From Ruegeria sp. EL01 (GTDB lineage Bacteria > Pseudomonadota > Alphaproteobacteria > Rhodobacterales > Rhodobacteraceae): a stretch of DNA of 64,000 nt. The position numbers and the translations under genes were made by a program. Shown here piece after piece: positions 1 through 64,000 of this stretch. Position 1 is the stretch's first letter. Every line of letters starts with the position of its first letter. The DNA lies in NCBI RefSeq assembly GCF_900313035.1, contig NZ_OMPS01000048.1, positions 124,001-188,000 on the forward strand, given 5' to 3'. The notes beneath the pieces were generated by a model. It had not been told where the DNA came from. It saw only the letters and a program-made list of their open reading frames with translations, and searched no databases.

Positions 1-465
1 ACGCAAAATGCGCTGTTGGGACGCTTTGGATACGCGTTTATTCAGCCCGAGGGCTCGCCGTACCCACCTATTCTGGACCTGAAAACCATTGATGGCCCGT
101 TCGAAATTGATGGCCCCGGCGGGCCTATCCCGTTTCGCCCATTCAAAGTGAACCACGGTTCGATCGACTCGTTGGGATTTCGGATGGGGAAACTGGTGTA
201 TCTGCCAGATGTCGCTGACATCTATGACGAAGCATGGCCAGAGCTTGAGGGTTTGGACTGCCTTGTCATCGACGCGCTCCGCCGCTCACCACATCCAACC
301 CATACGCATCTGGAAAAAACGCTTGGTTGGATTGCGCAGCTGCAACCCAAGCACGCTGTTCTGACGAATATGCATATCGATCTCGACTACGCGACGGTCG
401 ACGCGGAAACTCCCGATCACATCACCCCCGCCTATGACGGGATGGTGATCCATCAGGCGCTGTAA
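1..465 (+). CDS. MBL-fold metallo-hydrolase, C-terminal part (partial)
   Basis: The reading frame is open from the first base and ends at TAA 463-465, so the 5' part lies outside the window. The visible 154 residues fit the C-terminal half of a PhnP-like metallo-beta-lactamase-fold phosphodiesterase: a metal-ligand region NHGSIDSLGF, then LVYLPDVADI, LDCLVIDALR, and a final LTNMHIDLDY metal-site motif before PAYDGM. This family hydrolyses cyclic phosphodiesters using two metals; the substrate here cannot be told. The N-terminal HxHxDH motif is not in the window. In Rhodobacterales such a gene usually follows tatD, which cannot be checked here. Confidence 0.8.
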   Translation, partial: TQNALLGRFGYAFIQPEGSPYPPILDLKTIDGPFEIDGPGGPIPFRPFKVNHGSIDSLGFRMGKLVYLPDVADIYDEAWPELEGLDCLVIDALRRSPHPTHTHLEKTLGWIAQLQPKHAVLTNMHIDLDYATVDAETPDHITPAYDGMVIHQAL

Positions 466-522
466 GGCCCTGCCCGGAACATCCCTGATATCACCGCCTG
501 GGGCACTGCCAATGGGGGCGGA

Positions 523-1455
523 ATGCTTCAGAGTCTGATCGACGTCATCCTGCCGGTGTTTTTGGTTATCGGTGCCGGCTACGCGGCAACCCGGTCAGGG
601 TACTTCAACGAAGTTCACGTCGATGGGTTGATGAAGTTCACCCAAGGCTTCGCCATCCCGTGTCTGCTGTTTCTGGCGATTGCGCATCTCGACCTGAGTG
701 CCAGCTTCGATCCAAGACTGCTGGTCAGTTTCTATTCGGCTGCCGCCTTATGTTTTGCGGTCGGCCTGTTCGGGGCACGCATCATCTTTGGACGAGACTG
801 GGAAGATTGCGTGGCAATCGGGTTCTGCTGCCTGTTTTCAAACTCGGTCCTGCTGGGTTTGCCAATCACCGAACGCGCTTATGGCCCTGAGAACCCGACC
901 GGCAACTACGCGATCATCGCGTTCCATTCCCCCTTTTGCTACGGCGTCGGGATCACCGTCATGGAAGTGGTACGGAACCGGGGACATGGCGGAATGCGTA
1001 TGGCACGCTCCGTGTTGTCCGCGATGTTCAAAAACGCATTGATCCTAGGGATCGCATTGGGATTTCTGGTCAATCTGTCAGGCTTGGTCATTCCGGCTGT
1101 TATCGATGAAGCTCTTGGGTTGGTAACCCGCGCCGCCCTGCCCGGCGCATTGTTTGCGCTAGGGGGTGTACTGGTCAAATACAGACCCGAAGGTGACCTT
1201 CGCACCATTGCCTATGTCTGCGCTATCTCCTTGATGTTGCACCCAAGTCTGGTCTGGATGTTCGGAAAGACCACGGGTTTGCCGCAGGATCTGTTCAGAT
1301 CAGGAGTTTTGAACGCAGCCATGGCACCGGGTTTCAATGCCTACATTTTTGCCAACATGTATGGTCGTACCAAACGTGTTGCGGCCTCGTCCGTGCTGAT
1401 TGGAACGGCCGCGTCAATTCTAAGCGTCTGGCTTTGGTTGACCCTATTGGGCTAA
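523..1455 (+). CDS. AEC (auxin efflux carrier) family permease
   Basis: This 310-residue, very hydrophobic protein has about ten membrane segments, starting MLQSLIDVILPVFLVIGAGY. The hydrophobic pattern, the length and the LPGALFALGG segment in the second half match the AEC family of bacterial transporters, several of which move malonate, malate or other organic anions across the inner membrane. The substrate cannot be predicted from sequence. It stands 57 bases after the hydrolase gene on the same strand and may be co-transcribed with it. The ATG at 523 follows a GGGGGCGGA ribosome-binding stretch. Confidence 0.85.
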   Translation: MLQSLIDVILPVFLVIGAGYAATRSGYFNEVHVDGLMKFTQGFAIPCLLFLAIAHLDLSASFDPRLLVSFYSAAALCFAVGLFGARIIFGRDWEDCVAIGFCCLFSNSVLLGLPITERAYGPENPTGNYAIIAFHSPFCYGVGITVMEVVRNRGHGGMRMARSVLSAMFKNALILGIALGFLVNLSGLVIPAVIDEALGLVTRAALPGALFALGGVLVKYRPEGDLRTIAYVCAISLMLHPSLVWMFGKTTGLPQDLFRSGVLNAAMAPGFNAYIFANMYGRTKRVAASSVLIGTAASILSVWLWLTLLG

Positions 1456-1473
1456 GCCCCCTTGACGCATGGA

Positions 1474-1502
1474 TTGACAATTTGTGGCAGAGTTACATCT
1501 AT
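1474..1502 (+). promoter_or_regulatory. Possible promoter for the CbiX-like gene
   Basis: A perfect TTGACA -35 hexamer at 1474-1479 lies 17 bases before ATCTAT (1497-1502), a poor -10 match. The stretch is in the short gap between the AEC gene stop and the start at 1528. The -35 is convincing, the -10 is not. Confidence 0.3.
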
Positions 1503-1527
1503 CGCACAATTAGACAGGAGCCTTCGC

Positions 1528-2226
1528 ATGTTGCATGCCATCATCGTCGCCCATGGTCAGCCGTCGGACCCCGAGCCCGCCGAGGCAGCGCTTGCGGGAT
1601 TTGCTTCCAAGGTTGACGCTTTGACAACAGATGTATCCGTTCATTCCGCTACTTTAGCTGCGCCAGGCATGTTTGAGTTACGGATGGACAGCCTGCCTGA
1701 AGATACTGTGATCTATCCGCTTTTCATGGCGAAAGGCTGGTTCGTAACCAGTGCTTTGCCGAAACGCGTCGGAGACCGCGATTTGCGCATTCTAGATCCG
1801 CTGGGCATTGATCCTGAATTACCCGAACTTGCCGCGCACGCATTGAAAACAGCGCTGTCTGACCGGAGATGGGAGGCCGCCTCAACCGACCTGGTCATAG
1901 CGGCACATGGCTCTGGCCGCAGCCGCAACCCCTCCGCTGTTGCAGCGGAGTTTGCGTCGAAACTAGGACAATCAGTTTCCTTCAACTCAATCCGGGTTGG
2001 GTTTGTTGAAGAAGCCCCATCCATTGCGACAGCCGCCACCGGATTTGGTGTGCAGGCCCTGTGTCTTCCGTTTTTTGCATGCACCGGCGGGCATGTTTTG
2101 GAGGATGTTCCGGAAGAGCTGGAACGGGCAGAGTTCAAGGGGATCGTTTTGCCAGTGGTGGGAGAGCTACCGCCAATCCAGCTCCAAATCGCCAAGAAAC
2201 TAAGTCTTGCGCATCAATCAGCTTAG
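1528..2226 (+). CDS. CbiX/SirB-like sirohydrochlorin chelatase family protein
   Basis: The 232-residue protein has two repeated chelatase halves, each opening with a strand and His motif: HAIIVAHGQ with His9, and LVIAAHGSG with His127. This fits the CbiX family, which inserts cobalt, iron or nickel into sirohydrochlorin for cobalamin or siroheme synthesis. The start at ATG 1528 was chosen because ACAGGAG lies 7 bases upstream and the family motif begins right at the N-terminus; the frame is open further upstream to 1462, but that extension is unlike the family. No other tetrapyrrole gene is near, so the metal and the pathway branch remain open. Confidence 0.8.
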   Translation: MLHAIIVAHGQPSDPEPAEAALAGFASKVDALTTDVSVHSATLAAPGMFELRMDSLPEDTVIYPLFMAKGWFVTSALPKRVGDRDLRILDPLGIDPELPELAAHALKTALSDRRWEAASTDLVIAAHGSGRSRNPSAVAAEFASKLGQSVSFNSIRVGFVEEAPSIATAATGFGVQALCLPFFACTGGHVLEDVPEELERAEFKGIVLPVVGELPPIQLQIAKKLSLAHQSA

Positions 2227-2265
2227 CCCTTGCGGCGCGAGCGCCCTTCTATCGGTGAAACGATC

Positions 2266-2291
2266 GCTGTTAAGGCTGAGCCTTTGACAGC
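2266..2291. terminator. Hairpin between convergent genes, possible bidirectional terminator
   Basis: AAGGCT at 2272-2277 and AGCCTT at 2279-2284 form a tight stem, extended by GCTGT (2266-2270) pairing with ACAGC (2287-2291) across a small internal bulge. It covers the stop codon of the diguanylate cyclase and lies 40 bases after the chelatase gene, facing it. There is no clear T-run on either side, so termination is inferred. Confidence 0.35.
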
Positions 2292-3262
2292 CTAGAATAA
2301 AGACGATGGCAGGATCGTCCGTCTCGCTTTGCCTGGTAAAGGGCCAGATCGGCCGCATGGAGAAGTTCTTCCGCATTTGGCGCCCCGAACTGCGTCGATA
2401 CAGCGGTCCCAATGCTCGCAGATACGTAGCAGGTCTGCTGCTGGAAAACCATCGGCTCATTCAACCTGAGGATAAGACGATCAGCAACCGACGTCAGTAT
2501 TTCTTCACGTGTCAGGCCTTTGAAGATAATAACAAACTCATCCCCTCCGACCCTGGCCACAGTGTCATCGCCACGGGTTTCCTCAACCATGATACGCGCC
2601 GCTTGCTGCAAGACAAAATCACCTGCCGCATGGCCCAGCCTGTCATTCACGGATTTGAAGAAATCGAGATCCAAGTGCATCAGAGCAAAACTGGAGTTGG
2701 ACGAAATCAGATGCCCCAGCATATGGTCCATAGCCCGTCTATTTTTCAGACCTGTCAACGTGTCGGTATAGGCCTGTTCCTCAGCGGCGAGCATGGCCCC
2801 CTGAAGCCTGAGATTCAGAGACCGTGACGCCTCCATCGCCGCAGATTTCGCCTCGACCAAGTACAGAAGTTCGATGGCCAGATCGGTGCCCGAGAAATCT
2901 GCGCTTGTCAGGGCATAGTCACGAACCGCGTCCAAGATCGATATGCCGAAAGACAGGTTGATGACTGCCCCTTCGCCCCCCGGTAACGGAGCGACCAATC
3001 CTTTCAGGGCGGTGCGCGGTTCATCATGGAACTTGAGGTGCAGCTTCGCACCAGCCATCGACATAAGCGCAGGAATCGTTGTGACCGTTCGGGGGCGGAT
3101 CAACTCAAAGACATCCAGAAAGTCTGTGCCAACTAAGGGGACGTCGGGGCGCAGCTTTTGCAGGGTCGACCCTGCCTGTCGAATGTGCCCTTTCTCATCT
3201 ACCAGAAGGAACATCGGGCAAAGAGTGTCCAGAAGGCCCCCCAAATCTTGGGTGTTCATCAT
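2270..3262 (-). CDS. Diguanylate cyclase with HNOBA-type sensor domain
   Basis: The 330-residue protein makes cyclic di-GMP from GTP. Residues 1 to about 165 resemble the HNOBA domain of animal soluble guanylyl cyclases (VDEKGHIRQAG, then VFELIRP, then a helical stretch with YALTSADFSG and LNLRLQ leading into the catalytic domain). A GGDEF domain follows from about 170, with intact GGDEF at 239-243, DLDFFKSVNDRLGH, and an RGDD product-inhibition site at 230-233. The gene overlaps the upstream H-NOX-like gene by four bases (ATGA at 3259-3262), so the two are translationally coupled and probably act as sensor and output. There is no EAL domain. It is likely cytoplasmic. Confidence 0.9.
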   Translation of the reverse strand: MMNTQDLGGLLDTLCPMFLLVDEKGHIRQAGSTLQKLRPDVPLVGTDFLDVFELIRPRTVTTIPALMSMAGAKLHLKFHDEPRTALKGLVAPLPGGEGAVINLSFGISILDAVRDYALTSADFSGTDLAIELLYLVEAKSAAMEASRSLNLRLQGAMLAAEEQAYTDTLTGLKNRRAMDHMLGHLISSNSSFALMHLDLDFFKSVNDRLGHAAGDFVLQQAARIMVEETRGDDTVARVGGDEFVIIFKGLTREEILTSVADRLILRLNEPMVFQQQTCYVSASIGTAVSTQFGAPNAEELLHAADLALYQAKRDGRSCHRLYSRLSKAQP

Positions 3263-3846
3263 TCTGCACGCGCCCCCAAATCAAAATGGCGCCCTTCGGC
3301 AAATGCGCTTTCCACCAGCGTTACCGAAATCATGTCGACGGTTTCGTCCTCCCCGTCATGCGACAGCATCACCAGCGCACCATAGTCGTCAGCCATTGCG
3401 CGCAGCACGCCCACCATGACGCTTGAGTAACCGAACAACCCCGGGTCGCAAAACAGTTGAAACTCTGTCGTGGACAGCTCTCGCAGTTCAAGTGCAGGCA
3501 GGGCGAGGTCGGAAACAGCCAATCTGACACGATCCGATAAGTCGTCGAGAGAATGCAGAAACTCCACATAGCTTCCACCGCCAAACCGCAGCAGACGGCG
3601 CAATCCTTCCATGTTTGGGTGAGACACAAGATAGGTTCCGACATCCTCCTGGATTTCCGCCTTCGGACGACCAAGTTCCGCGCTCAACATGTCCATGACA
3701 CGAGTGGATACATCATCATCGTAGCCGAGCATCGCCTCGAATTCGACAAACCCCAGCTCTGCCGCCTCGGTAACGCGCAACCAGCAAGACTGCCCATAAG
3801 TTGCGCATACAAAAGACTGAATCGCCCGGTTGATCAGACCATGCAT
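3259..3846 (-). CDS. H-NOX-like (heme NO-binding fold) protein lacking the heme ligand
   Basis: The 195-residue protein matches the H-NOX fold in length and in its start MHGLINRAIQSFV, which is typical of NO/O2-sensing heme domains. In the helix that normally carries the proximal histidine (the FLxxLxxLHDxL pattern) this protein reads FLHSLDDLSDRV, with Ser104 where heme-binding members have His. The usual YxSxR motif that holds the heme propionates is also gone (FQLFCDPG). It therefore probably does not bind heme in the normal way. His98 is nearby but in a different register. The gene is followed, with a 4-base overlap, by an HNOBA-GGDEF cyclase, the usual type of H-NOX partner. Confidence 0.8.
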   Translation of the reverse strand: MHGLINRAIQSFVCATYGQSCWLRVTEAAELGFVEFEAMLGYDDDVSTRVMDMLSAELGRPKAEIQEDVGTYLVSHPNMEGLRRLLRFGGGSYVEFLHSLDDLSDRVRLAVSDLALPALELRELSTTEFQLFCDPGLFGYSSVMVGVLRAMADDYGALVMLSHDGEDETVDMISVTLVESAFAEGRHFDLGARAE

Positions 3847-3967
3847 GAGATGCCTCAGATTAATTGCATCTCAATTTTGATCCGACAAACCTTAACAAAC
3901 AGCCAAAATCGCCCCCAAGATACCGCGAATGCAACCGAGTATCAGAGCGACACCAATCCAGTGATCG

Positions 3968-5527
3968 CTAGAAATCCGTAGGCGCTCCCCCTTCGGCTTT
4001 TCGGCGTGCGACGAAATCGGCAAGCTCGTCTCGGATCCCATCATCAATAGCAGGCGGTTCAAAGCTCGAGATAATCTCTTTGAACATGTGGTGCGCCCGT
4101 TCCGCGGTCCAGATACCTCCCGCAACGTCCCATCCTTCGTAGTTTTTCCAATCGCTCAGGAAGGGTTGGTAAAAGGCTGAGGTGTAGCGGTCCTGCGTGT
4201 GCTGGATTCCAAAGAAATGGCCATCGTTTCCAACCGAACGAATGGCATCCAACGCAATTTCATCCGGCCCCGTTGCCGTCAGTGCGGGATCCATATAGCG
4301 CTGAATTTGCTGAAGGATTTCGCAATCCATGATAAACTTTTCGGGGCTTGCAATCAGCCCACCTTCAAGCCAACCCGCCGCGTGATAAACCATATTCGTA
4401 CCTGATTGCACAGCCGCCCAAAGCGAATTCGAAGTTTCCCACACCGATTGCCCATCCGGCACATTCGCTGCACAGACACCAGAGGACCGCATTGGTAACC
4501 CATAATACCGCGCCATCTGCCCCGTCATCTGGGTCGAGCGCATGTATTCCGGTGTGCCAAAAGCAGGTGCGCCAGACTTCATGTCCACATTCGACGTGAA
4601 CGTACCGATTACACAAGGTATGCCCGGGCGCACATATTGGAATAACGCAATGGCGCACAACGCTTCGGCCAAAGACTGAGCGACCGCACCGGCCATTGTG
4701 ACCGGCGCCATGGCCCCGGCCAGCGTAAACGGGGTCACTACGATGGCCTGTCCACGGCGCGCCAGACGCAGGCAACCGTCGATCATTGGATGGTCATGTT
4801 TCAGTGGTGAGGTCGAATTGATGTTGGTGTACATCCGCGGCGCCGCCTCGAACTCCTCATGGCTGTGACCACCGGCAATGCGCACCATCTCTATGACATC
4901 TTCAACCCGTTCTTTCCCCAACGAGTAAGCGTGCATCGTTTTGTCCGTCAGCGTCAGCTTGTCATAGAGCACATCCAGATGGCGCACGCTTGCATGGATA
5001 TCGACAGGTTCGACCGGGTAGCCGCCCGCGAAATGGATGCAGTTGAAGTACTGCGTCAGCTTCAAAAGGTTTCGACACATCTCACGATTGCCAGGGACTT
5101 TGGTTCCGATTTCCATGTCCCAGTAATTCGGCGGCGACGAAACATTTCCAAACAGTAGGTTCTTGCCACCAATTTCGATCTTTCGCGCAGGATTTCTGGG
5201 CGTAATCGAAAACTGGCTTGGCGCCTTCGCCACCATTTCCATCACGAAGTCACGCCCCATGCGGACGTTGTCGCCTTCTATCGTACAGCCCGCTTCTCGC
5301 AGGATACCGATGGCCTCTTCATTGTAGAACTCGATGCCGATTTCTTCGAGGATGCGCATCGCCCCGTCATGGATTGCCTCGACCCCGGCCTGATCCAAAG
5401 GCTCGGTGGGATCGTCGATGTTGATCGGTGGGTTCCAAGGCATTTGATCAATGGCCGCGGAGCCTCTGCGGGCGGCTGCCCCTGCACGTCCTCCGCCCCG
5501 ACGTTTGCGTGTTTTGGTGTCGGCCAT
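3968..5527 (-). CDS. Trimethylamine methyltransferase (MttB) family protein, non-pyrrolysine type
   Basis: The 519-residue protein belongs to the MttB superfamily (COG5598), whose members transfer a methyl group from a quaternary or tertiary amine to a corrinoid protein. There is no in-frame amber codon, so it is of the non-pyrrolysine kind, some of which demethylate glycine betaine, carnitine or proline betaine. The N-terminus is a basic, Gly/Ala-rich tail (KTRKRRGGGRAGAAARRG) before the barrel. The ATG at 5527 was chosen because AGGAGG stands 6 bases before it; an upstream TTG at 5560 has no such site. No corrinoid protein or activase gene is in the window. The substrate is unknown. Confidence 0.85.
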   Translation of the reverse strand: MADTKTRKRRGGGRAGAAARRGSAAIDQMPWNPPINIDDPTEPLDQAGVEAIHDGAMRILEEIGIEFYNEEAIGILREAGCTIEGDNVRMGRDFVMEMVAKAPSQFSITPRNPARKIEIGGKNLLFGNVSSPPNYWDMEIGTKVPGNREMCRNLLKLTQYFNCIHFAGGYPVEPVDIHASVRHLDVLYDKLTLTDKTMHAYSLGKERVEDVIEMVRIAGGHSHEEFEAAPRMYTNINSTSPLKHDHPMIDGCLRLARRGQAIVVTPFTLAGAMAPVTMAGAVAQSLAEALCAIALFQYVRPGIPCVIGTFTSNVDMKSGAPAFGTPEYMRSTQMTGQMARYYGLPMRSSGVCAANVPDGQSVWETSNSLWAAVQSGTNMVYHAAGWLEGGLIASPEKFIMDCEILQQIQRYMDPALTATGPDEIALDAIRSVGNDGHFFGIQHTQDRYTSAFYQPFLSDWKNYEGWDVAGGIWTAERAHHMFKEIISSFEPPAIDDGIRDELADFVARRKAEGGAPTDF

Positions 5528-5584
5528 CGTCGCCTCCTGCGTTTGCTTTTGTCCAAGCAAGCCCCGAAGACGGGCATCAAGCCG

Positions 5585-5601
5585 CTCTGTCTGCGACAGA
5601 G
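5585..5601. promoter_or_regulatory. Perfect inverted repeat upstream of the MttB-family gene
   Basis: CTCTGTC at 5585-5591 and GACAGAG at 5595-5601 are perfect inverted repeats around a TGC centre. They lie in the 105-base gap between the HAD gene stop and the MttB-family gene start, 58 bases upstream of that ATG. It could be a regulator-binding site for the MttB gene or a terminator for the HAD gene; there is no T-run after it in the HAD direction, which favours an operator. Confidence 0.35.
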
Positions 5602-5632
5602 TGTGTCGGTTTTTACGATCCGATTGCCGAAT

Positions 5633-6340
5633 TCAAAGTTTGGCGTGTTGGTTTTCCACCAACCAATCAGGAATGTGCCCAATGTCCGGCAGCACCACAT
5701 CCGCCATCGGCGCTAGCGCACCAGCCGGGGCCAGACCGGTCAAAACACCGATTGTGGTCATGCCTGCCGCACGCCCGGCTTGCAGATCGTGCAGGCTGTC
5801 GCCCACCATCGCGATACGCGCCGGGTCAACGCCGACATGGGTCGCAAAGGCCAGCAATTGGCCCGGACCAGGCTTGAATCCGTGACCACTGTCATAGCCA
5901 GCAACAAAGTCGAAATGCTGTCGAACCCCGGCGGATTCCAAATGCTGGAGCGCGGGGTGTTCACTGTCATTTGTCGCAATCCCCAGCTTGATCCCCGAGT
6001 TTTGCAGCCGCTCCAGCAACGGACCCAAAGGGGTGGCCGGCGCTTGTGGGATCGTCGCTGCTTCGGCGTTCATCAGCTCAATCAGTTCACCAAGTAACAT
6101 GCCTTCGATATGCGGAACCAGAACTTCAGCGATTTCGTCCACGGTGGCGGCGATCACGATACTGTCTTCGGCATAACGCTGCTGCTGGAAATCGAAACCG
6201 ATGACTTTGCCGAGTTCGGCCGCGCGTGTTTCATCTCGGTTGCTCAGGCGCAGCAGCATGGAGCGTCCAAACGCTCCCCATGTGTTCGCAAAATCGAACA
6301 AAGTACCGTCCTTGTCGAAGACGATGGCGTCAATTGGCAT
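5633..6340 (-). CDS. HAD superfamily phosphatase (phosphoglycolate phosphatase-like)
   Basis: The 235-residue protein has the HAD motifs in order: FDKDGTLFDF with the nucleophile Asp near the N-terminus, LGIATNDSEH (motif II), and MVGDSLHDLQAG (motif IV), with a helical cap between motifs I and II. This is the layout of Gph-type phosphatases acting on small phosphate esters; the substrate is not determined. The ATG at 6340 has GCAGGAG seven bases upstream and was preferred over a TTG at 6355. A second, different Gph-like gene lies at 47510-48181. Confidence 0.8.
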   Translation of the reverse strand: MPIDAIVFDKDGTLFDFANTWGAFGRSMLLRLSNRDETRAAELGKVIGFDFQQQRYAEDSIVIAATVDEIAEVLVPHIEGMLLGELIELMNAEAATIPQAPATPLGPLLERLQNSGIKLGIATNDSEHPALQHLESAGVRQHFDFVAGYDSGHGFKPGPGQLLAFATHVGVDPARIAMVGDSLHDLQAGRAAGMTTIGVLTGLAPAGALAPMADVVLPDIGHIPDWLVENQHAKL

Positions 6341-6366
6341 TGGGTGCTCCTGCAAAATCTATCGGT

Positions 6367-6651
6367 TCAGGTCCAGTGCGTGTCGGCACTGCCAGACAAA
6401 ACCGCGCGCGCCTGAGCGGGCCTGTCGTAGGGGATCGAATTGGTGTCACAAAACGCCAAGATCCAGGAATCGTCAAGCATCAGAAAATCCAGAACAGACA
6501 CCGCAAAATCCGGATCCCCGGCCCGTTCTCGCAGGTCTTCTGCTGCAGCACCTGTCGACCCCAGAAAGACAGGTAGCAATTCATCGTTACCGACAAGCCA
6601 TGCAAGGGCTGTCAGCGCCAATGTTTCGGCGGAATCGGTGGAGATCGGCAT
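6367..6651 (-). CDS. DUF3572 family protein
   Basis: This 94-residue acidic, helical protein (LALTALAWLVGNDELLPVFL, cut here, followed by DLRERAGDPDFAVSVLDFLM) matches the small alphaproteobacterial family DUF3572, which has no known function. It is divergent from the PleD-like cyclase gene at 6740, with 88 bases between them, a neighbourhood often seen in this order. It ends 26 bases before the HAD gene start and may be co-transcribed with it. Confidence 0.75.
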   Translation of the reverse strand: MPISTDSAETLALTALAWLVGNDELLPVFLGSTGAAAEDLRERAGDPDFAVSVLDFLMLDDSWILAFCDTNSIPYDRPAQARAVLSGSADTHWT

Positions 6652-6739
6652 AAACGAGCCTCAGGATCGGTTTTGGAAAGGGTTTATTAACCAGACTCAT
6701 AAACACTTTGTTCACGCATGCAGTCAATGGTGAGCAACT

Positions 6740-8134
6740 ATGTCCGTGCAGGGAACCATCCTTGTCCTTGATGGGGTATCGACCAACCGCATTATGCTGA
6801 AGGTTCAGCTGACTGCGGCATGGTATCACGTGGTTCAGGGTGAAAAGCTCAAGGGATTGACATCGCTGGTGCGGCGGACCCGGCCAGACTTGGTGCTGAC
6901 AGCGCTGACATTGCCCGATGGCACTGCGGCAGACGTCAAGAAGCTGATCACAAAACAGCCAGACCTCGTCGACGTTCCCGTTGTCGCGATTGCACCCCAG
7001 AACGATAATGAGGCGCGTCTGCGTGCATTGGCGGATGGGCTGGATGATGTGCTGACGCATCCTTACAAAGATGCGCTGCTGTTGGCTCGTATCCGAAGCT
7101 TGCTGCGCGTGCAGGCAGACACGCAGGAATTGCAGGTCGACAACGGGGCCCAATCAATCGGATTTGCGGAACCCAACACCGCATTGATCACGCCTCCCCA
7201 AGTGGCCCGAGTAGACATTCTGGCACAGACCGCGCGAACGGGTGCAGCCTGGCAAAAGGCGTTATCCGATGAAAGCCGACATCAGATTTCCTGGCACACT
7301 CGGTCAAACTTCAACGGCGTGTTGTCTGGGTCAATTCCGGACGCAATAGTGGTCGAACTGGATGCAAGTCCCTACGGGCTGAACATCCTGACCGATCTCA
7401 GATCGCGCAGCGCAACGCGGCACACTGTTTTGATTGGTGTATTGAAGGATAACAACGCCTCCATGGCCTCCGAGGTACTGGACCGCGGCGCCGACGCCGT
7501 ATGTTTGGGTGGGTTTTGTGCAGAAGAGATAGAGCTGCGGCTGGAAAACCAGATTGCCCGCAAATCCCGGATCGACCAGATGCGCGCGTCATTGCGTCAA
7601 GGTATTGCGGAATCCTGGATTGACCCACTGACCGGCCTGAACAATCGTCGCTACGCGATGCGCGCAATGGATCAGATTACGCGTGAATCCATGCACTCCG
7701 GACAAGGCTTCGCCGTCATGCTCGCGGATCTCGATCATTTCAAAACAATCAATGATCGCTTTGGGCACGCAAGCGGTGACTTTGTTCTGTCTCAGGCGGC
7801 TGAGCGTATGCAGAACGTCCTGGGATCAAACGGTTTCATCGCTCGGATTGGCGGAGAAGAGTTTATGATCGGTACGTCAGATTTGCCTCGAGATGCGGTA
7901 TTGAAGCTTGCAGAGGCGATTTGCGACTGCATCTGCAATGAACCTTTTCATCTGCCCGATCAACAAGATCCGATCTCTGTCACGATCAGCGTGGGACTGA
8001 AACTGTCGAACCCAGCAGGGCCGACAGAAGATCCCCAACCTTTTGAAAAAATAATAAAATGCGCCGACAAAGCGCTGTATGCCGCAAAGCGCGCCGGACG
8101 CAATCAGGTATGGGTCAGGCAGAACGCGGCCTGA
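6740..8134 (+). CDS. PleD-like diguanylate cyclase with degenerate receiver domains
   Basis: The 464-residue protein has the PleD layout of receiver, receiver-like adaptor and GGDEF domain. The catalytic signature is GGEEF at 371-375 with ADLDHFKTINDRFGH ahead of it, so it should make cyclic di-GMP. The first receiver keeps Asp11 but the second acidic residue is Gly12, and the phospho-acceptor position is Ala55 (LVLTALTLPDG), so it is unlikely to be phosphorylated as PleD is. The second receiver also lacks the Asp (AIVVELDAS). The product-inhibition motif RxxD before GGEEF is absent (GSNG in its place). Control must come from partner proteins or dimerisation. Confidence 0.88.
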   Translation: MSVQGTILVLDGVSTNRIMLKVQLTAAWYHVVQGEKLKGLTSLVRRTRPDLVLTALTLPDGTAADVKKLITKQPDLVDVPVVAIAPQNDNEARLRALADGLDDVLTHPYKDALLLARIRSLLRVQADTQELQVDNGAQSIGFAEPNTALITPPQVARVDILAQTARTGAAWQKALSDESRHQISWHTRSNFNGVLSGSIPDAIVVELDASPYGLNILTDLRSRSATRHTVLIGVLKDNNASMASEVLDRGADAVCLGGFCAEEIELRLENQIARKSRIDQMRASLRQGIAESWIDPLTGLNNRRYAMRAMDQITRESMHSGQGFAVMLADLDHFKTINDRFGHASGDFVLSQAAERMQNVLGSNGFIARIGGEEFMIGTSDLPRDAVLKLAEAICDCICNEPFHLPDQQDPISVTISVGLKLSNPAGPTEDPQPFEKIIKCADKALYAAKRAGRNQVWVRQNAA

Positions 8135-8139
8135 CCCCA

Positions 8140-8613
8140 TTAGTCCCTTTTCTTGCGCGAATGCGGACCCTTCTGGATCACCTCTTGCAGGCGGTCGGCA
8201 TAATCCTGACGTTCGTCGTCGCTCATTGCAGTGATCCGGGTCAGCCACTGCGCCTGTAAAGCAGATTGCAGATCTGCTGTTGCCTGAGCCTGTTGCTGCA
8301 GCAGTGCTTCAACCGCATTGGGATCGAACGGTACAGCGCGCAATGCCCGGCTGATCGCTTCAAACCCCTGAGTTCGTGCCTTTGAACCTTCCCCGTGCAG
8401 ACCGGACAATTCACCCCGCATTGCTTTGCGATGTTCTTTAGGAAACGCGCGGTAAAGTGCCGGTCCAAAGCCCGGCGGAACCTTGGCGTGATCACTGCCC
8501 TTCACACGCAGGACCGTTCCGACGGCAACACCAACTATCAACAGATTCAGGGCCAGCGACACGATCAGCAACCCTGACATCCATCGCCGTTTTGTTTTGG
8601 GTTCAGCGCTCAT
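8140..8613 (-). CDS. Periplasmic heavy-metal-sensor (CpxP/Spy-like) family protein
   Basis: The 157-residue protein has a short basic N-terminus, one membrane segment at about residues 13-35 (LLIVSLALNLLIVGVAVG) and a long helical, Gln-rich periplasmic part (LLQQQAQATADLQSALQAQW). This fits the Metal_resist group related to CpxP and CnrX, which in other bacteria sense metals or envelope stress through an anti-sigma factor. Its start overlaps the stop of the putative anti-sigma gene by four bases, and the ECF sigma gene is just upstream, so a role as periplasmic sensor of this sigma system is inferred. Confidence 0.7.
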   Translation of the reverse strand: MSAEPKTKRRWMSGLLIVSLALNLLIVGVAVGTVLRVKGSDHAKVPPGFGPALYRAFPKEHRKAMRGELSGLHGEGSKARTQGFEAISRALRAVPFDPNAVEALLQQQAQATADLQSALQAQWLTRITAMSDDERQDYADRLQEVIQKGPHSRKKRD

Positions 8614-8963
8614 TCCGTATTCTCCAGAAAACTCGTATCAAATCCGAGGTCAGCCACCAGATAACTTGTATCCTGCGACGTCAGCAGATTGGCCGGATCG
8701 GGCAAGAATGTCGGGGCTGCAAAGCCGATCCAGACGCCAGCCGCGCTGGCCGCGACTAGACCGCCAAAGCCTTGCCACCCACCAATAGTCTCAAAAAACC
8801 GCGCCCAAACATTGCGCCTTGGGGGCGTCTTTGGATTCAAAGCTTCCAACCGAACCGCTTCGGCGTCGGTTTGGATACGCACAACCAAATCATTGGACAG
8901 CGTTGGGCGATCTCGCCTTGCGTCGGCAAACAGATGATCCAGTTTCAGGTCTTCATCAGCCAT
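8610..8963 (-). CDS. Putative membrane anti-sigma factor
   Basis: The protein of about 117 residues has an acidic helical N-terminal half (LKLDHLFADARRDRP) and one membrane segment near residues 70-88 (FGGLVAASAAGVWIGFAAP). It follows the ECF sigma gene with an 8-base overlap and precedes a CpxP-like gene with a 4-base overlap. Gene order and topology suggest an anti-sigma factor; no HCC zinc motif is present and there is no strong family match from reading. The start is uncertain: ATGs at 8981, 8969 and 8963 are in frame, and 8963 was chosen for its position at the sigma gene stop. Confidence 0.6.
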   Translation of the reverse strand: MADEDLKLDHLFADARRDRPTLSNDLVVRIQTDAEAVRLEALNPKTPPRRNVWARFFETIGGWQGFGGLVAASAAGVWIGFAAPTFLPDPANLLTSQDTSYLVADLGFDTSFLENTE

Positions 8964-9570
8964 CGTCATACCCCAATTCATCTCGTCGATCGGCTAGTAT
9001 CGCAGCCAAAGATCGTTTTCCACGTGCCGTCAGGCTTTCGACCGCTTCGACTGAAATACCCATGATCCCGGCGATCTCGGGGTTGGGCAATTCTTCGATA
9101 TGGCGCAAGACCACCGCCTGTCGTTGCCGTTCCGGCAATTCCGCCAAAGCCAGCTGTAGTGCATCTTTGCGGGCCTCATCCTGCAATCGGTCAACCACGC
9201 TGGCCTTGCCGTCTTCGGGCTCGGGCACATCTGACAAGCTGTCAGGCTTTTTCTTGCGCCGGATATCGACACACAGATTCAAGGTCACGCGATACAGCCA
9301 TGTTGACACTTTGGCGGTTCCCGGCACCCATTCCGGCGCCATCTGCCAAAGCCGCATCATCGCGTCCTGTGTTACATCTTCGGCCTCGGCACGGTTCCCT
9401 AGCATACGCAAAGCAACCGAAAAACTGCGTGGTCCCAGGCGATCTGTCAAAACGCGCGCCACCCCGGCATCACCATCGGCAAAGCGCCTCAGCAACATAT
9501 CGTCGCTGAGGTCGTTCGCGGCGACATCAACGCCGCGAACATCTTGCGGGTGGGAGGTCAGATCCTCCAT
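8956..9570 (-). CDS. ECF-type RNA polymerase sigma factor
   Basis: The 204-residue protein has sigma region 2 (EAEDVTQDAMMRLW, then VSTWLYRVTLNLCVD) and region 4 (LAELPERQRQAVVLRH, then GISVEAVESLTARGKRSL, with the HTH), and no regions 1 or 3, as in extracytoplasmic-function sigma factors. It directs RNA polymerase to a small regulon, usually including its own operon. It sits 6 bases after the EF-hand gene stop and overlaps the putative anti-sigma gene, so all four genes 10044 to 8140 look like one operon. The signal is unknown; the neighbours point to metal or envelope conditions. Confidence 0.9.
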   Translation of the reverse strand: MEDLTSHPQDVRGVDVAANDLSDDMLLRRFADGDAGVARVLTDRLGPRSFSVALRMLGNRAEAEDVTQDAMMRLWQMAPEWVPGTAKVSTWLYRVTLNLCVDIRRKKKPDSLSDVPEPEDGKASVVDRLQDEARKDALQLALAELPERQRQAVVLRHIEELPNPEIAGIMGISVEAVESLTARGKRSLAAILADRRDELGYDDG

Positions 9571-9576
9571 CCTGCA

Positions 9577-10044
9577 TCAGTTATTGTCAGAATCCGCCGC
9601 ATCATGTTTCTTTTTGTGACGGCCCATCTTGTCCTTTGCATCGGCAAATTCCTGTTCCGAGATCCCACCGCTGTTGTCCGCATCGATCCGGTCAAACATC
9701 TTGTCAGCCCGGCGCTGTTTCGGCAACTCGTCTTCGCTCAGATATCCATCGTTGTTGGCGTCGTGTTTTTCGAACATCTTCGCGACGCGGTCATTGGTGC
9801 GTTGCTGTCGGGCCGCCTGTACTTCTTCGACGCTTAACTGACCGTCCCCATCGGTGTCGGCATTGGCGAAACGCTGGCTGCGTTGGGCCTGCATCTCTTC
9901 CTGTGTCACTTGGCCATCACCATTGGCGTCAAGTTCCTCGAAAGACACTGGTTCGCGGTCTTTTGGACCTGCCGCCAAAACGGATGTGCCTGTGATTGCG
10001 ACCGCCGAAAGAACTATGGCCGGAATGAACTTTGCGTTTTTCAT
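9577..10044 (-). CDS. Secreted EF-hand protein of the sigma-factor operon
   Basis: The 155-residue protein begins with a signal peptide (KFIPAIVLSAVAITGTSVLA, likely cut near residue 25) and then has four EF-hand loops: DANGDGQVTQEE at 39-50, DTDGDGQLSVEE at 63-74, DANNDGYLSEDE at 95-106 and DADNSGGISEQE at 121-132. Each has the D-x-D/N-x-D/S-G pattern and final Glu, so calcium binding in the periplasm is expected. It is first in the operon with an ECF sigma factor. Whether it takes part in sensing is inference from position only. Confidence 0.85.
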   Translation of the reverse strand: MKNAKFIPAIVLSAVAITGTSVLAAGPKDREPVSFEELDANGDGQVTQEEMQAQRSQRFANADTDGDGQLSVEEVQAARQQRTNDRVAKMFEKHDANNDGYLSEDELPKQRRADKMFDRIDADNSGGISEQEFADAKDKMGRHKKKHDAADSDNN

Positions 10045-10146
10045 ATCGGTTTTCCCTTGCTGGCGCGACCTTATTGCCGCTGCTCATATCTATTCAAACG
10101 CGGCACCTGCGGGTTTCCGTCGCAAAAAAGAAAAATCTTTTCGGCT

Positions 10147-10187
10147 CGCCCGGCAATGCACCTTTATTGTTTTCGCTCAACCGGGCG
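10147..10187. promoter_or_regulatory. Inverted repeat in the divergent EF-hand/DUF983 gap
   Basis: CGCCCGG at 10147-10153 is the exact inverted repeat of CCGGGCG at 10181-10187, with 27 AT-richer bases between. The 222-base gap 10045-10266 separates two divergent genes and must hold promoters for both; I could not pick out confident -35/-10 pairs. The arms could be a widely spaced operator or chance. Confidence 0.2.
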
Positions 10188-10266
10188 GCGCAAAGCGACG
10201 CACCCCCCTTTATTATCCACCAAATCAGGCGCACTATCTGTCAAACATGAATGCGCGAGTTGTATT

Positions 10267-10665
10267 ATGATGGATCAAACGATCGACACGACGACCGAAA
10301 ATGAGCGTCCGACATGGCCTGCTCTGGTCAAAGGGTTTCGGTGCAAATGCCCAAGTTGTGGCGAGGGCAAGATTTTGCACAGCTACCTGAAAGTCAATGA
10401 CACCTGCGCGAACTGTGGAGAAGAGTTGTTCCATCATCGCGCCGATGATGGACCTGCCTATTTGACGATCTTGCTGGTCGGGCATTTGTTGGCACCAGCC
10501 CTGCACGTGTCATATGTACATTGGCGCCCTGATCCATGGACAATGGCCATCAGCTTGTCGATCGCTTGCGTTGCACTGTCCCTCTTTCTTCTCCCGCGCC
10601 TAAAGGGGGCCGTTGTTGCTTATCAATGGGCGCGGCGAATGAACGGGTTTGAAAAATCCTCGTAA
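10267..10665 (+). CDS. DUF983 family membrane protein
   Basis: The 132-residue protein has a four-cysteine zinc-ribbon-like N-terminal part (CKCPSCGEGKIL then DTCANCGEEL) followed by two membrane segments (LTILLVGHLLAPALHVSYV and ISLSIACVALSLFLLP). This is the DUF983 layout, common in alphaproteobacteria and of unknown function. Tandem ATG codons at 10267 and 10270 are both possible starts; the frame is open far upstream, but that stretch does not look coding. It overlaps the upstream open frame of the Nudix gene and is probably co-transcribed with it. Confidence 0.75.
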   Translation: MMDQTIDTTTENERPTWPALVKGFRCKCPSCGEGKILHSYLKVNDTCANCGEELFHHRADDGPAYLTILLVGHLLAPALHVSYVHWRPDPWTMAISLSIACVALSLFLLPRLKGAVVAYQWARRMNGFEKSS

Positions 10666-10690
10666 CGTCGACGGGCAGATCAGGCAGGGC

Positions 10691-11392
10691 ATGACCATAG
10701 ACAAAACCGCAATCCGGAACGCAGCCACAGTCATTGTGCTGCGTGATCGCATGACTGACCCTTCGATCCTAATGGGTCAGCGTGGTGCAAAAGCGGCCTT
10801 CATGCCTAACAAGTTTGTCTTTCCGGGTGGCGCCGTTGATCCAGCTGATACTGACGTGCCATTGGCCACCCCGCTTCCTGATTTGTGTCATGAGCGTCTT
10901 TCTGAGAAATCCGAACACGGCATGCAGGGTGCATTGGCTGCCGCCGCTATTCGGGAGTTATGGGAAGAAACAGGCCTGATTCTGGGCCAGCCGGGATCAT
11001 GGCCTCAGACTGCGCCGACCGACTGGCAAAGCTTTGCCCAAAAAGGGTTCCTGCCATCTGCGGCTGCATTGCAGTTTGTGTTTCGCGCTGTCACGCCACC
11101 GGGTCGTCCACGCCGGTTCGACGCCCGTTTCTTTCTGGTCGATGCAGGTGCGATACAAGGCGATCTGGACGATTTCAGCCACGCCTCGGACGAGCTTTCC
11201 CATTTGCAATGGGTTAAACTGGATAGAGCACGCGATCTGGACCTGCCGTTCATAACCGAGGTTGTTCTGGCCGAGATCGCGGATCGTATCTCGGACCCGG
11301 AACCACCCGAATCCGTCCCATTTTATCTAAACAAAGAAGAGCAGAGCCTGTTTCTACGGCTCAAAGGGTATCCCATGCCCGAGATTGACTGA
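10691..11392 (+). CDS. Nudix family hydrolase
   Basis: The 233-residue protein contains the core of a Nudix box, IRELWEETGLIL, preceded by FPGGAVDPAD. The first half of the box is relaxed: where the pattern G-x5-E-x7-RE needs a Glu, this protein has Gly. Longer Nudix members of this type act on nucleoside diphosphate derivatives such as CoA or NADH; the substrate here is not known. The ATG at 10691 fits the domain start better than TTG at 10649, which lies inside the DUF983 gene. The gene converges with rnj across only 11 bases. Confidence 0.8.
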   Translation: MTIDKTAIRNAATVIVLRDRMTDPSILMGQRGAKAAFMPNKFVFPGGAVDPADTDVPLATPLPDLCHERLSEKSEHGMQGALAAAAIRELWEETGLILGQPGSWPQTAPTDWQSFAQKGFLPSAAALQFVFRAVTPPGRPRRFDARFFLVDAGAIQGDLDDFSHASDELSHLQWVKLDRARDLDLPFITEVVLAEIADRISDPEPPESVPFYLNKEEQSLFLRLKGYPMPEID

Positions 11393-11403
11393 GGTTGCCG
11401 GGG

Positions 11404-13071
11404 CTATTTCATCCGGCTCACAACCACAGTCACTTCGGGTTTTTTGCCAATTTCAGATTTTGCGGTTTGGCGCGCAATCCGGCGCATTTCTTCTTCCAAC
11501 CTGTCATCATCGCGCAATGTCTTGGCTCCGGCGCGCATCAGAAACTGGTTGAGGTCTTCTTCCAGAACTTCGACCAGTGATGCACGCGATGTCCCAATCT
11601 CTGGCAGGCCCATCGTGTCGCACCATGGCTCACCCAGCGGCTCATCCTCTTCGTCCAGGATGACCGTGACAGTGATGTGCCCGTTCAGCGCCATGCGAAT
11701 ACGATCTCGCACAACACCGTCCAGCGCGCCAACCTTGACGGACCCATCCAGATAAGTTCGACCGGTCTCGACAAAATCCACGACCTTGGGCCCATTGCCA
11801 GTCAGGTCCAACATTGTTCCGTTCACCGCCAGCACTCCGGTCCGGCCGCCCGCTTCTGCCAGTTTGGCATGCTCGCGCAGATGTCGGTGTTCACCATGCA
11901 TCGGGATGACCATCTGTGGGTCAACCAGACCATGAACCTGTTCCAGATCGGGGCGGTTGGCGTGGCCCGAGACGTGGTACAAACCCGCGCCGTCATCGAC
12001 CACATCCACACCTTTTTCGCTAAGCTGGTTCATGATGAAAATCACACCACGCTCATTCCCGGGAATGGTTTTGGACGAGAACAAGAACAGGTCGCCCTCT
12101 TTCAACTCCAACCCACGGTACTTGCCCCGCGCCAGTTGCGCGCTGGCCGCGCGGCGTTCCCCCTGGCTGCCTGTGACGATCAGCATCAGGTTCTGGCGCG
12201 GCAGATCCAGGGCTTCTTCGGCGCTGATCACGCGTGGGAAATCGGACAAGATGCCGGTTTCGGTCGCAGCCTCGATCATTCGACGCATGGCGCGGCCCAA
12301 CAGCACAACTGAGCGCCCGGCTCTTTCGCCTGCCTCGGCCAGTGTTTTGACCCGCGCGACGTTGGATGCAAACGTGGTCGCAACCACCATGCTTTCCGCG
12401 TTTTCGACCAGTTTGGTGATCTCGGGGCCCACTTCTGACTCAGAACGACCGGCATGGGTTGAAAACACGTTAGTACTGTCACATACCAGCGCCTTGACGC
12501 CGGGCTTGGCCACTTCGGCCCACAGTTTTTGGTCAAAGGGCTCGCCCACAACGGGGTTCGCATCCAGTTTGAAGTCACCGGTATGCACGGTCCGGCCCGC
12601 CGGCGTATCGATCACCAGCGCAGCGCTTTCCGGAATCGAGTGGGACACCGGCAAGAAGCCTACTTTGAAGGGACCAACCGAGATTTGTTCGGGCCAGGCC
12701 GAGGCGGTATGAACCGCGTCTTCCGGATGGCCATGTTCTTCCATCTTGCGACGCGCAATGTTGGCCGTAAACGCCCGCCCATAAACCGGGGCCTTCAATG
12801 CGTCATAGCAATGCGCAACAGCACCCACGTGGTCTTCATGCGCATGCGTGACAAAGACAGCTTCTAACTGGTCCGCACGTTCCCGCAGCCACGAAATATC
12901 GGCATGGATCAGATCCACGCCTGGCGTTGTGTCCATATCCGGGAATGTCACACCCAGATCCACAAGGATCAGACGCTCCTTCCCGGGTTCGCCATAACCA
13001 TAAACGTAGGCGTTCATGCCAATTTCGCCTGCGCCGCCCAGCGGCAGGTAGATCAGTCTTTCGCTGCTCAT
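11404..13071 (-). CDS. rnj: Ribonuclease J
   Basis: The 555-residue protein is a metallo-beta-lactamase/beta-CASP nuclease. The metal motif is THAHEDHVGAVAH, the next ligands are in HTGDFKLD, and the beta-CASP part has DSTNVFSTHAGRSE and SGHANRPDLEQ. RNase J carries out 5' exonucleolytic and endonucleolytic RNA decay and rRNA maturation, and is common in alphaproteobacteria beside RNase E. Its ATG overlaps the coaX stop by four bases (ATGA). It is the last gene of the long run that begins with nuoA, and may be partly driven from promoters inside it. Confidence 0.95.
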   Translation of the reverse strand: MSSERLIYLPLGGAGEIGMNAYVYGYGEPGKERLILVDLGVTFPDMDTTPGVDLIHADISWLRERADQLEAVFVTHAHEDHVGAVAHCYDALKAPVYGRAFTANIARRKMEEHGHPEDAVHTASAWPEQISVGPFKVGFLPVSHSIPESAALVIDTPAGRTVHTGDFKLDANPVVGEPFDQKLWAEVAKPGVKALVCDSTNVFSTHAGRSESEVGPEITKLVENAESMVVATTFASNVARVKTLAEAGERAGRSVVLLGRAMRRMIEAATETGILSDFPRVISAEEALDLPRQNLMLIVTGSQGERRAASAQLARGKYRGLELKEGDLFLFSSKTIPGNERGVIFIMNQLSEKGVDVVDDGAGLYHVSGHANRPDLEQVHGLVDPQMVIPMHGEHRHLREHAKLAEAGGRTGVLAVNGTMLDLTGNGPKVVDFVETGRTYLDGSVKVGALDGVVRDRIRMALNGHITVTVILDEEDEPLGEPWCDTMGLPEIGTSRASLVEVLEEDLNQFLMRAGAKTLRDDDRLEEEMRRIARQTAKSEIGKKPEVTVVVSRMK

Positions 13072-13847
13072 GTCGACCCGTTTTCCTTGTTATAGCGATG
13101 GATCACGGTCAGGCCGTGCATCGTCAAATCGTCTTCGATTGCGTCGAACCCTACGTCGGCCTGATCGAACAGAGGTGCAAGACCCCCGGTTCCAACGACT
13201 TTCATCGGCATTCCGTATTCCGTCTTTATGCGGGCAATAAGCCCCTCGATCAGCCCGGAATAGCCCCAATACACGCCAGACTGGATGCAGCCAACCGTAT
13301 TCGTGCCGATAATTTTATCCGGGCGGGTAATGTCGATATGCGGCAACGCTGCGGCCCCCTGGTGCAAGGCCTCAAGACTGAGGTTCACACCGGGTGCAAT
13401 GATCCCCCCGACATATGCGCCATCCGCTGCCACCACATCAAAATTGGTCGCTGTGCCAAAATCCACGACGACGATGTTGCCACCGTGGCGGTCAAAAGCG
13501 GCGGCTGCATTGGCCAAGCGGTCCGGGCCCGGAACAGTCCCTTCGTCAATTCGAGGGTTCACCGGCAGCAGGCATTCAGGCTTACCGACCACCAAGGGGC
13601 GGCAGCCAAAAAAGCGATCCGCAAAAACACGTAGGTTGAACACAACACGCGGGACGGTTGATGCGATGATCACATCTGCGATGTCCGCCTCGATCCCGTA
13701 ATGTTTCACCAGCGTCGAATACCACGTGAAATAGGCATCCGCCGTTCGTGCATGGTGGGTCGACGTACGCAAAGTGCGAAGGAACTTATCGCCATCCCAA
13801 ATCGAGAAGACGGTATTGGTGTTGCCGCAATCAATGGCCAGAAGCAT
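13068..13847 (-). CDS. coaX: Type III pantothenate kinase
   Basis: The 259-residue protein phosphorylates pantothenate, the first step of coenzyme A synthesis. It has the acetate-kinase-fold motifs of CoaX: AIDCGNTNTVFS at the N-terminus for phosphate binding, VPGPDRLANA, VVVDFGTATNFDVV and GGIIAPGV, and a late TGGLAPLF. Length is normal. It follows birA by 11 bases and overlaps rnj by four. The birA-coaX pair after the nuo genes is usual in this group. Confidence 0.95.
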   Translation of the reverse strand: MLLAIDCGNTNTVFSIWDGDKFLRTLRTSTHHARTADAYFTWYSTLVKHYGIEADIADVIIASTVPRVVFNLRVFADRFFGCRPLVVGKPECLLPVNPRIDEGTVPGPDRLANAAAAFDRHGGNIVVVDFGTATNFDVVAADGAYVGGIIAPGVNLSLEALHQGAAALPHIDITRPDKIIGTNTVGCIQSGVYWGYSGLIEGLIARIKTEYGMPMKVVGTGGLAPLFDQADVGFDAIEDDLTMHGLTVIHRYNKENGST

Positions 13848-13858
13848 CTGAGCCCCTT

Positions 13859-14608
13859 TCAGAAAAACACATCCGCCGCCGGAATGCTGACACGGCCTTT
13901 TGCGGTGTTTAAGACAAGGTTGCCCCCCGCGTCCACTGTTTCAAAGGTTCCTACGGTCTCGGATGTTGCGGTACGTGCGGTGATGACTTCGCCCAACCGG
14001 GCAGCACGGGACAACCAGGCAACGCGGATCGGCTCGAACCCATAGGTGGTAAACTGGGTTTCGTTTCGCGCGTAAGCAACCGCCAGTTCTGTCAGGAAAT
14101 CCTCGGGCGAGACAAGTGCTCCGGTTTCCGACAGCAGTGAGACAGGGCGCACAGCGCGGGGTTCTACCATTTCGACGCCGGGGGCCTCGGCCAGATTCAC
14201 ACCAATACCTACAGCAAGATGTGAAACGCCGCGCCCCTGCCCCATGCTTTCAAGCAAAATGCCCGCCAATTTGCCCCCGTTTAAGAGAACGTCATTTGGC
14301 CACTTCAAAGACAACCCAGTGGCGCGCCCCGTCACGGCGACACAGGCATCAAAAAGCGCCAAAGCCGCCACGAAACTGCGCAGCGCAATCTGGTCGGGCG
14401 TCCCTTGCGGGCGCATCAACAGCGTGGCAGCCAGGTTGCCTTTTGGGTTGGTCCAGGCGCGGCCGCGTCGACCGCGCGCGGCGGTTTGACGATGCGCCAT
14501 GAGCCACACAGGTCCTTGAGCAGTTGGGGCGATACGCGCAGCCTCGTTCAACGTGCTGTCGACCTCGTGCAGCACATGCAGTCCATATCCCTGCGGCCAG
14601 TCGCTCAT
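13859..14608 (-). CDS. birA: Biotin--[acetyl-CoA carboxylase] ligase
   Basis: The 249-residue protein makes biotinyl-AMP and attaches biotin to carrier lysines. Motifs are GRRGRAWTNPKGNL for biotinyl-AMP binding and LKWPNDVLLNGGKLAGILLE, followed by a C-terminal SH3-like part. There is no N-terminal helix-turn-helix, so it is the monofunctional form that cannot act as a repressor. A target in this window is Lys607 of the methylcrotonyl-CoA carboxylase biotin subunit. It lies 54 bases after nuoN on the same strand. Confidence 0.92.
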   Translation of the reverse strand: MSDWPQGYGLHVLHEVDSTLNEAARIAPTAQGPVWLMAHRQTAARGRRGRAWTNPKGNLAATLLMRPQGTPDQIALRSFVAALALFDACVAVTGRATGLSLKWPNDVLLNGGKLAGILLESMGQGRGVSHLAVGIGVNLAEAPGVEMVEPRAVRPVSLLSETGALVSPEDFLTELAVAYARNETQFTTYGFEPIRVAWLSRAARLGEVITARTATSETVGTFETVDAGGNLVLNTAKGRVSIPAADVFF

Positions 14609-14662
14609 GTCAAAAAGGCCCGGTCTTCGGAACGAGCCCCTTGTGTCGGAAGAATGCGATGA

Positions 14663-16105
14663 TCAGTTGACAAGCGTCGCTGCCGCTGCTGCCGCTGCGC
14701 CCTCGATGCCGAACTGGTAGAAGACACCGATCAGCATCAAAGCCGCCGATCCCATCAAGGCCACCCACAATACAGGCGTCGAACGTGTTTCGATCGGTTC
14801 TTCGTTTTCGTCCCCAAAATACATGTAGAACACGATCCGAAGATAATAAAACGCCCCGATCACCGAAGCAATCGCCGAAACGATGACCAACCCGGTCAGC
14901 CCTGCGTTGACACCGGCCTGCCAAACACCGAACTTGGCAAAAAAGCCCAGCATCGGCGGTACCCCCGCAAGGCTGAACATCAGGATCAGAACAGCCAGCG
15001 CCTTGCCCGGGTCGCGTTTCGAATACTGGCGCAGCGCGTCAATATCAGTGACGGGCTTGCCATCACGTTCCATCATCAGAATGAACGCGAACGTGCCGAT
15101 ATTCATCGTCACATAGATCGCCAGATACATCAGCATGGCCTTGATACCCAACTCGGTACCTGCAGCCAGGCCGATCAGGGCATAGCCCATATGAGCGATC
15201 GACGAAAACGCCATCAGGCGTTTGATGTTGCGTTGCCCGATTGCAGCCACAGCACCCAACAGCATCGACAAGACGGACAATAGGACGATGACCTGCTGCC
15301 AGTCTTTCACCACTCCGCCGAACGCATCGTGCAGCACCCGGGCAAACAGCGCCATCGCAGCCACTTTGGGTGCGGTTGCAAAGAAGGCCGTAATCGGCGT
15401 CGGAGAGCCCTCGTAAACATCAGGAGTCCACATATGGAACGGCACCGCCGAAACCTTGAAGGCCAGACCCGAAATCAGGAAGATAAGGCCAAACAGCAGG
15501 CCAACCGAAACGTCTTCGTGATGTACGGTCTGGATAACGCCCGAGAACAGTGTTGTTCCGGTGAAGCCATACACCAACGATGCACCGTATAGCAGCAGGC
15601 CCGAGCTGAGCGCGCCAAGAACGAAGTACTTCAGACCGGCTTCGGTCGATTTTGCACTGTCCCGGCGCAACGCGGCCACGACATAAAGCGCCAATGACTG
15701 CAGTTCCAAACCCATATAAAGCGACATCAGATCGCCAGCACTGACCATCATCATCATGCCAACGGCTGCCAGCGCCACCAGCAACGGGTATTCGAAGCGC
15801 AACAGATCCCGACGCGCCATGTAATCCTGGCTCATCACCAAAACAGAGGCTGCCGATAACAGGATCACAACCTTGGCAAAGCGGGAAAAGCCATCATCGA
15901 TGAACATGCCGTTGAAAGCCACATTCGTGCCGTCTCCATTGGTGGCAATCCAGAACGCCAACAGTGCCATCAAACCTGCTGTCGTCCAGATCAACACCGG
16001 AGCAAGCGCATCCTTTGTGGTGTAGACAGCCCCAATCAGCGCCACCATCGCATAGATCGCCAGAATGACTTCCGGCAGGATAATTGTCAGATCAGCCTGG
16101 ATCAT
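14663..16105 (-). CDS. nuoN: NADH-quinone oxidoreductase subunit N
   Basis: The 480-residue protein is an antiporter-like proton-channel subunit of complex I in the inner membrane, with about 14 membrane segments. Typical stretches are [38 protein letters not shown] with the channel lysine and His, and [16 protein letters not shown]. Length is normal. It is the last nuo gene, 15 bases after nuoM. Confidence 0.95.
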
Positions 16106-16120
16106 GTTTCCAAAGCTCCC

Positions 16121-17665
16121 TTAATGCGATGCGGCCGTCTGGGTCACGGCCTCAGCCGCGGCCAGAGCCGTGTCATAGTTCGAAATCAGCGCGGCGGTCG
16201 AATTGCCGATCACATCGGTCACCAGCGACGGATAGACCCCCAGCAAGATCGTCATGATGATCAACGGCGCAAAGATCAGACGCTCGCGCGAGGTCATGTC
16301 TGTCATGGCCTTCAGGCTCTCCTTGATCAGATCGCCAAAGACCACCCGACGATACAGCCACAGCGCATATCCGGCCGAAAAGATCACCCCTGTTGCGGCG
16401 ACGGCCGTCACCCAGGTGTTGACCTGGAAGGTGCCCATCAGCGTCAGGAATTCACCAATAAATCCACTGGTGCCCGGCAAGCCAACATTGGCCATCGTGA
16501 ACAGCATGAAGACCAATGCATAAGCCGGCATGCGAATAACCAGACCGCCATAAGCTTCTATGTCGCGCGTGTGCATCCTGTCATAGATTACGCCAACACA
16601 CAGGAACAACGCTGCCGAGATGAACCCGTGGCTGAGCATCTGGAAGATCGCACCGTCAATGCCCTGCTGGTTCGCCGCAAAAATCCCCATGGTCACAAAG
16701 CCCATATGCGCGACCGAGGAATAAGCGATCAGCTTTTTCATATCCTCCTGCACCAGCGCCACCAATGACGTATAAACAACCGCAATCGCAGACATCCAAA
16801 GCACCACATCTGTCATCACTGCCGAGCCCACTGGGAACATCGGCAAGCTGAACCGCAAGAAGCCGTATCCGCCCATCTTCAACAAGATCGCCGCCAGCAC
16901 GACCGAGCCCGCCGTCGGGGCCTGAACGTGCGCATCCGGCAACCAGGTGTGTACCGGCCACATCGGCATCTTCACCGCGAATGAGGCAAAGAACGCCAGA
17001 AACATAAGCGTCTGCAATCCACCAACAACGTATATGCCCAGAACGCTGAACCCTTCGGATGAGAACTGATGGGTCATCAGCGCCTCGATATCCGTGGTTC
17101 CGGCATCGGCATACATTGTGACCATCGCCACCAGCATCAGAACCGAACCGAGGAACGTATAGAGGAAGAACTTGAAGCTGGCGTAGATCCGGTTCGCGCC
17201 GCCCCAAATACCGATAATCAGGAACATCGGAATCAGGCCTGCCTCGAAAAACAGGTAGAACAGCACCAGGTCCAGCGCCATGAAGACGCCCAGCATCAGG
17301 GTTTCAAGCAGCAGGAAGGCGACCATGTATTCTTTGACACGTGTCGTCACGTTCCAGCTGGCAAGAATGGTCAGGGGCATAATGAAGGTGGTCAGCAGTA
17401 CAAACAGAACGCTGATGCCGTCAACGCCCATCTTGTACTTCAGGCCCATCAGCCACTGCCCTTCTTCCACCATCTGGAAGCCGGTGTTGGACGGATCAAA
17501 ACCGGTGTAGATGCCAATCGACACAAGGAAGGTGACCGTGGTGGCCAGCAACGCGATCCACTTAGCATTGCGTTGTGCTGCCGCGTCGTCCCCGTGCAGG
17601 AATAATGCAAGAATGCCAGCTGCAATGGCCGGGATGAAGGTGACGATCGAGAGGATGTTGTCCAT
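16121..17665 (-). CDS. nuoM: NADH-quinone oxidoreductase subunit M
   Basis: The 514-residue protein is the second of three antiporter-like subunits of complex I. It has about 14 membrane segments, the [15 protein letters not shown] loop with its conserved channel-entry residues downstream ([20 protein letters not shown], conserved Glu) and [20 protein letters not shown]. The start at ATG 17665 shares one base with the nuoL stop (TAATG), with GGAGGGG upstream, so the two are coupled. Confidence 0.95.
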
Positions 17666-19818
17666 TAGTGCGCCCCTCCGCCGATCGACATCCAAGTAAC
17701 CAGAGCGGCTATGCCCAGAACCATCCAAAACGCATAGGTAAAGATATACCCGGTCTGCGCTTTGCCCGCGAGGCGCGTGAAGAAGGGAACTACGCCCATT
17801 GCCACTCCGTTCAGGAAGCCGTCGATTGTATTGCCGTCCCCGCGCTTCCACAGGAACCGGCCAATTGCCAAGGTGGGTTTAACGAAGACCGCATCGTAGA
17901 TTTCATCAAAGTACCACTTGTTCAGCAGGAACAGGTACAGCGGTCGCTGGTTCGCAGCCAAACGCGCGGGCAGCGAAGTGTTCACAATGTAGAACCAATA
18001 GGCCACGATGAAGCCCAGTGCCATTGCGACAAACGGTGAGACCTTGACCCAATTCGGAGCGGCATGCGCATCGTCCAGAACATGGTTGTCCGGCGCAATG
18101 TACAAGGCACCCTCGCCCGGCTCACCAGCGAAGACATAGTGGTGGTCACCACCATGGGCCGCTTTGTCACCCTGCGCAGCGTCATCGCCATGGCCGTCAT
18201 CCGCGTGCGTTTCATCTGCATGCGCGTCTTCACCATCGGTCGTATCAGCAGGGCCGTGATCACCACCCTCGGCATGCTCGGATGCCTCAGCCACCGGAAT
18301 GCCATAGAACTTGCCGACTTTATCCGTATGACCAAAGAAGTTGCCGTACCAAATCATCCCGGCAAAGACCGCGCCCAAAGACAGAACGCCCAGCGGTATC
18401 AGCATGGACATCGGGCTTTCATGCGCGTGCTCATGCGTATGCTTGTCGCCCCGCTCTTCGCCATAGAATGTCAAGAAGATCAGCCGCCAGCTGTAGAAAG
18501 AGGTAAATGCAGCGGCGATCACCAGCATCCAGAACGCGTATCCTGTGCCGCCCGCAAAGGCGCTTTCAATGATCGCGTCCTTGGACAGGAACCCAGCAAA
18601 GCCAATCTGCGTCAGCGGAATGCCCACACCTGTGATGGCCAGCGTTCCGATCATCATGGCAGCGAATGTATAGGGAATTTTCTTCCGCAAGCCGCCGTAT
18701 TCCGTCATCTCCTGCTCGTGATGCATCGCGTTGATGACTGAGCCGGCCCCAAGGAACAATAGTGCCTTGAAGAAAGCGTGTGTCAGCAGGTGGAACATCG
18801 CCGCCGAATACATGCCTACGCCAGCCGCCACAAACATGTAGCCCAACTGAGAACAGGTCGAATACGCAATTACGCGCTTGATGTCAGTCTGAACCAAACC
18901 CACGGTCGCGGCAAAGAACGCTGTCGAAGCACCCAAGAAGGTGATGAACCCAGTCGCACCCGGTGCGAATTCCATCAGCGGTGACATGCGGCAGATCAAG
19001 AAGACGCCAGCGGTTACCATGGTCGCAGCATGAATCAGGGCCGATACCGGTGTCGGGCCTTCCATCGCGTCCGGCAACCATGTGTGCAGGATCAGCTGCG
19101 CCGATTTACCCATCGCGCCGATGAACAGCAGCACACAAATCACCTCGATGGCGCTCCATTCACCCCAAAGGAAATGCAATTGCGTTTCTGCCAGTTTCGG
19201 GGCCGAGGCAAAGATGTCCGAAAAGTTGATGCTGTCTGTCAGGAAGAACAGCGCAAAGATACCGAGCGCAAAACCAAAGTCCCCGACACGATTGACGATG
19301 AACGCCTTCATCGCTGCGGCATTGGCGGTCGGTTTGCGATAGTAGAAGCCAATCAACAAATAGGATGCGACACCCACGCCTTCCCAGCCAAAGAACATCT
19401 GCACCAGATTATCTGCCGTCACCAGCATCAGCATGGCGAAGGTGAAGAAAGACAGATAGGCGAAGAAGCGCGGCTTATAGCTCTCGCCTTCGCGCCATTG
19501 CGGATCATGAGCCATGTAGCCGAAGGAATAGAGGTGCACGAGCGCCGAGACGGTGGTCACCACGATCAGCATGATCGCTGTCAGTCGGTCCAGACGCACG
19601 GCCCAGCTTGTCGACAGCGAACCGCTCTCGATCCAGCGCATGATCTCGATCTGCTGGGTGACACCGTCGAAGGTTAGGAAAACGATCCAAGACAGCAGGC
19701 AGGCCAGAAACAGCAGACCCGTGGCGGTCCACATCGCGGCTTTTTCACCGATAAATCGCCAGCCAAAGCCGCAAAGCAACGCGCCCACCAGCGGGGCAAA
19801 GAGGATGGTGGTTTCCAT
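17665..19818 (-). CDS. nuoL: NADH-quinone oxidoreductase subunit L, with His/Asp-rich insert
   Basis: The 717-residue protein is the largest membrane subunit of complex I, with about 16 membrane segments and the long lateral helix that spans the membrane arm. Core motifs are [16 protein letters not shown] and [20 protein letters not shown]. Between the last core segments, residues about 511-563 form a charged stretch holding eight His and eleven Asp, and a smaller [10 protein letters not shown] cluster stands before it. These inserts make the protein about 100 residues longer than the E. coli form and lie in a loop outside the channel. Confidence 0.95.
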
Positions 19819-19824
19819 ATTCTC

Positions 19825-20130
19825 TTACCCCTTCATCATATTGACGTCTTCAACCGCGATGGTGCCACGGTTGCGGAAGAAGCAGACCAGAATGGCCAGA
19901 CCAATCGCCGCCTCGGCCGCTGCCACGGTCAGAACAAACAGCGTAAACACCTGCCCGACCAGATCGCCGAGGAAGCTTGAGAACGCCACAAGGTTGATAT
20001 TCACCGCCAGCAGCATCAATTCGATGCTCATCAGCAGGATGATGACGTTCTTGCGGTTCAGGAAGAGACCGAAGATGCCGATGACGAACAGCGTCGCCGC
20101 GACCGTAAGATAGTGTTCAAGTCCGATCAT
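19825..20130 (-). CDS. nuoK: NADH-quinone oxidoreductase subunit K
   Basis: The 101-residue protein has three membrane helices and the two conserved Glu residues of the proton path (IELMLLAVN, and [12 protein letters not shown]). It begins at ATG 20130, sharing one base with the stop of the small unknown gene upstream (TAATG) where nuoJ would normally stand. Confidence 0.95.
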
Positions 20131-20453
20131 TAGCCAGTCTTCCTATCAATGAAATCCAAGATCGCGACGCCGTACACATCCTCTACTGCATCAATTGCCG
20201 CGTCGATTGCTTGAAAGCGATCCAGTGTTTTCCTGCCATCCAATTCGCTGGTGAATGCCGAAGCAGATGCAGCTTTGATCCCTTCATCCGAAAGGAAAAC
20301 TCCGGCTTGCCTTGCTTCAACGATGAACCTTGCCAAGATCTGAGGCAGTACGCTGCCTTGCTCACCGGAGGCAACAGCATCCACATACTCCGCCCAGTAC
20401 TTAGTACCAGCGAAGAAAGTGCCGTTGAACCCGTTGTCGACTATTTCACTCAC
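20130..20453 (-). CDS. Unknown 107-residue protein inserted between nuoJ and nuoK
   Basis: I do not recognise this family. The predicted protein is soluble, acidic and helical ([20 protein letters not shown], then [20 protein letters not shown]). It starts with GTG at 20453 inside the nuoJ stop (GTGA overlap) and ends at 20130 sharing a base with the nuoK ATG (TAATG), so it is stitched exactly into the junction. Rows I counted here are about 50% G+C against about 60% in nuoJ. Its position implies co-expression with complex I; a role in the complex is not shown. The overlaps on both sides make a real gene likely. Confidence 0.65.
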
Positions 20454-21052
20454 AACCCCTGCCCCGGTTTCACGTCCTTCAGCTCCATCGCCTTGGCTGG
20501 GTCGCGCATCATCTGGCCGATGATGTCCTGCCGCTTGATGTCCTTGCGGTGGCGCAGGGTCAGAACAATGGCGCCGATCATGGCCACCAGCAGGATCAGG
20601 CCCGCCAGTTGGAACAGAAGGAAGTATTGATCGTACAGGATAACACCCAGTGCTTCGGTGTTGTGGCGGTCCACTGGCACCGGCTGTGCCAGATTGGTCG
20701 CTGCGCCCTGTGCGCTGTCCCATGCGCCGAAGGCCATGACAAACTGCATCAGGATGACCAGACCGATCAGCAAAGCCAACGGCATATAGCGCGCCATCTC
20801 GGCTTTCAACTCCGCAAAGTCCACATCCAGCATCATCACCACGAAGAGGAACAGAACCGCGACCGCGCCGACATAGACGATGATCAGCAGCATCGCCACA
20901 AATTCAGCCCCCAGCAGCACGAACAGCCCCGCTGCAGAAAGAAACGACAGGATAAGCCACAGAACAGAATGCACCGGCTGGCGGCTGATCACCGTGAACA
21001 GCCCGCCGGTGATGGCGCTGATGGCAAACAGGTAGAAGGCAAAGACGGTCAT
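20450..21052 (-). CDS. nuoJ: NADH-quinone oxidoreductase subunit J
   Basis: The 200-residue protein has five membrane helices, including the one with a pi-bulge near [17 protein letters not shown], which links quinone chemistry to proton pumping in complex I. Its ATG overlaps the stop of the upstream CMD-family gene by four bases, and its stop overlaps the GTG of the unknown gene that separates it from nuoK. Confidence 0.95.
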
Positions 21053-21459
21053 TGATCCTCATCCTCGTTATCGCCCATGACCTCTTGCGCCAGTTCCAGC
21101 GCGCGGCTCATGGCCGGGATGCCGGCAAAGACCGACATCTGACCGATCGTTTCCACGATCTCTTGTTTCTTGGCACCCGCCTCAAGCGCATGGCGCACAG
21201 TCTGACGCACCGCCGCATCCGCTTGCGCGCCCTGACAGGTCAGCCCGGCCAGCGTCAACAGCAGGCGAGTTTTGGCGTCCAGCCCGTCCTTGTTGACTGT
21301 GTTGCCGAACATCATCTCCATGACTTCTTTCGGCATGGTCGGCCACAGCGTCTCGAACCCTTTGGGCGAGAAGCTCTCAAGCCCCGGATTCATCGCCTTG
21401 GCCATGTCCTGCGCCTGTTTGAGCATCTGTTCAAATGGATTTGTCGGCGTGTCACTCAT
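21049..21459 (-). CDS. Carboxymuconolactone decarboxylase (AhpD-like) family protein in the nuo operon
   Basis: The 136-residue protein has the helical CMD-family core ([19 protein letters not shown], then [20 protein letters not shown] and [18 protein letters not shown]). It has only one Cys at the usual active site instead of the CxxC of AhpD, so peroxidase activity is doubtful. It lies between nuoI and nuoJ with 4-base ATGA overlaps on both sides, which fixes the start at 21459. Unrelated reading frames between nuo genes are known in Rhodobacter, so this may be a clade-specific accessory gene. Confidence 0.8.
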
Positions 21460-21950
21460 CTGTACGGCGCGTCCATTTCCAGATTGCGGGCGATCTCGGC
21501 TTCCCAACGTTCACCGTTGTCGAGCAGTTTTTCCTTGTCGTAGAATAGCTCTTCGCGGGTTTCGGTGGCGAACTCGAAGTTCGGACCTTCGACAATAGCA
21601 TCTACCGGGCAGGCCTCTTGGCAGAAGCCGCAATAGATGCACTTGGTCATATCAATGTCGTACCGCGTGGTGCGGCGGCTGCCGTCTTCGCGTGGTTCAG
21701 CGTCGATGGTGATGGCCTGCGCCGGACAGATCGCCTCGCAGAGTTTGCAGGCGATGCAGCGTTCTTCACCGTTTGGATAGCGACGCAGGGCGTGCTCACC
21801 GCGGAAACGCGGCGACAAGGGGCCCTTTTCGTGTGGGTAGTTGATGGTGGCCTTGGGGGCGAAGAAGTACTTCAACCCCAGCTTCATGCCGACCCAAAAG
21901 TCCTGCAGCAAAAAGTACTTGGCGGCGCGGGTATAGTCGATTTGTGTCAT
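21456..21950 (-). CDS. nuoI: NADH-quinone oxidoreductase subunit I
   Basis: The 164-residue ferredoxin-like subunit carries the two [4Fe-4S] clusters N6a and N6b: [18 protein letters not shown] and [18 protein letters not shown]. It passes electrons through the peripheral arm of complex I to the NuoB cluster. It follows nuoH by one base and overlaps the CMD-family gene by four. Confidence 0.96.
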
Positions 21951-21951
21951 A

Positions 21952-22989
21952 TCAGCCTCCTACGCTCCAACGGGCATACGCGCCCCAGAACCAGTCGAAT
22001 TTCGCTGCAAAGGCCACGAAGACCACCCAAGCCAAAGAGAACGGAAGGAAGACTTTCCAGCCCAGCCGCATCAGCTGGTCATAGCGGTAGCGCGGCGTGA
22101 TCGCTTTGACCATCGCGAAGAGGAAGAAGAAGAACGCCATTTTGGCGACCATCCACAGGACCCCATCGGGCAGGCCCGGGATCGGCGACAGCCAGCCGCC
22201 GAAGAACAGCAATGTAGTCAGCGCGCACATCAGGAAGATGGCGATATATTCGCCCGCCATGAACAGCAGGAAGGGTGTGGCCGAGTATTCGACCTGATAA
22301 CCTGCGACCAGTTCCGACTCCGCCTCGGGCAGATCAAACGGGGGGCGGTTGGTTTCAGCCAGCGCCGAGATGAAGAACAAGAAGACCATCGGGAAATGCG
22401 GCAGCCAGTACCAGTTGAACAGACCTAGATTGCCATCTTGTGCCTGCACAATCGCGCCGAAATTCATCGACCCGGTCGAGAGGATCACACCAATGATGAT
22501 CAGACCGATAGAGACTTCGTAAGAAATCATCTGCGCGGCGGAGCGCAAGGAACCGAGGAAAGGATACTTTGAGTTCGACGCCCAACCGCCCATAATCACG
22601 CCATAAACCTCCAGCGAAGACACGGCGAAGACATACAGGATTGCGACGTTTATGTCGGACAGAACCCAGCCATCGTTGAACGGGATCACCGCCCAGGCGA
22701 TCATCGCCAGAACAAAGGATGTCAGCGGTGCGAGGATAAAGACAGTGCGGTCGGCCCCGGCCGGGATAACCACCTCTTTCACCACATATTTCAGCGCATC
22801 CGCTACGGTTTGCAGCAGCCCGTACACGCCAACGACGTTGGGGCCCCGGCGCATCTGAACAGCCGCCCAGATCTTGCGGTCGCCATAAACAAGGAACAAC
22901 AGAGAGATCATTACAAAGGCAACAACTGCAAGCACTTGCGCCAGAATGATGATGGCTATTCCGCCTGGGGTGGTAAAGAAATCAGCCAT
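21952..22989 (-). CDS. nuoH: NADH-quinone oxidoreductase subunit H
   Basis: The 345-residue, eight-helix membrane subunit forms much of the quinone chamber of complex I. Signature stretches are [16 protein letters not shown] and [19 protein letters not shown] with conserved Glu residues. The ATG at 22989 overlaps the stop of the small frame upstream by eight bases. Confidence 0.96.
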
Positions 22990-23206
22990 TGGTCCTCACA
23001 CCGTGGGTATTCCGTTTTCCGCGTGCGATGCAAAGGCCATGTGCCTGCGCATATTGCGGCTGGGTCGGCGCGTTGGTGTAAACAGCATCTGCCGCTATTG
23101 TGCCACCCTTTTTGTTCAGCTTCATATGCAAATCACACACGTCCACCCGCCATCTGGTGTCACGCGTCAGCGCGTGTGAATGCGATATGACAACGGTCTG
23201 CATCAT
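22982..23206 (-). CDS. Possible small protein between nuoG and nuoH
   Basis: A 74-residue frame fills the otherwise empty gap of about 210 bases between nuoG and nuoH. It begins at ATG 23206 overlapping the nuoG stop (ATGA) and ends eight bases inside nuoH. The product is basic, with [20 protein letters not shown] and [15 protein letters not shown]; no domain is recognised. The double overlap resembles the other inserted genes, but length and composition alone do not prove coding. Confidence 0.4.
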
Positions 23207-25224
23207 TCCGCAGCCATCTGTTCGGCTTTGCGCGCCTGTGCTTGCGCCGACAGTTCGGCCATCAATTCTGAGGCGCGCGCAATCGGATTGGTCAGATAGA
23301 AATCTTTGATCGCATTGCGGAAAGTCGCCTTGCCCAAAGGTGCCGCGTCCAGAGCCAGCACTTCATTCTCAATCACTTCGTCAAGTTGGGCCAGATGTGG
23401 CACGGCTTCGATCAACGCGGTGCGCAGTTGCGCCAATGAGTCGAAGGGTAACGTCGCATCCAGTTCTGCAGACAAAGCCCGCAGGATGGCCCAGTTTTCC
23501 TTGGCCTCGCCTGGTGCGAAACCGGCGCGCATCGCCAGTTGCGGGCGGCCTTCGGTGTTCACGAACAGCCCGTTTTCTTCGGTATAGGCAGCGCCCGGCA
23601 AGATCACGTCGGCGCGGTGCGCCCCGCGATCGCCATGGCTGCCCTGATAGATGACGAAGGCGCCATCGCCGATTTCGACCTCGTCCGCACCCAGGTTATA
23701 GATCACATCCGCAGCACTGACGGCGTCCATGCCGCTTTCGTTGGTGGCACCCACATCCATCGCACCAACGCGCGAGGCTGCGGTATGAAGGATCAGCAGA
23801 CCGCTCTCGGTATTGATTGCAATGGACTGCGCGGCCGCCAGTACGGCAGCGCCATCCGCTTCTTGCAACGCCCCTTGTCCGACAATGACCAGAGAGCGTT
23901 TGCCCTTGATCTGGTCATCACCGCCCATGTCGACGGCCTTTTGTAGCGCAGCGCGGTCATCACCCATATGGTGGTAGCCGTAGGTCAGATCCGCTGCGTG
24001 CCCGACCAGCGCCACCTCGGCCCCATGTGCCCAAGCCTTGCGGATACGCGCGTTCAGAACCGGAGATTCATCACGCGGGTTTGTTCCGATCAGCAAAATA
24101 CGCTCGGCCGTATCGATGTCTTCGATTGCGGCCGTCCCGGCATAGGCCCCACGGTTTCCCGCGGGCAACTTGGCCCCGTCAGTGCGGCATTCAACAACAC
24201 CACCCTGCCCTTCAATCATCTGTTTCAGCGCAAAGATCGCCTCGACGGGCGCCAGATCACCTACAATCCCGGCTGGTTTTTGAGCTCCTTTGAACGCTTC
24301 GGCCGCTTTCGCCAGTGCCTCCGGCCATGTCGCGGCACGCAGTTTGCCGTTTTCGCGCACGTAAGGGCGGTCCAGCCTTTGGCGACGCAAACCGTCCCAG
24401 ACAAAGCGGGTCTTGTCGCTGATCCATTCCTCGTTCACGCCGTCATGATTGCGCGGCAGGAATCGCATCACTTCGCGGCCTTTGGTGTCGACACGGATGT
24501 TGGAACCCAAAGCATCCATCACATCGACAGATTCCGTCTTGGTCAGCTCCCACGGCCGCGCTGTAAAGGCGTAAGGCTTGGACGTCAGCGCACCAACCGG
24601 GCAGAGGTCAATGATGTTGCCCTGCAGGTTGGAATCGAGCGTTTCGTTCAGATACGCAGTAATTTCGGCATCTTCTCCGCGCCCGGTTTGACCCATCTGG
24701 GTGATCCCGGCCACCTCGGTGGTGAATCGAACGCAGCGGGTGCAGCTTATGCAGCGGGTCATCGCGGTGCCGACAAGCGGTCCGAGGTTCAGATCGTCGA
24801 CTGCACGTTTCGCCTCTTTGAAACGCGAACCTGCCATCCCGTAGGCCATCGCCTGATCCTGCAGGTCACACTCGCCGCCCTGATCGCAGATCGGGCAATC
24901 CAGTGGGTGATTGATCAGCAGAAACTCCATCACCCCTTCGCGGGCTTTTTTGACCATGGGCGAGTTCGTTTTGACCACCGGCGCCTGCCCTTCCGGCCCG
25001 GCGCGCAAATCCCGCACCTGCATCGCGCAGGAGGCCGCCGGTTTCGGCGGGCCGCCCACGACTTCGACCAGACACATCCGGCAGTTCCCGGCAATCGACA
25101 AGCGCTCGTGGTAACAAAAGCGCGGCACTTCGACCCCGGCCTGTTCGCAGGCCTGGATTAGGGTCATTGCACCATCGACTTCGATTTCCTGCCCGTCGAT
25201 ATTGACTTTGCGGAGGTCAGACAT
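23203..25224 (-). CDS. nuoG: NADH-quinone oxidoreductase subunit G
   Basis: The 673-residue subunit has an N-terminal [2Fe-2S] ferredoxin domain ([19 protein letters not shown]), the His/Cys cluster region ([18 protein letters not shown]), a [4Fe-4S] site ([11 protein letters not shown]), and a molybdopterin-oxidoreductase-like fold without molybdenum. It is the length of the mitochondrial NDUFS1 type rather than the longer E. coli form. It relays electrons from NuoF to NuoI. Confidence 0.96.
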
Positions 25225-25231
25225 GATTTCG

Positions 25232-25678
25232 TTAGCCTTTCAGCAATGCACCGATCCTGGTGCTGTTGGCAATCTCGCGACGACCGGCTGCACAGAAAGT
25301 ACTGGATTCACCAATAACAACTCCGCTTTTCTGGATGTACGCTATTAGGTCATCCTGCGCCCGCTTCCGTGGAATGTTCCTAGCCAGATAACGAAGATCA
25401 CTCTCAAGATAGCCCTTGGTTTTCAGGTCTTCGTCTAGCACTTTCATCTGGCTTTCAGCAGCAGATCGGTTGAATTTGATTGAGGAACACTCGTCCGAGA
25501 TTTGTTCCGCTACCGCCGCGGCAAAGGCAAAGTCATACACTTCCGGTGGAATCTCACTCCGGAACTCAGCCCGAGACGCCGCGGATTCGGTGCCATTAGT
25601 TGTCGTCGTTTCGCACGCAGAAAAAGCCATGAACAGGGCCAGACCAAACAAACCGTGCATTGGTATCTTTGTGATCAT
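25232..25678 (-). CDS. DUF5333-like lipoprotein, copy 1
   Basis: The 148-residue protein has a signal peptide with a lipobox-like FMAFSAC, then a Ser/Thr-rich linker and a helical domain. It aligns with the next gene: [11 protein letters not shown] against ANEISDYCPSI, and [21 protein letters not shown] against NSFCTLGRTEIERNSAIGVYL, with two cysteines in the same places. I place both in the Rhodobacterales family DUF5333 (function unknown) from memory of its size and Cys pattern. It is 7 bases upstream of nuoG in the operon. Confidence 0.7.
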
Positions 25679-25681
25679 CCC

Positions 25682-26086
25682 TCAGTTCGCCCTCAAATAA
25701 ACGCCGATGGCGCTGTTTCTTTCGATTTCCGTACGGCCCAGTGTGCAGAAGGAATTCGGATTGTCATAGGACACGCCGTGCTGCGACAGATAGGCCTCAC
25801 CCTTGGATCGCATCCGGTTTTTTTCAGAATCAGAGTCCACGTAGGCGCGGATTTCCTTGTCCGAATATCCCAGTTTGTTCGCCTTGGACCGCAATCCCCA
25901 CATCACCCCGATCGCCTTCATCCGGCGTCCGCTGATCGACGGGCAATAGTCCGAAATTTCGTTTGCAATGGCGATATAGTAGAGTTCGTTGTCGATCTCT
26001 TTGACATCTCTCAAGGGCGGTTTTGCTTCTGCCGCCGCCGGGATTGTCATGAGGGCCGCCAGAGCGATTGTTTTTACAAAAGACAT
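25682..26086 (-). CDS. DUF5333-like exported protein, copy 2
   Basis: The 134-residue protein has a plain signal peptide (FVKTIALAALMTIPAAAEA) and a helical domain with two conserved cysteines (ISDYCPSI and PNSFCTLG), probably a periplasmic disulfide. It is a paralogue of the gene just downstream, from which it is separated by three bases. ATG 26086 has AAGGAGA six bases upstream and was preferred over an ATG at 26200. A strong hairpin lies directly before this ribosome-binding site. Confidence 0.72.
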   Translation of the reverse strand: MSFVKTIALAALMTIPAAAEAKPPLRDVKEIDNELYYIAIANEISDYCPSISGRRMKAIGVMWGLRSKANKLGYSDKEIRAYVDSDSEKNRMRSKGEAYLSQHGVSYDNPNSFCTLGRTEIERNSAIGVYLRAN

Positions 26087-26098
26087 GGTTTCTCCTTT

Positions 26099-26119
26099 CG
26101 TCTTGGGTTCCCCAAGACG
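26099..26119 (-). promoter_or_regulatory. Strong hairpin before the second DUF5333-like gene
   Basis: CGTCTTGGG at 26099-26107 and CCCAAGACG at 26111-26119 form a perfect 9-bp stem with a 3-base loop. In the direction of transcription it ends at the AAAGGAGA ribosome-binding site of the gene starting at 26086. There is no T-run, so it is more likely an RNA-stability or processing element inside the operon than a terminator. Confidence 0.5.
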
Positions 26120-26184
26120 ACGTGCGACCGATTTGCTATGCAATAACAGCCCGAGGATCGTGTCATGATATGCAAAAACACGAC

Positions 26185-26541
26185 TCATGGTCTTTGGCAC
26201 GTCCCAGCAAATGTCAGCTTGTCATCACTTATCTGCAATTGCTGTGGCTCGGTATCCGGGCCAACTTTCCACTCGATCCGCGACGAGCCGAAATTTTCAA
26301 TACAGAACTTTGTTCCCTCATAGCGCCCCGCCTCACGGGCGCCGTCCAGCGATGCGGACACACCGTTTATGACCACCGTAAAATTGGCCGGAGAGACTTT
26401 CTTGTCCACCACCTTTGCCTTGGCCCGAAAGGACTGACCATCAAACAGAATCCGATCATCGGACGGCCTGAACAATCCACAGGCCGACACCATAAGACAC
26501 GCAGAAACAAGTGTTGCTCCCGTAAGGACGACTTTATTCAA
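26185..26541 (-). CDS. Small lipoprotein of unknown function in the nuo operon
   Basis: The protein of about 118 residues starts with a lipoprotein signal (NKVVLTGATLVSACLMVSAC, lipobox VSAC) and then a small beta-rich domain with one later Cys pair (FCIENFG and AGTCQRP). No family was recognised. GTG 26550 and TTG 26541 are both possible; TTG was chosen because GGGGGTGG lies six bases before it and it gives a typical lipoprotein N-terminus. It is not overlapped by neighbours: 98 bases follow it and about 80 precede it. Confidence 0.6.
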   Translation of the reverse strand: MNKVVLTGATLVSACLMVSACGLFRPSDDRILFDGQSFRAKAKVVDKKVSPANFTVVINGVSASLDGAREAGRYEGTKFCIENFGSSRIEWKVGPDTEPQQLQISDDKLTFAGTCQRP

Positions 26542-26567
26542 GGTAACCACCCCCGTTTAGTGGCTGG

Positions 26568-26586
26568 CCTGAGCGGCTTGTCGAAG
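26568..26586. repeat. Copy of a CCTGAGC-TTGTCGAAG type repeat, with insertion
   Basis: CCTGAGC at 26568-26574, GGC, then TTGTCGAAG at 26578-26586 matches, apart from the extra GGC, an intergenic sequence that I know from other proteobacterial genomes as CCTGAGCTTGTCGAAGG. It lies in the noncoding gap between the DUF3291 gene and the small lipoprotein gene. A palindromic AGTCGACT follows at 26585-26592. Only one copy was noticed in this window. Confidence 0.35.
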
Positions 26587-26620
26587 TCGACTGAGACTGT
26601 AAATCGTGTCTGCATCGTCT

Positions 26621-27124
26621 TCACTCCGCCGCAACCCGGGCGCACCGATTGTCGCGCCACTTGCTTGCCTGTTTCAATTCATCCCAGCCAAAGGCTTGGG
26701 CGTCGGGACCATTTGCCCGCAGCTGGACCAACCGCTCTAACGCTTCTTCGAGGGTCGGTTTATGCCCAGCGGGCACCCACCACATCACAAAATGCTGGTC
26801 ACCCAGTACCTCGAACCAGTCGTGTCGGCGATCGTAGAACTGTTTATGGATTGTGCCCCAAACAAAGCGCTCAAGACTTTCGACGTTTTCCCAAACAGTC
26901 ATATTGGCAACGAATTGCGGGTCGCCGTCGATGTTGTTTTCGGTATTGCCGGTTCCCGGCTCGCCCGATCCTTCCATCATCCAGACAAAGCCCGGCATGC
27001 GTTTCCCAAGCCCGTTGATACGGTCGAGGTTGTCCATGAATTCGGCCACACGCGGATCGTCGGTCGGCGCCAGTAAACGCCCGACGTTCAGTTCGGCAAG
27101 ATGATATCCGTCAGGCTGAATCAA
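26621..27124 (-). CDS. DUF3291 family protein
   Basis: The 167-residue protein has the DUF3291 pattern: GYHLAELNVGRLLAPTDDPR at the start, NLDRINGLGKRMPGFVWMM, NMTVWENVESLERFVWGTIH and FVMWWVPAGHKPTLEEAL. The fold is of the antibiotic-monooxygenase-like kind, function unknown. The start is TTG at 27124, overlapping the stop of the MAPEG gene (TTGA); the frame is open further upstream but only as a shadow of that gene. It is part of a five-gene block between nuoF and nuoG. Confidence 0.82.
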   Translation of the reverse strand: MIQPDGYHLAELNVGRLLAPTDDPRVAEFMDNLDRINGLGKRMPGFVWMMEGSGEPGTGNTENNIDGDPQFVANMTVWENVESLERFVWGTIHKQFYDRRHDWFEVLGDQHFVMWWVPAGHKPTLEEALERLVQLRANGPDAQAFGWDELKQASKWRDNRCARVAAE

Positions 27125-27537
27125 AACGCCGCCACCAGTGCCATGACGCCAAGAGCAATCATGCACACCCATCCGATCACGTAAAAAGTCGAGCGCAGCC
27201 CGCTGGTTGGCTTTCCTAGTCCTTGCAGGTGGACCACCAGCATGACAATCCGTGCAACCAACGCAACAGATGCCAACAGATTTACCCAGAAGGGGCTTGC
27301 CCCAAGCAAGATCGCAGCCAGCGTCACTGTCAGAAATGCAGGAAGCGTTTCCGTGCCGTTCAGATAGGCGCGGTTCATCCGATAGGCTTTGTCGGAGTAA
27401 TCCTGCTCTGGCGTAGCCCCTGGCGCCAATCCCTTGCCAGCCTTGGCAAGCGCCGAGAACGGCGACATGAATAGAACGATCAGCGTGAAAATCACCAGTG
27501 AGGCGATCGCGTGGGAATACAATCCAAATACATCCAT
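27121..27537 (-). CDS. MAPEG family membrane protein
   Basis: The 138-residue protein has four membrane helices and the MAPEG pattern RMNRAYLNGTETLPAFLTVT, which in the family lies at the glutathione-binding helix. MAPEG members are membrane glutathione transferases or eicosanoid enzymes; the bacterial substrates are mostly unknown. ATG 27537 lies 5 bases after the nuoF stop with GGAG overlapping that stop. It is likely co-expressed with complex I. Confidence 0.85.
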   Translation of the reverse strand: MDVFGLYSHAIASLVIFTLIVLFMSPFSALAKAGKGLAPGATPEQDYSDKAYRMNRAYLNGTETLPAFLTVTLAAILLGASPFWVNLLASVALVARIVMLVVHLQGLGKPTSGLRSTFYVIGWVCMIALGVMALVAAF

Positions 27538-27542
27538 CAATC

Positions 27543-28841
27543 TTACTCCGCTGCCATCGCACCCATGCGACCCGATTTCTGGGCCTTGATGCGGTCTTCG
27601 ATTTCTTCCCGGAAATTGCGGATAAGACCCTGGATTGGCCAGGCCGCTGCGTCCCCGAGTGCGCAAATCGTGTGGCCTTCGACCTGCTTGGTCACGTCGA
27701 ATAGCATATCGATCTCTTCCAGTTCCGCTTCACCGCGCACCAGCCGATCCATGACCCGCATCATCCAGCCGGTGCCTTCCCGGCAGGGCGTGCACTGGCC
27801 GCAGCTTTCATGTTTGTAGAACTTGGACAGCCGCCAGATCGCCTTGATGATATCGGTGGATTTGTCCATCACAATTACCGCAGCCGTCCCGAGGCCCGAG
27901 CCCAGATCGTTGCGCAGGTGATCGAAATCCATGATCGCATCGCGCATATTTTCGCCTCGTACACATGGCACCGAGGATCCACCCGGTATCACCGCCAGCA
28001 GATTATCCCAACCACCGCGAATGCCGCCGCAATGGGTTTCGATCAGTTGTTCAAACGGGATCGACATCGCCTCTTCGACGACACAAGGATTGTTCACATG
28101 ACCCGAAATGGCGAACAGCTTGGTGCCCGCGTTGTTCTGACGACCAAAGCCTGCAAACCAGTCAGCACCGCGCCGCAGAATGGTAGGGACAACGGCGATG
28201 GATTCTACGTTGTTCACCGTGGTCGGGCAGCCATAAAGACCCGCGCCCGCCGGGAATGGCGGCTTCATGCGCGGCATGCCCTTCTTGCCTTCAAGGCTTT
28301 CAATCAGCGCGGTCTCTTCGCCGCAGATGTAAGCACCCGCCCCATGATGCAGGAACAGATCGAAATCCCAGCCTGATCCGGCTGCGTTCTTGCCCAGCTG
28401 CCCTGCGTCGTAGGCTTCATCAATCGCGGCCTGAAGCGCCTCGCGTTCACGAATGTATTCGCCGCGCAGGTAGATATAACAAGTGTTTGCGTTCATCGCG
28501 AAAGACGCGATCAGGCAGCCTTCGATCAGCGTATGCGGATCATGGCGCATGATTTCGCGGTCTTTGCAGGTCCCGGGTTCGGATTCGTCGGCATTCACCA
28601 CCAGATAAGCCGGGCGACCATCGCTTTCCTTGGGCATGAATGACCATTTCAATCCAGTTGGAAAGCCTGCGCCCCCACGACCCCGCAAGCCTGAATCCTT
28701 CATCGTTTGAATGATCCAGTCGCGCCCGTTGCCGATCAGGCCAGCAGTACCGTCCCAATGCCCCCGAGCGCGCGCGCCCTTCAGCGTCCGCTCGTGCATC
28801 CCGTAGATGTTGGTAAAGATCCGGTCCTGATCCTTCAGCAT
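27543..28841 (-). CDS. nuoF: NADH-quinone oxidoreductase subunit F
   Basis: The 432-residue subunit binds NADH, FMN and [4Fe-4S] cluster N3. FMN/NADH motifs are [19 protein letters not shown] and [19 protein letters not shown]; the cluster ligands are in [12 protein letters not shown] with the last Cys in [13 protein letters not shown]. It is the electron entry point of complex I. It is followed five bases later by the MAPEG gene. Confidence 0.96.
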
Positions 28842-28848
28842 CGCTCGC

Positions 28849-29073
28849 TTACCTTTGGTTGTCCTGACGCATGCGCCAGAGTTGAAATATGTTGATCACC
28901 GCGTAGATGAATCCGCCCAATGCAGCGAAATCGAACAGCAGCGCATAGCGCCCGGGCAGTTTCAAAGCCGGGCCGATGAACAGCGACATAGCGAGCCACA
29001 ACAGCATGGTCACAGCGATGACCACCCCGATATGTCGGCCCTTGCGGGCTATGGCCTGTTCCTTGTCGTCCAT
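28849..29073 (-). CDS. DUF5337-like small membrane protein
   Basis: The 74-residue protein has two membrane segments ([20 protein letters not shown] and [20 protein letters not shown]) and charged ends. Size, topology and place between nuoE and nuoF match the Rhodobacterales family I know as DUF5337, of unknown function. ATG 29073 was chosen; a GTG at 29100 is also in frame. It is eight bases upstream of nuoF. Confidence 0.75.
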
Positions 29074-29111
29074 CTTATCCCGGCACCCAATTGGCACCAC
29101 TCATCCCCGTA

Positions 29112-30254
29112 TCAGTCTTCGTAAAGTCCGTCTTTTTTGGCCCGTTTGGCAAATTCTGTCACATCACCCGATGCCAGTTTTGACGCCTGTTCGATCCAAC
29201 CATCGCGCTCGATCCGGCCCTTGAACTTCAATCGCGCATCAACCCACGCCACGTGCCCGTCTGTCCAGGCTGCGATCTGGTCAAAGTGGTAAAAGCCCAG
29301 TTCGTTCAACGTCTGCTCCAACTTCGGGCCGACGCCTTTCAACAGCTTCAGATCATCTGGCGCGCCACCCCGGGCACCAGTCAACGTCTCGGGCTGATCT
29401 TCCTTAACCTCGGCCGGTTTTGCTTCGGCTTTCTTGGTCTTGGCAGGTTTGGATTTAGCCTCGGCCGCCTGCTTTGCCGCAGATTTGCCAGTTGCAGGTG
29501 CCTTTGGTGGTTTCGGAGCCGACTTCGTCGCCGCGGCTTTGCCATCCTTGCCCAACCATGGCGTCAGGATCGGCACTTCGGTTCCGTCGATCCGTTTTAC
29601 GGTGTCACCCAGATCAGTCGCCAAAGCGACACTGGCATTGTATTGCGGCTTGCCTGCGTCATGCTCGGTCAGACTGGACAGACCACTGAAAGGTTCTGCG
29701 GCATAGCGCCCGTTTTGCGGGCCCGGCAGCGGCACTTTGCCCGCTGCCAGATCGTCGATGATCTTACCAAAACTCTCGGCCGTCAGATCTTCGTAGTAAT
29801 CCTTGCCGATCTGCGCCATCGGCGCGTTGGTGCAGGAGCCCAGACACTCGACCTCTTCCCAGCTCAGCTTGCCATCGGCGGACAAAGCATGCGGTTTCTC
29901 GGCGATCTTGACCTTGCAGACCGCGATCAGGTCTTCGGCCCCGCAGATCATGCAGGAGGTCGTGCCACACACTTGAATATGTGCAACCGACCCAACCGGT
30001 TGCAATTGGAACATGAAGTAGAAAGAGGCGACTTCAAGAACCCGGATATAGGCCATGCCCAGCATGTCAGCCACGGATTCAAGTGCAGGACGGCTCAGCC
30101 AGCCCTCCTGCTCCTGCGCGCGCCACAACAGAGGGATGACCGCACTGGCCTCACGACCCTCGGGGTACTTGGTGATCTGCGCTTCGGCCCATTGCTGGTT
30201 GGTAGCGGTGAAGGCAAAGCTTTCGGGTTGTTCGGGGTGAAGACGGCGAAGCAT
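29112..30254 (-). CDS. nuoE: NADH-quinone oxidoreductase subunit E with C-terminal extension
   Basis: The first 170 or so of 380 residues are a normal NuoE: [2Fe-2S] cluster N1a is held by Cys96, Cys101, Cys137 and Cys141 ([11 protein letters not shown] and [11 protein letters not shown]). After this come about 70 residues of spacer, then an Ala/Lys/Pro-rich linker and, at about 300-357, a helix-hairpin-helix-like domain ([20 protein letters not shown]). That domain type also occurs on other proteins in this group, such as ribosomal protein L21. E. coli NuoE is only about 166 residues. The ATG at 30254 follows the stop of the unknown gene by two bases. Confidence 0.93.
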
Positions 30255-30256
30255 CC

Positions 30257-30853
30257 TTATTTCTCCAAAGCCCAAAGGCCGTACTTGTCGCCCGTCACAA
30301 CGTTGAAATCGACCGAGCTCATATATTTTTGACTAGGATTACTTGCGTAACGTAACTTCACTTCGTCACCATATCTGATCAGGTTTTGCGGATCAGGAAT
30401 GTTCGGGATATCTGCGATCCTAGCAAACTCTGAAAAGTCCGGCAGATCCATTCTTTCCATAATCGCGGTAATTTCGCTCTCGTGAAGATCAGCGTGATCT
30501 AACAATACAACGCCCGTCGTTTCTCTTGGAACCGTTTGGTGCACGGCCTTTAGTTCCTTCCAATCACGCCACTCGTCGTTTAGAAAGATTAGCGCGCCAC
30601 CTGCTCCAACCAATAGACCGATGAGCATGCCGAGTGCAGACAAGATAACTTTACCCTGACCAGCTCTCTTGGCCACGCTCTCCGCAGCGTCTGTTTTTTC
30701 TTCTTGCTCGCCCAACTTCTTACTTATTGTGACCAGAAGCTCGGCAACTTCTTCTTTGTCCAACCTGCTAACTTGGGATATAGCTTCTCGCTCAGCATCT
30801 TCGGGCTTAGCGCTAGCCGCTCGAAGAGCTGTATTCAAAGATACGATGTTCAC
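30257..30853 (-). CDS. Unknown membrane protein inserted between nuoD and nuoE
   Basis: The 198-residue protein has a charged coiled-coil-like N-terminal part ([20 protein letters not shown]), one or two membrane segments at about 69-90 ([20 protein letters not shown]) and a C-terminal soluble part. No family was recognised. It begins with GTG 30853 overlapping the nuoD stop (GTGA) and ends two bases before nuoE. Rows I counted run at 38-48% G+C against about 68% in nuoD, so it is probably a recent arrival. Confidence 0.72.
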
Positions 30854-32073
30854 CGATCAATCTCCCCAAACACGACGTCCATCGTCCCAATGATCGCAGC
30901 GACGTCGGCCAATTGGTGGCCTCCGGCGATGTAGTCCATGGCTTGCAGGTGTAAGAACCCCGGCGCGCGCAGTTTGGCGCGGTATGGCTTGTTGGTGCCG
31001 TCAGCGACCAGATAGACGCCGAATTCGCCCTTGGGGGCCTCAACGGCGGCGTACACCTCGCCCGCAGGGACATGGAAGCCTTCGGTATAGAGCTTGAAGT
31101 GATGGATCAGGCTCTCCATCGAGGTCTTCATGTCCGACCGGCTTGGCGGCGTGATCTTACCGCGCGCCAGAATATCACCTGGGCACTCGCGGATTTTGGC
31201 GATGGCTTGACGGATGATCAGCAGCGACTGGCGCATCTCTTCCATACGCACCAGATAGCGGTCGTAGCAGTCGCCGTTCTTGCCCACAGGAATCTGGAAC
31301 TCAAACTCGTCATAGCATTCATAGGGCTGTGCACGGCGCAGATCCCAGGCCAGGCCAGACCCGCGCACCATGACGCCCGAGAAGCCGTATTTCTGAATGT
31401 CATCTTCGGTCACGACGCCAATGTCAGCGTTGCGCTGTTTGAAGATGCGGTTTTCGGTCAGTAGCCCGTCGATGTCATCCATCACAGCAGGAAACTCGTG
31501 GCTCCACGCCTCGATATCGTCCAGCAATTCGGGCGGCAGGTCCTGATGCACACCGCCGGGGCGGAAATAGGCTGCGTGCAGACGCGCGCCACAGGCACGC
31601 TCATAAAACACCATCAGCTTTTCGCGTTCTTCAAAGCCCCAGAGCGGCGGGGTCAGCGCGCCGACGTCCATCGCTTGCGTGGTTACGTTCAGCAGATGGT
31701 TCAGGATGCGCCCAATCTCGGAATACAGCACCCGGATCAGCGAGGCGCGGCGGGGCACTTCAACGCCGGTCAGTTTTTCAATGGCCAGACACCAGGCGTG
31801 TTCCTGATTCATCGGCGCCACGTAATCGAGGCGGTCGAAATACGGCAGGTTTTGCAGATACGTCCGGCTTTCCATCAGCTTTTCAGTGCCGCGGTGCAGC
31901 AGGCCGATATGCGGATCGCAGCGTTCGACGATTTCGCCGTCCAACTCAAGCACCAAACGTAAAACGCCGTGCGCAGCAGGATGTTGCGGGCCGAAGTTAA
32001 TGTTAAAGTTGCGGATCTTCTGCTCGCCGCTCAGCGCGTCCGAACTGCCGTCATCATATCTGGAGCCGTCCAT
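30850..32073 (-). CDS. nuoD: NADH-quinone oxidoreductase subunit D
   Basis: The 407-residue 49-kDa-type subunit lines the quinone site of complex [21 protein letters not shown] with the quinone-binding His, and conserved [20 protein letters not shown]. It is a separate gene from nuoC, as in mitochondria-like complex I. ATG 32073 shares a base with the stop of the 45-residue frame upstream (TGATG); a GTG at 32076 is also possible. Confidence 0.96.
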
Positions 32074-32210
32074 CACCGCCGTCCCCTCTTGTTCTTCTTT
32101 GCCGCAGCTCGAACCCGAACCTTCTCGGCGTCAGCCGCCTTGGCTGCAGCACCCGCGAGCAGGACGCCCAGCGCACCTAAAGCAATCAGTTCCCCCAGCA
32201 GCATCAGCAT
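32073..32210 (-). CDS. Very small (45-residue) membrane protein before nuoD
   Basis: A short frame at ATG 32210 encodes one hydrophobic helix ([20 protein letters not shown]) and a strongly basic tail ([15 protein letters not shown]). It starts one base after the stop of the 57-residue frame and its stop shares a base with the nuoD ATG. Tight packing in the operon and membrane-like composition suggest a real microprotein; no family was recognised. Confidence 0.55.
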
Positions 32211-32211
32211 C

Positions 32212-32385
32212 TCAGCGGCGCTCCAATTCCTGAAGTTTCAACCCGACCCACCACAGCAGCGCGATGGTGCCAAACGGGATCAGACACAGCAGACACCAGT
32301 ATTTGTTGATTCCAAAAAACGGCAGAATTTTCACCATCGGGATGATGGTCAGTGCGGAAAGGATCAGCCACCAGATACCACTCAT
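32212..32385 (-). CDS. Small (57-residue) membrane protein after nuoC
   Basis: ATG 32385 shares a base with the nuoC stop (TAATG). The product has two hydrophobic stretches (IWWLILSALTIIPMVKILPF and CLLCLIPFGTIALLWWVGL) with a CLLC motif and ends in LQELERR. The composition is clearly membrane-like and the placement exact. It could be a small complex I-associated subunit; function unknown. Confidence 0.62.
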   Translation of the reverse strand: MSGIWWLILSALTIIPMVKILPFFGINKYWCLLCLIPFGTIALLWWVGLKLQELERR

Positions 32386-32990
32386 TATTCGGCCTCCTGC
32401 TTCTCATCGCCCGGCAGAATGTACTCTGCCCCCTCCCACGGGGACATGAAGTCAAACTGACGGTATTCCTGCACCAGCGAGACCGGCTCGTACACGACAC
32501 GTTTTTGCGCCTCGTCATAGCGAACTTCGGTATAGCCTGTGGTCGGAAAGTCCTTGCGCAGCGGATGACCGCGGAATCCATAATCCGTCAGAATACGCCG
32601 CAGATCCGGGTGGCCCGAAAACAGGATACCGAACATGTCATACACCTCACGCTCGAACCAATTGGCCGAGGGATGCACGTCGACAATCGACGGAACCATG
32701 TCCTCTTCCCGGATCGAGACCCGCAGGCGGATGCGCTGGTTCTGGTACATGGACAGGAAGTGATAAACCACGTCGAACCGCTTGGCCCGCTCGGGGTAGT
32801 CGACGCCGGTGATATCGACCAAGGTCGAGAATTTGCAGCTTGGGTCAGTTTTCAGAAATTCGATGAATTCGACCAGGTTGGACGGGGCCACGCCAACGTT
32901 CAGCTCACCATGCGTGACGTCCCAGGACAAAACACAATCGGTCCGTTTCAACTCCAGCTGGGTCCCAAGTTCTTTGAGTACTTCGCTCAC
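32385..32990 (-). CDS. nuoC: NADH-quinone oxidoreductase subunit C
   Basis: The 201-residue 30-kDa-type subunit of the peripheral arm has the family signature [20 protein letters not shown] and [16 protein letters not shown]. The start is GTG 32990, overlapping the stop of the unknown gene upstream (GTGA). It is separate from nuoD. Confidence 0.95.
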
Positions 32991-33412
32991 TGCTTCAACT
33001 CCTCAACAGAATTGGCGGAAAGTTCGGCGTTCGCCGGGTCTGGAAACTCCCAGAAACACTCACTCCCACCATGATCTGCTGCCAGATTTCCCAGTGTCTG
33101 TTCAATCATAGAAATCAAGCGCACCTCTGCCTTCGCAGCGACAGAATAAGTCACATCGACCAAGTCCTCATCCTCATCGCAAAACAAGGTGGCATCTGAT
33201 TTTCCTAGCCCATGGTCAGCCTCAATCAACCGCATCAAAGCACGTGCTTGATCCATAAAGGCCTCAGCGTCTTGCTTGCTTGGGAATTCGATTGTGAACT
33301 CAAAAGATAGCTTTTGACGCAGATCAACACCGTTTTCTTCGAAGCGCTGAAAAATAATGGCATTCTCCGCAATCAGCGCCTCAGATGGTTCTGCGTACAT
33401 CTCTGCTTTCAT
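32987..33412 (-). CDS. Unknown protein (possibly RraB-like) inserted between nuoB and nuoC
   Basis: The 141-residue acidic protein has an N-terminal helix, a strand-helix [20 protein letters not shown], and an end [13 protein letters not shown]. This loosely resembles the RraB/DUF695 fold of ribonuclease E regulators, but the match is weak and from memory only. It starts at ATG 33412 over the nuoB stop (ATGA) and ends over the nuoC GTG (GTGA). A counted row is about 47% G+C, lower than nuoB and nuoC. It is most likely a real, inserted gene. Confidence 0.65.
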
Positions 33413-33933
33413 CGAACAATCGTCCCAGTGCGGCGGATTTTGCGTTGCAATTGCATCAGGCCGTATAGCAGCGCCTCGGCCGTTGGTGGGCAGCCGGGGA
33501 CATAAATATCCACCGGAACGATACGATCACAACCACGTACAACCGAATAGGAATAATGATAATATCCACCGCCATTGGCACAGGATCCCATCGAGATCAC
33601 ATAGCGCGGCTCGGGCATCTGATCATAAACCTTGCGCAGTGCCGGGGCCATCTTGTTGGTCAGGGTACCTGCCACAATCATCACGTCAGACTGGCGTGGG
33701 GACGCGCGGGGCGCAATGCCAAACCGTTCCGCATCATAACGCGGCATCGAAGTATGCATCATCTCGACCGCACAACAGGCCAAACCGAAGGTCATCCAAT
33801 GCAACGAGCCGGTGCGCGCCCAATTGATAATGTCCTCGGTCGAGGTCAGCAGGAACCCTTTGTCCTGCAGCTCGGCATTCAGGGTCTGAGTGGCGACTTC
33901 TTTGTCGACGCCAGCCGTGTTTGCGCCCGTCAT
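33409..33933 (-). CDS. nuoB: NADH-quinone oxidoreductase subunit B
   Basis: The 174-residue subunit holds [4Fe-4S] cluster N2, the last in the chain before quinone. The ligands are the adjacent Cys53 and Cys54 ([10 protein letters not shown]), Cys118 (SMGSCANGG) and Cys148 ([14 protein letters not shown]). ATG 33933 overlaps the nuoA stop (TGATG) and was chosen over an ATG at 33942. Confidence 0.96.
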
Positions 33934-34298
33934 CACTCCCATTCCAAGGCTCCCTTCTTCCACTCATAGGCAAAGCCGATGGTCAGAACGCCCAGGAACA
34001 CCATCATCGACCAGAAACCCACATCGCTGATGTCTTTGAACCCAACGGCCCAAGGGAACAGGAACGCAATCTCCAGATCAAAGATGATGAAGAGAATCGC
34101 AACCAGATAGAACCGGACATCGAATTTCATGCGCGCATCATCGAAAGCGTTGAAACCGCATTCATAGGCGCTGACTTTTTCGGGGTCAGGATTGCGGACG
34201 GCCAGCACGACGGCGGCAAGAATCAAAACGATTCCAAGACCGACGGCCACGGCCAGAAACACCAGAATCGGGAGGTATTCCCGCAGCAGGTCTTCCAC
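33933..34298 (-). CDS. nuoA: NADH-quinone oxidoreductase subunit A
   Basis: The 121-residue, three-helix membrane subunit has the conserved loop [20 protein letters not shown] that sits at the quinone chamber entrance. The start is GTG at 34298 with AGGAG six bases upstream, which decides it against the open frame upstream to 34343. It is the first gene of the nuo operon. Confidence 0.95.
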
Positions 34299-34363
34299 TA
34301 GTAGCTCCTTTCCTGTGCATCCTCTGTTGGAATGCACCGTCAATTGGCGTGTTGACTGGACAT

Positions 34364-34392
34364 TCTCTATCTCTGCGGGGTCAGAGGGTCAA
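34364..34392 (-). promoter_or_regulatory. Candidate promoter of the nuo operon
   Basis: On the minus strand TTGACC (34392-34387) stands 17 bases before TAGAGA (34369-34364), about 65 bases upstream of the nuoA GTG. The -35 matches five of six consensus positions, the -10 only three. The 187-base gap between nuoA and liuC is the only sizeable noncoding space upstream of the operon. Confidence 0.35.
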
Positions 34393-34485
34393 CCGAACAC
34401 AAGCGCACACCGCATCAATCCTGCGCTTGACAACGCCAGAGAGAATCGCGACCGGCGTGTCCCAAGTTGATTTATGCCGTATGCG

Positions 34486-35274
34486 TTAAACTTTGTTGTT
34501 CCACGCAGGGTTACGCTTTTCGAAAAACGCACCAATCCCCTCTTGGGCTTCCGATGTCTCCCATCGGGCGACCAGTTTTCGGATGGTGTGATCAATCACG
34601 CTGTCATCGATACGAGGACCCAGTTCCCGAACAAGTTCCTTCGCGGAGGCAACTGCACCGGGCGCACAGCTCAGGTAAGGTCGAACCTCTGCCTCGATCG
34701 CTGCGCTCAGTTCATCTGCGGGCACCGCCCTGGCCAACAACCCCAGATCCACCGCTTCGGCCGCATCGAACAGCCGCGCAGACATGAACACCCTCCGGGC
34801 CTTCGCCTCGCCCATCCGGGCAATCACATAAGGTCCGATAGTGGCCGGGATCAGCCCCAACCGGGTTTCGGTCAGCCCCATCTTCAGGCTGTCGATGCCA
34901 ATGGCCACATCACAGACGGAGGCCAAACCAACGCCGCCGCCAAAGGCATTGCCCTGCAACGCACCTATCAACGGTTTGTTCAACACGTTCAAAGCCTGTA
35001 GCATTTCCGCAAGCTTGCGGGCCTCGACAAAGCGTGTCGCCGAATCTGCCGCCATCTGTTCCTTCATCCAGCCCAGATCGCCACCGGCGCAAAAGGTTTT
35101 ACCTGCACCTGTCAAAACGACCACACGCACGTCTTGATTGTTCCCCAGATCTGTCGCTGCCTGCGTCAGTTCCGCGATCATCCTGGCCGACATTGCATTG
35201 TGCTTTTCGGCCCGGTTCAAGGTCAGCGTTGCAACGCCCCCTTCATCTGAGGTGAGTGTGATCGCTTCATACAT
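34486..35274 (-). CDS. liuC: Enoyl-CoA hydratase/isomerase family, probable 3-methylglutaconyl-CoA hydratase
   Basis: The 262-residue crotonase-fold protein has the oxyanion-hole stretch GAGKTFCAGGDLGWM, GNAFGGGVGLASVCDVAI and TETRLGLIPATIGPYV with its catalytic Glu. In this liu cluster it should hydrate 3-methylglutaconyl-CoA to HMG-CoA in leucine breakdown. It follows the HMG-CoA lyase gene by one base and is the last gene of the cluster. Confidence 0.88.
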   Translation of the reverse strand: MYEAITLTSDEGGVATLTLNRAEKHNAMSARMIAELTQAATDLGNNQDVRVVVLTGAGKTFCAGGDLGWMKEQMAADSATRFVEARKLAEMLQALNVLNKPLIGALQGNAFGGGVGLASVCDVAIGIDSLKMGLTETRLGLIPATIGPYVIARMGEAKARRVFMSARLFDAAEAVDLGLLARAVPADELSAAIEAEVRPYLSCAPGAVASAKELVRELGPRIDDSVIDHTIRKLVARWETSEAQEGIGAFFEKRNPAWNNKV

Positions 35275-35275
35275 G

Positions 35276-36127
35276 TCAGCCCCTCATCGCCCGAGCCATC
35301 TGAGCGGCCTCTTCCAGAACGGCGGCATCCAGACCGGTCTCATATCCAAGCCGTTCAAGATGTGCGGCAACGGCTTCGGTTGCCACGTTCCCGGCCGCCC
35401 CCGGTGCATAGGGGCATCCACCCAAACCACCAACCGCGGCATCGAAGACCCGAACCCCAAGGGCGATTGACGCATCAATATTGTCCATCGCACGACCGTT
35501 CGTGTCATGGAAATGCCCGGCCAATCGCGTGACCGGGACCCTCTCACGCACAGCCAACAGCATATGCGCAATCTTGTCTGGTGTGCCCTGCCCGATCGTA
35601 TCGCCCAACGACACTTCATAGCAGCCGTGCGAGAACAGAAGATCGGCAACCTCCGCCACCTTTTCAGGCGGGGTCGGCCCGTCATAAGGGCAATCCGTCA
35701 CGCAAGACAAGTAGCCCCTCACCGGTAAATCAATGTGACGGGCAGCGTCTAAAATCGGAACAAAACGTTCAATGGATTCGGCGATTGATGCGTTGATATT
35801 CGCCTTGGAAAATCCTTCGGATGCCGAGGCAAAGACGGCGATCTCATCCGCACCGGCGGCCATCGCATCTTCGTATCCACGCAAATTCGGCGTGAGCGCG
35901 GCGTATCGAACCCCTTTGGCCCGGGTGATACCGGCAAGAACATCGGCACTGCCTGCCATTTGCGGCACCCATTTCGGAGAGACAAAGCTTGCCATTTCAA
36001 TCCGGCTGAACCCGGCGCGCGACAAGCAATCAACCAGCGCCACTTTCTCGGCCACCGGGATCTCGCGTTTCTCGTTCTGAAGCCCGTCCCGTGGACCTAC
36101 CTCAAAGATTTCTACTCGCTCACCCAT
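35276..36127 (-). CDS. liuE: Hydroxymethylglutaryl-CoA lyase
   Basis: The 283-residue TIM-barrel enzyme splits HMG-CoA into acetoacetate and acetyl-CoA. Motifs are GPRDGLQNEKREIP with the catalytic Arg, HFHDTNGRAMDN with metal-binding His residues, and the lyase signature GLGGCPYAPGAAGN with the catalytic Cys. ATG 36127 has GGAGG five bases upstream; ATG 36139 is the alternative. It completes the leucine pathway of this cluster. Confidence 0.93.
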   Translation of the reverse strand: MGERVEIFEVGPRDGLQNEKREIPVAEKVALVDCLSRAGFSRIEMASFVSPKWVPQMAGSADVLAGITRAKGVRYAALTPNLRGYEDAMAAGADEIAVFASASEGFSKANINASIAESIERFVPILDAARHIDLPVRGYLSCVTDCPYDGPTPPEKVAEVADLLFSHGCYEVSLGDTIGQGTPDKIAHMLLAVRERVPVTRLAGHFHDTNGRAMDNIDASIALGVRVFDAAVGGLGGCPYAPGAAGNVATEAVAAHLERLGYETGLDAAVLEEAAQMARAMRG

Positions 36128-36175
36128 CCTAACCTCCATTAACTGCGCATCGTTTGCCGACGCGCCACTGTGTTC

Positions 36176-36793
36176 TCACGCCTCGGGTCTTAACCTGCAG
36201 AAGGTTTCGGCGATTTTGTCCCGATCATTCATCCGTATCCACCATGAGTTCAATGCGGGGTAATGAGCAAGCAATTCCGCAGCTGCCGGATATCGCCTGA
36301 ACGCATCGATCATCGGAAACAGGATACAATCCTCGGGCTCACACCCGGAACCGAGCACGTGACCCTCAGTGGCTATGTCCTCAATTGCATTCAGAACAGA
36401 ACCCGCTTGCTCAAGACCGTCCTGTATTTTTGACATATCGTATTCAAGGTCAAACGCTGGCCTGAAAACGCCATGGGAATAAACCTGCCGGACCAAAGGC
36501 CAATAGGCGTAAGAGGTCGCGATTCCGGCAATCTGCGCGGCGCGCGCTTCGACAAGCGGGGCGCGGGTGCGGTCGCTGATCCGATAGAGGTAACTAAGGA
36601 TCGCCCAGCTTTCATACACACGTGTCCGACCATCGAACAAAACCGGCACCCGCCCGAAGGGATGATGATCGGACGCTTCACTGAATGGGTCGACCTCTTC
36701 CCAACTGTAAGGAAGCGACAATTCGACCAGCGCGATGCGAACTGATCGGGAATAGACGCTGTGGCGGTAACCTATGACTCGCAGCGCATTCAA
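36176..36793 (-). CDS. Glutathione S-transferase family protein in the liu cluster
   Basis: The 205-residue protein has an N-terminal thioredoxin-like domain (IGYRHSVYSRSVRIALVEL, then FGRVPVLFDGRTRVYESWAI) and an all-helical C-terminal domain. The Ser in the YSRS position may be catalytic. It overlaps the methylcrotonyl-CoA carboxylase alpha gene by four bases (ATGA) and lies before HMG-CoA lyase. GSTs in catabolic operons often detoxify a side product; the substrate is unknown. Confidence 0.8.
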   Translation of the reverse strand: MNALRVIGYRHSVYSRSVRIALVELSLPYSWEEVDPFSEASDHHPFGRVPVLFDGRTRVYESWAILSYLYRISDRTRAPLVEARAAQIAGIATSYAYWPLVRQVYSHGVFRPAFDLEYDMSKIQDGLEQAGSVLNAIEDIATEGHVLGSGCEPEDCILFPMIDAFRRYPAAAELLAHYPALNSWWIRMNDRDKIAETFCRLRPEA

Positions 36794-38724
36794 TCATTGA
36801 CCTCCAGCCGCACCAAGGCGGCACCAGCCTCGACCTGCGCCCCGGGTTCGACAAGTACCTCGGCAACCACGCCATCGCGTGCGGCCAACAGAGAATGCTC
36901 CATCTTCATCGCCTCAAGAATGGCCAGTCGATCACCTTCCGAAACGACTTGGCCCGCAGTTGCGAACACAGCTTTGACCAACCCGGGCATCGGCGCCTCG
37001 ATCACGTTGGTGTCACCTGCTGCACTGATATCCCGATCCAACGGATCAACACTCTCAAAGACCTGTCCATAGTCTTGGAAAACGGTGATCTCGGTTCCTG
37101 AGATTGCAACATTCGGCATTGGCCTTCCATCGACATGCCACCGGCCGTCACGACGTTGAGCAATCACCTGGACCTCACCAACGTGCCAGATTTGTCGGTT
37201 GGGGCCCTCGACCTGAACGTCCAAGTCCACAACTTCCCCGCCTTGCATCAACTGCGCGGCCCGATGCAACGGAGACCACAAGGTGAACCCGGTTTCATCA
37301 TGGGATTCGACCAGATCAAGCGCGTGCATCGCTGCCGCAACAAAGGTTGCTGGAACGACCTGGGCCTGTCGAACCAATGCATCAATATCCCGGCCAATCA
37401 GCCCTGTGTCGACGTCACCCGACGCAAATCCCGCGTGCCGAGTCAAAGCACCCAAGAACGCAAGATTGGTGACAGTCCCGCCAACCTCGGTCCCGCGCAA
37501 GGCACGATGCAGCGTTTCAAGGGCAACAGCACGTGTTGGCCCATGGACTACGACTTTCGAAATCATCGGGTCATACCACGGGCTGATCGTATCGCCGGCG
37601 CGCACACCGCTGTCGGCGCGGCACCCGTCCGGGAACCGCAGATGCGTCAATAGCCCCGTGGCTGGCAAGAAGCCTTTTGGGACATCCTCGGCATAGAGCC
37701 GCGCTTCGAACGCATGTCCATTGATCGACAGATCCTCTTGCCGCATCGGCAAGCTCTCACCTGACGCAACCCGCAATTGCCATTCTACCAGATCAACACC
37801 TGTAATCGCTTCGGTCACGGGGTGTTCCACCTGCAGGCGCGTGTTCATCTCCATGAACCAGAACCGATCCGGACGCAGACCGTCCGAAGCATCGACGATG
37901 AACTCGACCGTTCCCGCGCCTTTGTAGCCAATGGCTTCGGCGGCACGCACACCCGCCTGCCCCATCGCCTTGCGCATCTCAGACGTCATGCCCGGCGCCG
38001 GAGCTTCTTCGATCACTTTCTGGTGGCGACGCTGCAGCGAGCAATCGCGTTCGAACAGATGCACCGCATGGGTACCGTCGCCAAAGACCTGCACTTCGAT
38101 ATGGCGTGGCTTGGTAACGAATTTCTCAACCAGCACTGCGTCATTGCCAAAGGCGGTTCGCGCCTCGCCCATGGCACTGTCGAGCGCCATTGCGAAATCT
38201 TCGGGCTTTTCGACCAGTCGCATGCCTTTGCCGCCACCGCCAGCAACGGCCTTGATCAGAACCGGATACCCAATTGTATCGGCAGATTCAGCCAGATGTT
38301 CCGGGTCCTGATTGTCGCCGTGATATCCAGGAACCACCGGTACACCCGCTTGTTCCATCAGAACCTTAGCCGCGTCCTTGAGGCCCATCTTGCGGATCGC
38401 ATCCGCCGAAGGGCCAATAAACGTCAGCCCTGCAGCCTCAACCGCATCCACAAAATCGGGATTTTCGGACAGAAACCCGTAACCCGGATGGATCGCCTGC
38501 GCGTCTGTGTCCAAAGCCGCCTGAATGATCACATCGCCCTTGAGGTAGCTATCCGCCGGAGCTGAACCACCAATATGGATCGCCTCATCCGCCATCTGAA
38601 CATGTTTGGCCGCTGCATCTGCATCCGAATATACGGCGACACAGAACACACCCAGTTTCTGTGCCGTCTCCATCACGCGGCAAGCAATCTCACCTCGGTT
38701 GGCAATCAGGATTTTGTTGAACAT
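36790..38724 (-). CDS. liuD: Methylcrotonyl-CoA carboxylase, biotin-containing subunit
   Basis: The 644-residue subunit joins a biotin carboxylase with ATP-grasp domain (LIKAVAGGGGKGMRLVEKPE, then MEMNTRLQVEHPVTEAITG) to a C-terminal biotin carrier domain, with the biotinylated Lys607 in EAMKMEHS. With LiuB it carboxylates 3-methylcrotonyl-CoA to 3-methylglutaconyl-CoA. Similar subunits serve propionyl- or acetyl-CoA carboxylases; the neighbours decide here. It follows the ASCH gene by five bases. Confidence 0.92.
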   Translation of the reverse strand: MFNKILIANRGEIACRVMETAQKLGVFCVAVYSDADAAAKHVQMADEAIHIGGSAPADSYLKGDVIIQAALDTDAQAIHPGYGFLSENPDFVDAVEAAGLTFIGPSADAIRKMGLKDAAKVLMEQAGVPVVPGYHGDNQDPEHLAESADTIGYPVLIKAVAGGGGKGMRLVEKPEDFAMALDSAMGEARTAFGNDAVLVEKFVTKPRHIEVQVFGDGTHAVHLFERDCSLQRRHQKVIEEAPAPGMTSEMRKAMGQAGVRAAEAIGYKGAGTVEFIVDASDGLRPDRFWFMEMNTRLQVEHPVTEAITGVDLVEWQLRVASGESLPMRQEDLSINGHAFEARLYAEDVPKGFLPATGLLTHLRFPDGCRADSGVRAGDTISPWYDPMISKVVVHGPTRAVALETLHRALRGTEVGGTVTNLAFLGALTRHAGFASGDVDTGLIGRDIDALVRQAQVVPATFVAAAMHALDLVESHDETGFTLWSPLHRAAQLMQGGEVVDLDVQVEGPNRQIWHVGEVQVIAQRRDGRWHVDGRPMPNVAISGTEITVFQDYGQVFESVDPLDRDISAAGDTNVIEAPMPGLVKAVFATAGQVVSEGDRLAILEAMKMEHSLLAARDGVVAEVLVEPGAQVEAGAALVRLEVND

Positions 38725-38729
38725 CGTAG

Positions 38730-39155
38730 TTACCCCTTACCTGCCAAATCTTCGATCATACGAAACCGCTCGCATACCAATTCCATTTCAGGATCGAAGC
38801 CGCCATTGCGCTCGAAATAGCGTCGGTGCCCGTCGCGCCACCCGTCCAAAGTCTTGTTCTCGCCCTCGGCCAAAGCGAACTCTTCGGTGACATCGCAATA
38901 TCGCCGGATCGTGACTTCGAGCGTTTCGATCAACAAGGCTGGGCGGTCATCCCAGTCCAGCGCAATGTCGATGCGACCGGGGATCGGCATATCCGCGCTG
39001 CCTTCGGGATAATCCCGTTGCGCGCCGCAGGTGGCCGTTTTGACACCCGCACGTACCAATGCCAGCAGTTCGTCGCACAGGTCTCGGTTGTCCCCGAACT
39101 TGAACGTTTGTGCACTCGGGTACCGGGCTTTCACTTCTTCAAGTAAGCTACTCAT
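38730..39155 (-). CDS. ASCH domain protein between liuB and liuD
   Basis: The 141-residue protein has the ASCH pattern FGDNRDLCDELLALVRAGVK followed by TATCGAQRDYPEG and a late WRDGHRRYFERNGGFDPEM. ASCH domains have a PUA-like RNA-binding fold and some hydrolyse N4-acetylcytidine. It starts one base after the liuB stop and ends five bases before liuD, so it is transcribed with them, without an evident link to leucine breakdown. Confidence 0.8.
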   Translation of the reverse strand: MSSLLEEVKARYPSAQTFKFGDNRDLCDELLALVRAGVKTATCGAQRDYPEGSADMPIPGRIDIALDWDDRPALLIETLEVTIRRYCDVTEEFALAEGENKTLDGWRDGHRRYFERNGGFDPEMELVCERFRMIEDLAGKG

Positions 39156-39156
39156 C

Positions 39157-40761
39157 TCACATCCTGAACACGCCGAAACGTGTCTCCTCGATCGGGGCGT
39201 TCAGTGCTGCGTTCAGCGACAGAGACAATACATCCCGACTCTTGCGCGGGTCGATGATGCCGTCATCCCACAACCGGGCTGAGGCGTAGAGCGGGTGCGA
39301 CTGTTCCTCGAACATATCCAAGGTCGGGCGTTTGAATTCGGCCTCTTCCTCGGCAGACCATGTGCCACCCTGTCGTTCAATCCCATCGCGTTTGACGGTA
39401 GCCAAAACACCCGCTGCCTGCTCGCCGCCCATGACCGAGATACGCGAGTTCGGCCAGCTCCAAAGGAAACGTGGCTGATAAGCGCGCCCGGCCATGCCGT
39501 AATTCCCTGCCCCGAACGAGCCACCGACCAGCATAGTGATCTTCGGCACCGAGGTTGTCGCCACTGCCGTCACCATCTTGGCCCCGTGCCGCGCGATGCC
39601 TTCGTTTTCATACCTGCGACCAACCATAAACCCCGTGATGTTCTGTAAGAACACAAGCGGGATTTTGCGCTGCGAGCACAGCTCGACAAAATGCGCACCC
39701 TTCTGGGCGGCTTCGGAAAACAGTACGCCATTGTTGGCTATGATCCCGACCGGGCATCCTTTGACATGGGCAAACCCGGTCACCAGTGTTTCACCAAAGC
39801 GTGGCTTGAATTCATCAAAGCGCGAGCCATCGACCAGCCGCGCGATCACCTCACGAATGTCGTAGGGCGTGCGCAGATCAGCAGGGACAACGCCCAGGAT
39901 TTCGTCGGGATCATAGGCCGGGTCTTCGGGGCTGGCCCAGTCGACCGTCTGCACCTTACGCAGATTCAGTGACCCAACCGCGCGGCGCGCCAGAGCCAAC
40001 GCGTGCGTATCATCTTCGGCCAGATAATCGGCCACGCCAGACAGGCGGGTATGAACGTCACCACCGCCCAGATCCTCGGCGCTGACAACCTCACCCGTTG
40101 CCGCCTTTACCAGAGGGGGGCCAGCCAGAAAGATCGTACCCTGATCCTTCACGATGATCGTGACATCCGACATCGCAGGCACATAGGCTCCGCCCGCCGT
40201 GCATGATCCCATAACGACAGCGATCTGAGGAATGCCCCTCGCGCTCATCCGAGCCTGATTGTAGAAGATGCGGCCAAAGTGGTCGCGGTCCGGGAAGACC
40301 TCATCCTGATTGGGCAGGTTCGCCCCTCCACTGTCGACCAGATAGATGCAGGGCAGTTGGTTTTCCTCGGCAATCTCCTGCGCCCGCAGGTGTTTCTTGA
40401 CCGACATCGGGTAATAGGTACCGCCCTTCACTGTGGCATCGTTGCACACCACCATGACCTCACGCCCCTGCACCCGGCCAATGCCTGCGATGACCCCGGC
40501 ACAGGGCGCGGCATCGCCATACATCCCATGCGCCGCCGTTGCGCCGATCTCAAGGAACGGAGACCCCGCATCCAACAGGTTCGCCACCCGGCGCCGAGGC
40601 AGCATCTTGCCCCGCGATTCATGCCGCGCGCGCGATTTTTCACCTCCGCCCATGCGGGCCGCTTCGGCGGCGGCAGAGATTTGCGCCAGCGCTTCGAGAT
40701 GCGCCGCGCGGTTTGCTTTGAAACCCTCGGAGGCGGGCATGGCTTTGGATGTGAGTTTCAT
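39157..40761 (-). CDS. liuB: Methylcrotonyl-CoA carboxylase, carboxyltransferase subunit
   Basis: The 534-residue subunit transfers the carboxyl group from biotin to 3-methylcrotonyl-CoA. It has two crotonase-like halves, with [20 protein letters not shown] near the start, [35 protein letters not shown] and [22 protein letters not shown] 40761 has AGGGGTG upstream and overlaps the stop of the unknown membrane gene (ATGA). Confidence 0.93.
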
Positions 40762-41303
40762 ACTTTCACCCCTGAAAAATCGAAACCTGAATAGAAGAAC
40801 CAACAACCAAGGAGAAAAACTGTGAAGCTAATCACGCCCAGTACGTGCGGGACGATCCAAGCCCACCACGCTTTCCGATTTTTCTTTTCTATCTCTGTCT
40901 GAAAATCTCGACTCTCATCAGCACCATCGTAGCGAGAAGGTAAATAGGCCTTGATAATCAAGTGCTGGTCACGTGAGCGTGCCAATTCTTGGCTTTCATA
41001 AAACAAAGTCCAGTTTAGGTGGATTATGTAAGTACAGGCTAGCGAAGCAAGGAGGCAGAAAGCAAAGCAGCTACCAGCTAACATCGCCATTTTTTCTTCG
41101 TAGTCAGGCGAAAGTTTAGCCAGAGCAGGCAAAGCAATTAATGCGCCTCCCGAAATCAGCATGAAGTTCTTTACCGCCAGAATCCCGTATTCGTAACCGC
41201 GCTCAGAATAAGATCGAAGGTACTCTCCGTGGAAATCGTTGTTTCGCTGTCGCGCGGCTTCATATCCCGGCCAGTCGTCAGTTGGTTTTTCGTTGTCTGC
41301 CAT
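40758..41303 (-). CDS. Unknown membrane protein inserted in the liu cluster
   Basis: The 181-residue protein has a charged N-terminus, membrane segments at about 42-61, 75-95 and 152-175 (one is [18 protein letters not shown]), and a polar stretch between the last two. No family was recognised. It starts at ATG 41303 sharing a base with the stop of the acyl-CoA synthetase gene (TAATG) and ends over the liuB ATG. Rows I counted are 38-50% G+C against 63% in the synthetase gene. It looks like a late insertion that kept coupling. Confidence 0.72.
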
Positions 41304-42823
41304 TACAATTCTCCCACCGCCCGCGCCTTCAATTCCTTGCGGATCACCTTCCCGGTCACCGTCATCGGCAATTCCTCCAGAAACGCCACCTCGCGCGGGT
41401 AGGAATACTGCGCCAGACGGTCCTTGACCCAGTCCTGCAACTCGGCGCCCGAGACCACGACCTCCGGTTTCAATACCACGTAAGCCTTCACAATCTCGGT
41501 CCGCAGCGGGTCGGGTTTGCCGACCACGCCCACCGTTGCAACCGCCGGGTGGGCCAGAAGGCAATCTTCGATTTCCGCCGGACCGATGCGATAGCCAGCG
41601 GATGTAATCACATCGTCATCGCGACCGACGAAGCGCAGATAATCCCCTTCCCACACGCCGCGATCACCGGTGATCATCCAGTCGCCCCGGTACTTTTCAG
41701 CCGTCGCCTCGGGCCGGTTCCAGTATTCCAACATCATCGAGGCCGTGCCGCGCCGGATGGCCACGTCCCCCTCTTCCTCGGTCGGATTGCCATCCTCGTC
41801 GACAACTGCCACCTCATGCGCCGGCACCGGCTTGCCGATGCAGCCGGGTTGAACAGGGAAATCCTCGGCGCAGGAGGATACGACCATATTGCATTCGGTC
41901 TGCCCGTAAAACTCGTTTATCTTCAGGCCAAACGCTTGCTGTCCCCATGCCAGCATTTCGGCGCCCAGCGGCTCGCCACCTGACGCGACCGAACGCAGGC
42001 CTGATATGCTTTGATCCGCTGCTTTGAGCATGCGCAAAGCGGTCGGCGGAAAAAACACATTGCGCACCCGGCCGCGTGCAATCACGTCGGCGCAAGCCTC
42101 GGGCGAGAACTTCTCTAGCCGCGCTGCGACAACCGGAATACCCAGCGCCAGCCCGGGCATCAGCACGTCGAACAACCCACCGATCCAGGCCCAGTCCGCT
42201 GGCGTCCACAGGCAATCTCCGCATTGCAGGTGGTTGTGGCTGATCGACACGCCCGGAAGGTGCCCGGTCAGCACCCGATGCCCATGGAGCGCGCCCTTTG
42301 GGCTGCCTGTTGTTCCAGATGTATAGATCAACACGGCAGGGTCATCGGGGCCGGTTGCAGCGAACGCAATGTCTGCGCCCGTCTCGGCAATCGTTGCCGC
42401 GATGAGGGGCTTGGCCAGATCGCCAATCAAATCTGCGCCCTGATCATCCGTCAGAACTATCTTTGCCCCTGCATCAGTAATACGCGTCCGCAGAGCGTCT
42501 TGTTTGAACAGTTTGAACAGCGGGACGGATATCGCGCCGATTTTCCAGATCGCCAAATGCGCGGCTGCGCACCACGGCGATTGACTGAGCAACACGCCAA
42601 CTCGATCCCCGGGTCGCACTCTTGACAGTAACGCGCGGGCAATGCCGTCGGTCATCTGCGACAGCTGACCATAAGTGACATCGTGCCTGGAAGCCCCGGT
42701 CAAATCGATAAGCGCCACCTTGTCGGACGGATGGTTCAGGCACTGACGCGCCATGTTCAGCTGATCCGGGAGATCCCAGCCACCCTCAGGGCGCAAACCC
42801 GGTATGCGCCTAGTGTCTACCAC
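41303..42823 (-). CDS. AMP-dependent acyl-CoA synthetase
   Basis: The 506-residue adenylate-forming enzyme has the P-loop AVLIYTSGTTGSPKGALHGH, NEFYGQTECN, the DRGVWEGDYLRFVGRDDDVI hinge region, and a C-terminal Lys in TVTGKVIRKEL that would be used in adenylation. It activates a carboxylic acid to its CoA thioester. In this cluster isovalerate, acetoacetate or another short acid is plausible. The start is taken as GTG 42823, after AAAGGA; GTG 42868 is the alternative. It is divergent from ompW. Confidence 0.85.
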   Translation of the reverse strand: MVDTRRIPGLRPEGGWDLPDQLNMARQCLNHPSDKVALIDLTGASRHDVTYGQLSQMTDGIARALLSRVRPGDRVGVLLSQSPWCAAAHLAIWKIGAISVPLFKLFKQDALRTRITDAGAKIVLTDDQGADLIGDLAKPLIAATIAETGADIAFAATGPDDPAVLIYTSGTTGSPKGALHGHRVLTGHLPGVSISHNHLQCGDCLWTPADWAWIGGLFDVLMPGLALGIPVVAARLEKFSPEACADVIARGRVRNVFFPPTALRMLKAADQSISGLRSVASGGEPLGAEMLAWGQQAFGLKINEFYGQTECNMVVSSCAEDFPVQPGCIGKPVPAHEVAVVDEDGNPTEEEGDVAIRRGTASMMLEYWNRPEATAEKYRGDWMITGDRGVWEGDYLRFVGRDDDVITSAGYRIGPAEIEDCLLAHPAVATVGVVGKPDPLRTEIVKAYVVLKPEVVVSGAELQDWVKDRLAQYSYPREVAFLEELPMTVTGKVIRKELKARAVGEL

Positions 42824-42959
42824 GGCGAATTTCCTTTGTTTTTCCGAAAGTTCGCGACTCAGGCTCACCCAACAACTTCACACGGATTTGATACAGATCA
42901 GAGTTTGCAAAACGCTTTGCTGCGAAGCCAAGCGCATCAACACAACCAAAGGCAAGACA

Positions 42960-43565
42960 ATGACAAAGAAACTCGCCGCTTTGACCCTGTCCACCGCGCT
43001 CGTGGCTTTGGCCGTTCCCGCATTTTCCCAATCGCAGGGTGACTGGACGCTTGGTATTGGTGTCGGCTATCTGGACCCGAAATCGGACAACAGAACCCTT
43101 GCGGGCCTGAACGCCGAGATCGATGCAGATACGCGCCCGATCTTCACTGCCGAATACTTCATCCGTGACAACCTGGGCATCGAGCTGCTGGCCGCCACCC
43201 CGTTCAGCCACGATATCACCCTTGGTGGAAGCACCGATGCAGGCAGCGTCAAGCACTTGCCGCCGACCTTGTCGCTGAACTATCACATCCCGACGAACAC
43301 GGCCTGGAAGCCGTATGTTGGCGCGGGTCTGAACTATACCATATTCTTTGACGAGCAGTCCTCGCTGGGCAATCTGAAGGTGGACAACTCCTTCGGCGTC
43401 TCGTTGCAGGCCGGTCTGGACTACGCGATCACCGACAAGGGCGCTGTGCGTCTGAACGTGCGCTGGTTCGATATCGACTCCGATGTCACGCTGGACGGCG
43501 CCAATATTGGCACGGCAGAAATCGATCCCTGGCTGATCGGCCTGTCTTACGTTCATCGCTTCTGA
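42960..43565 (+). CDS. ompW: OmpW family outer-membrane protein
   Basis: The 201-residue protein has a signal peptide (KKLAALTLSTALVALAVPAF, cut near residue 22) and an eight-strand barrel pattern: GDWTLGIGVGYLDPKSD, FTAEYFIRDNLGIELLAATP, WKPYVGAGLNYTIFF and a final Phe after IGLSYVHR. OmpW forms a small hydrophobic channel. ATG 42960 fits the signal peptide; the frame runs open upstream to 42804. It stands alone on the plus strand inside the liu cluster. Confidence 0.9.
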   Translation: MTKKLAALTLSTALVALAVPAFSQSQGDWTLGIGVGYLDPKSDNRTLAGLNAEIDADTRPIFTAEYFIRDNLGIELLAATPFSHDITLGGSTDAGSVKHLPPTLSLNYHIPTNTAWKPYVGAGLNYTIFFDEQSSLGNLKVDNSFGVSLQAGLDYAITDKGAVRLNVRWFDIDSDVTLDGANIGTAEIDPWLIGLSYVHRF

Positions 43566-43579
43566 TCCTTTGATCGGAT

Positions 43580-43608
43580 CGCCCCGCAGTGACCTCGTCT
43601 GTGGGGCG
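43580..43608. terminator. Terminator-like hairpin after ompW
   Basis: A 10-bp stem (CGCCCCGCAG at 43580-43589 with CTGTGGGGCG at 43599-43608, one G-U pair) has a 9-base loop. It sits between the ompW stop and the convergent LprI-like gene stop, two bases from the latter, and could serve both. T-runs are weak on either side. Confidence 0.55.
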
Positions 43609-43609
43609 T

Positions 43610-44170
43610 TCACTTTGAGTGGTTTGTCAGTCCCAAATTCCTCAGATCCGAGATCCTCTCGGCCCGCAAGTTAATGCGGCAAGTGTACTGAGTCGTGCTG
43701 CCTGCAGTCCCTCCTATCCAATGCGCCATTTCCAAGTCACATCGGTCTTTGATTGTAGCAAGCCAACCAGCCTCCGTCCGAAGGAAAAGCTCCGTGTTTC
43801 CGGTGAATTCTCTATCCGTGTAGAAGGCATCCCGATCCAGATGAATCGCCCCGCGGAGCGTCAATTCAACAGTTTCTGAATACAGCAGATCCCAAAGTTT
43901 CAGCTCATTTTTCCAGCAGCTATCCTGTTCAACCCGCGAAACATTTGACTGATCGGAGACCAGCCTATCTTGGCATTCCCTCACCGTCATCTCAGCACAA
44001 GCAGTGCCCGTTACGCTAAACTCATCTGTTTCAATGCATGCTCGTAAAGCAACCAGATCTTCTGCTCTTTGCAATTCAAAACGGTTCCATTCTTCGCCTG
44101 CGTCTGAATATCCAGGCGGCGCGTGGACCAGCGAAACAACTACTGCGACGAGAACACTAAGAACGCGCAT
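43610..44170 (-). CDS. Exported LprI/DUF1311-like protein
   Basis: The 186-residue protein begins with a signal peptide (RVLSVLVAVVVSLVHAPPGY) and has the LprI-like pattern of spaced cysteines: TACAEMTVRECQDRLV, then QDSCWKNELKLWDLLYSE. Other members inhibit lysozyme or have unknown roles; the match is partial. It starts 4 bases after liuA on the same strand. Rows counted are about 50-53% G+C, lower than the liu genes. It would be read from the liuA promoter. Confidence 0.65.
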   Translation of the reverse strand: MRVLSVLVAVVVSLVHAPPGYSDAGEEWNRFELQRAEDLVALRACIETDEFSVTGTACAEMTVRECQDRLVSDQSNVSRVEQDSCWKNELKLWDLLYSETVELTLRGAIHLDRDAFYTDREFTGNTELFLRTEAGWLATIKDRCDLEMAHWIGGTAGSTTQYTCRINLRAERISDLRNLGLTNHSK

Positions 44171-44174
44171 TATC

Positions 44175-45341
44175 TTAGCCTCCCATTGTCGTCATCAACT
44201 CGCGCCCGATCAGCATCCGGCGGATTTCGCTGGTTCCCGCCCCGATTTCCATCAGTTTGGCGTCCCGGAAAATTCGGCTGACTGCCGAGTCCGCAAGGAA
44301 CCCGGCACCACCCATCGCCTGAACGGCCTGATGTGCCTGAACCATCGCCTGTTCCGAAGCGTAGAGGCAGCACGCTGCCGCGTCCTGACGGGTAACATCG
44401 CCCCGGTCACAGGCCTTGGCTACCTCATAGACGTAGGCGCGCGCTGAATTCATCGCAGTGTACATGTCTGCAATCTTGCCCTGCATCAGTTGGAAGCTGC
44501 CGATGGGTTTGCCAAACTGCTTGCGCTCGGCCAGATACGGCAGGATCTCATCCAGGCAGGCGGCCATGATCCCGGTGCCGATCCCGGCCAGAACTACGCG
44601 TTCATAGTCCAGCCCCGACATAAGAACGGCAACACCTTTACCCTCTTCGCCCAGAACATTCTCGAATGGGACTTCGACATCGTCAAAGATCAGCTCGGCC
44701 GTGTTTGATCCGCGCATGCCAAGCTTTTCAAAATGGGGAGAGGTGGAAAAGCCCGTCATCTCTTTCTCGATCAGGAAGGCGGTGATCCCCTTGGAGCCCG
44801 CATCTGGATCGGTCTTGGCATAGACGACCAACGTATCCGCATCCGGACCGTTGGTGATCCAGTATTTGTTCCCGTTCAGGCGATAGTGATCGTTGCGCTT
44901 TTCCGCGCGCAGCTTCATCGACACAACATCAGACCCGGCAGATGCTTCGGACATGGCCAACGCACCGACGTGATCGCCTGAGATCAGACGCGGCAGGTAT
45001 TTCTGCTTTTGCTCTTCTGTTCCGTTCAGCTTGATCTGGTTCACACACAGGTTCGAATGCGCCCCGTAAGACAGTGACACCGAGGCCGACGCGCGCGCGA
45101 CCTCTTCCACAGCAATCGTATGTGCAAGATAGGACATTCCCGCGCCGCCATATTCTTCGGACACGGTCACGCCCAACAGGCCAAGCTCTCCCATCTCTTT
45201 CCACAGTTCGTTGGGAAAGGCGTTAGAGGCATCAACTTCGGCCGCCATCGGCTTGACCCGTTCCTGCGCCCAGCGATGCACCATTTCGCGCAGCGCGTTA
45301 ACATCTTCACCCAGATCAAATTGCATCGTTGCCTGGAACAT
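44175..45341 (-). CDS. liuA: Isovaleryl-CoA dehydrogenase
   Basis: The 388-residue flavoenzyme oxidises isovaleryl-CoA to 3-methylcrotonyl-CoA, the first committed step of the leucine pathway after the keto-acid dehydrogenase. Acyl-CoA dehydrogenase motifs are [39 protein letters not shown] and [20 protein letters not shown]. The catalytic Glu is in [12 protein letters not shown], the position special to isovaleryl-CoA dehydrogenases. ATG 45341 follows GGGAAAG; the upstream ATG at 45386 is excluded if the promoter described here is used. It is first in the cluster. Confidence 0.93.
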
Positions 45342-45366
45342 ATCGCTTTCCCGTACGTCGCCAAAA

Positions 45367-45390
45367 ATAATTGAACACTCGTTCATTAAT
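45367..45390. promoter_or_regulatory. Inverted-repeat operator candidate at the liuA promoter
   Basis: A 24-base near-palindrome has an inner perfect repeat TGAAC-N4-GTTCA (minus strand) and AT-rich outer arms that match in part. It starts in the -10 hexamer of the liuA promoter and runs over the expected start point, the usual place for a repressor. The form suits a TetR-type or similar dimer; no regulator gene is near. Confidence 0.5.
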
Positions 45391-45414
45391 AGCGACGCAA
45401 GAGATTGCTGTCCA
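45386..45414 (-). promoter_or_regulatory. Promoter of liuA
   Basis: On the minus strand TGGACA (45414-45409) stands exactly 17 bases before TATTAA (45391-45386). The hexamers match the sigma-70 consensus at five and four of six positions. Transcription would start near 45379, about 38 bases before the liuA ATG. Confidence 0.55.
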
Positions 45415-45428
45415 GTCAGAATACTGCC

Positions 45429-46151
45429 TTAGTGGTTGACGAACTCTCCCAGGCTGATCCTCCCGTCCCTATCCGTATCGAGTTGCTTTAGAATCTCGGG
45501 GGCCCGGGCGGCGCTATGCATGCCGATGGCGGCTCTGCATTCAGCGTTGACCTTTGCTTCGTCTTCTCGAAAACCGAATTCCAGCTCATACAAGCTTATG
45601 AACCCATCTTCGTTTTTGTCGGCAGATATGAAATCATCTGCCCGGTAGCGTTCGTTCGACGCAATCAGCTCTGACAACGTGATACGCCCGTCCTTGTCGG
45701 AATCGGAAAACGCAATCTGCCCGTCTGCCAACTCTTCAGGTGTCATTGACCATTTCTTGGCAAGTTCGGTTCCATCGCAATCGCTGGGCAAATCCACCGT
45801 GGCCGCCCGCCGCCTCATGACTTGCAGCATTTCGGCACGATCAACAAAACCGTCGCCATTTACATCTTTCTCATGAAACTGACCGGTAAAATCCGTTTTT
45901 GCCTGCGCACCCGATAGGGACGCGCCTGCAAGAATAGCGATTGTAAGGACCGCGGGGGATGCGGCAATTGTTATCTTTTTCAAGGTCGAGGCCTCCTTCG
46001 TTTTTGAATGAGGCACCCCATCTTCGGCAATCAATCGGCGCAGCGCAGCGCTCATGGTCTCACCCCGGGCCGTAACCCGCGACGCGAACGCATTCTTTTC
46101 AGACAGGCTGAGCCGGACTTCGAGGGATTCTGACTTCTTCTCTTTTCGCAT
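45429..46151 (-). CDS. Membrane-anchored EF-hand protein with N-terminal ribbon-helix-helix domain
   Basis: The 240-residue protein has three parts. Residues 9-44 fit a CopG/Arc ribbon-helix-helix fold (LEVRLSLSEKNAFASRV, then GETMSAALRRLIAED). Residues 57-84 form one membrane segment (ITIAASPAVLTIAILAGASL). Four EF-hand loops follow, at 96-107 (DVNGDGFVDRAE), 140-151 (DSDKDGRITLSE), 168-179 (DKNEDGFISLYE) and 225-236 (DTDRDGRISLGE). DNA binding inside the cell and calcium binding in the periplasm would be joined in one chain. The segment could also be read as a signal peptide. ATG 46151 was chosen for the RHH start. Confidence 0.72.
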   Translation of the reverse strand: MRKEKKSESLEVRLSLSEKNAFASRVTARGETMSAALRRLIAEDGVPHSKTKEASTLKKITIAASPAVLTIAILAGASLSGAQAKTDFTGQFHEKDVNGDGFVDRAEMLQVMRRRAATVDLPSDCDGTELAKKWSMTPEELADGQIAFSDSDKDGRITLSELIASNERYRADDFISADKNEDGFISLYELEFGFREDEAKVNAECRAAIGMHSAARAPEILKQLDTDRDGRISLGEFVNH

Positions 46152-46270
46152 GGTTCCGCATTGATTTTGATGGCGTGCCTGCTCAAAAACGCAAGGGTAT
46201 CCCAAAAATGCTAGCAGGATAGCGTCCAGACGCGAGGGAATTCGTGTCCGGACAGGCCGATTGGTGAAAA

Positions 46271-47470
46271 TCAGGATGTTGCTTGATTATGAATTCGCGT
46301 GACCTCGTCCCGGATGATTCGAGCAATCAAAGAACAATCATCCAGGGAAAACGTCAGCGGAACACGCATGTCCATAATGCCAGCCAACACCCGATCACTA
46401 TCTGGCATTCGAGTGCTCTCGGCGTAGCGCCAGCTATCGTAACGCGATGTAAACCCGGTTGGTTCAGCGCCACCAAACCATTTCAGTTCAACCCCACGCG
46501 CAGCGCACCGGCCAATCACTTCTGCAATTCCTTCAGAGGACCAGTCCAGTAGAAGAAATTGAATGGATGATCCCACATAGGTTTCAGCATTGGGTCGTTC
46601 TACAATCGTCAGGCCGGGCGTATCACGAAGGCCCTTTTCGATCCGACCATATCTTTCGTTCCAACGTTCCACCTGTCGATTCAGATCGCGCAGTTGTGGG
46701 CGCAGGATCGCCGCGCGCAAATTGTCCATTCGCCCCGAGACATTAGGCGTGGTGTATTTGATCCGGTCAAATACCTCTGGGCCCGGCGCCGCCAAATGGC
46801 GTTCATACAACATGTAAGACCCAGACAGCATTGTTGCTTTGGCTGCCAGTTCCTCATCATCTGTGATCAGCAGACCACCTTCGCCCGAATTGACGTGTTT
46901 GTATGTCTGACAGGAATAGCAACCGATTGCGCCCTGACGCCCTGACAATTGCCCGCGCCATGCTGCCCCCATGGTATGCGCACAATCTTCGATCACCGTC
47001 ACACCCACCGCGTCGCATAGCTCCATCAGCCGGTCCATGTCGCACAAATGTCCGCGCATATGGCTGAGCATCAGGACCCGTGCCTGTTCCAGCTTGCCTT
47101 CGAGATCATCCAGATCGATCGTCAGGTCTTCGGTTACGCCAACAAAAACCGGCTTGGCGCCAACCGACGCAATCGAACCCGGCACCGGCGCCAGCGTAAA
47201 GGCATTGGTCAAAACCGGATCTCCCGGTTGCACCCCAACCGCCCGCAGCGCGGTCGCCATCGCATAGCCACCGGACGACACCGCAAGGCAGTACTTTGCC
47301 CCCATCTGGGCCGCGAAATCCTGTTCCAGCAGGGCGGTCTCTCCCAGCTCGCCGGGCACAATGTTGTAGCGATGCAAACGCCCGTGACGCAGCACCGCCA
47401 ATGCGGCCTCGATCGCATCGTCGGGGATGGGTTCCTGTTGGGTGAAACTGCCGGCAAATATCTCAGTCAT
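46271..47470 (-). CDS. DegT/DnrJ/EryC1/StrS family aminotransferase
   Basis: The 399-residue PLP enzyme has the sugar-aminotransferase layout: SSGGYAMATALRAVGVQPGD, VIEDCAHTMGAAWRG with the PLP-ring Asp, and GCYSCQTYKHVNSGEGG where Lys would form the Schiff base. Members usually make amino sugars for surface polysaccharides or antibiotics. No sugar-nucleotide genes are adjacent apart from glmUS on the other side, so the substrate is unknown. ATG 47470 was taken over an earlier start at 47491. Confidence 0.85.
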   Translation of the reverse strand: MTEIFAGSFTQQEPIPDDAIEAALAVLRHGRLHRYNIVPGELGETALLEQDFAAQMGAKYCLAVSSGGYAMATALRAVGVQPGDPVLTNAFTLAPVPGSIASVGAKPVFVGVTEDLTIDLDDLEGKLEQARVLMLSHMRGHLCDMDRLMELCDAVGVTVIEDCAHTMGAAWRGQLSGRQGAIGCYSCQTYKHVNSGEGGLLITDDEELAAKATMLSGSYMLYERHLAAPGPEVFDRIKYTTPNVSGRMDNLRAAILRPQLRDLNRQVERWNERYGRIEKGLRDTPGLTIVERPNAETYVGSSIQFLLLDWSSEGIAEVIGRCAARGVELKWFGGAEPTGFTSRYDSWRYAESTRMPDSDRVLAGIMDMRVPLTFSLDDCSLIARIIRDEVTRIHNQATS

Positions 47471-47509
47471 GGCATTGTTGTGGGGCCGCACAGGTCCGGG
47501 GTCAAGGGA

Positions 47510-48181
47510 TCAAGCAGCCGCACCGATCAATCCCGGAACCATTCCGGGCAAATCATCAAAATGATGCAGTAACGCCTCTGGCTCCAGAGCTGCCATATCA
47601 TCACCAGACGGACCAAATGTGACCAGAACCGAGGGAACCCCTGCGGCCCGCGCAGTGTTTCGATCAGTATCCGAATCCCCGATCAGGACGCACAGGTCCG
47701 GATCTCCGCCCGCACGGCGGGCCGCTTCGCGCAACGGTTCGGGATCTGGCTTGCGCACGGTCAGCGTATCGGCCCCAACCAGCGATGCGAACCGGTCGCG
47801 AACCCCCATGCGGGTTAACAGCAGCTCGGCCAGAGCCTCGGGCTTGTTGGTACAGATGCCAACACCGTAACCAGCGCCTTTCAGCAGATCGACCGCCTGC
47901 AATGCACCGGGGTAGAAGGTTGTATGCGTGTCGATAGCTTCGGCATAAGCCTCAAGCAGCATCGGGTAATAGTCCAGAACAGTGCGTTCCTGAAAAGCCC
48001 CCACCCGTTTTAAGCCATGGGTCAACATCATCCGCCCACCGCGCAGCGCAACACCTGCATCCTGCCCGTTAACCAACACATCACCGTGTCCCATATGGCG
48101 AAAACAATGGTTCGCCGCAGCCAGTAAATCGCCTGACGTATCCGCCAGTGTGCCGTCCAGATCGAAGATGACCGTTCGCAT
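47510..48181 (-). CDS. gph: Phosphoglycolate phosphatase (HAD-IA)
   Basis: The 223-residue protein has IFDLDGTLADTSGDLLAA with the nucleophile Asp, VGICTNKPEAL, the Lys in VRKPDPEPLREAARRAGG and LIGDSDTDRNTARAAG. This is the Gph form, which removes 2-phosphoglycolate. It is divergent from glmU across 134 bases and 39 bases upstream of the aminotransferase. Confidence 0.85.
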   Translation of the reverse strand: MRTVIFDLDGTLADTSGDLLAAANHCFRHMGHGDVLVNGQDAGVALRGGRMMLTHGLKRVGAFQERTVLDYYPMLLEAYAEAIDTHTTFYPGALQAVDLLKGAGYGVGICTNKPEALAELLLTRMGVRDRFASLVGADTLTVRKPDPEPLREAARRAGGDPDLCVLIGDSDTDRNTARAAGVPSVLVTFGPSGDDMAALEPEALLHHFDDLPGMVPGLIGAAA

Positions 48182-48315
48182 ATTATCTCCTGCCTCGGCG
48201 GGTTTTCGCCATGTCGTATTTCAAAACGGCAACCTTGTTTGATGGTCGAACCGCTTGCGCCTTTGCCCTCAGCGGATAAAACGGACTGCGACAAAACAAA
48301 AGAGAAATTGATTTC

Positions 48316-49668
48316 ATGACCATTGCCCTTGTCATCCTTGCCGCCGGGAAAGGCACCAGGATGAATTCGGATGTTCCAAAAGTTCTGCATCCTATCGCCC
48401 AGGCCCCGATGCTGGTTCACGCGATGCGGGCGGGTGCCGTGCTGTCACCGGAACGCACCGTTATCGTCACGGGTCATGGATCGGAAGCTGTGGCCAAAGT
48501 CGCGCAGTCTGAGGATGAAACGGCACAGGTCGCCGTGCAGGAGGAACAGCTTGGCACCGCGCATGCGGTCGCTCAGGCCCGCGCGGCGCTGGATGGGTTC
48601 GAGGGTGACGTTGTTGTCCTTTATGGTGACACGCCGTTTTTGCAGCCCGACACGTTAGAGCGGATGATCGAAGCCCGGGCCAAGAATGATCTGGTCATAC
48701 TCGGGTTCGAAGCCGCAGACCCGGCAAGGTACGGACGTCTAGTGATGCAGGGCCACACCCTAGAGCGCATCGTGGAATTTAAAGACGCCACAGAACAAGA
48801 ACGGTCCATAACATTCTGCAATTCGGGCCTTTTGGCCTGCAGTGCACAGACATTGTTTGGCCTGATTGATGCTGTTGGAAACGACAATGCATCAGGTGAA
48901 TACTACCTGACCGATGTGGTGGAAATCGCGCGGGGCAAGGGGTTGACCGTGACCGCAGTCGCTTGCGGTGAAGAACAAACATTGGGTGTCAATTCCCGCG
49001 CTGATCTGGCAGCAGCGGATGCCGTGTTTCAAGCGCGCGCGCGTGCCGAGCTGTTGGATCTGGGTGTGACATTGATGGCCCCCGAGACCGTTTATCTGGC
49101 GGCAGACACGGTTATCGGGCGCGATAGCGTGATTGAACCCAACGTGATCTTTGGCCCCGGTGTCACCGTCGAAAGCGGTGCGACCATTCGGGCATTCTCG
49201 CATCTCGAAGGCTGCCATGTCAGCCGGGGGGCTATCGTCGGACCCTATGCCCGACTGCGACCCGGTGCCGAACTCGCCGAAAACGCGCGGATCGGGAATT
49301 TTGTCGAAATCAAAAATGCCGAGATCGCCGAAGGGGCCAAGGTCAATCATCTGAGCTATATCGGTGATGCCACGGTTGGGGCCGCGACAAATATCGGCGC
49401 CGGCACCATCACCTGCAACTATGATGGCGTGATGAAGCACCAGACCACGATTGGTGAAAACGTCTTTATCGGCTCGAACACCATGCTGGTGGCCCCGGTG
49501 ACCCTTGGCGATGGCGCGATGACCGCGACCGGAACCGTTGTGACCCGTGACGTTGAACCAGATGCCCTGGCCGTGGCCCGCGCCCGGCAGGACAACAAAC
49601 TGGGGTATGCGCGTAAATTGTTTGACATGTTAAAGGCGAAGAAGGCTCGCCTAAGCAAAGGAGCCTGA
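48316..49668 (+). CDS. glmU: Bifunctional GlmU: N-acetylglucosamine-1-phosphate uridyltransferase / glucosamine-1-phosphate acetyltransferase
   Basis: The 450-residue enzyme makes UDP-GlcNAc for peptidoglycan and lipid A. The N-terminal uridyltransferase has ILAAGKGTRMNSDVPKVLHP and YGDTPFLQPDT; the C-terminal left-handed beta-helix has hexapeptide repeats, RLRPGAELAENARIGNFVEI and GAGTITCNYDG. Length is normal. It is five bases upstream of glmS and probably one operon. Confidence 0.96.
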   Translation: MTIALVILAAGKGTRMNSDVPKVLHPIAQAPMLVHAMRAGAVLSPERTVIVTGHGSEAVAKVAQSEDETAQVAVQEEQLGTAHAVAQARAALDGFEGDVVVLYGDTPFLQPDTLERMIEARAKNDLVILGFEAADPARYGRLVMQGHTLERIVEFKDATEQERSITFCNSGLLACSAQTLFGLIDAVGNDNASGEYYLTDVVEIARGKGLTVTAVACGEEQTLGVNSRADLAAADAVFQARARAELLDLGVTLMAPETVYLAADTVIGRDSVIEPNVIFGPGVTVESGATIRAFSHLEGCHVSRGAIVGPYARLRPGAELAENARIGNFVEIKNAEIAEGAKVNHLSYIGDATVGAATNIGAGTITCNYDGVMKHQTTIGENVFIGSNTMLVAPVTLGDGAMTATGTVVTRDVEPDALAVARARQDNKLGYARKLFDMLKAKKARLSKGA

Positions 49669-49673
49669 GACAT

Positions 49674-51497
<1,824 letters not shown>

Positions 51498-51501
51498 TTA
51501 G

Positions 51502-51873
51502 GTGGGGACCAACAACTGGAACGACACTGACATCCAGACCCTTTTGCGCCTGATGCGCAGCTCGAAACAGGAATACGAGCAGTACCTAAGCAATGGGCGA
51601 GCGTTCCTTCATGCCAGAAAGCTTAGAGAAAACAATCAAGCCATCCTCGACTTGATCGCAGCGGAGGGTTTTGGATCAGACGACACATTGGCTGCGGGCC
51701 TTCAGGACTTGAAAGAACATTTGGAAGACTGGGCCAGATGCTGGGACCGCGAACAGACCACTCAGGCCCCAAAAGATGGTGATCCGTTTGTCTTTACTGG
51801 CTACAAGACGTATCCAAAGCATCTGGACACGCTTCTGACCCGGTACCAAGCGGACATGGGTCGCAAGATCTGA
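51502..51873 (+). CDS. Unknown 123-residue protein after glmS
   Basis: The predicted protein is helical and charged (RLMRSSKQEYEQYLSNGRAF, DLKEHLEDWARCWDREQ) with a C-terminal GYKTYPKHLDTLLTRYQ. No family was recognised. It starts with GTG 51502, four bases after the glmS stop, and a counted row is about 47% G+C, lower than glmS. It follows the same pattern as the inserted genes of the nuo and liu operons. Confidence 0.65.
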   Translation: MGTNNWNDTDIQTLLRLMRSSKQEYEQYLSNGRAFLHARKLRENNQAILDLIAAEGFGSDDTLAAGLQDLKEHLEDWARCWDREQTTQAPKDGDPFVFTGYKTYPKHLDTLLTRYQADMGRKI

Positions 51874-51915
51874 GGCGCAGCCGCTCCGAAGTTGACAGTC
51901 ACGGTGGAGAGCCTA

Positions 51916-52458
51916 ATGGCCAAGCAATTCCTGCAAATCGATGTCGCACACCAGAAGTTTATTGAAGACCAACACATGTTCTTTGTTGGCTCTGCCGGTA
52001 CTGACGGACGTGTCAACATCTCACCCAAAGGTATGGATTCACTGCGGGTTCTGGGGCCGAACCGGATTATGTGGATGAACCTGACCGGCAGCGGCAATGA
52101 AACTGCCGGACATTTGCTGGACGTCAATCGCATGACGTTGATGTGGTGCTCGTTCACCACCCGCCCGCTGATCCTGCGCACCTATGGCACGGCCCGAATG
52201 ATCCAGGCGGGGGATGAGGATTGGGCTGAATTTTCCCATCACTTCCCCAATCATCGTAGTGCGCGGCAGATTTACGACCTGAGCGTCGATCTGGTGCAGA
52301 CCTCTTGCGGGTACGCGGTTCCGTTCATGGAGTACCAATCCGAGCGGGACACGATGCAAAAATGGGTGGATGGCAAATCGGATGACGATATTCGTGCCTA
52401 TTGGGTTGAGAAAAACCAGCACACAATCGACGGCAAACCCACCGGCGTTTCGGTCTAG
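51916..52458 (+). CDS. Pyridoxamine 5'-phosphate oxidase family protein
   Basis: The 180-residue protein has the split-barrel flavin-binding fold: HMFFVGSAGTDGRVNISPKG, WMNLTGSGNETAGHLL and MTLMWCSFTTRPLILRTYG. Members bind FMN or F420; this one is too unlike PdxH to assign vitamin B6 metabolism. ATG 51916 has GGAGAG upstream; the TTG at 51892 is less likely. It is seven bases from the alkD-like gene. Confidence 0.82.
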   Translation: MAKQFLQIDVAHQKFIEDQHMFFVGSAGTDGRVNISPKGMDSLRVLGPNRIMWMNLTGSGNETAGHLLDVNRMTLMWCSFTTRPLILRTYGTARMIQAGDEDWAEFSHHFPNHRSARQIYDLSVDLVQTSCGYAVPFMEYQSERDTMQKWVDGKSDDDIRAYWVEKNQHTIDGKPTGVSV

Positions 52459-52464
52459 CGAACC

Positions 52465-53151
52465 ATGATGGACCCGTATCTGAACCAGATCAAAGCCCAT
52501 GCCGACCCTGAGCGTGCAGAACAGATGGCGGCGTACCACAAGGTGGATCGTCCCCATCTGGGCGTCGCAAACCCGGTTCTGAATGACTTAACCAAAGCGT
52601 GGCGGCAAGAGTTGGACGTGCCAGCGCGCGTGGAACTCGCGGATGCGCTTTGGAAAACCAACATCCACGAGGCGCGCCTCGCTGCAGCAAAACTGCTAAC
52701 CCAAGCACGCATCCGCCCTGATGCAGAGGTGTGGGATCTGCTGCAAAGCTGGCTACCGGATTTCGACGCTTGGGCGGTCGCAGATCACGCCTGCATGGCC
52801 ATGCAAAAACGACTGACCACCGACCCATCCCGCCTGGATCAGGTCGAGATTTGGACAACGTCAGATCATATGTGGACCCGCCGGGCGGCGCTGGTGGCCA
52901 CCCTGCCCTGGACCAAACAAAATCATCCAAAACCTGATGAGTTACTGCATCGAGATCGGGTGCTCGGCTGGGCTGCGGGTTATGTGCAGGATCGTGATTG
53001 GTTCATTCAGAAAGCAATTGCCTGGTGGTTGCGCGAATTGTCCAAACACGACCCGGAGCGTGTGATCACATTTCTAAAAAACCAGGGTGACGCCATGAAG
53101 CCCTTTGCCCGCCGCGAAGCAGGCAAGTACCTGAAAGGTCAATCGACGTAG
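52465..53151 (+). CDS. AlkD-like DNA alkylation repair protein
   Basis: The 228-residue all-helical protein matches the AlkD HEAT-repeat DNA glycosylases, which remove bulky or cationic alkyl bases without flipping: LADALWKTNIHEARLAAAKL, VEIWTTSDHMWTRRAALVAT and WFIQKAIAWWLRELSKHDPE with conserved Trp and Arg residues. Tandem ATG codons are at 52465 and 52468. The end overlaps the opposing lipoprotein gene by 13 bases. Confidence 0.82.
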   Translation: MMDPYLNQIKAHADPERAEQMAAYHKVDRPHLGVANPVLNDLTKAWRQELDVPARVELADALWKTNIHEARLAAAKLLTQARIRPDAEVWDLLQSWLPDFDAWAVADHACMAMQKRLTTDPSRLDQVEIWTTSDHMWTRRAALVATLPWTKQNHPKPDELLHRDRVLGWAAGYVQDRDWFIQKAIAWWLRELSKHDPERVITFLKNQGDAMKPFARREAGKYLKGQST

Positions 53152-53561
53152 ACCTGAACCTCGACCAACTCGTCAAATGGCACCAATAGCGCCCGCATCG
53201 CATCCACCGACAATCGGCTTCCGCCACCGTCCGGTCCCGGCGCGGGAACCAGAGTGATGTAAGCCTGCGCACCGGTTTTCGGAACAACGACCCGCGCAGT
53301 GACCTCGGCATCGACAAGCGGTGTCTGCATCCAGCGGCCAAGGGTGGTCGGATCGCCTAGACCAGCAATGGTTGTCTTGGCCCCGACCCAACCGGCAGAC
53401 GCAGAAACGGGCGCGGCTTCAGGCACTTCTGATTCAGCCTCGACAACGGCGGGCGTAGCTTCGTCGGTTGCTTCGCTTTTGCCGAACACGCGGTCTGTAG
53501 TGGACCGAATTGCGTCACAGCCGCCAAGCAGAACACATGATATCAAAAGCACATATCTCAT
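53139..53561 (-). CDS. Predicted lipoprotein of unknown function
   Basis: The 140-residue protein starts with a lipoprotein signal (RYVLLISCVLLGGC, lipobox LGGC), then an acidic, Ala/Glu/Val-rich linker and a domain with GLGDPTTLGRWMQTPLVDAE and LSVDAMRALLVPFDELVEVQ. No family with known function was recognised. Its 3' end overlaps the AlkD-like gene by 13 bases on the other strand. Composition is like its neighbours. Confidence 0.75.
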   Translation of the reverse strand: MRYVLLISCVLLGGCDAIRSTTDRVFGKSEATDEATPAVVEAESEVPEAAPVSASAGWVGAKTTIAGLGDPTTLGRWMQTPLVDAEVTARVVVPKTGAQAYITLVPAPGPDGGGSRLSVDAMRALLVPFDELVEVQVYVD

Positions 53562-53651
53562 GTCTGAAACCTACAACCCTGTGCGCATCTGTACCAGCCC
53601 AAAGCGCAGTTCACTCTTGTCGCGGAAGGGTTCCAGCTTTACCTATGTCGA

Positions 53652-54659
53652 ATGACAGCTCCGCTTATTGACCCGTTCGCACGCGCCATCACCTATCTCC
53701 GCGTTTCCGTCACGGACCGCTGCGACTTTCGCTGCGTCTATTGCATGTCCGAAAACATGACCTTTCTGCCGAAGAAAGACCTGCTGACGTTGGAAGAACT
53801 GGACCGCATGTGTTCAACCTTTGTCAAAATGGGCGTCGAGAAGCTGCGCATTACCGGTGGCGAGCCATTAGTGCGCCGCAATATCATGACGTTTTTCAAT
53901 GCCATGACCCGCCATCTGGACAGCGGCGCATTGAAAGAACTAACGCTGACCACCAACGGGTCGCAATTGCATCGCTTTGCCGATGAGCTTTATGCAGCAG
54001 GCGTGCGACGGGTGAATGTCTCACTGGATACGCTTGATGACGACAAGTTTGGCCGCGTGACGCGCTGGGGTCGCCTGAAACAGGTCTTGAATGGCATCGA
54101 CGCAGCGCAGAAAGCCGGATTGCGCGTCAAGATCAACGCTGTGGCGCTCAAAGGCTTCAACGAACCCGAGCTGCCAAAGATCACCGAATGGTGCGCCGAA
54201 CGCGATATGGATCTGACCTGGATCGAGGTTATGCCCATGGGCGATATCGGCAACGAAGATCGTCTTGATCAGTACTGGTCCCTCAAAGACGTGCGGGCTG
54301 AGTACGAAAACCACTATACGGTCAGCGATCTGGCCGAACGCTCCGGTGGCCCTGCGCGGTATGTGCGCCTTGAAGTGACCGGTCAGAAAATCGGCTTTAT
54401 CACTCCCCTGTCCCACAATTTCTGTGAAAGCTGCAACCGCGTGCGCCTGACCTGCACCGGTGAGCTTTACATGTGCCTGGGGCAGGAAGACATGGCTGAC
54501 CTGCGTGCGCCATTGCGGGATCACCTCGATACGGAAGAACCGCTTGAAGACGCAATTCGCGCGGCAATCAACCTCAAGCCCAAGGGGCATGATTTCGACT
54601 ATTCGCGTCAAACGATCGACGGTCAGATGAGCCGCCACATGAGCCATACAGGCGGCTGA
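53652..54659 (+). CDS. moaA: GTP 3',8-cyclase
   Basis: The 335-residue radical SAM enzyme starts molybdenum cofactor synthesis by turning GTP into 3',8-cyclo-GTP. It has [14 protein letters not shown] for the first [4Fe-4S] and [14 protein letters not shown], and [20 protein letters not shown] for the second cluster. The C-terminus ends in Gly-Gly as usual. No other moa gene is nearby. It is one base before waaA. Confidence 0.95.
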
Positions 54660-54660
54660 G

Positions 54661-55950
54661 ATGCCTGAACACCCGACGCTGCTGTATCGGCTGTACTGCG
54701 GCCTGACCTCGCTTGTTGCGCCACTTGCATGGCGCACCGTACAAAAGAAGCTCCAAACCGCAGAAGTGCCAATCAACCGTCAGCGCGAACGCTTGGGCCA
54801 TGCGTCCCTTCCCCGCCCCGATGGTCACCTGATCTGGTTTCACGCCGCCAGTGTCGGCGAAAGCCTGTCGGTGCTGAGCCTGATCAAACATCTGGGGGAC
54901 AGGCTGCCTGACACGCATTTCCTGATCACCTCGGGCACGCCGACGTCCGCAGCCTTGATCGAAAAGCGCCTGCCCCCACGTACGCGGCATCAATACCCAC
55001 CGTTGGACACCGGCGGACCCGTGAAACGCTTTCTGGACCATTGGCGCCCAAACGCCGGTATCTTTGTTGAAAGCGAGATTTGGCCACGCCTGATCGTAGA
55101 AAGCGCCCGGCGTGGCGTGGCATTGGCATTGCTCAATGCGCGCCTGTCCGAAAAATCCGTGAAAGGCTGGGCGCAACGTCCTAAAACTGCGCGTTTCATT
55201 CTGGACAGCTTCCGCCTGTTTCTAACTCAGAACGACAAGACCGCCGGAAACCTGATCGGCTTGGGGGCGAACCCCGGGCACGTCCAACCCGGCACCAACC
55301 TCAAGGCCATGTCCGATCCTTTGCCTGTGGATCAGGACGTGGTCGACGGCATTCGCTCAGAAATCTCAGGACGGCCGCTTTGGATTGCCAGCTCTACCCA
55401 TGATGGGGAAGAAGAAACGGTTCTGGCCGCGCACACGCGGCTTTTGGAACGCTGGCCTGATCTCCTGCTGTTGCTAATCCCACGTCATCCAGACCGCCGC
55501 GAAGATATCGCTGCAATTTTGAAACAGACCGGACTGACGGCGTCTTTCCGCACCGCCACAGACCCCATCACTGAAACGACCCAGGTCTATGTCGCCGACA
55601 CGCTGGGCGAAACCGGCACCTGGTACGCACTTTGCCCAATTGTATTTCTCGGCGGATCACTGAAGGAAATCGGCGGCCACAATCCCTTTGAACCTGCGCA
55701 GGCCGGTGCGGCCGTCATCACCGGTCCAGGCTATTTCAACTTCGCGGAAACATTCGCGCCCTTGGTCAAAAGTGGCGGCGCAATCGAGGTTCATTCTGCC
55801 TTGGAACTCAGCTCGACTGTTGACGGCTGGCTGAGCGACGAAACAGCGCTCAGTAATGCTCAGTCAGCTGCGGGTGCCTGCGTTAAAGTACAAGAAAACG
55901 CCATGGATGTGGTCATTGATACGCTGTGCGAGCGTCTGGACCTCACCTGA
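54661..55950 (+). CDS. waaA: 3-deoxy-D-manno-octulosonic acid transferase
   Basis: The 429-residue membrane-anchored glycosyltransferase adds Kdo to lipid IVA. Motifs are FHAASVGESLSVLSLIKHL with the catalytic Glu, VESEIWPRLI, LLIPRHPDRREDIAAIL and GHNPFEPAQAGAAVITGP. The start ATG 54661 lies one base after the moaA stop. The end faces the M20 cluster across 80 bases, without a clear terminator. Confidence 0.93.
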   Translation: MPEHPTLLYRLYCGLTSLVAPLAWRTVQKKLQTAEVPINRQRERLGHASLPRPDGHLIWFHAASVGESLSVLSLIKHLGDRLPDTHFLITSGTPTSAALIEKRLPPRTRHQYPPLDTGGPVKRFLDHWRPNAGIFVESEIWPRLIVESARRGVALALLNARLSEKSVKGWAQRPKTARFILDSFRLFLTQNDKTAGNLIGLGANPGHVQPGTNLKAMSDPLPVDQDVVDGIRSEISGRPLWIASSTHDGEEETVLAAHTRLLERWPDLLLLLIPRHPDRREDIAAILKQTGLTASFRTATDPITETTQVYVADTLGETGTWYALCPIVFLGGSLKEIGGHNPFEPAQAGAAVITGPGYFNFAETFAPLVKSGGAIEVHSALELSSTVDGWLSDETALSNAQSAAGACVKVQENAMDVVIDTLCERLDLT

Positions 55951-56030
55951 CGCAAACAAGCCCCACTTTATCTGGCTAAAAGTATCCGGACGAGCGCGAG
56001 GGGCTGGCCCGTCGCTTCCCTAAGCCGTCA

Positions 56031-57194
56031 CTACGCCGCTGGCATCCGCTGTTCGACAATTTCTGCCCACCAGCTGCACCCAGCCGGAATGGCCTCGTCG
56101 TTAAAGTTATACTCAGGATGGTGCACCATCGCCGTCTCACCATTGCCAACCAGAATATAGGCGCCAGGGCGCTCTTCGAGCATGAAGGCAAAGTCCTCGC
56201 CACCCATCACCAACGGCGCCTCTTCGCAATTGCCCGAGATTGAACGCGCCACATCCGCGGCGAAATCGGTTTGTTCGTCGCTGTTCACCATGACCGGGTA
56301 GCCCCGGATATAAGTAACATCCGCAGTGCCGCCAAACGTGGCTGCGATGCCGTTACAGATCTCGTTGATGCGCTTTTCGGCCATGTCGCGCATGTCCTTG
56401 CTCATGGTACGCACGGTGCCTTTGATCTGCACGGTCTGCGGGATCACATTGAACGCTTTTGATGAGGTTTCGAACGACGTGACCGAGACCACAACCTGAT
56501 CAATCGGATCAGCGTTGCGCGACGCAATCGTTTGCAGCGCCAGAACCGCTTTGGCCGCTATGATTGTGGTGTCCACGGTGTCGTGTGGCTTGGCTGCGTG
56601 GCCTCCACGCCCTTCGAACGTGATGTCGAACTGATCCGTCGCCGCAAAGAATGCGCCGGGGCGGATCGAGAAACTGCCGACCGGTTTGCCCGGCCAATTG
56701 TGCATTCCATAGACTTCCTGGATGTTCCAGCGGTTCATCATGCCGTCTTCGCACATCTCGCGACCACCGCCGCCGCCTTCTTCGGCGGGCTGGAAGATCA
56801 CAACAACAGTACCATCGAAATTGCGGGTTTCGGACAGGTACTTCGCTGCCCCCAACAACATCGCGGTATGCCCGTCATGGCCACATGCGTGCATGGCACC
56901 GGGTGTTTTTGAGGCATAGTCCAGGCCCGTGGCCTCATGGATCGGCAGTGCATCCATGTCGGCGCGCAACCCGATGACTTTCCCAGCGGAATCAGCCTTG
57001 CCTTTGATCACACCTACCACACCGGTACGACCAATCCCTGTGACCACCTCATCACAGCCAAATTCCTTAAGTTTTTCGGCCACCAAAGCACTGGTGCGGT
57101 GAGTATCGAACAGGATCTCGGGGTTTTCGTGCATGTCACGTCGCCAAGTTGTGATTTCATCCTGCAACTCGGCAAAACGGTTTTTAACGGGCAT
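56031..57194 (-). CDS. M20 family amidohydrolase (aminoacylase/hippurate hydrolase), copy 1
   Basis: The 387-residue zinc enzyme has the M20D pattern: WRRDMHENPEILFDTHRTSA, HACGHDGHTAMLLGAAKYLS with metal-binding Cys and His, QPAEEGGGGGREM with catalytic Glu, HNWPGKPVG, and GGEDFAFMLEERPGAYILVG at the end. Such enzymes cleave N-acyl amino acids or hippurate-like amides. ATG 57194 has TTAGGAGAGAG upstream. It is the last of three tandem paralogues. Confidence 0.9.
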   Translation of the reverse strand: MPVKNRFAELQDEITTWRRDMHENPEILFDTHRTSALVAEKLKEFGCDEVVTGIGRTGVVGVIKGKADSAGKVIGLRADMDALPIHEATGLDYASKTPGAMHACGHDGHTAMLLGAAKYLSETRNFDGTVVVIFQPAEEGGGGGREMCEDGMMNRWNIQEVYGMHNWPGKPVGSFSIRPGAFFAATDQFDITFEGRGGHAAKPHDTVDTTIIAAKAVLALQTIASRNADPIDQVVVSVTSFETSSKAFNVIPQTVQIKGTVRTMSKDMRDMAEKRINEICNGIAATFGGTADVTYIRGYPVMVNSDEQTDFAADVARSISGNCEEAPLVMGGEDFAFMLEERPGAYILVGNGETAMVHHPEYNFNDEAIPAGCSWWAEIVEQRMPAA

Positions 57195-57216
57195 GTCTTC
57201 TCTCTCCTAATTCACT

Positions 57217-58380
57217 TCAAGCTGCCGGCATCCGGCGCTCGACCATTTCGGCAAACCACGAGCATCCGATCGGGATGATCTCATCGTTGAAATTATATTC
57301 CGGGTGATGCAGCCCCGCACTGTCGCCGTTGCCCAAAATAATGAAAGCACCCGGGCGCTCTTCGAGCATGAAGGAAAAATCCTCGCCGCCCATCACCATC
57401 GGCGCTTCGTCGCAGCTACCGCCGACCGAGATCGCGACCTCTTCGGCATAACCCGTCTGTTCCTCGGCATTGATCGTCACTGGAACGCCTTGCTTATAGG
57501 TGACAGTTGCAGTCCCACCCATGGTTGCAGCAACACCATCTGAAATCTCTTGCAGGCGCTTTTCGATCAGGTCGCGCATCTCATTGGAGTGGGTTCGCAC
57601 CGTTCCGTTCACGCTGGCCGATTGAGGGATCACGTTGAACGCTTTCGAGGATGTCTCGACAGATGTCACCGACAAAACGCCCTGCTGGATCGGGTCCGCA
57701 TTGCGCGACACCACGGTTTGCAACGCAACAATCAACTGAGACAACATCACGGTTGTATCCACGGTGTCATGGGGTTTCGCCGCATGGCCGCCCCGCCCTT
57801 CCAGATGAATTTCAAACTCATCCGCCGCCGCCAGCAAGGGCCCCGAGCGGATGGCGAACTGACCCGTGGGAACACCCGGAACGTTGTGCATGGCATATAC
57901 TTCCTGAATGCCGAAGCGATCCATCATGCCGTCCTTGCACATGGCCTCGGCCCCGTTCCCGCCTTCTTCGGCAGGTTGGAAGATCACCACTGCGGTTCCG
58001 TCGAAATTCCGAGTCTCGGCCAGATACTTGGCCGTCCCCAGAACCATCGCGGTATGGCCGTCATGGCCGCAAGCATGCATGGCGTTTGGAGTTTGCGAGG
58101 CGTAATCTAACCCGGTCTGTTCCTGCATCGGCAGCGCATCCATGTCGCCACGCAGACCGATTACACGGCCTTGCGTGTCCGCCTTGCCCCGGATCACACC
58201 GACCACACCGGTACGACCAATTCCGGTTACGACTTCATCACAGCCGAATTCTTTCAGCTTTTCGGCAACCAAAGCACTGGTGCGGTGCGTGTCGTAAAGG
58301 ATCTCCGGATGCTGATGAATGTCACGCCGCCAGCCGGTGATTTCTTCGTGCATTTCTGCGAGGCGGTTCTTGATCGGCAT
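57217..58380 (-). CDS. M20 family amidohydrolase, copy 2
   Basis: The 387-residue protein is the closest relative of copy 1: same length, PEILYDTHRTSALVAEKLKE, HACGHDGHTAMVLGTAKYLA, and metal and catalytic residues kept. Short exact DNA matches, such as ACCAAAGCACTGGTGCGGTG, are shared with copy 1, so the duplication is recent or gene conversion acts. ATG 58380 has GGGAGA upstream, preferred over a start at 58440. The binding pocket is likely different (NVPGVPTGQ, ISVGGSCDEA). Confidence 0.9.
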   Translation of the reverse strand: MPIKNRLAEMHEEITGWRRDIHQHPEILYDTHRTSALVAEKLKEFGCDEVVTGIGRTGVVGVIRGKADTQGRVIGLRGDMDALPMQEQTGLDYASQTPNAMHACGHDGHTAMVLGTAKYLAETRNFDGTAVVIFQPAEEGGNGAEAMCKDGMMDRFGIQEVYAMHNVPGVPTGQFAIRSGPLLAAADEFEIHLEGRGGHAAKPHDTVDTTVMLSQLIVALQTVVSRNADPIQQGVLSVTSVETSSKAFNVIPQSASVNGTVRTHSNEMRDLIEKRLQEISDGVAATMGGTATVTYKQGVPVTINAEEQTGYAEEVAISVGGSCDEAPMVMGGEDFSFMLEERPGAFIILGNGDSAGLHHPEYNFNDEIIPIGCSWFAEMVERRMPAA

Positions 58381-58397
58381 GTCATTCTCCCTGTATT

Positions 58398-59564
58398 TTA
58401 TGCGACGGGCAATCGTCGTTCCACAATCTCGGCATACCAACTGCAGCCGGCGGGAATCGCGTTGTCGTCAAAATTGTATCCCGGGTGGTGACACATGGCT
58501 GTGTCCCCATTGCCTACAAAGATGTAGGCTCCGGGCCGTTCTTCAAGCATGTAGGCAAAATCTTCGGACGGCATTATGGGATCAGTGTTATCGGTCACCT
58601 TGCCTGCTACTGCAGCGGCGGCCTCAGCCGCATACGCCGTTTCCGCCTCTGAATTCACTGTCACCGGGTAGCCGGGCGTCCACGTCATCGTTGCCGCAGC
58701 CCCAAAGGCCGAGGCCGTGTCTTCTGCGATCCTGCGCACCCTCTCCTCCGCGATGGTGCGGTATTCTGGATCAAGCGTTCTTACCGTACCCAAAAGGCGC
58801 ACCGTATGCGCAATGACATTCGAGGCCGAGCTGTCGGTTTCAAACGTGCCCACCGTCAAGACAACGCGCTTAATCGGATCAACGGTGCGCGCCACAACGG
58901 ATTGAAGAGCCACCACGATATGAGAAGCCACCAGTGTTGTATCGACCGCATCATGCGGCGCGGCAGCGTGCCCCCCCTTGCCGGTAACAACAATCTCAAA
59001 CTCATCAGAAGAGGCCAACAGCGCCCCGGGTCGGATCGCAAATTCTCCGACCGGCATTCCCGGCATGTTGTGCATACCGTAGACTTCCTGAATGCCCCAG
59101 CGATCCATCATCCCGTCCTGGCACATGGCCAGACCGCCCGCACCGCCTTCTTCAGCGGGCTGAAAGATCAATACGGCTGCCCCATCGAAATTCCGGGTCT
59201 CAGCCAGATATTGCGCCGCGCCCAACAGCATGGATGTATGTCCATCGTGGCCGCAAGCATGCATCTTGCCCGATACAGTCGAGGCATAGTCCAATCCGGT
59301 CGCTTCTTCGATCGGCAGCGCATCCATGTCCGCACGCAAACCGATCACGCGGCCTTGCGTATCCTGACGCCCACGGATCACGGCCACGACACCGGTTTTT
59401 CCAATGCCCGGAGTGATCTCGTCGACGCCAAACTCTTTCAAGCGATCAACAACAAACGCGGCGGTTTCGTGGACGTCATACATCAGCTCAGGATGAGCAT
59501 GCAGATGGCGACGCCACTTGGTGATCTCGTCATGCATTTCGGCAAGTCTGTTTTTGACCGGCAA
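58398..59564 (-). CDS. M20 family amidohydrolase, copy 3
   Basis: The 388-residue protein has the same motifs (HACGHDGHTSMLLGAAQYLA, QPAEEGGAGGLAM, HNMPGMPVG) but is less like the other two (PELMYDVHETAAFVVDRL; SEDFAYMLEERPGAYIFVG where the others have GGEDF). It starts with TTG 59564 after GGGGAAC. It is first of the three in transcription order, 17 bases before copy 2. Confidence 0.88.
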   Translation of the reverse strand: MPVKNRLAEMHDEITKWRRHLHAHPELMYDVHETAAFVVDRLKEFGVDEITPGIGKTGVVAVIRGRQDTQGRVIGLRADMDALPIEEATGLDYASTVSGKMHACGHDGHTSMLLGAAQYLAETRNFDGAAVLIFQPAEEGGAGGLAMCQDGMMDRWGIQEVYGMHNMPGMPVGEFAIRPGALLASSDEFEIVVTGKGGHAAAPHDAVDTTLVASHIVVALQSVVARTVDPIKRVVLTVGTFETDSSASNVIAHTVRLLGTVRTLDPEYRTIAEERVRRIAEDTASAFGAAATMTWTPGYPVTVNSEAETAYAAEAAAAVAGKVTDNTDPIMPSEDFAYMLEERPGAYIFVGNGDTAMCHHPGYNFDDNAIPAGCSWYAEIVERRLPVA

Positions 59565-59607
59565 TTTAAGTTCCCCACGTAGCTATCTGATAAACATATG
59601 AAGCAGG

Positions 59608-60774
59608 CTATGCGGCCAACCTGGGCACAAGACGTTTCATGAAGGTCTGACCAGAGTCAAACTGAGCAATTGAAATGAACTCGTTCGGCTGATGCGCCTG
59701 CGCGATATCACCCGGTCCACAGATCACGGCGGAATACCCTGCCTCCTGAAACTGTCCGGCTTCCGTGCCATAGCTGACGACATGGCTGGCATTGTCGCCG
59801 GTCAGGGTGCGCACCAAAGCCTCGGCCTCACCTTCTTTTTCCGGCACCAAGGCAGGTACAGCAAAATTCTCGGAAACCTCGATGCGGGCTTCCGGATGGA
59901 CCTTTTGCATCTGTGTCTCGGCCTTGCGGACCTGCCGCAGATAGGCATCTCGCCATGTGCTGGCTTCTTCACCCGGCACGACCCGGAAATCCATCATGAA
60001 ACGGCAATCTTTGGCGGTGATATTATGGGCCGTTCCGCCCTGAATCGTCCCCACGTGGCAGGTGGTCCACGGCGGATCAAAGACCGCCGCAATATCACTT
60101 GGCCTAGCCACCCGGTTTTCGACGTTTCGCTTGTTGGCCCAGTCGATCAAAGGGGCAGCTTCCATAATGGCGTTGACGCCTGTGTGCATGATCGAGCTGT
60201 GAACTTCGAAGCCGACCATATGGGTGTCATAGCCAAAGCCACCCTTATGACCGGTCACCGCCTGCATCATCGACGGTTCCCCAACGATCACGGCAGACCC
60301 TTTCGGAAAGACGTCCTGCATCGCCTCGATCATGGGCGGCGCGCCGGTGCAGCCGACCTCTTCATCAAAGCTGAGCGCCAGTTGCAATGGGCGTTTGACA
60401 TCCGCGTAGTGCGCCTCGACCAAGGCCCAAATGGCCAGGGCATCAAAACCTTTCATGTCACATGTGCCGCGCCCAAAATACTTGCCGTCCTTCTCTGTCA
60501 CCAAAAACGGATCGGTATCCCATGGCTGCCCGTCCACCGGCACCACATCCGTGTGACCAGACAGAACAACTGCGCCCTCTTTCCAAGGTCCGACATGCGC
60601 ATACAGCGCCGCCTTATGCGGTTGTTCCGGGTCCGGCCAGCGATGCGATGTGATCCCGTGGTCCCGCAAATACCCTTCAACCCAATCCACCAAAGGCAGG
60701 TTGCTGTCGCGGCTCACCGTCGGGAATGAGATCAGCTTGGTCATGATCTCAAGCGGCGTCAGACGCTGTGCCAT
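59608..60774 (-). CDS. argE: ArgE-type M20 peptidase/deacetylase
   Basis: The 388-residue M20A protein has LSGHTDVVPVDGQPWDTDPF with metal ligands, RGTCDMKGFDALAIWALVEA, SFDEEVGCTGAPPMIEAM and FMMDFRVVPGEEAST. It matches the ArgE-like form that removes acetyl from N-acetyl-L-ornithine, but in this cluster a broader acyl-amino-acid role is equally likely. The stop of the ABC gene lies 5 bases upstream, so it is part of that operon. Confidence 0.85.
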   Translation of the reverse strand: MAQRLTPLEIMTKLISFPTVSRDSNLPLVDWVEGYLRDHGITSHRWPDPEQPHKAALYAHVGPWKEGAVVLSGHTDVVPVDGQPWDTDPFLVTEKDGKYFGRGTCDMKGFDALAIWALVEAHYADVKRPLQLALSFDEEVGCTGAPPMIEAMQDVFPKGSAVIVGEPSMMQAVTGHKGGFGYDTHMVGFEVHSSIMHTGVNAIMEAAPLIDWANKRNVENRVARPSDIAAVFDPPWTTCHVGTIQGGTAHNITAKDCRFMMDFRVVPGEEASTWRDAYLRQVRKAETQMQKVHPEARIEVSENFAVPALVPEKEGEAEALVRTLTGDNASHVVSYGTEAGQFQEAGYSAVICGPGDIAQAHQPNEFISIAQFDSGQTFMKRLVPRLAA

Positions 60775-60779
60775 CGGAT

Positions 60780-62606
60780 CTAGTACCCGCTGTCAGTGGT
60801 GAGAATGAAGTGCCCCGGTTCAACCTCGCGGTATTCCGACGGCTCTGGCTCGTACCCGATCGGGTGGATCGGAGACGGGATTGGTTTGAAGTTCAGATCC
60901 TTCTCCGATTTCCGCTTATTCGGATCAGCGATCGGCACCGCTTTCATCAGCGCCTGAGTATAGGCGTGCTGCGGGTTCTCGAACACACGGGCACGCGGTC
61001 CCAGTTCTACGATGCGGCCCAGATACATGACACCGACATGATGGCTGACCCGTTCCACAACGGCCATATCGTGGCTGATGAACAGATAGGACAAGCCCAA
61101 CTCGGATTGTAGCTCCATCATCAGGTTCAGAACCTGCGCCTGCACCGAGACGTCCAGAGCCGAAACAGCCTCATCCGCGATGATCAGTTTTGGGTTCAAC
61201 GCCAAAGCGCGGGCAATCGCGATTCGCTGTCGCTGACCGCCTGACATTTCATGCGGGAAGCGGCGCATGAAACTGCGCGGCAGTTGCACTTTGTCAAACA
61301 ATTGCGCCACGCGGTCCTGTAGCTCTGACCCCGAGGCCACGCCATAGTTGCGCATCGGTTCCGCCACCTGGTCCAGCAATTGCATCTGCGGGTTCAATGA
61401 GGCGAAGGGATCCTGAAAGATCATCTGCATGTCCAGCCGCGCCTTGCGCAGCCCGTTCTGATCCAGCTTAATGATGTCCAAGCCATCCAGATCGACTTCG
61501 CCAGACAAAGGTTCGACCAGACGCAGGATGGACCGGCCAGCCGTGGATTTGCCGCACCCGGATTCGCCCACAAGGCTTAGCGTCTGCCCTTTGTTCAGTT
61601 TGAACGACACATCCTCGACCGCATGAACATTCGAGATGGTCCGGCGCAGCAATCCACCTTTGACCGAAAAACGCGTCGTCAGGTTCTTGACCGTTAGCAG
61701 AACCTCTTCGGTGCCTGGGATCGGCGCGATGTTCTGCCCCTCCACGCCCAACAGCTTCATCGGCTCGGGTGCTGCTTTACCCTGCATCTCACCTAGCTTT
61801 GGCACGGCCGCCAGCAAGGCCTTGGTGTAATCGTGCTGTGGGCTCTCAAAAATCTCTTTGACGGAACCTTCTTCGACCTTGTTGCCGCGATACATAACCA
61901 CGACTCGGTCGGCCATTTGCGCGACCACCGCCATGTCATGCGTGATGAACATAACGGCGGTGCCCGTTTCCCGCTTGAGCCTGTCCATCAGCGCCAAGAT
62001 TTCTGCCTGAATGGTCACGTCCAGCGCTGTGGTCGGCTCATCCGCAATCAGCAGGCGCGGCTCGCACGCCATCGCCATTGCAATCACAACCCGCTGTCGC
62101 ATCCCGCCGGACAGTTCATGTGGGTATTGCTTCATGCGTCGTTCCGGCTCGGGGATGCGCACCTGGCGCAAAAGCTCCAATGCGCGCGCTTCGGCCTCGG
62201 GCTTGGACATATCTTTGTGGATGCGCAGACCTTCGGTCAGCTGCCGACCTACTGTGAAAACCGGGTTCAGGGCTGTCATGGGCTCTTGAAAGATCATCCC
62301 AATCTCATTGCCGCGAATCTGTTTCATCAGATCCTGATCGGCCCTGGACAGGTCCATCTCTTCGCCATCGCGCCGGTCGAACATCAGTTCGCCGCCTGCG
62401 ATTTCGCCGCCTCCAAACTCGACCAGCCGCATCAGAGACAGCGACGAGACCGATTTGCCCGACCCGGATTCACCAACAATACAAACGGTTTCGCCAGGAT
62501 TTATCTCAAACGAGACATCCTCGACCCCAACCACCGGGCCATCCTTTGTCTGAAACTCGACACGAAGTTTTTTTATCTGTGCAATCGGTTGGTCCAGCAC
62601 GCACAT
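60780..62606 (-). CDS. ABC transporter, double ATP-binding protein (oligopeptide/dipeptide type)
   Basis: The 608-residue protein has two full ATPase domains like DppD and DppF fused. The first has VGESGSGKSV, ELSGGMRQRVVIAMAM and LLIADEPTTALDVTIQAE; the second has VGESGCGKST, EMSGGQRQRIAIARAL and LIIADEAVSALD. Oligopeptide-type C-terminal extensions follow each. It energises import together with permeases that are not in the window and the divergent binding protein. ATG 62606 has GGGGAG upstream. Downstream lie the four M20 genes. Confidence 0.93.
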   Translation of the reverse strand: MCVLDQPIAQIKKLRVEFQTKDGPVVGVEDVSFEINPGETVCIVGESGSGKSVSSLSLMRLVEFGGGEIAGGELMFDRRDGEEMDLSRADQDLMKQIRGNEIGMIFQEPMTALNPVFTVGRQLTEGLRIHKDMSKPEAEARALELLRQVRIPEPERRMKQYPHELSGGMRQRVVIAMAMACEPRLLIADEPTTALDVTIQAEILALMDRLKRETGTAVMFITHDMAVVAQMADRVVVMYRGNKVEEGSVKEIFESPQHDYTKALLAAVPKLGEMQGKAAPEPMKLLGVEGQNIAPIPGTEEVLLTVKNLTTRFSVKGGLLRRTISNVHAVEDVSFKLNKGQTLSLVGESGCGKSTAGRSILRLVEPLSGEVDLDGLDIIKLDQNGLRKARLDMQMIFQDPFASLNPQMQLLDQVAEPMRNYGVASGSELQDRVAQLFDKVQLPRSFMRRFPHEMSGGQRQRIAIARALALNPKLIIADEAVSALDVSVQAQVLNLMMELQSELGLSYLFISHDMAVVERVSHHVGVMYLGRIVELGPRARVFENPQHAYTQALMKAVPIADPNKRKSEKDLNFKPIPSPIHPIGYEPEPSEYREVEPGHFILTTDSGY

Positions 62607-62738
62607 GCTCCCCTTGGCAGCTTTCTTTTCGAATGCCTGACGCTAAGGCGGCAATACCGGGAAAGTCAAATCGGTTGCACCTTTTCGCAACAGCAACTCT
62701 TGCAATTTTCCAAAGTTCTGTTTCGATACCAGGCGTAA

Positions 62739-62758
62739 CCGTATTGGGGAGAATACGG
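62739..62758. promoter_or_regulatory. Inverted repeat between ABC ATPase and binding-protein genes
   Basis: CCGTATT at 62739-62745 and AATACGG at 62752-62758 are perfect inverted repeats around GGGGAG. They lie in the middle of the 277-base divergent gap 62607-62883, where a regulator could control both operons. A weak TTGCAA-N17-TCGATA promoter (62700-62728) is just before it on the plus strand. Confidence 0.35.
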
Positions 62759-62827
62759 CATCATCAGAATGCGGCCTGAATTTGCGATTCAAAATCAGGA
62801 TCTTACTCCCCTTTCGGCAACGCCAAA

Positions 62828-62867
62828 TCCGCAGGCATTGCGGAAGAAATCGAGACACGCAAGTGTC
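62828..62867 (+). promoter_or_regulatory. Structured leader with two small hairpins before the binding-protein gene
   Basis: TCCGCA (62828-62833) pairs with TGCGGA (62839-62844), and GACAC (62854-62858) pairs with GTGTC (62863-62867) across a GCAA tetraloop. They end seven bases before the GGAG ribosome-binding site. Such a leader may tune translation or stability; neither has a T-run. Confidence 0.35.
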
Positions 62868-62883
62868 CAACATGGAGTGTATG

Positions 62884-64000
62884 ATGAAAATCAAAGCCCT
62901 TTTGCTTGGTGCGATCGCCGGCACGGCTATGGCCCCAATGGCCTTTGCCGAGCGCGGATCGGACGGCAATGTCAGCATTATTTATTGGCAAGCCCCATCG
63001 ATCCTGAACCCGTTTCTGTCGGGTGGCACCAAAGACGTGGAATCGGCTTCGCTGGTGATCGAGCCTCTGGCGCGTTACGACCAAGACGGCAACATGGTGC
63101 CCTTCCTTGCGTCCGAGATTCCGACCGTTGAGAACGGTGGTGTCAGCGAAGATCTGACTTCGATCACCTGGAAAATCGCGCCGGGAATCACTTGGTCGGA
63201 CGGTACGCCGTTCACCTCGTCGGACGTGAAATTCACTGCTGACTACTGCATGCACCCCGAAGGCGGCTGTGCGCAGGTGACCAAGTTCGAAGGCGTAACT
63301 TCGGTTGAGGCAGTGGACGATCTGACCGTTAAGGTCACGTTCGACGCACCAACCCCGTTCCCATACGGACCCTTCGTTGGTGGTGAAAGCCCAATCATTC
63401 AGGCGGCACAATTCGCAAACTGCATGGGCGCGAAAGCCCCCGAGTGCACGACCGAAAACTTCAACCCGATCGGAACTGGCCCCTTTGTCGTCACCGAGTT
63501 CAAGCCGAACGACGTGATCACGATGAAGGCCAACGAGAACTACCGTGATCCGGCAAAACCGGCCTTCGCGACGCTGACTTTCAAAGGTGGCGGCGATGCA
63601 ACCGCAGCTGGCCGCGCCGTTATGGAAACTGGCGAGTTCGACTATGCCTGGAACCTGCAGCTGGCACCTGAAGTGATCCAGCAGATGCAGGAAGGCGGCA
63701 AAGGTACTCCGGTCGCAGGCTTCGGCCCGCTGGTCGAGCGTATCATGATGAACCAGACCAACCCGTCGCCCGACCTGCCGGAAGGTGAGCGTTCGACGGC
63801 CAAGCACCCGCACCCGTTCCTGACGGACCCGGCTGTTTACAAAGCAATGTCGCTAGCGATCGACCGTCCGCTGCTGGTGGAAATCGGCTACGGTCAAGCG
63901 GGTCAGGTCACCTGTAACTGGGTTCCGGCACCGGCTGCGGTGAATTCGGACACATTCAGCTGTGACAAGCAAGACATCGAAGGCGCGAAGAAGCTGCTGG
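62884..64000 (+). CDS. ABC transporter substrate-binding protein, peptide type (partial)
   Basis: The frame stays open to the window end, giving 372 residues of a family that usually has 500-650. It has a signal peptide (MKIKALLLGAIAGTAMAPMA, cut near residue 23), then the SBP family 5 pattern: NPFLSGGTKDVESASLVIEP, APGITWSDGTPFTSSDVKFT and NPIGTGPFVVTEFKPND. These proteins bind oligopeptides, dipeptides or related solutes in the periplasm. ATG 62884 lies six bases after GGAG; ATG 62881 is only three away. It is divergent from the ABC ATPase gene and probably followed by the permeases. Confidence 0.92.
   Translation, partial: MKIKALLLGAIAGTAMAPMAFAERGSDGNVSIIYWQAPSILNPFLSGGTKDVESASLVIEPLARYDQDGNMVPFLASEIPTVENGGVSEDLTSITWKIAPGITWSDGTPFTSSDVKFTADYCMHPEGGCAQVTKFEGVTSVEAVDDLTVKVTFDAPTPFPYGPFVGGESPIIQAAQFANCMGAKAPECTTENFNPIGTGPFVVTEFKPNDVITMKANENYRDPAKPAFATLTFKGGGDATAAGRAVMETGEFDYAWNLQLAPEVIQQMQEGGKGTPVAGFGPLVERIMMNQTNPSPDLPEGERSTAKHPHPFLTDPAVYKAMSLAIDRPLLVEIGYGQAGQVTCNWVPAPAAVNSDTFSCDKQDIEGAKKLL

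Follow-up and report, generated by a model that had tools for sequence, protein, structure and literature searches.

Small genes come and go at open junctions of the nuo operon in Rhodobacteraceae

Introduction

How does a gene enter an operon, and how does the operon survive its entry? The answers are usually guessed from ancient cases. In the 'life cycle of operons' described by Price and colleagues, ORFan genes are said to be added to existing operons. Accessory-gene hotspots between core genes, on the other hand, are exchanged by homologous recombination in their flanks. For Paracoccus denitrificans and Rhodobacter capsulatus, reports on single strains list unidentified reading frames (URFs) in the nqo/nuo cluster. 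The question is raised anew by the 64,000-nucleotide stretch of DNA analysed here (the window), in which, according to the original prediction, a process that adds genes without breaking translational coupling seems to act on the genes of complex I.

Results

The window holds the nuo (complex I) operon of a Ruegeria, from nuoA to nuoN at 14663..34298 on the minus strand, as identified by open reading frames (ORFs) and tblastn across 201 operons, with Pfam for nuoK, nuoI, nuoE and nuoA. Its genes, some with approximate starts, are:

nuoA, 33933-34298 (-)
nuoB, 33409-33945 (-)
nuoC, 32385-32990 (-)
nuoD, 30850-32073 (-)
nuoE, 29112-30257 (-)
nuoF, 27543-28841 (-)
nuoG, 23203-25224 (-)
nuoH, 21952-22989 (-)
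nuoI, 21456-21950 (-)
nuoJ, 20450-21052 (-)
nuoK, 19825-20130 (-)
nuoL, 17665-19818 (-)
nuoM, 16121-17665 (-)
nuoN, 14663-16105 (-)

Additional non-nuo frames had been predicted between these genes, and 13 are indeed found in eight of the 13 junctions, on the same strand as nuo and open exactly at the predicted coordinates or a few codons off:

B-C slot, 32987..33412 (-), 141 aa, RraB-like, ATGA overlap at both ends
C-D slot, first frame, 32212..32385 (-), 57 aa, hydrophobic, TAATG overlap with the nuoC stop
C-D slot, second frame, 32073..32210 (-), 45 aa, ends at -1 to nuoD, family called in 19 operons
D-E slot, 30257..30853 (-), 198 aa, with a single hydrophobic stretch and a GTGA start within the stop of nuoD
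E-F slot, 28849..29073 (-), small membrane protein (DUF5337) whose family is called in 110 of 143 operons
F-G slot, gene 1, 27121..27537 (-), 138-aa MAPEG-like product; its family, f9, is called in 31 operons
F-G slot, gene 2, 26621..27124 (-), DUF3291, family f7, called in 44 operons
F-G slot, gene 3, 26185..26550 (-), 121 aa, lipoprotein-like (lipobox by eye), family f5, called in 81 operons
F-G slot, gene 4, 25682..26086 (-), DUF5333 whose N terminus resembles a signal peptide; its family, f1, is called in 110 operons; start probably near 26086
F-G slot, gene 5, 25232..25678 (-), second DUF5333, family f1
G-H slot, 22982..23206 (-), 74 aa, ATGA left border
I-J slot, 21049..21459 (-), carboxymuconolactone-decarboxylase-like (CMD-like), 136 aa, ATGA at both ends, family called in 123 of 143 operons
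J-K slot, 20130..20453 (-), 107-aa orphan, GTGA start, TAATG end

Many of these frames begin in the preceding stop and end at the next start, as had been foreseen: the left border is ATGA at B-C, G-H and I-J, GTGA at D-E and J-K, and TAATG at C-D, and the right border lies at -4 (B-C, I-J), -1 (C-D, J-K) or -8 (G-H) to the next nuo gene, or leaves a 2-nt gap (D-E). The E-F frame overlaps neither neighbour, DUF3291 starts in the MAPEG stop (TTGA, a 4-nt overlap), and the H-I junction of the window is empty. The two adjacent DUF5333 genes, both of family f1, are probably tandem duplicates. The expected AT-richness of several frames was borne out. Seven of the 13 frames have a GC fraction below 0.53 (B-C 0.486, D-E 0.481, J-K 0.509, the 57-aa C-D frame 0.517, the lipoprotein-like F-G gene 0.527, and both DUF5333 genes) versus 0.536-0.604 in the 14 nuo genes, whereas the other six do not (G-H 0.551, E-F 0.56, MAPEG 0.554, DUF3291 0.567, I-J 0.591 and the 45-aa C-D frame 0.63). 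A general AT-richness of inserts was rejected, because rare inserts across the family lie on average just 1.6 GC points under their own nuo genes (sd 6.1).

Three of the window genes are narrowly distributed. The B-C gene has matches in 4 of 295 genomes, counting its own, each of them at the nuo B-C junction, and one match is a short remnant that contains an in-frame stop; the D-E gene is matched in 2 of 295 (own included), both in the D-E junction, and the J-K gene in its own genome only. None of the three proteins had a tblastn match among 72,556 plasmids, nor the D-E protein in a phage collection. An overlapping 67-aa C-D frame (family f10) was rejected as a wrong reading frame, since its pS is far under the flank expectation despite low protein identity in several pairs; it remains counted in the family, codirectionality and superfamily tallies below.

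We compared 143 Rhodobacteraceae operons, truncated ones included (hence the differing denominators) and one genome counted twice (L067 and L099 are identical), with 58 operons from other alphaproteobacteria, scoring a junction as filled at 150 nt or more. Nine junctions, B-C to J-K, are open, and we refer to these as slots: they are filled in 12/119 (B-C), 76/123 (C-D), 79/131 (D-E), 130/133 (E-F), 134/135 (F-G), 130/142 (G-H), 40/140 (H-I), 128/140 (I-J) and 55/139 (J-K) of the operons. The remaining four are nearly closed (A-B 2/109, K-L 6/139, L-M 2/138, M-N 0/115). In the other alphaproteobacteria, 35 of 738 nuo junctions are filled and 703 fall below 150 nt.

The extra genes form three layers: old residents, a fast layer and decay. 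Old residents (CMD-like, DUF5333, DUF5337 and lipoproteins) are found in 81-123 of the 143 operons. The fast layer, mostly orphans, occupies five junctions that are filled and emptied often, with at least 133 filled/empty changes (B-C 11, C-D 28, D-E 29, H-I 30, J-K 35) as a Fitch minimum on a tree of nuo proteins, which may themselves recombine. Of the 221 slot superfamilies of at least 60 aa, 178 consist of a single ORF, a count that includes spurious ORFs and, possibly, diverged orthologues; products of the J-K slot differ in length, N terminus and sequence even within Ruegeria. Eleven of 15 operon pairs whose compared nuo genes exceed 90% DNA identity have at least one junction with a difference above 40 nt. 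Operon alignment had been proposed as a way of finding empty junctions, and these are present in close relatives, while the filled junctions are tight. The accompanying test of whether all extra genes are ancestral gave a mixed outcome: many are old and family-wide, but those at B-C, D-E and J-K are lineage-specific.

Are the inserts genes at all? Across the nine slots 1308 of 1375 ORFs (95%) are codirectional with nuo, and the ORF calls do contain spurious ones (55 of 349 rare ORFs lie on the other strand). In 60 of 96 rare single-gene junctions of at least 150 nt, taken from the whole family, one ORF spans the junction; because only 4.7 are expected after dinucleotide shuffling, and 9 are seen with the insert reverse-complemented, these ORFs are not due to chance. 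By the measure of dN/dS, which was below 1 in 23 of the 24 computable best pairs of small families (12 of 36 pairs were saturated), the testable inserts are shown to be under purifying selection. Pair f54 (dN/dS 4.5) is probably another wrong frame.

Inserts mostly start in or beside the preceding nuo stop, and usually bear, near their 3' end, a predicted Shine-Dalgarno sequence for the next nuo gene (a matching 4-mer in 55 of 81 rare inserts; internal control, 0.13). They are not generally takers of a strong site, given that among the inserts directly behind a nuo gene only 0.31-0.39 have a Shine-Dalgarno 4-mer of their own. At D-E, nuoD ends in TGA in 69 of 79 operons with a filled junction versus 2 of 31 with an empty one. 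This shift is weaker at J-K (43/55 filled versus 16/37 empty), as it is at B-C and G-H; at H-I there is none (p 0.68), and at C-D it is reversed (46/76 filled versus 31/38 empty). The change is clear only at D-E, where we count it in favour of the explanation preferred below; its weakness or reversal elsewhere counts against that explanation.

Close pairs of operons allow single events to be inspected. Nine comparisons yielded three fills that run exactly from start to start (L053/L037, L028/L033 and L007/L011) and three without resolvable borders; the fill in L016 leaves spacers of 4 and 12 nt, and two in L032 are tight, yet replace a spacer of 3-4 nt. In L053/L037 (~96% identical overall), H-I is filled in one member only, between flanks that are 99% identical and free of a recombination tract. 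At D-E of the same pair such a tract is seen in the flanks, the adjoining 100 nt being 80% and 83% identical versus 90-100% in most of the rest. Another lies around H-I to J-K of L007/L011, where the mosaic is not one clean block, as nuoG and nuoD diverge too. The J-K gene of L002/L007 has a pS of 0.62 versus 0.22 in the flanks, a value near saturation at ~39% protein identity, and the mean excess of pS over the flanks is 0.19 in small, 0.15 in mid and 0.10 in core families, the largest families being represented by samples only. Related genomes have conserved flanks with variable content between them, as hotspots do.

Loss and decay are visible alongside gain. The frame at 22982-23206, predicted as an added gene, is probably a relic of the ~128-aa G-H lipoprotein, with an apparent internal deletion and the C terminus in another frame; in the alignment, its 3' DNA adjoining the nuoH start is strongly conserved. 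G-H remnants of 45 and 60 nt occur in L013 and L201. Two kinds of relic were found, one retaining the part next to the nuo start, the other the C-terminal part.

Families seldom leave their slot. Forty-two of 47 superfamilies with at least two members are confined to one junction; this makes mobile cassettes unlikely, as cassettes would be expected elsewhere too. A few inserts of the control operons do resemble nuo inserts (4 query proteins). Single-gene junctions with ATGA at both ends showed no significant matching beyond ATGA, either for the 9 non-core inserts (p 0.82) or for 76 core inserts (p 0.13), and no shared end or target motif was found by this border matching, which covered just n=9 of the non-core class. 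No mobile-element or defence theme emerged when 126 rare inserts were compared with Pfam (37 families matched, 25 listed), PADLOC (12) and PHROGs (25). No family was matched by more than 2 of the 126, for Pfam among the matches listed, and some match nuo Pfam models (PF00146, PF00384, PF09326) and are not true inserts. The 126 were taken from 144 (at least 85 aa, one per family) after manual removal of 18. Of these, L105 accounts for nine, L082 for two and L083 for one, their operons being broken-looking or very long; five more were long ORFs (L024, L073, L085, L091, L113), and one of L045 was omitted inadvertently. We found no donor locus: in 295 genomes the H-I insert of L053 had one weak 38-residue match, with no nuo genes nearby, and that of L007 had none, in a search run without a positive control.

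Between a third and a half of the rare inserts look exported by a crude, home-made rule, which predicts export for 24 of 52 tight rare inserts and 71 of 219 rare inserts overall, but for 14 of 144 inserts in control operons. On one plasmid it selects 7 of 36 small and 33 of 118 annotated proteins (118 of 130 genes, leaving aside five cut genes, four insertion-element rows and three short ones).

Discussion

We consider it likely that the nine junctions are open slots, each with its own pool of families, and that ordinary gain and loss are filtered by the demand for intact, coupled nuo translation. Ordinary illegitimate recombination, or else tandem duplication, would bring in new genes, and the survivors would be only those entries that leave both nuo frames whole and the next gene translated; selection of this kind would by itself force most of the exactness of the borders. 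Once established, slot genes might spread between strains, and be replaced, via homologous recombination through the conserved nuo flanks, with gene transfer agents as a possible carrier. Fast-layer genes, we speculate, mostly have roles outside complex I and gain from steady expression. Protein-O of D. shibae, encoded between nuoE and nuoF, is described as an RC-LH1 subunit (PMC12079452), and we count it in favour of this explanation, as a slot gene working elsewhere than in complex I.

A bolder scenario, which we put forward tentatively, is that the nuo operon acts as a gene nursery. Its junctions would be distinct addresses with circulating, mostly orphan and export-rich pools, from which start-to-start modules can be added, swapped and dropped without loss of complex I, each coupling to the preceding stop and handing a ribosome-binding site to the next nuo gene; the closed junctions from K to N would then reflect a complex I biogenesis that is intolerant of strangers. 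To go by its title, a 2022 paper on E. coli reports that assembly does not depend on the order of the nuo genes.

Alternatively, the slot products may be accessory subunits of complex I, or factors in its assembly, that are peculiar to Rhodobacteraceae, a reading that we regard as rather doubtful. Their stable residence in nuo junctions and the enrichment of export signals are consistent with it, as are two observations on the window's NuoE: its C-terminal domain is homologous to an E-F slot gene, and this domain matches a PDB chain (9wqv) named as a 41-kDa complex I subunit. However, the supernumerary subunits of P. denitrificans complex I named in its structural report are others, namely NDUFS4, NDUFS6, NDUFA12 and a methyltransferase (PMC11522691); the B-C, DUF5337 and DUF5333 products of the window had no match among solved structures; fast-layer genes are often missing in close relatives that have the nuo genes; and protein-O, an E-F slot product, sits in RC-LH1 (PMC12079452). 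Protein-O (PDB 8yy9) has homologues in family f4 of the E-F slot and in the C-terminal extension of the window's NuoE. The window lacks a separate f4 gene in its E-F junction, and we claim no link between the window and photosynthesis.

It is distinctly unlikely that all slot genes are ancestral, patchily lost and too fast-evolving to be recognised, with little or nothing added recently. The wide residence of the old families would fit such a history, as would the relics at G-H and B-C, the merging of some families within one slot by HMMs, and the finding that all 16 rescued rare ORFs share a slot with the family by which they were rescued. The H-I fill in a single member of L053/L037 argues against it, together with the preponderance of single-ORF superfamilies, the disparity of J-K products within Ruegeria and the short junctions outside the family. 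That a dedicated process, site-specific or based on microhomology such as ATGA, inserts start-to-start modules at stop/start junctions is very improbable: the three exact fills do carry a repeated ATGA or ATGAGC, but coupling alone suffices to place ATGA at both ends, matching does not extend significantly beyond it in the 9 non-core and 76 core inserts compared, most families keep to one junction, and the Pfam and PHROGs matches of the 126 rare inserts reveal no recurring mobile-element theme. Ordinary gain and loss explain the pattern better. Of the process originally predicted, the addition of genes and the upkeep or rebuilding of coupling are supported, while a special mechanism was not demonstrated.

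With more than 100 sequenced relatives of one operon, gains, duplications, likely replacements and half-finished losses can be read with exact borders, and the nuo slots thereby make models of operon growth and translational coupling testable. Slot genes are mostly of unassigned function, many have predicted export signals, and one relative, protein-O, is a subunit of a photosynthetic complex; this makes the slots a place to search for novel components of energy-converting membranes.

Rhodobacteraceae are already known, from the URFs, to have small additional frames among their nuo genes, and several genes of the window probably have their orthologues there. What appears to be new is the turnover and the slot fidelity: occupancy, turnover, fidelity and decay are measured here over 143 operons, and we recognised no paper in the open-access literature searched as describing turnover of nuo slots. 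As in ORFan addition, new short genes join an old operon and are presumably expressed from it, but here the same junctions of one operon are refilled repeatedly by different genes. Core-flanked hotspots likewise have conserved flanks, a variable middle and a patchy distribution, whereas the middle here is usually one to a few genes in an overlapping operon, 95% codirectional and with almost no spare bases. The notion that nuo is unique is weakened by control operons, in which junctions reach 150 nt in 35 of 330 (ribosomal), 28 of 91 (dcw, 7 genomes) and 13 of 22 cases (suc, 4 genomes); in the ribosomal cluster such junctions belong to 4 of 18 gene pairs, and their inserts fit loosely and lie on either strand.

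Results

Extra Frames in the nuo Operon of the Window

The genome around the window comprises 5.3 Mb, and its NuoG has Ruegeria proteins as closest named relatives (identity up to 94%). The extra frames that the original prediction had named between the nuo genes are open, which confirms the observation; they number 13 at eight junctions. Left borders are ATGA, GTGA or TAATG at six junctions; the right borders are variable. The H-I junction is empty.

The nuo operon of the window and the inserts at its junctions, in transcriptional order
nuo operon: minus strand, from about 34.3 kb (nuoA) to about 14.7 kb (nuoN)
B-C: 141 aa, RraB-like (Pfam)
C-D: two frames, 57 aa and 45 aa
D-E: 198 aa
E-F: DUF5337 (Pfam)
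F-G: MAPEG, DUF3291 and two DUF5333 (Pfam), with a lipoprotein-like frame between DUF3291 and the DUF5333 pair
G-H: 74 aa
I-J: carboxymuconolactone-decarboxylase-like (CMD-like; Pfam)
J-K: 107 aa

Occupancy Differs between Junctions

We compared 80 named and 62 further Rhodobacteraceae operons, the window and 58 operons from other families of the class (L-numbers denote individual operons or loci); some are incomplete, hence denominators vary by junction. Junction length was measured from the stop of a nuo gene to the next nuo start, and a junction of 150 nt or more was called filled. Within Rhodobacteraceae, filling is found at B-C in 12/119, C-D in 76/123, D-E in 79/131, E-F in 130/133, F-G in 134/135, G-H in 130/142, H-I in 40/140, I-J in 128/140 and J-K in 55/139 operons. 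A-B (2/109), K-L (6/139), L-M (2/138) and M-N (0/115) are seldom filled; together they are shut in 491 of 501 instances, whereas H-I is filled in 40 of 140. Outside the family only 35 of 738 nuo junctions are filled. Thus, other orders are mostly compact, and four junctions stay shut even within Rhodobacteraceae. At three of them closer gene spacing does not account for this: K-L (4-7 nt), L-M (-1) and M-N (about 12 nt) usually have gaps that are no clearly narrower than those of an empty H-I or J-K junction (1-4 nt). Under the nuoB start chosen here, A-B is a 10-nt overlap, which may protect this junction from filling. Five operons from outside Rhodobacteraceae (L150, L178, L188, L189 and L191) each have several filled junctions, and open slots may accordingly have arisen more than once. 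Unusually long fills occur at F-G of L105 (about 9.2 kb) and at D-E of L024 (with a 545-aa ORF).

Small Genes Turn Over Faithfully to Their Slots

Slot-faithful turnover of small genes within the nuo operon is well supported across Rhodobacteraceae. Some families form an old layer of residents, being present in 123 (CMD-like), 119 (G-H lipoprotein), 110 (DUF5333), 110 (DUF5337) and 81 (F-G lipoprotein-like) of 143 operons. Other inserts are rare: matches to the window B-C gene occur in 4 of 295 genomes, every one in B-C, those to the D-E gene in two, both at D-E, and the J-K gene in one (own genome counted each time, and alone for J-K). Five junctions make up a fast layer: a tree built from seven nuo proteins (134 taxa, 2,306 columns) requires a minimum of 11 changes between filled and empty at B-C, 28 at C-D, 29 at D-E, 30 at H-I and 35 at J-K. 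Of 15 operon pairs whose nuo DNA is more than 90% identical, 11 show a difference above 40 nt in at least one junction. Extra nuo frames are of a known kind; their extent and rules are new as far as the searched literature shows.

Are the inserts genuine genes? Of the ORFs called in the nine slots, 1308 of 1375 are codirectional with nuo; a single ORF spans 60 of 96 rare single-gene junctions (4.7 expected); and dN/dS, which could be obtained for 24 of the 36 best small-family pairs, lies under 1 in all but one of these 24 (23 pairs). Some calls are wrong, namely family f10, in which pS (synonymous divergence) is very low despite low protein identity in several pairs, and those of 126 scanned rare ORFs that match nuo models.

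Decay is visible as well. One B-C match (genome G371) is a 45-residue remnant with a stop that keeps the C-terminal part. The G-H lipoprotein of most Rhodobacteraceae has about 128 aa and ends near ENGIPTV, and the frame in the window and other Ruegeria has 68-79 aa; where aligned, its middle is gone and the same 3' DNA is read in a different frame. In L013 and L201, 45 and 60 nt are left at G-H, with the final ~20 nt before nuoH conserved.

How might genes arrive? L053 and L037 differ at D-E, where identity is 80% over the final 100 nt of nuoD and 83% over the initial 100 nt of nuoE, against 90-100% in most other stretches; they also differ at H-I, and there the flanks are 99% identical, implying that the H-I fill arrived cleanly. 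L007 and L011 differ at three junctions, near which identity falls in nuoH from 97% to 88% (nuoI 88.7%, nuoJ 91.7%, nuoK 97.4%) and the closest relatives become other Ruegeria; this is suggestive of recombination, although nuoG (89.6%) and nuoD (92.4%) vary as well. At J-K, L002 and L007 carry genes of one family whose pS is 0.62 against 0.22 in their flanks; this divergence, although near saturation, points to separate arrival. Mean excess pS in sampled families differs modestly between small (0.19), mid (0.15) and core (0.10) classes. Same-family neighbors occur in the F-G slot of the window (two DUF5333, 25232-26086), at I-J of L059 (CMD-like) and at J-K of L060 and L071 (family f13), which suggests tandem duplication as a second route of gene gain.

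Translational Coupling Would Account for the Exact Fit

The right overlap is set by the nuo start context: of 198 inserts ending beside an ATGA start, 151 share 4 nt with it. Ahead of the next nuo start, at a distance of 4-18 nt, 55/81 rare, 62/72 mid and 310/430 core inserts carry a Shine-Dalgarno 4-mer (control inside inserts, 0.10-0.13); ahead of the first insert itself, its frequency is just 0.31-0.39. The site is thus passed to the next gene more clearly than it is used by the inserts, whose own translation may depend on coupling. The stop codon of nuoD varies with the state of D-E, being TGA in 69 of 79 filled but 2 of 31 empty junctions, the latter being mostly TAATG; this association is weaker at J-K, B-C and G-H, absent at H-I and reversed at C-D, and its nominal p values are not probabilities because the sequences are related.

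Exact start-codon-to-start-codon fills that repeat ATGA or ATGAGC were found in L053/L037 at H-I and in L028/L033 and L007/L011 at I-J. Among six remaining close-pair comparisons, the L016 fill left small spacers, both fills in L032 fit tightly yet took the place of a spacer, and three gave no clear border. Among 9 non-core and 76 core inserts bordered by ATGA on either side, matching beyond this motif was not significant. Since coupling alone would demand the fit, its exactness is not evidence for an enzyme, and the special gene-adding process originally proposed finds no support.

Products of the Slots

In a Pfam scan, few of 126 rare products carried a domain, and no common theme was apparent. 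By a crude rule, export is predicted for 24/52 tight rare inserts, 71/219 of all rare inserts, 14/144 control-operon inserts and 7% of shuffled sequences. Among small proteins, 22/49 inserts compare with 7/36 on one Rhodobacteraceae plasmid (33/118 when the plasmid proteins are taken regardless of size), which makes the enrichment moderate. Our guess is that slots serve as expression sites for diverse proteins, many of them exported. Family f11 (C-D, about 297 aa) looks sulfotransferase-like by eye.

Matches to PDB 8yy9 chain O, protein-O, were obtained with family f4 (E-F, 81 operons) and with a C-terminal extension that NuoE carries. In the window (NuoE, 29112-30257), this extension, about residues 200-380, is homologous to f4 and protein-O. 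One domain is common to a complex I subunit and its neighboring slot protein. According to the published account, Dinoroseobacter shibae has protein-O in its RC-LH1 and the corresponding gene between nuoE and nuoF (PMC12079452); on that account, at least one slot product functions outside complex I.

Other Operons

In ribosomal clusters of Rhodobacteraceae (L202-L221; names inferred from protein length and order), the rplP-rpmC (L16-L29) junction measures 193-4,845 nt (15 measured) and rpmD-rplO (L30-L15) 84-3,512 nt (18 measured); both contain loose ORFs on mixed strands, and most other ribosomal junctions are tight. The sucA region (L229-L232; names also inferred) holds extra ORFs, with 13 of 22 junction instances in four genomes reaching at least 150 nt, and other energy-metabolism operons may thus be hosts too.
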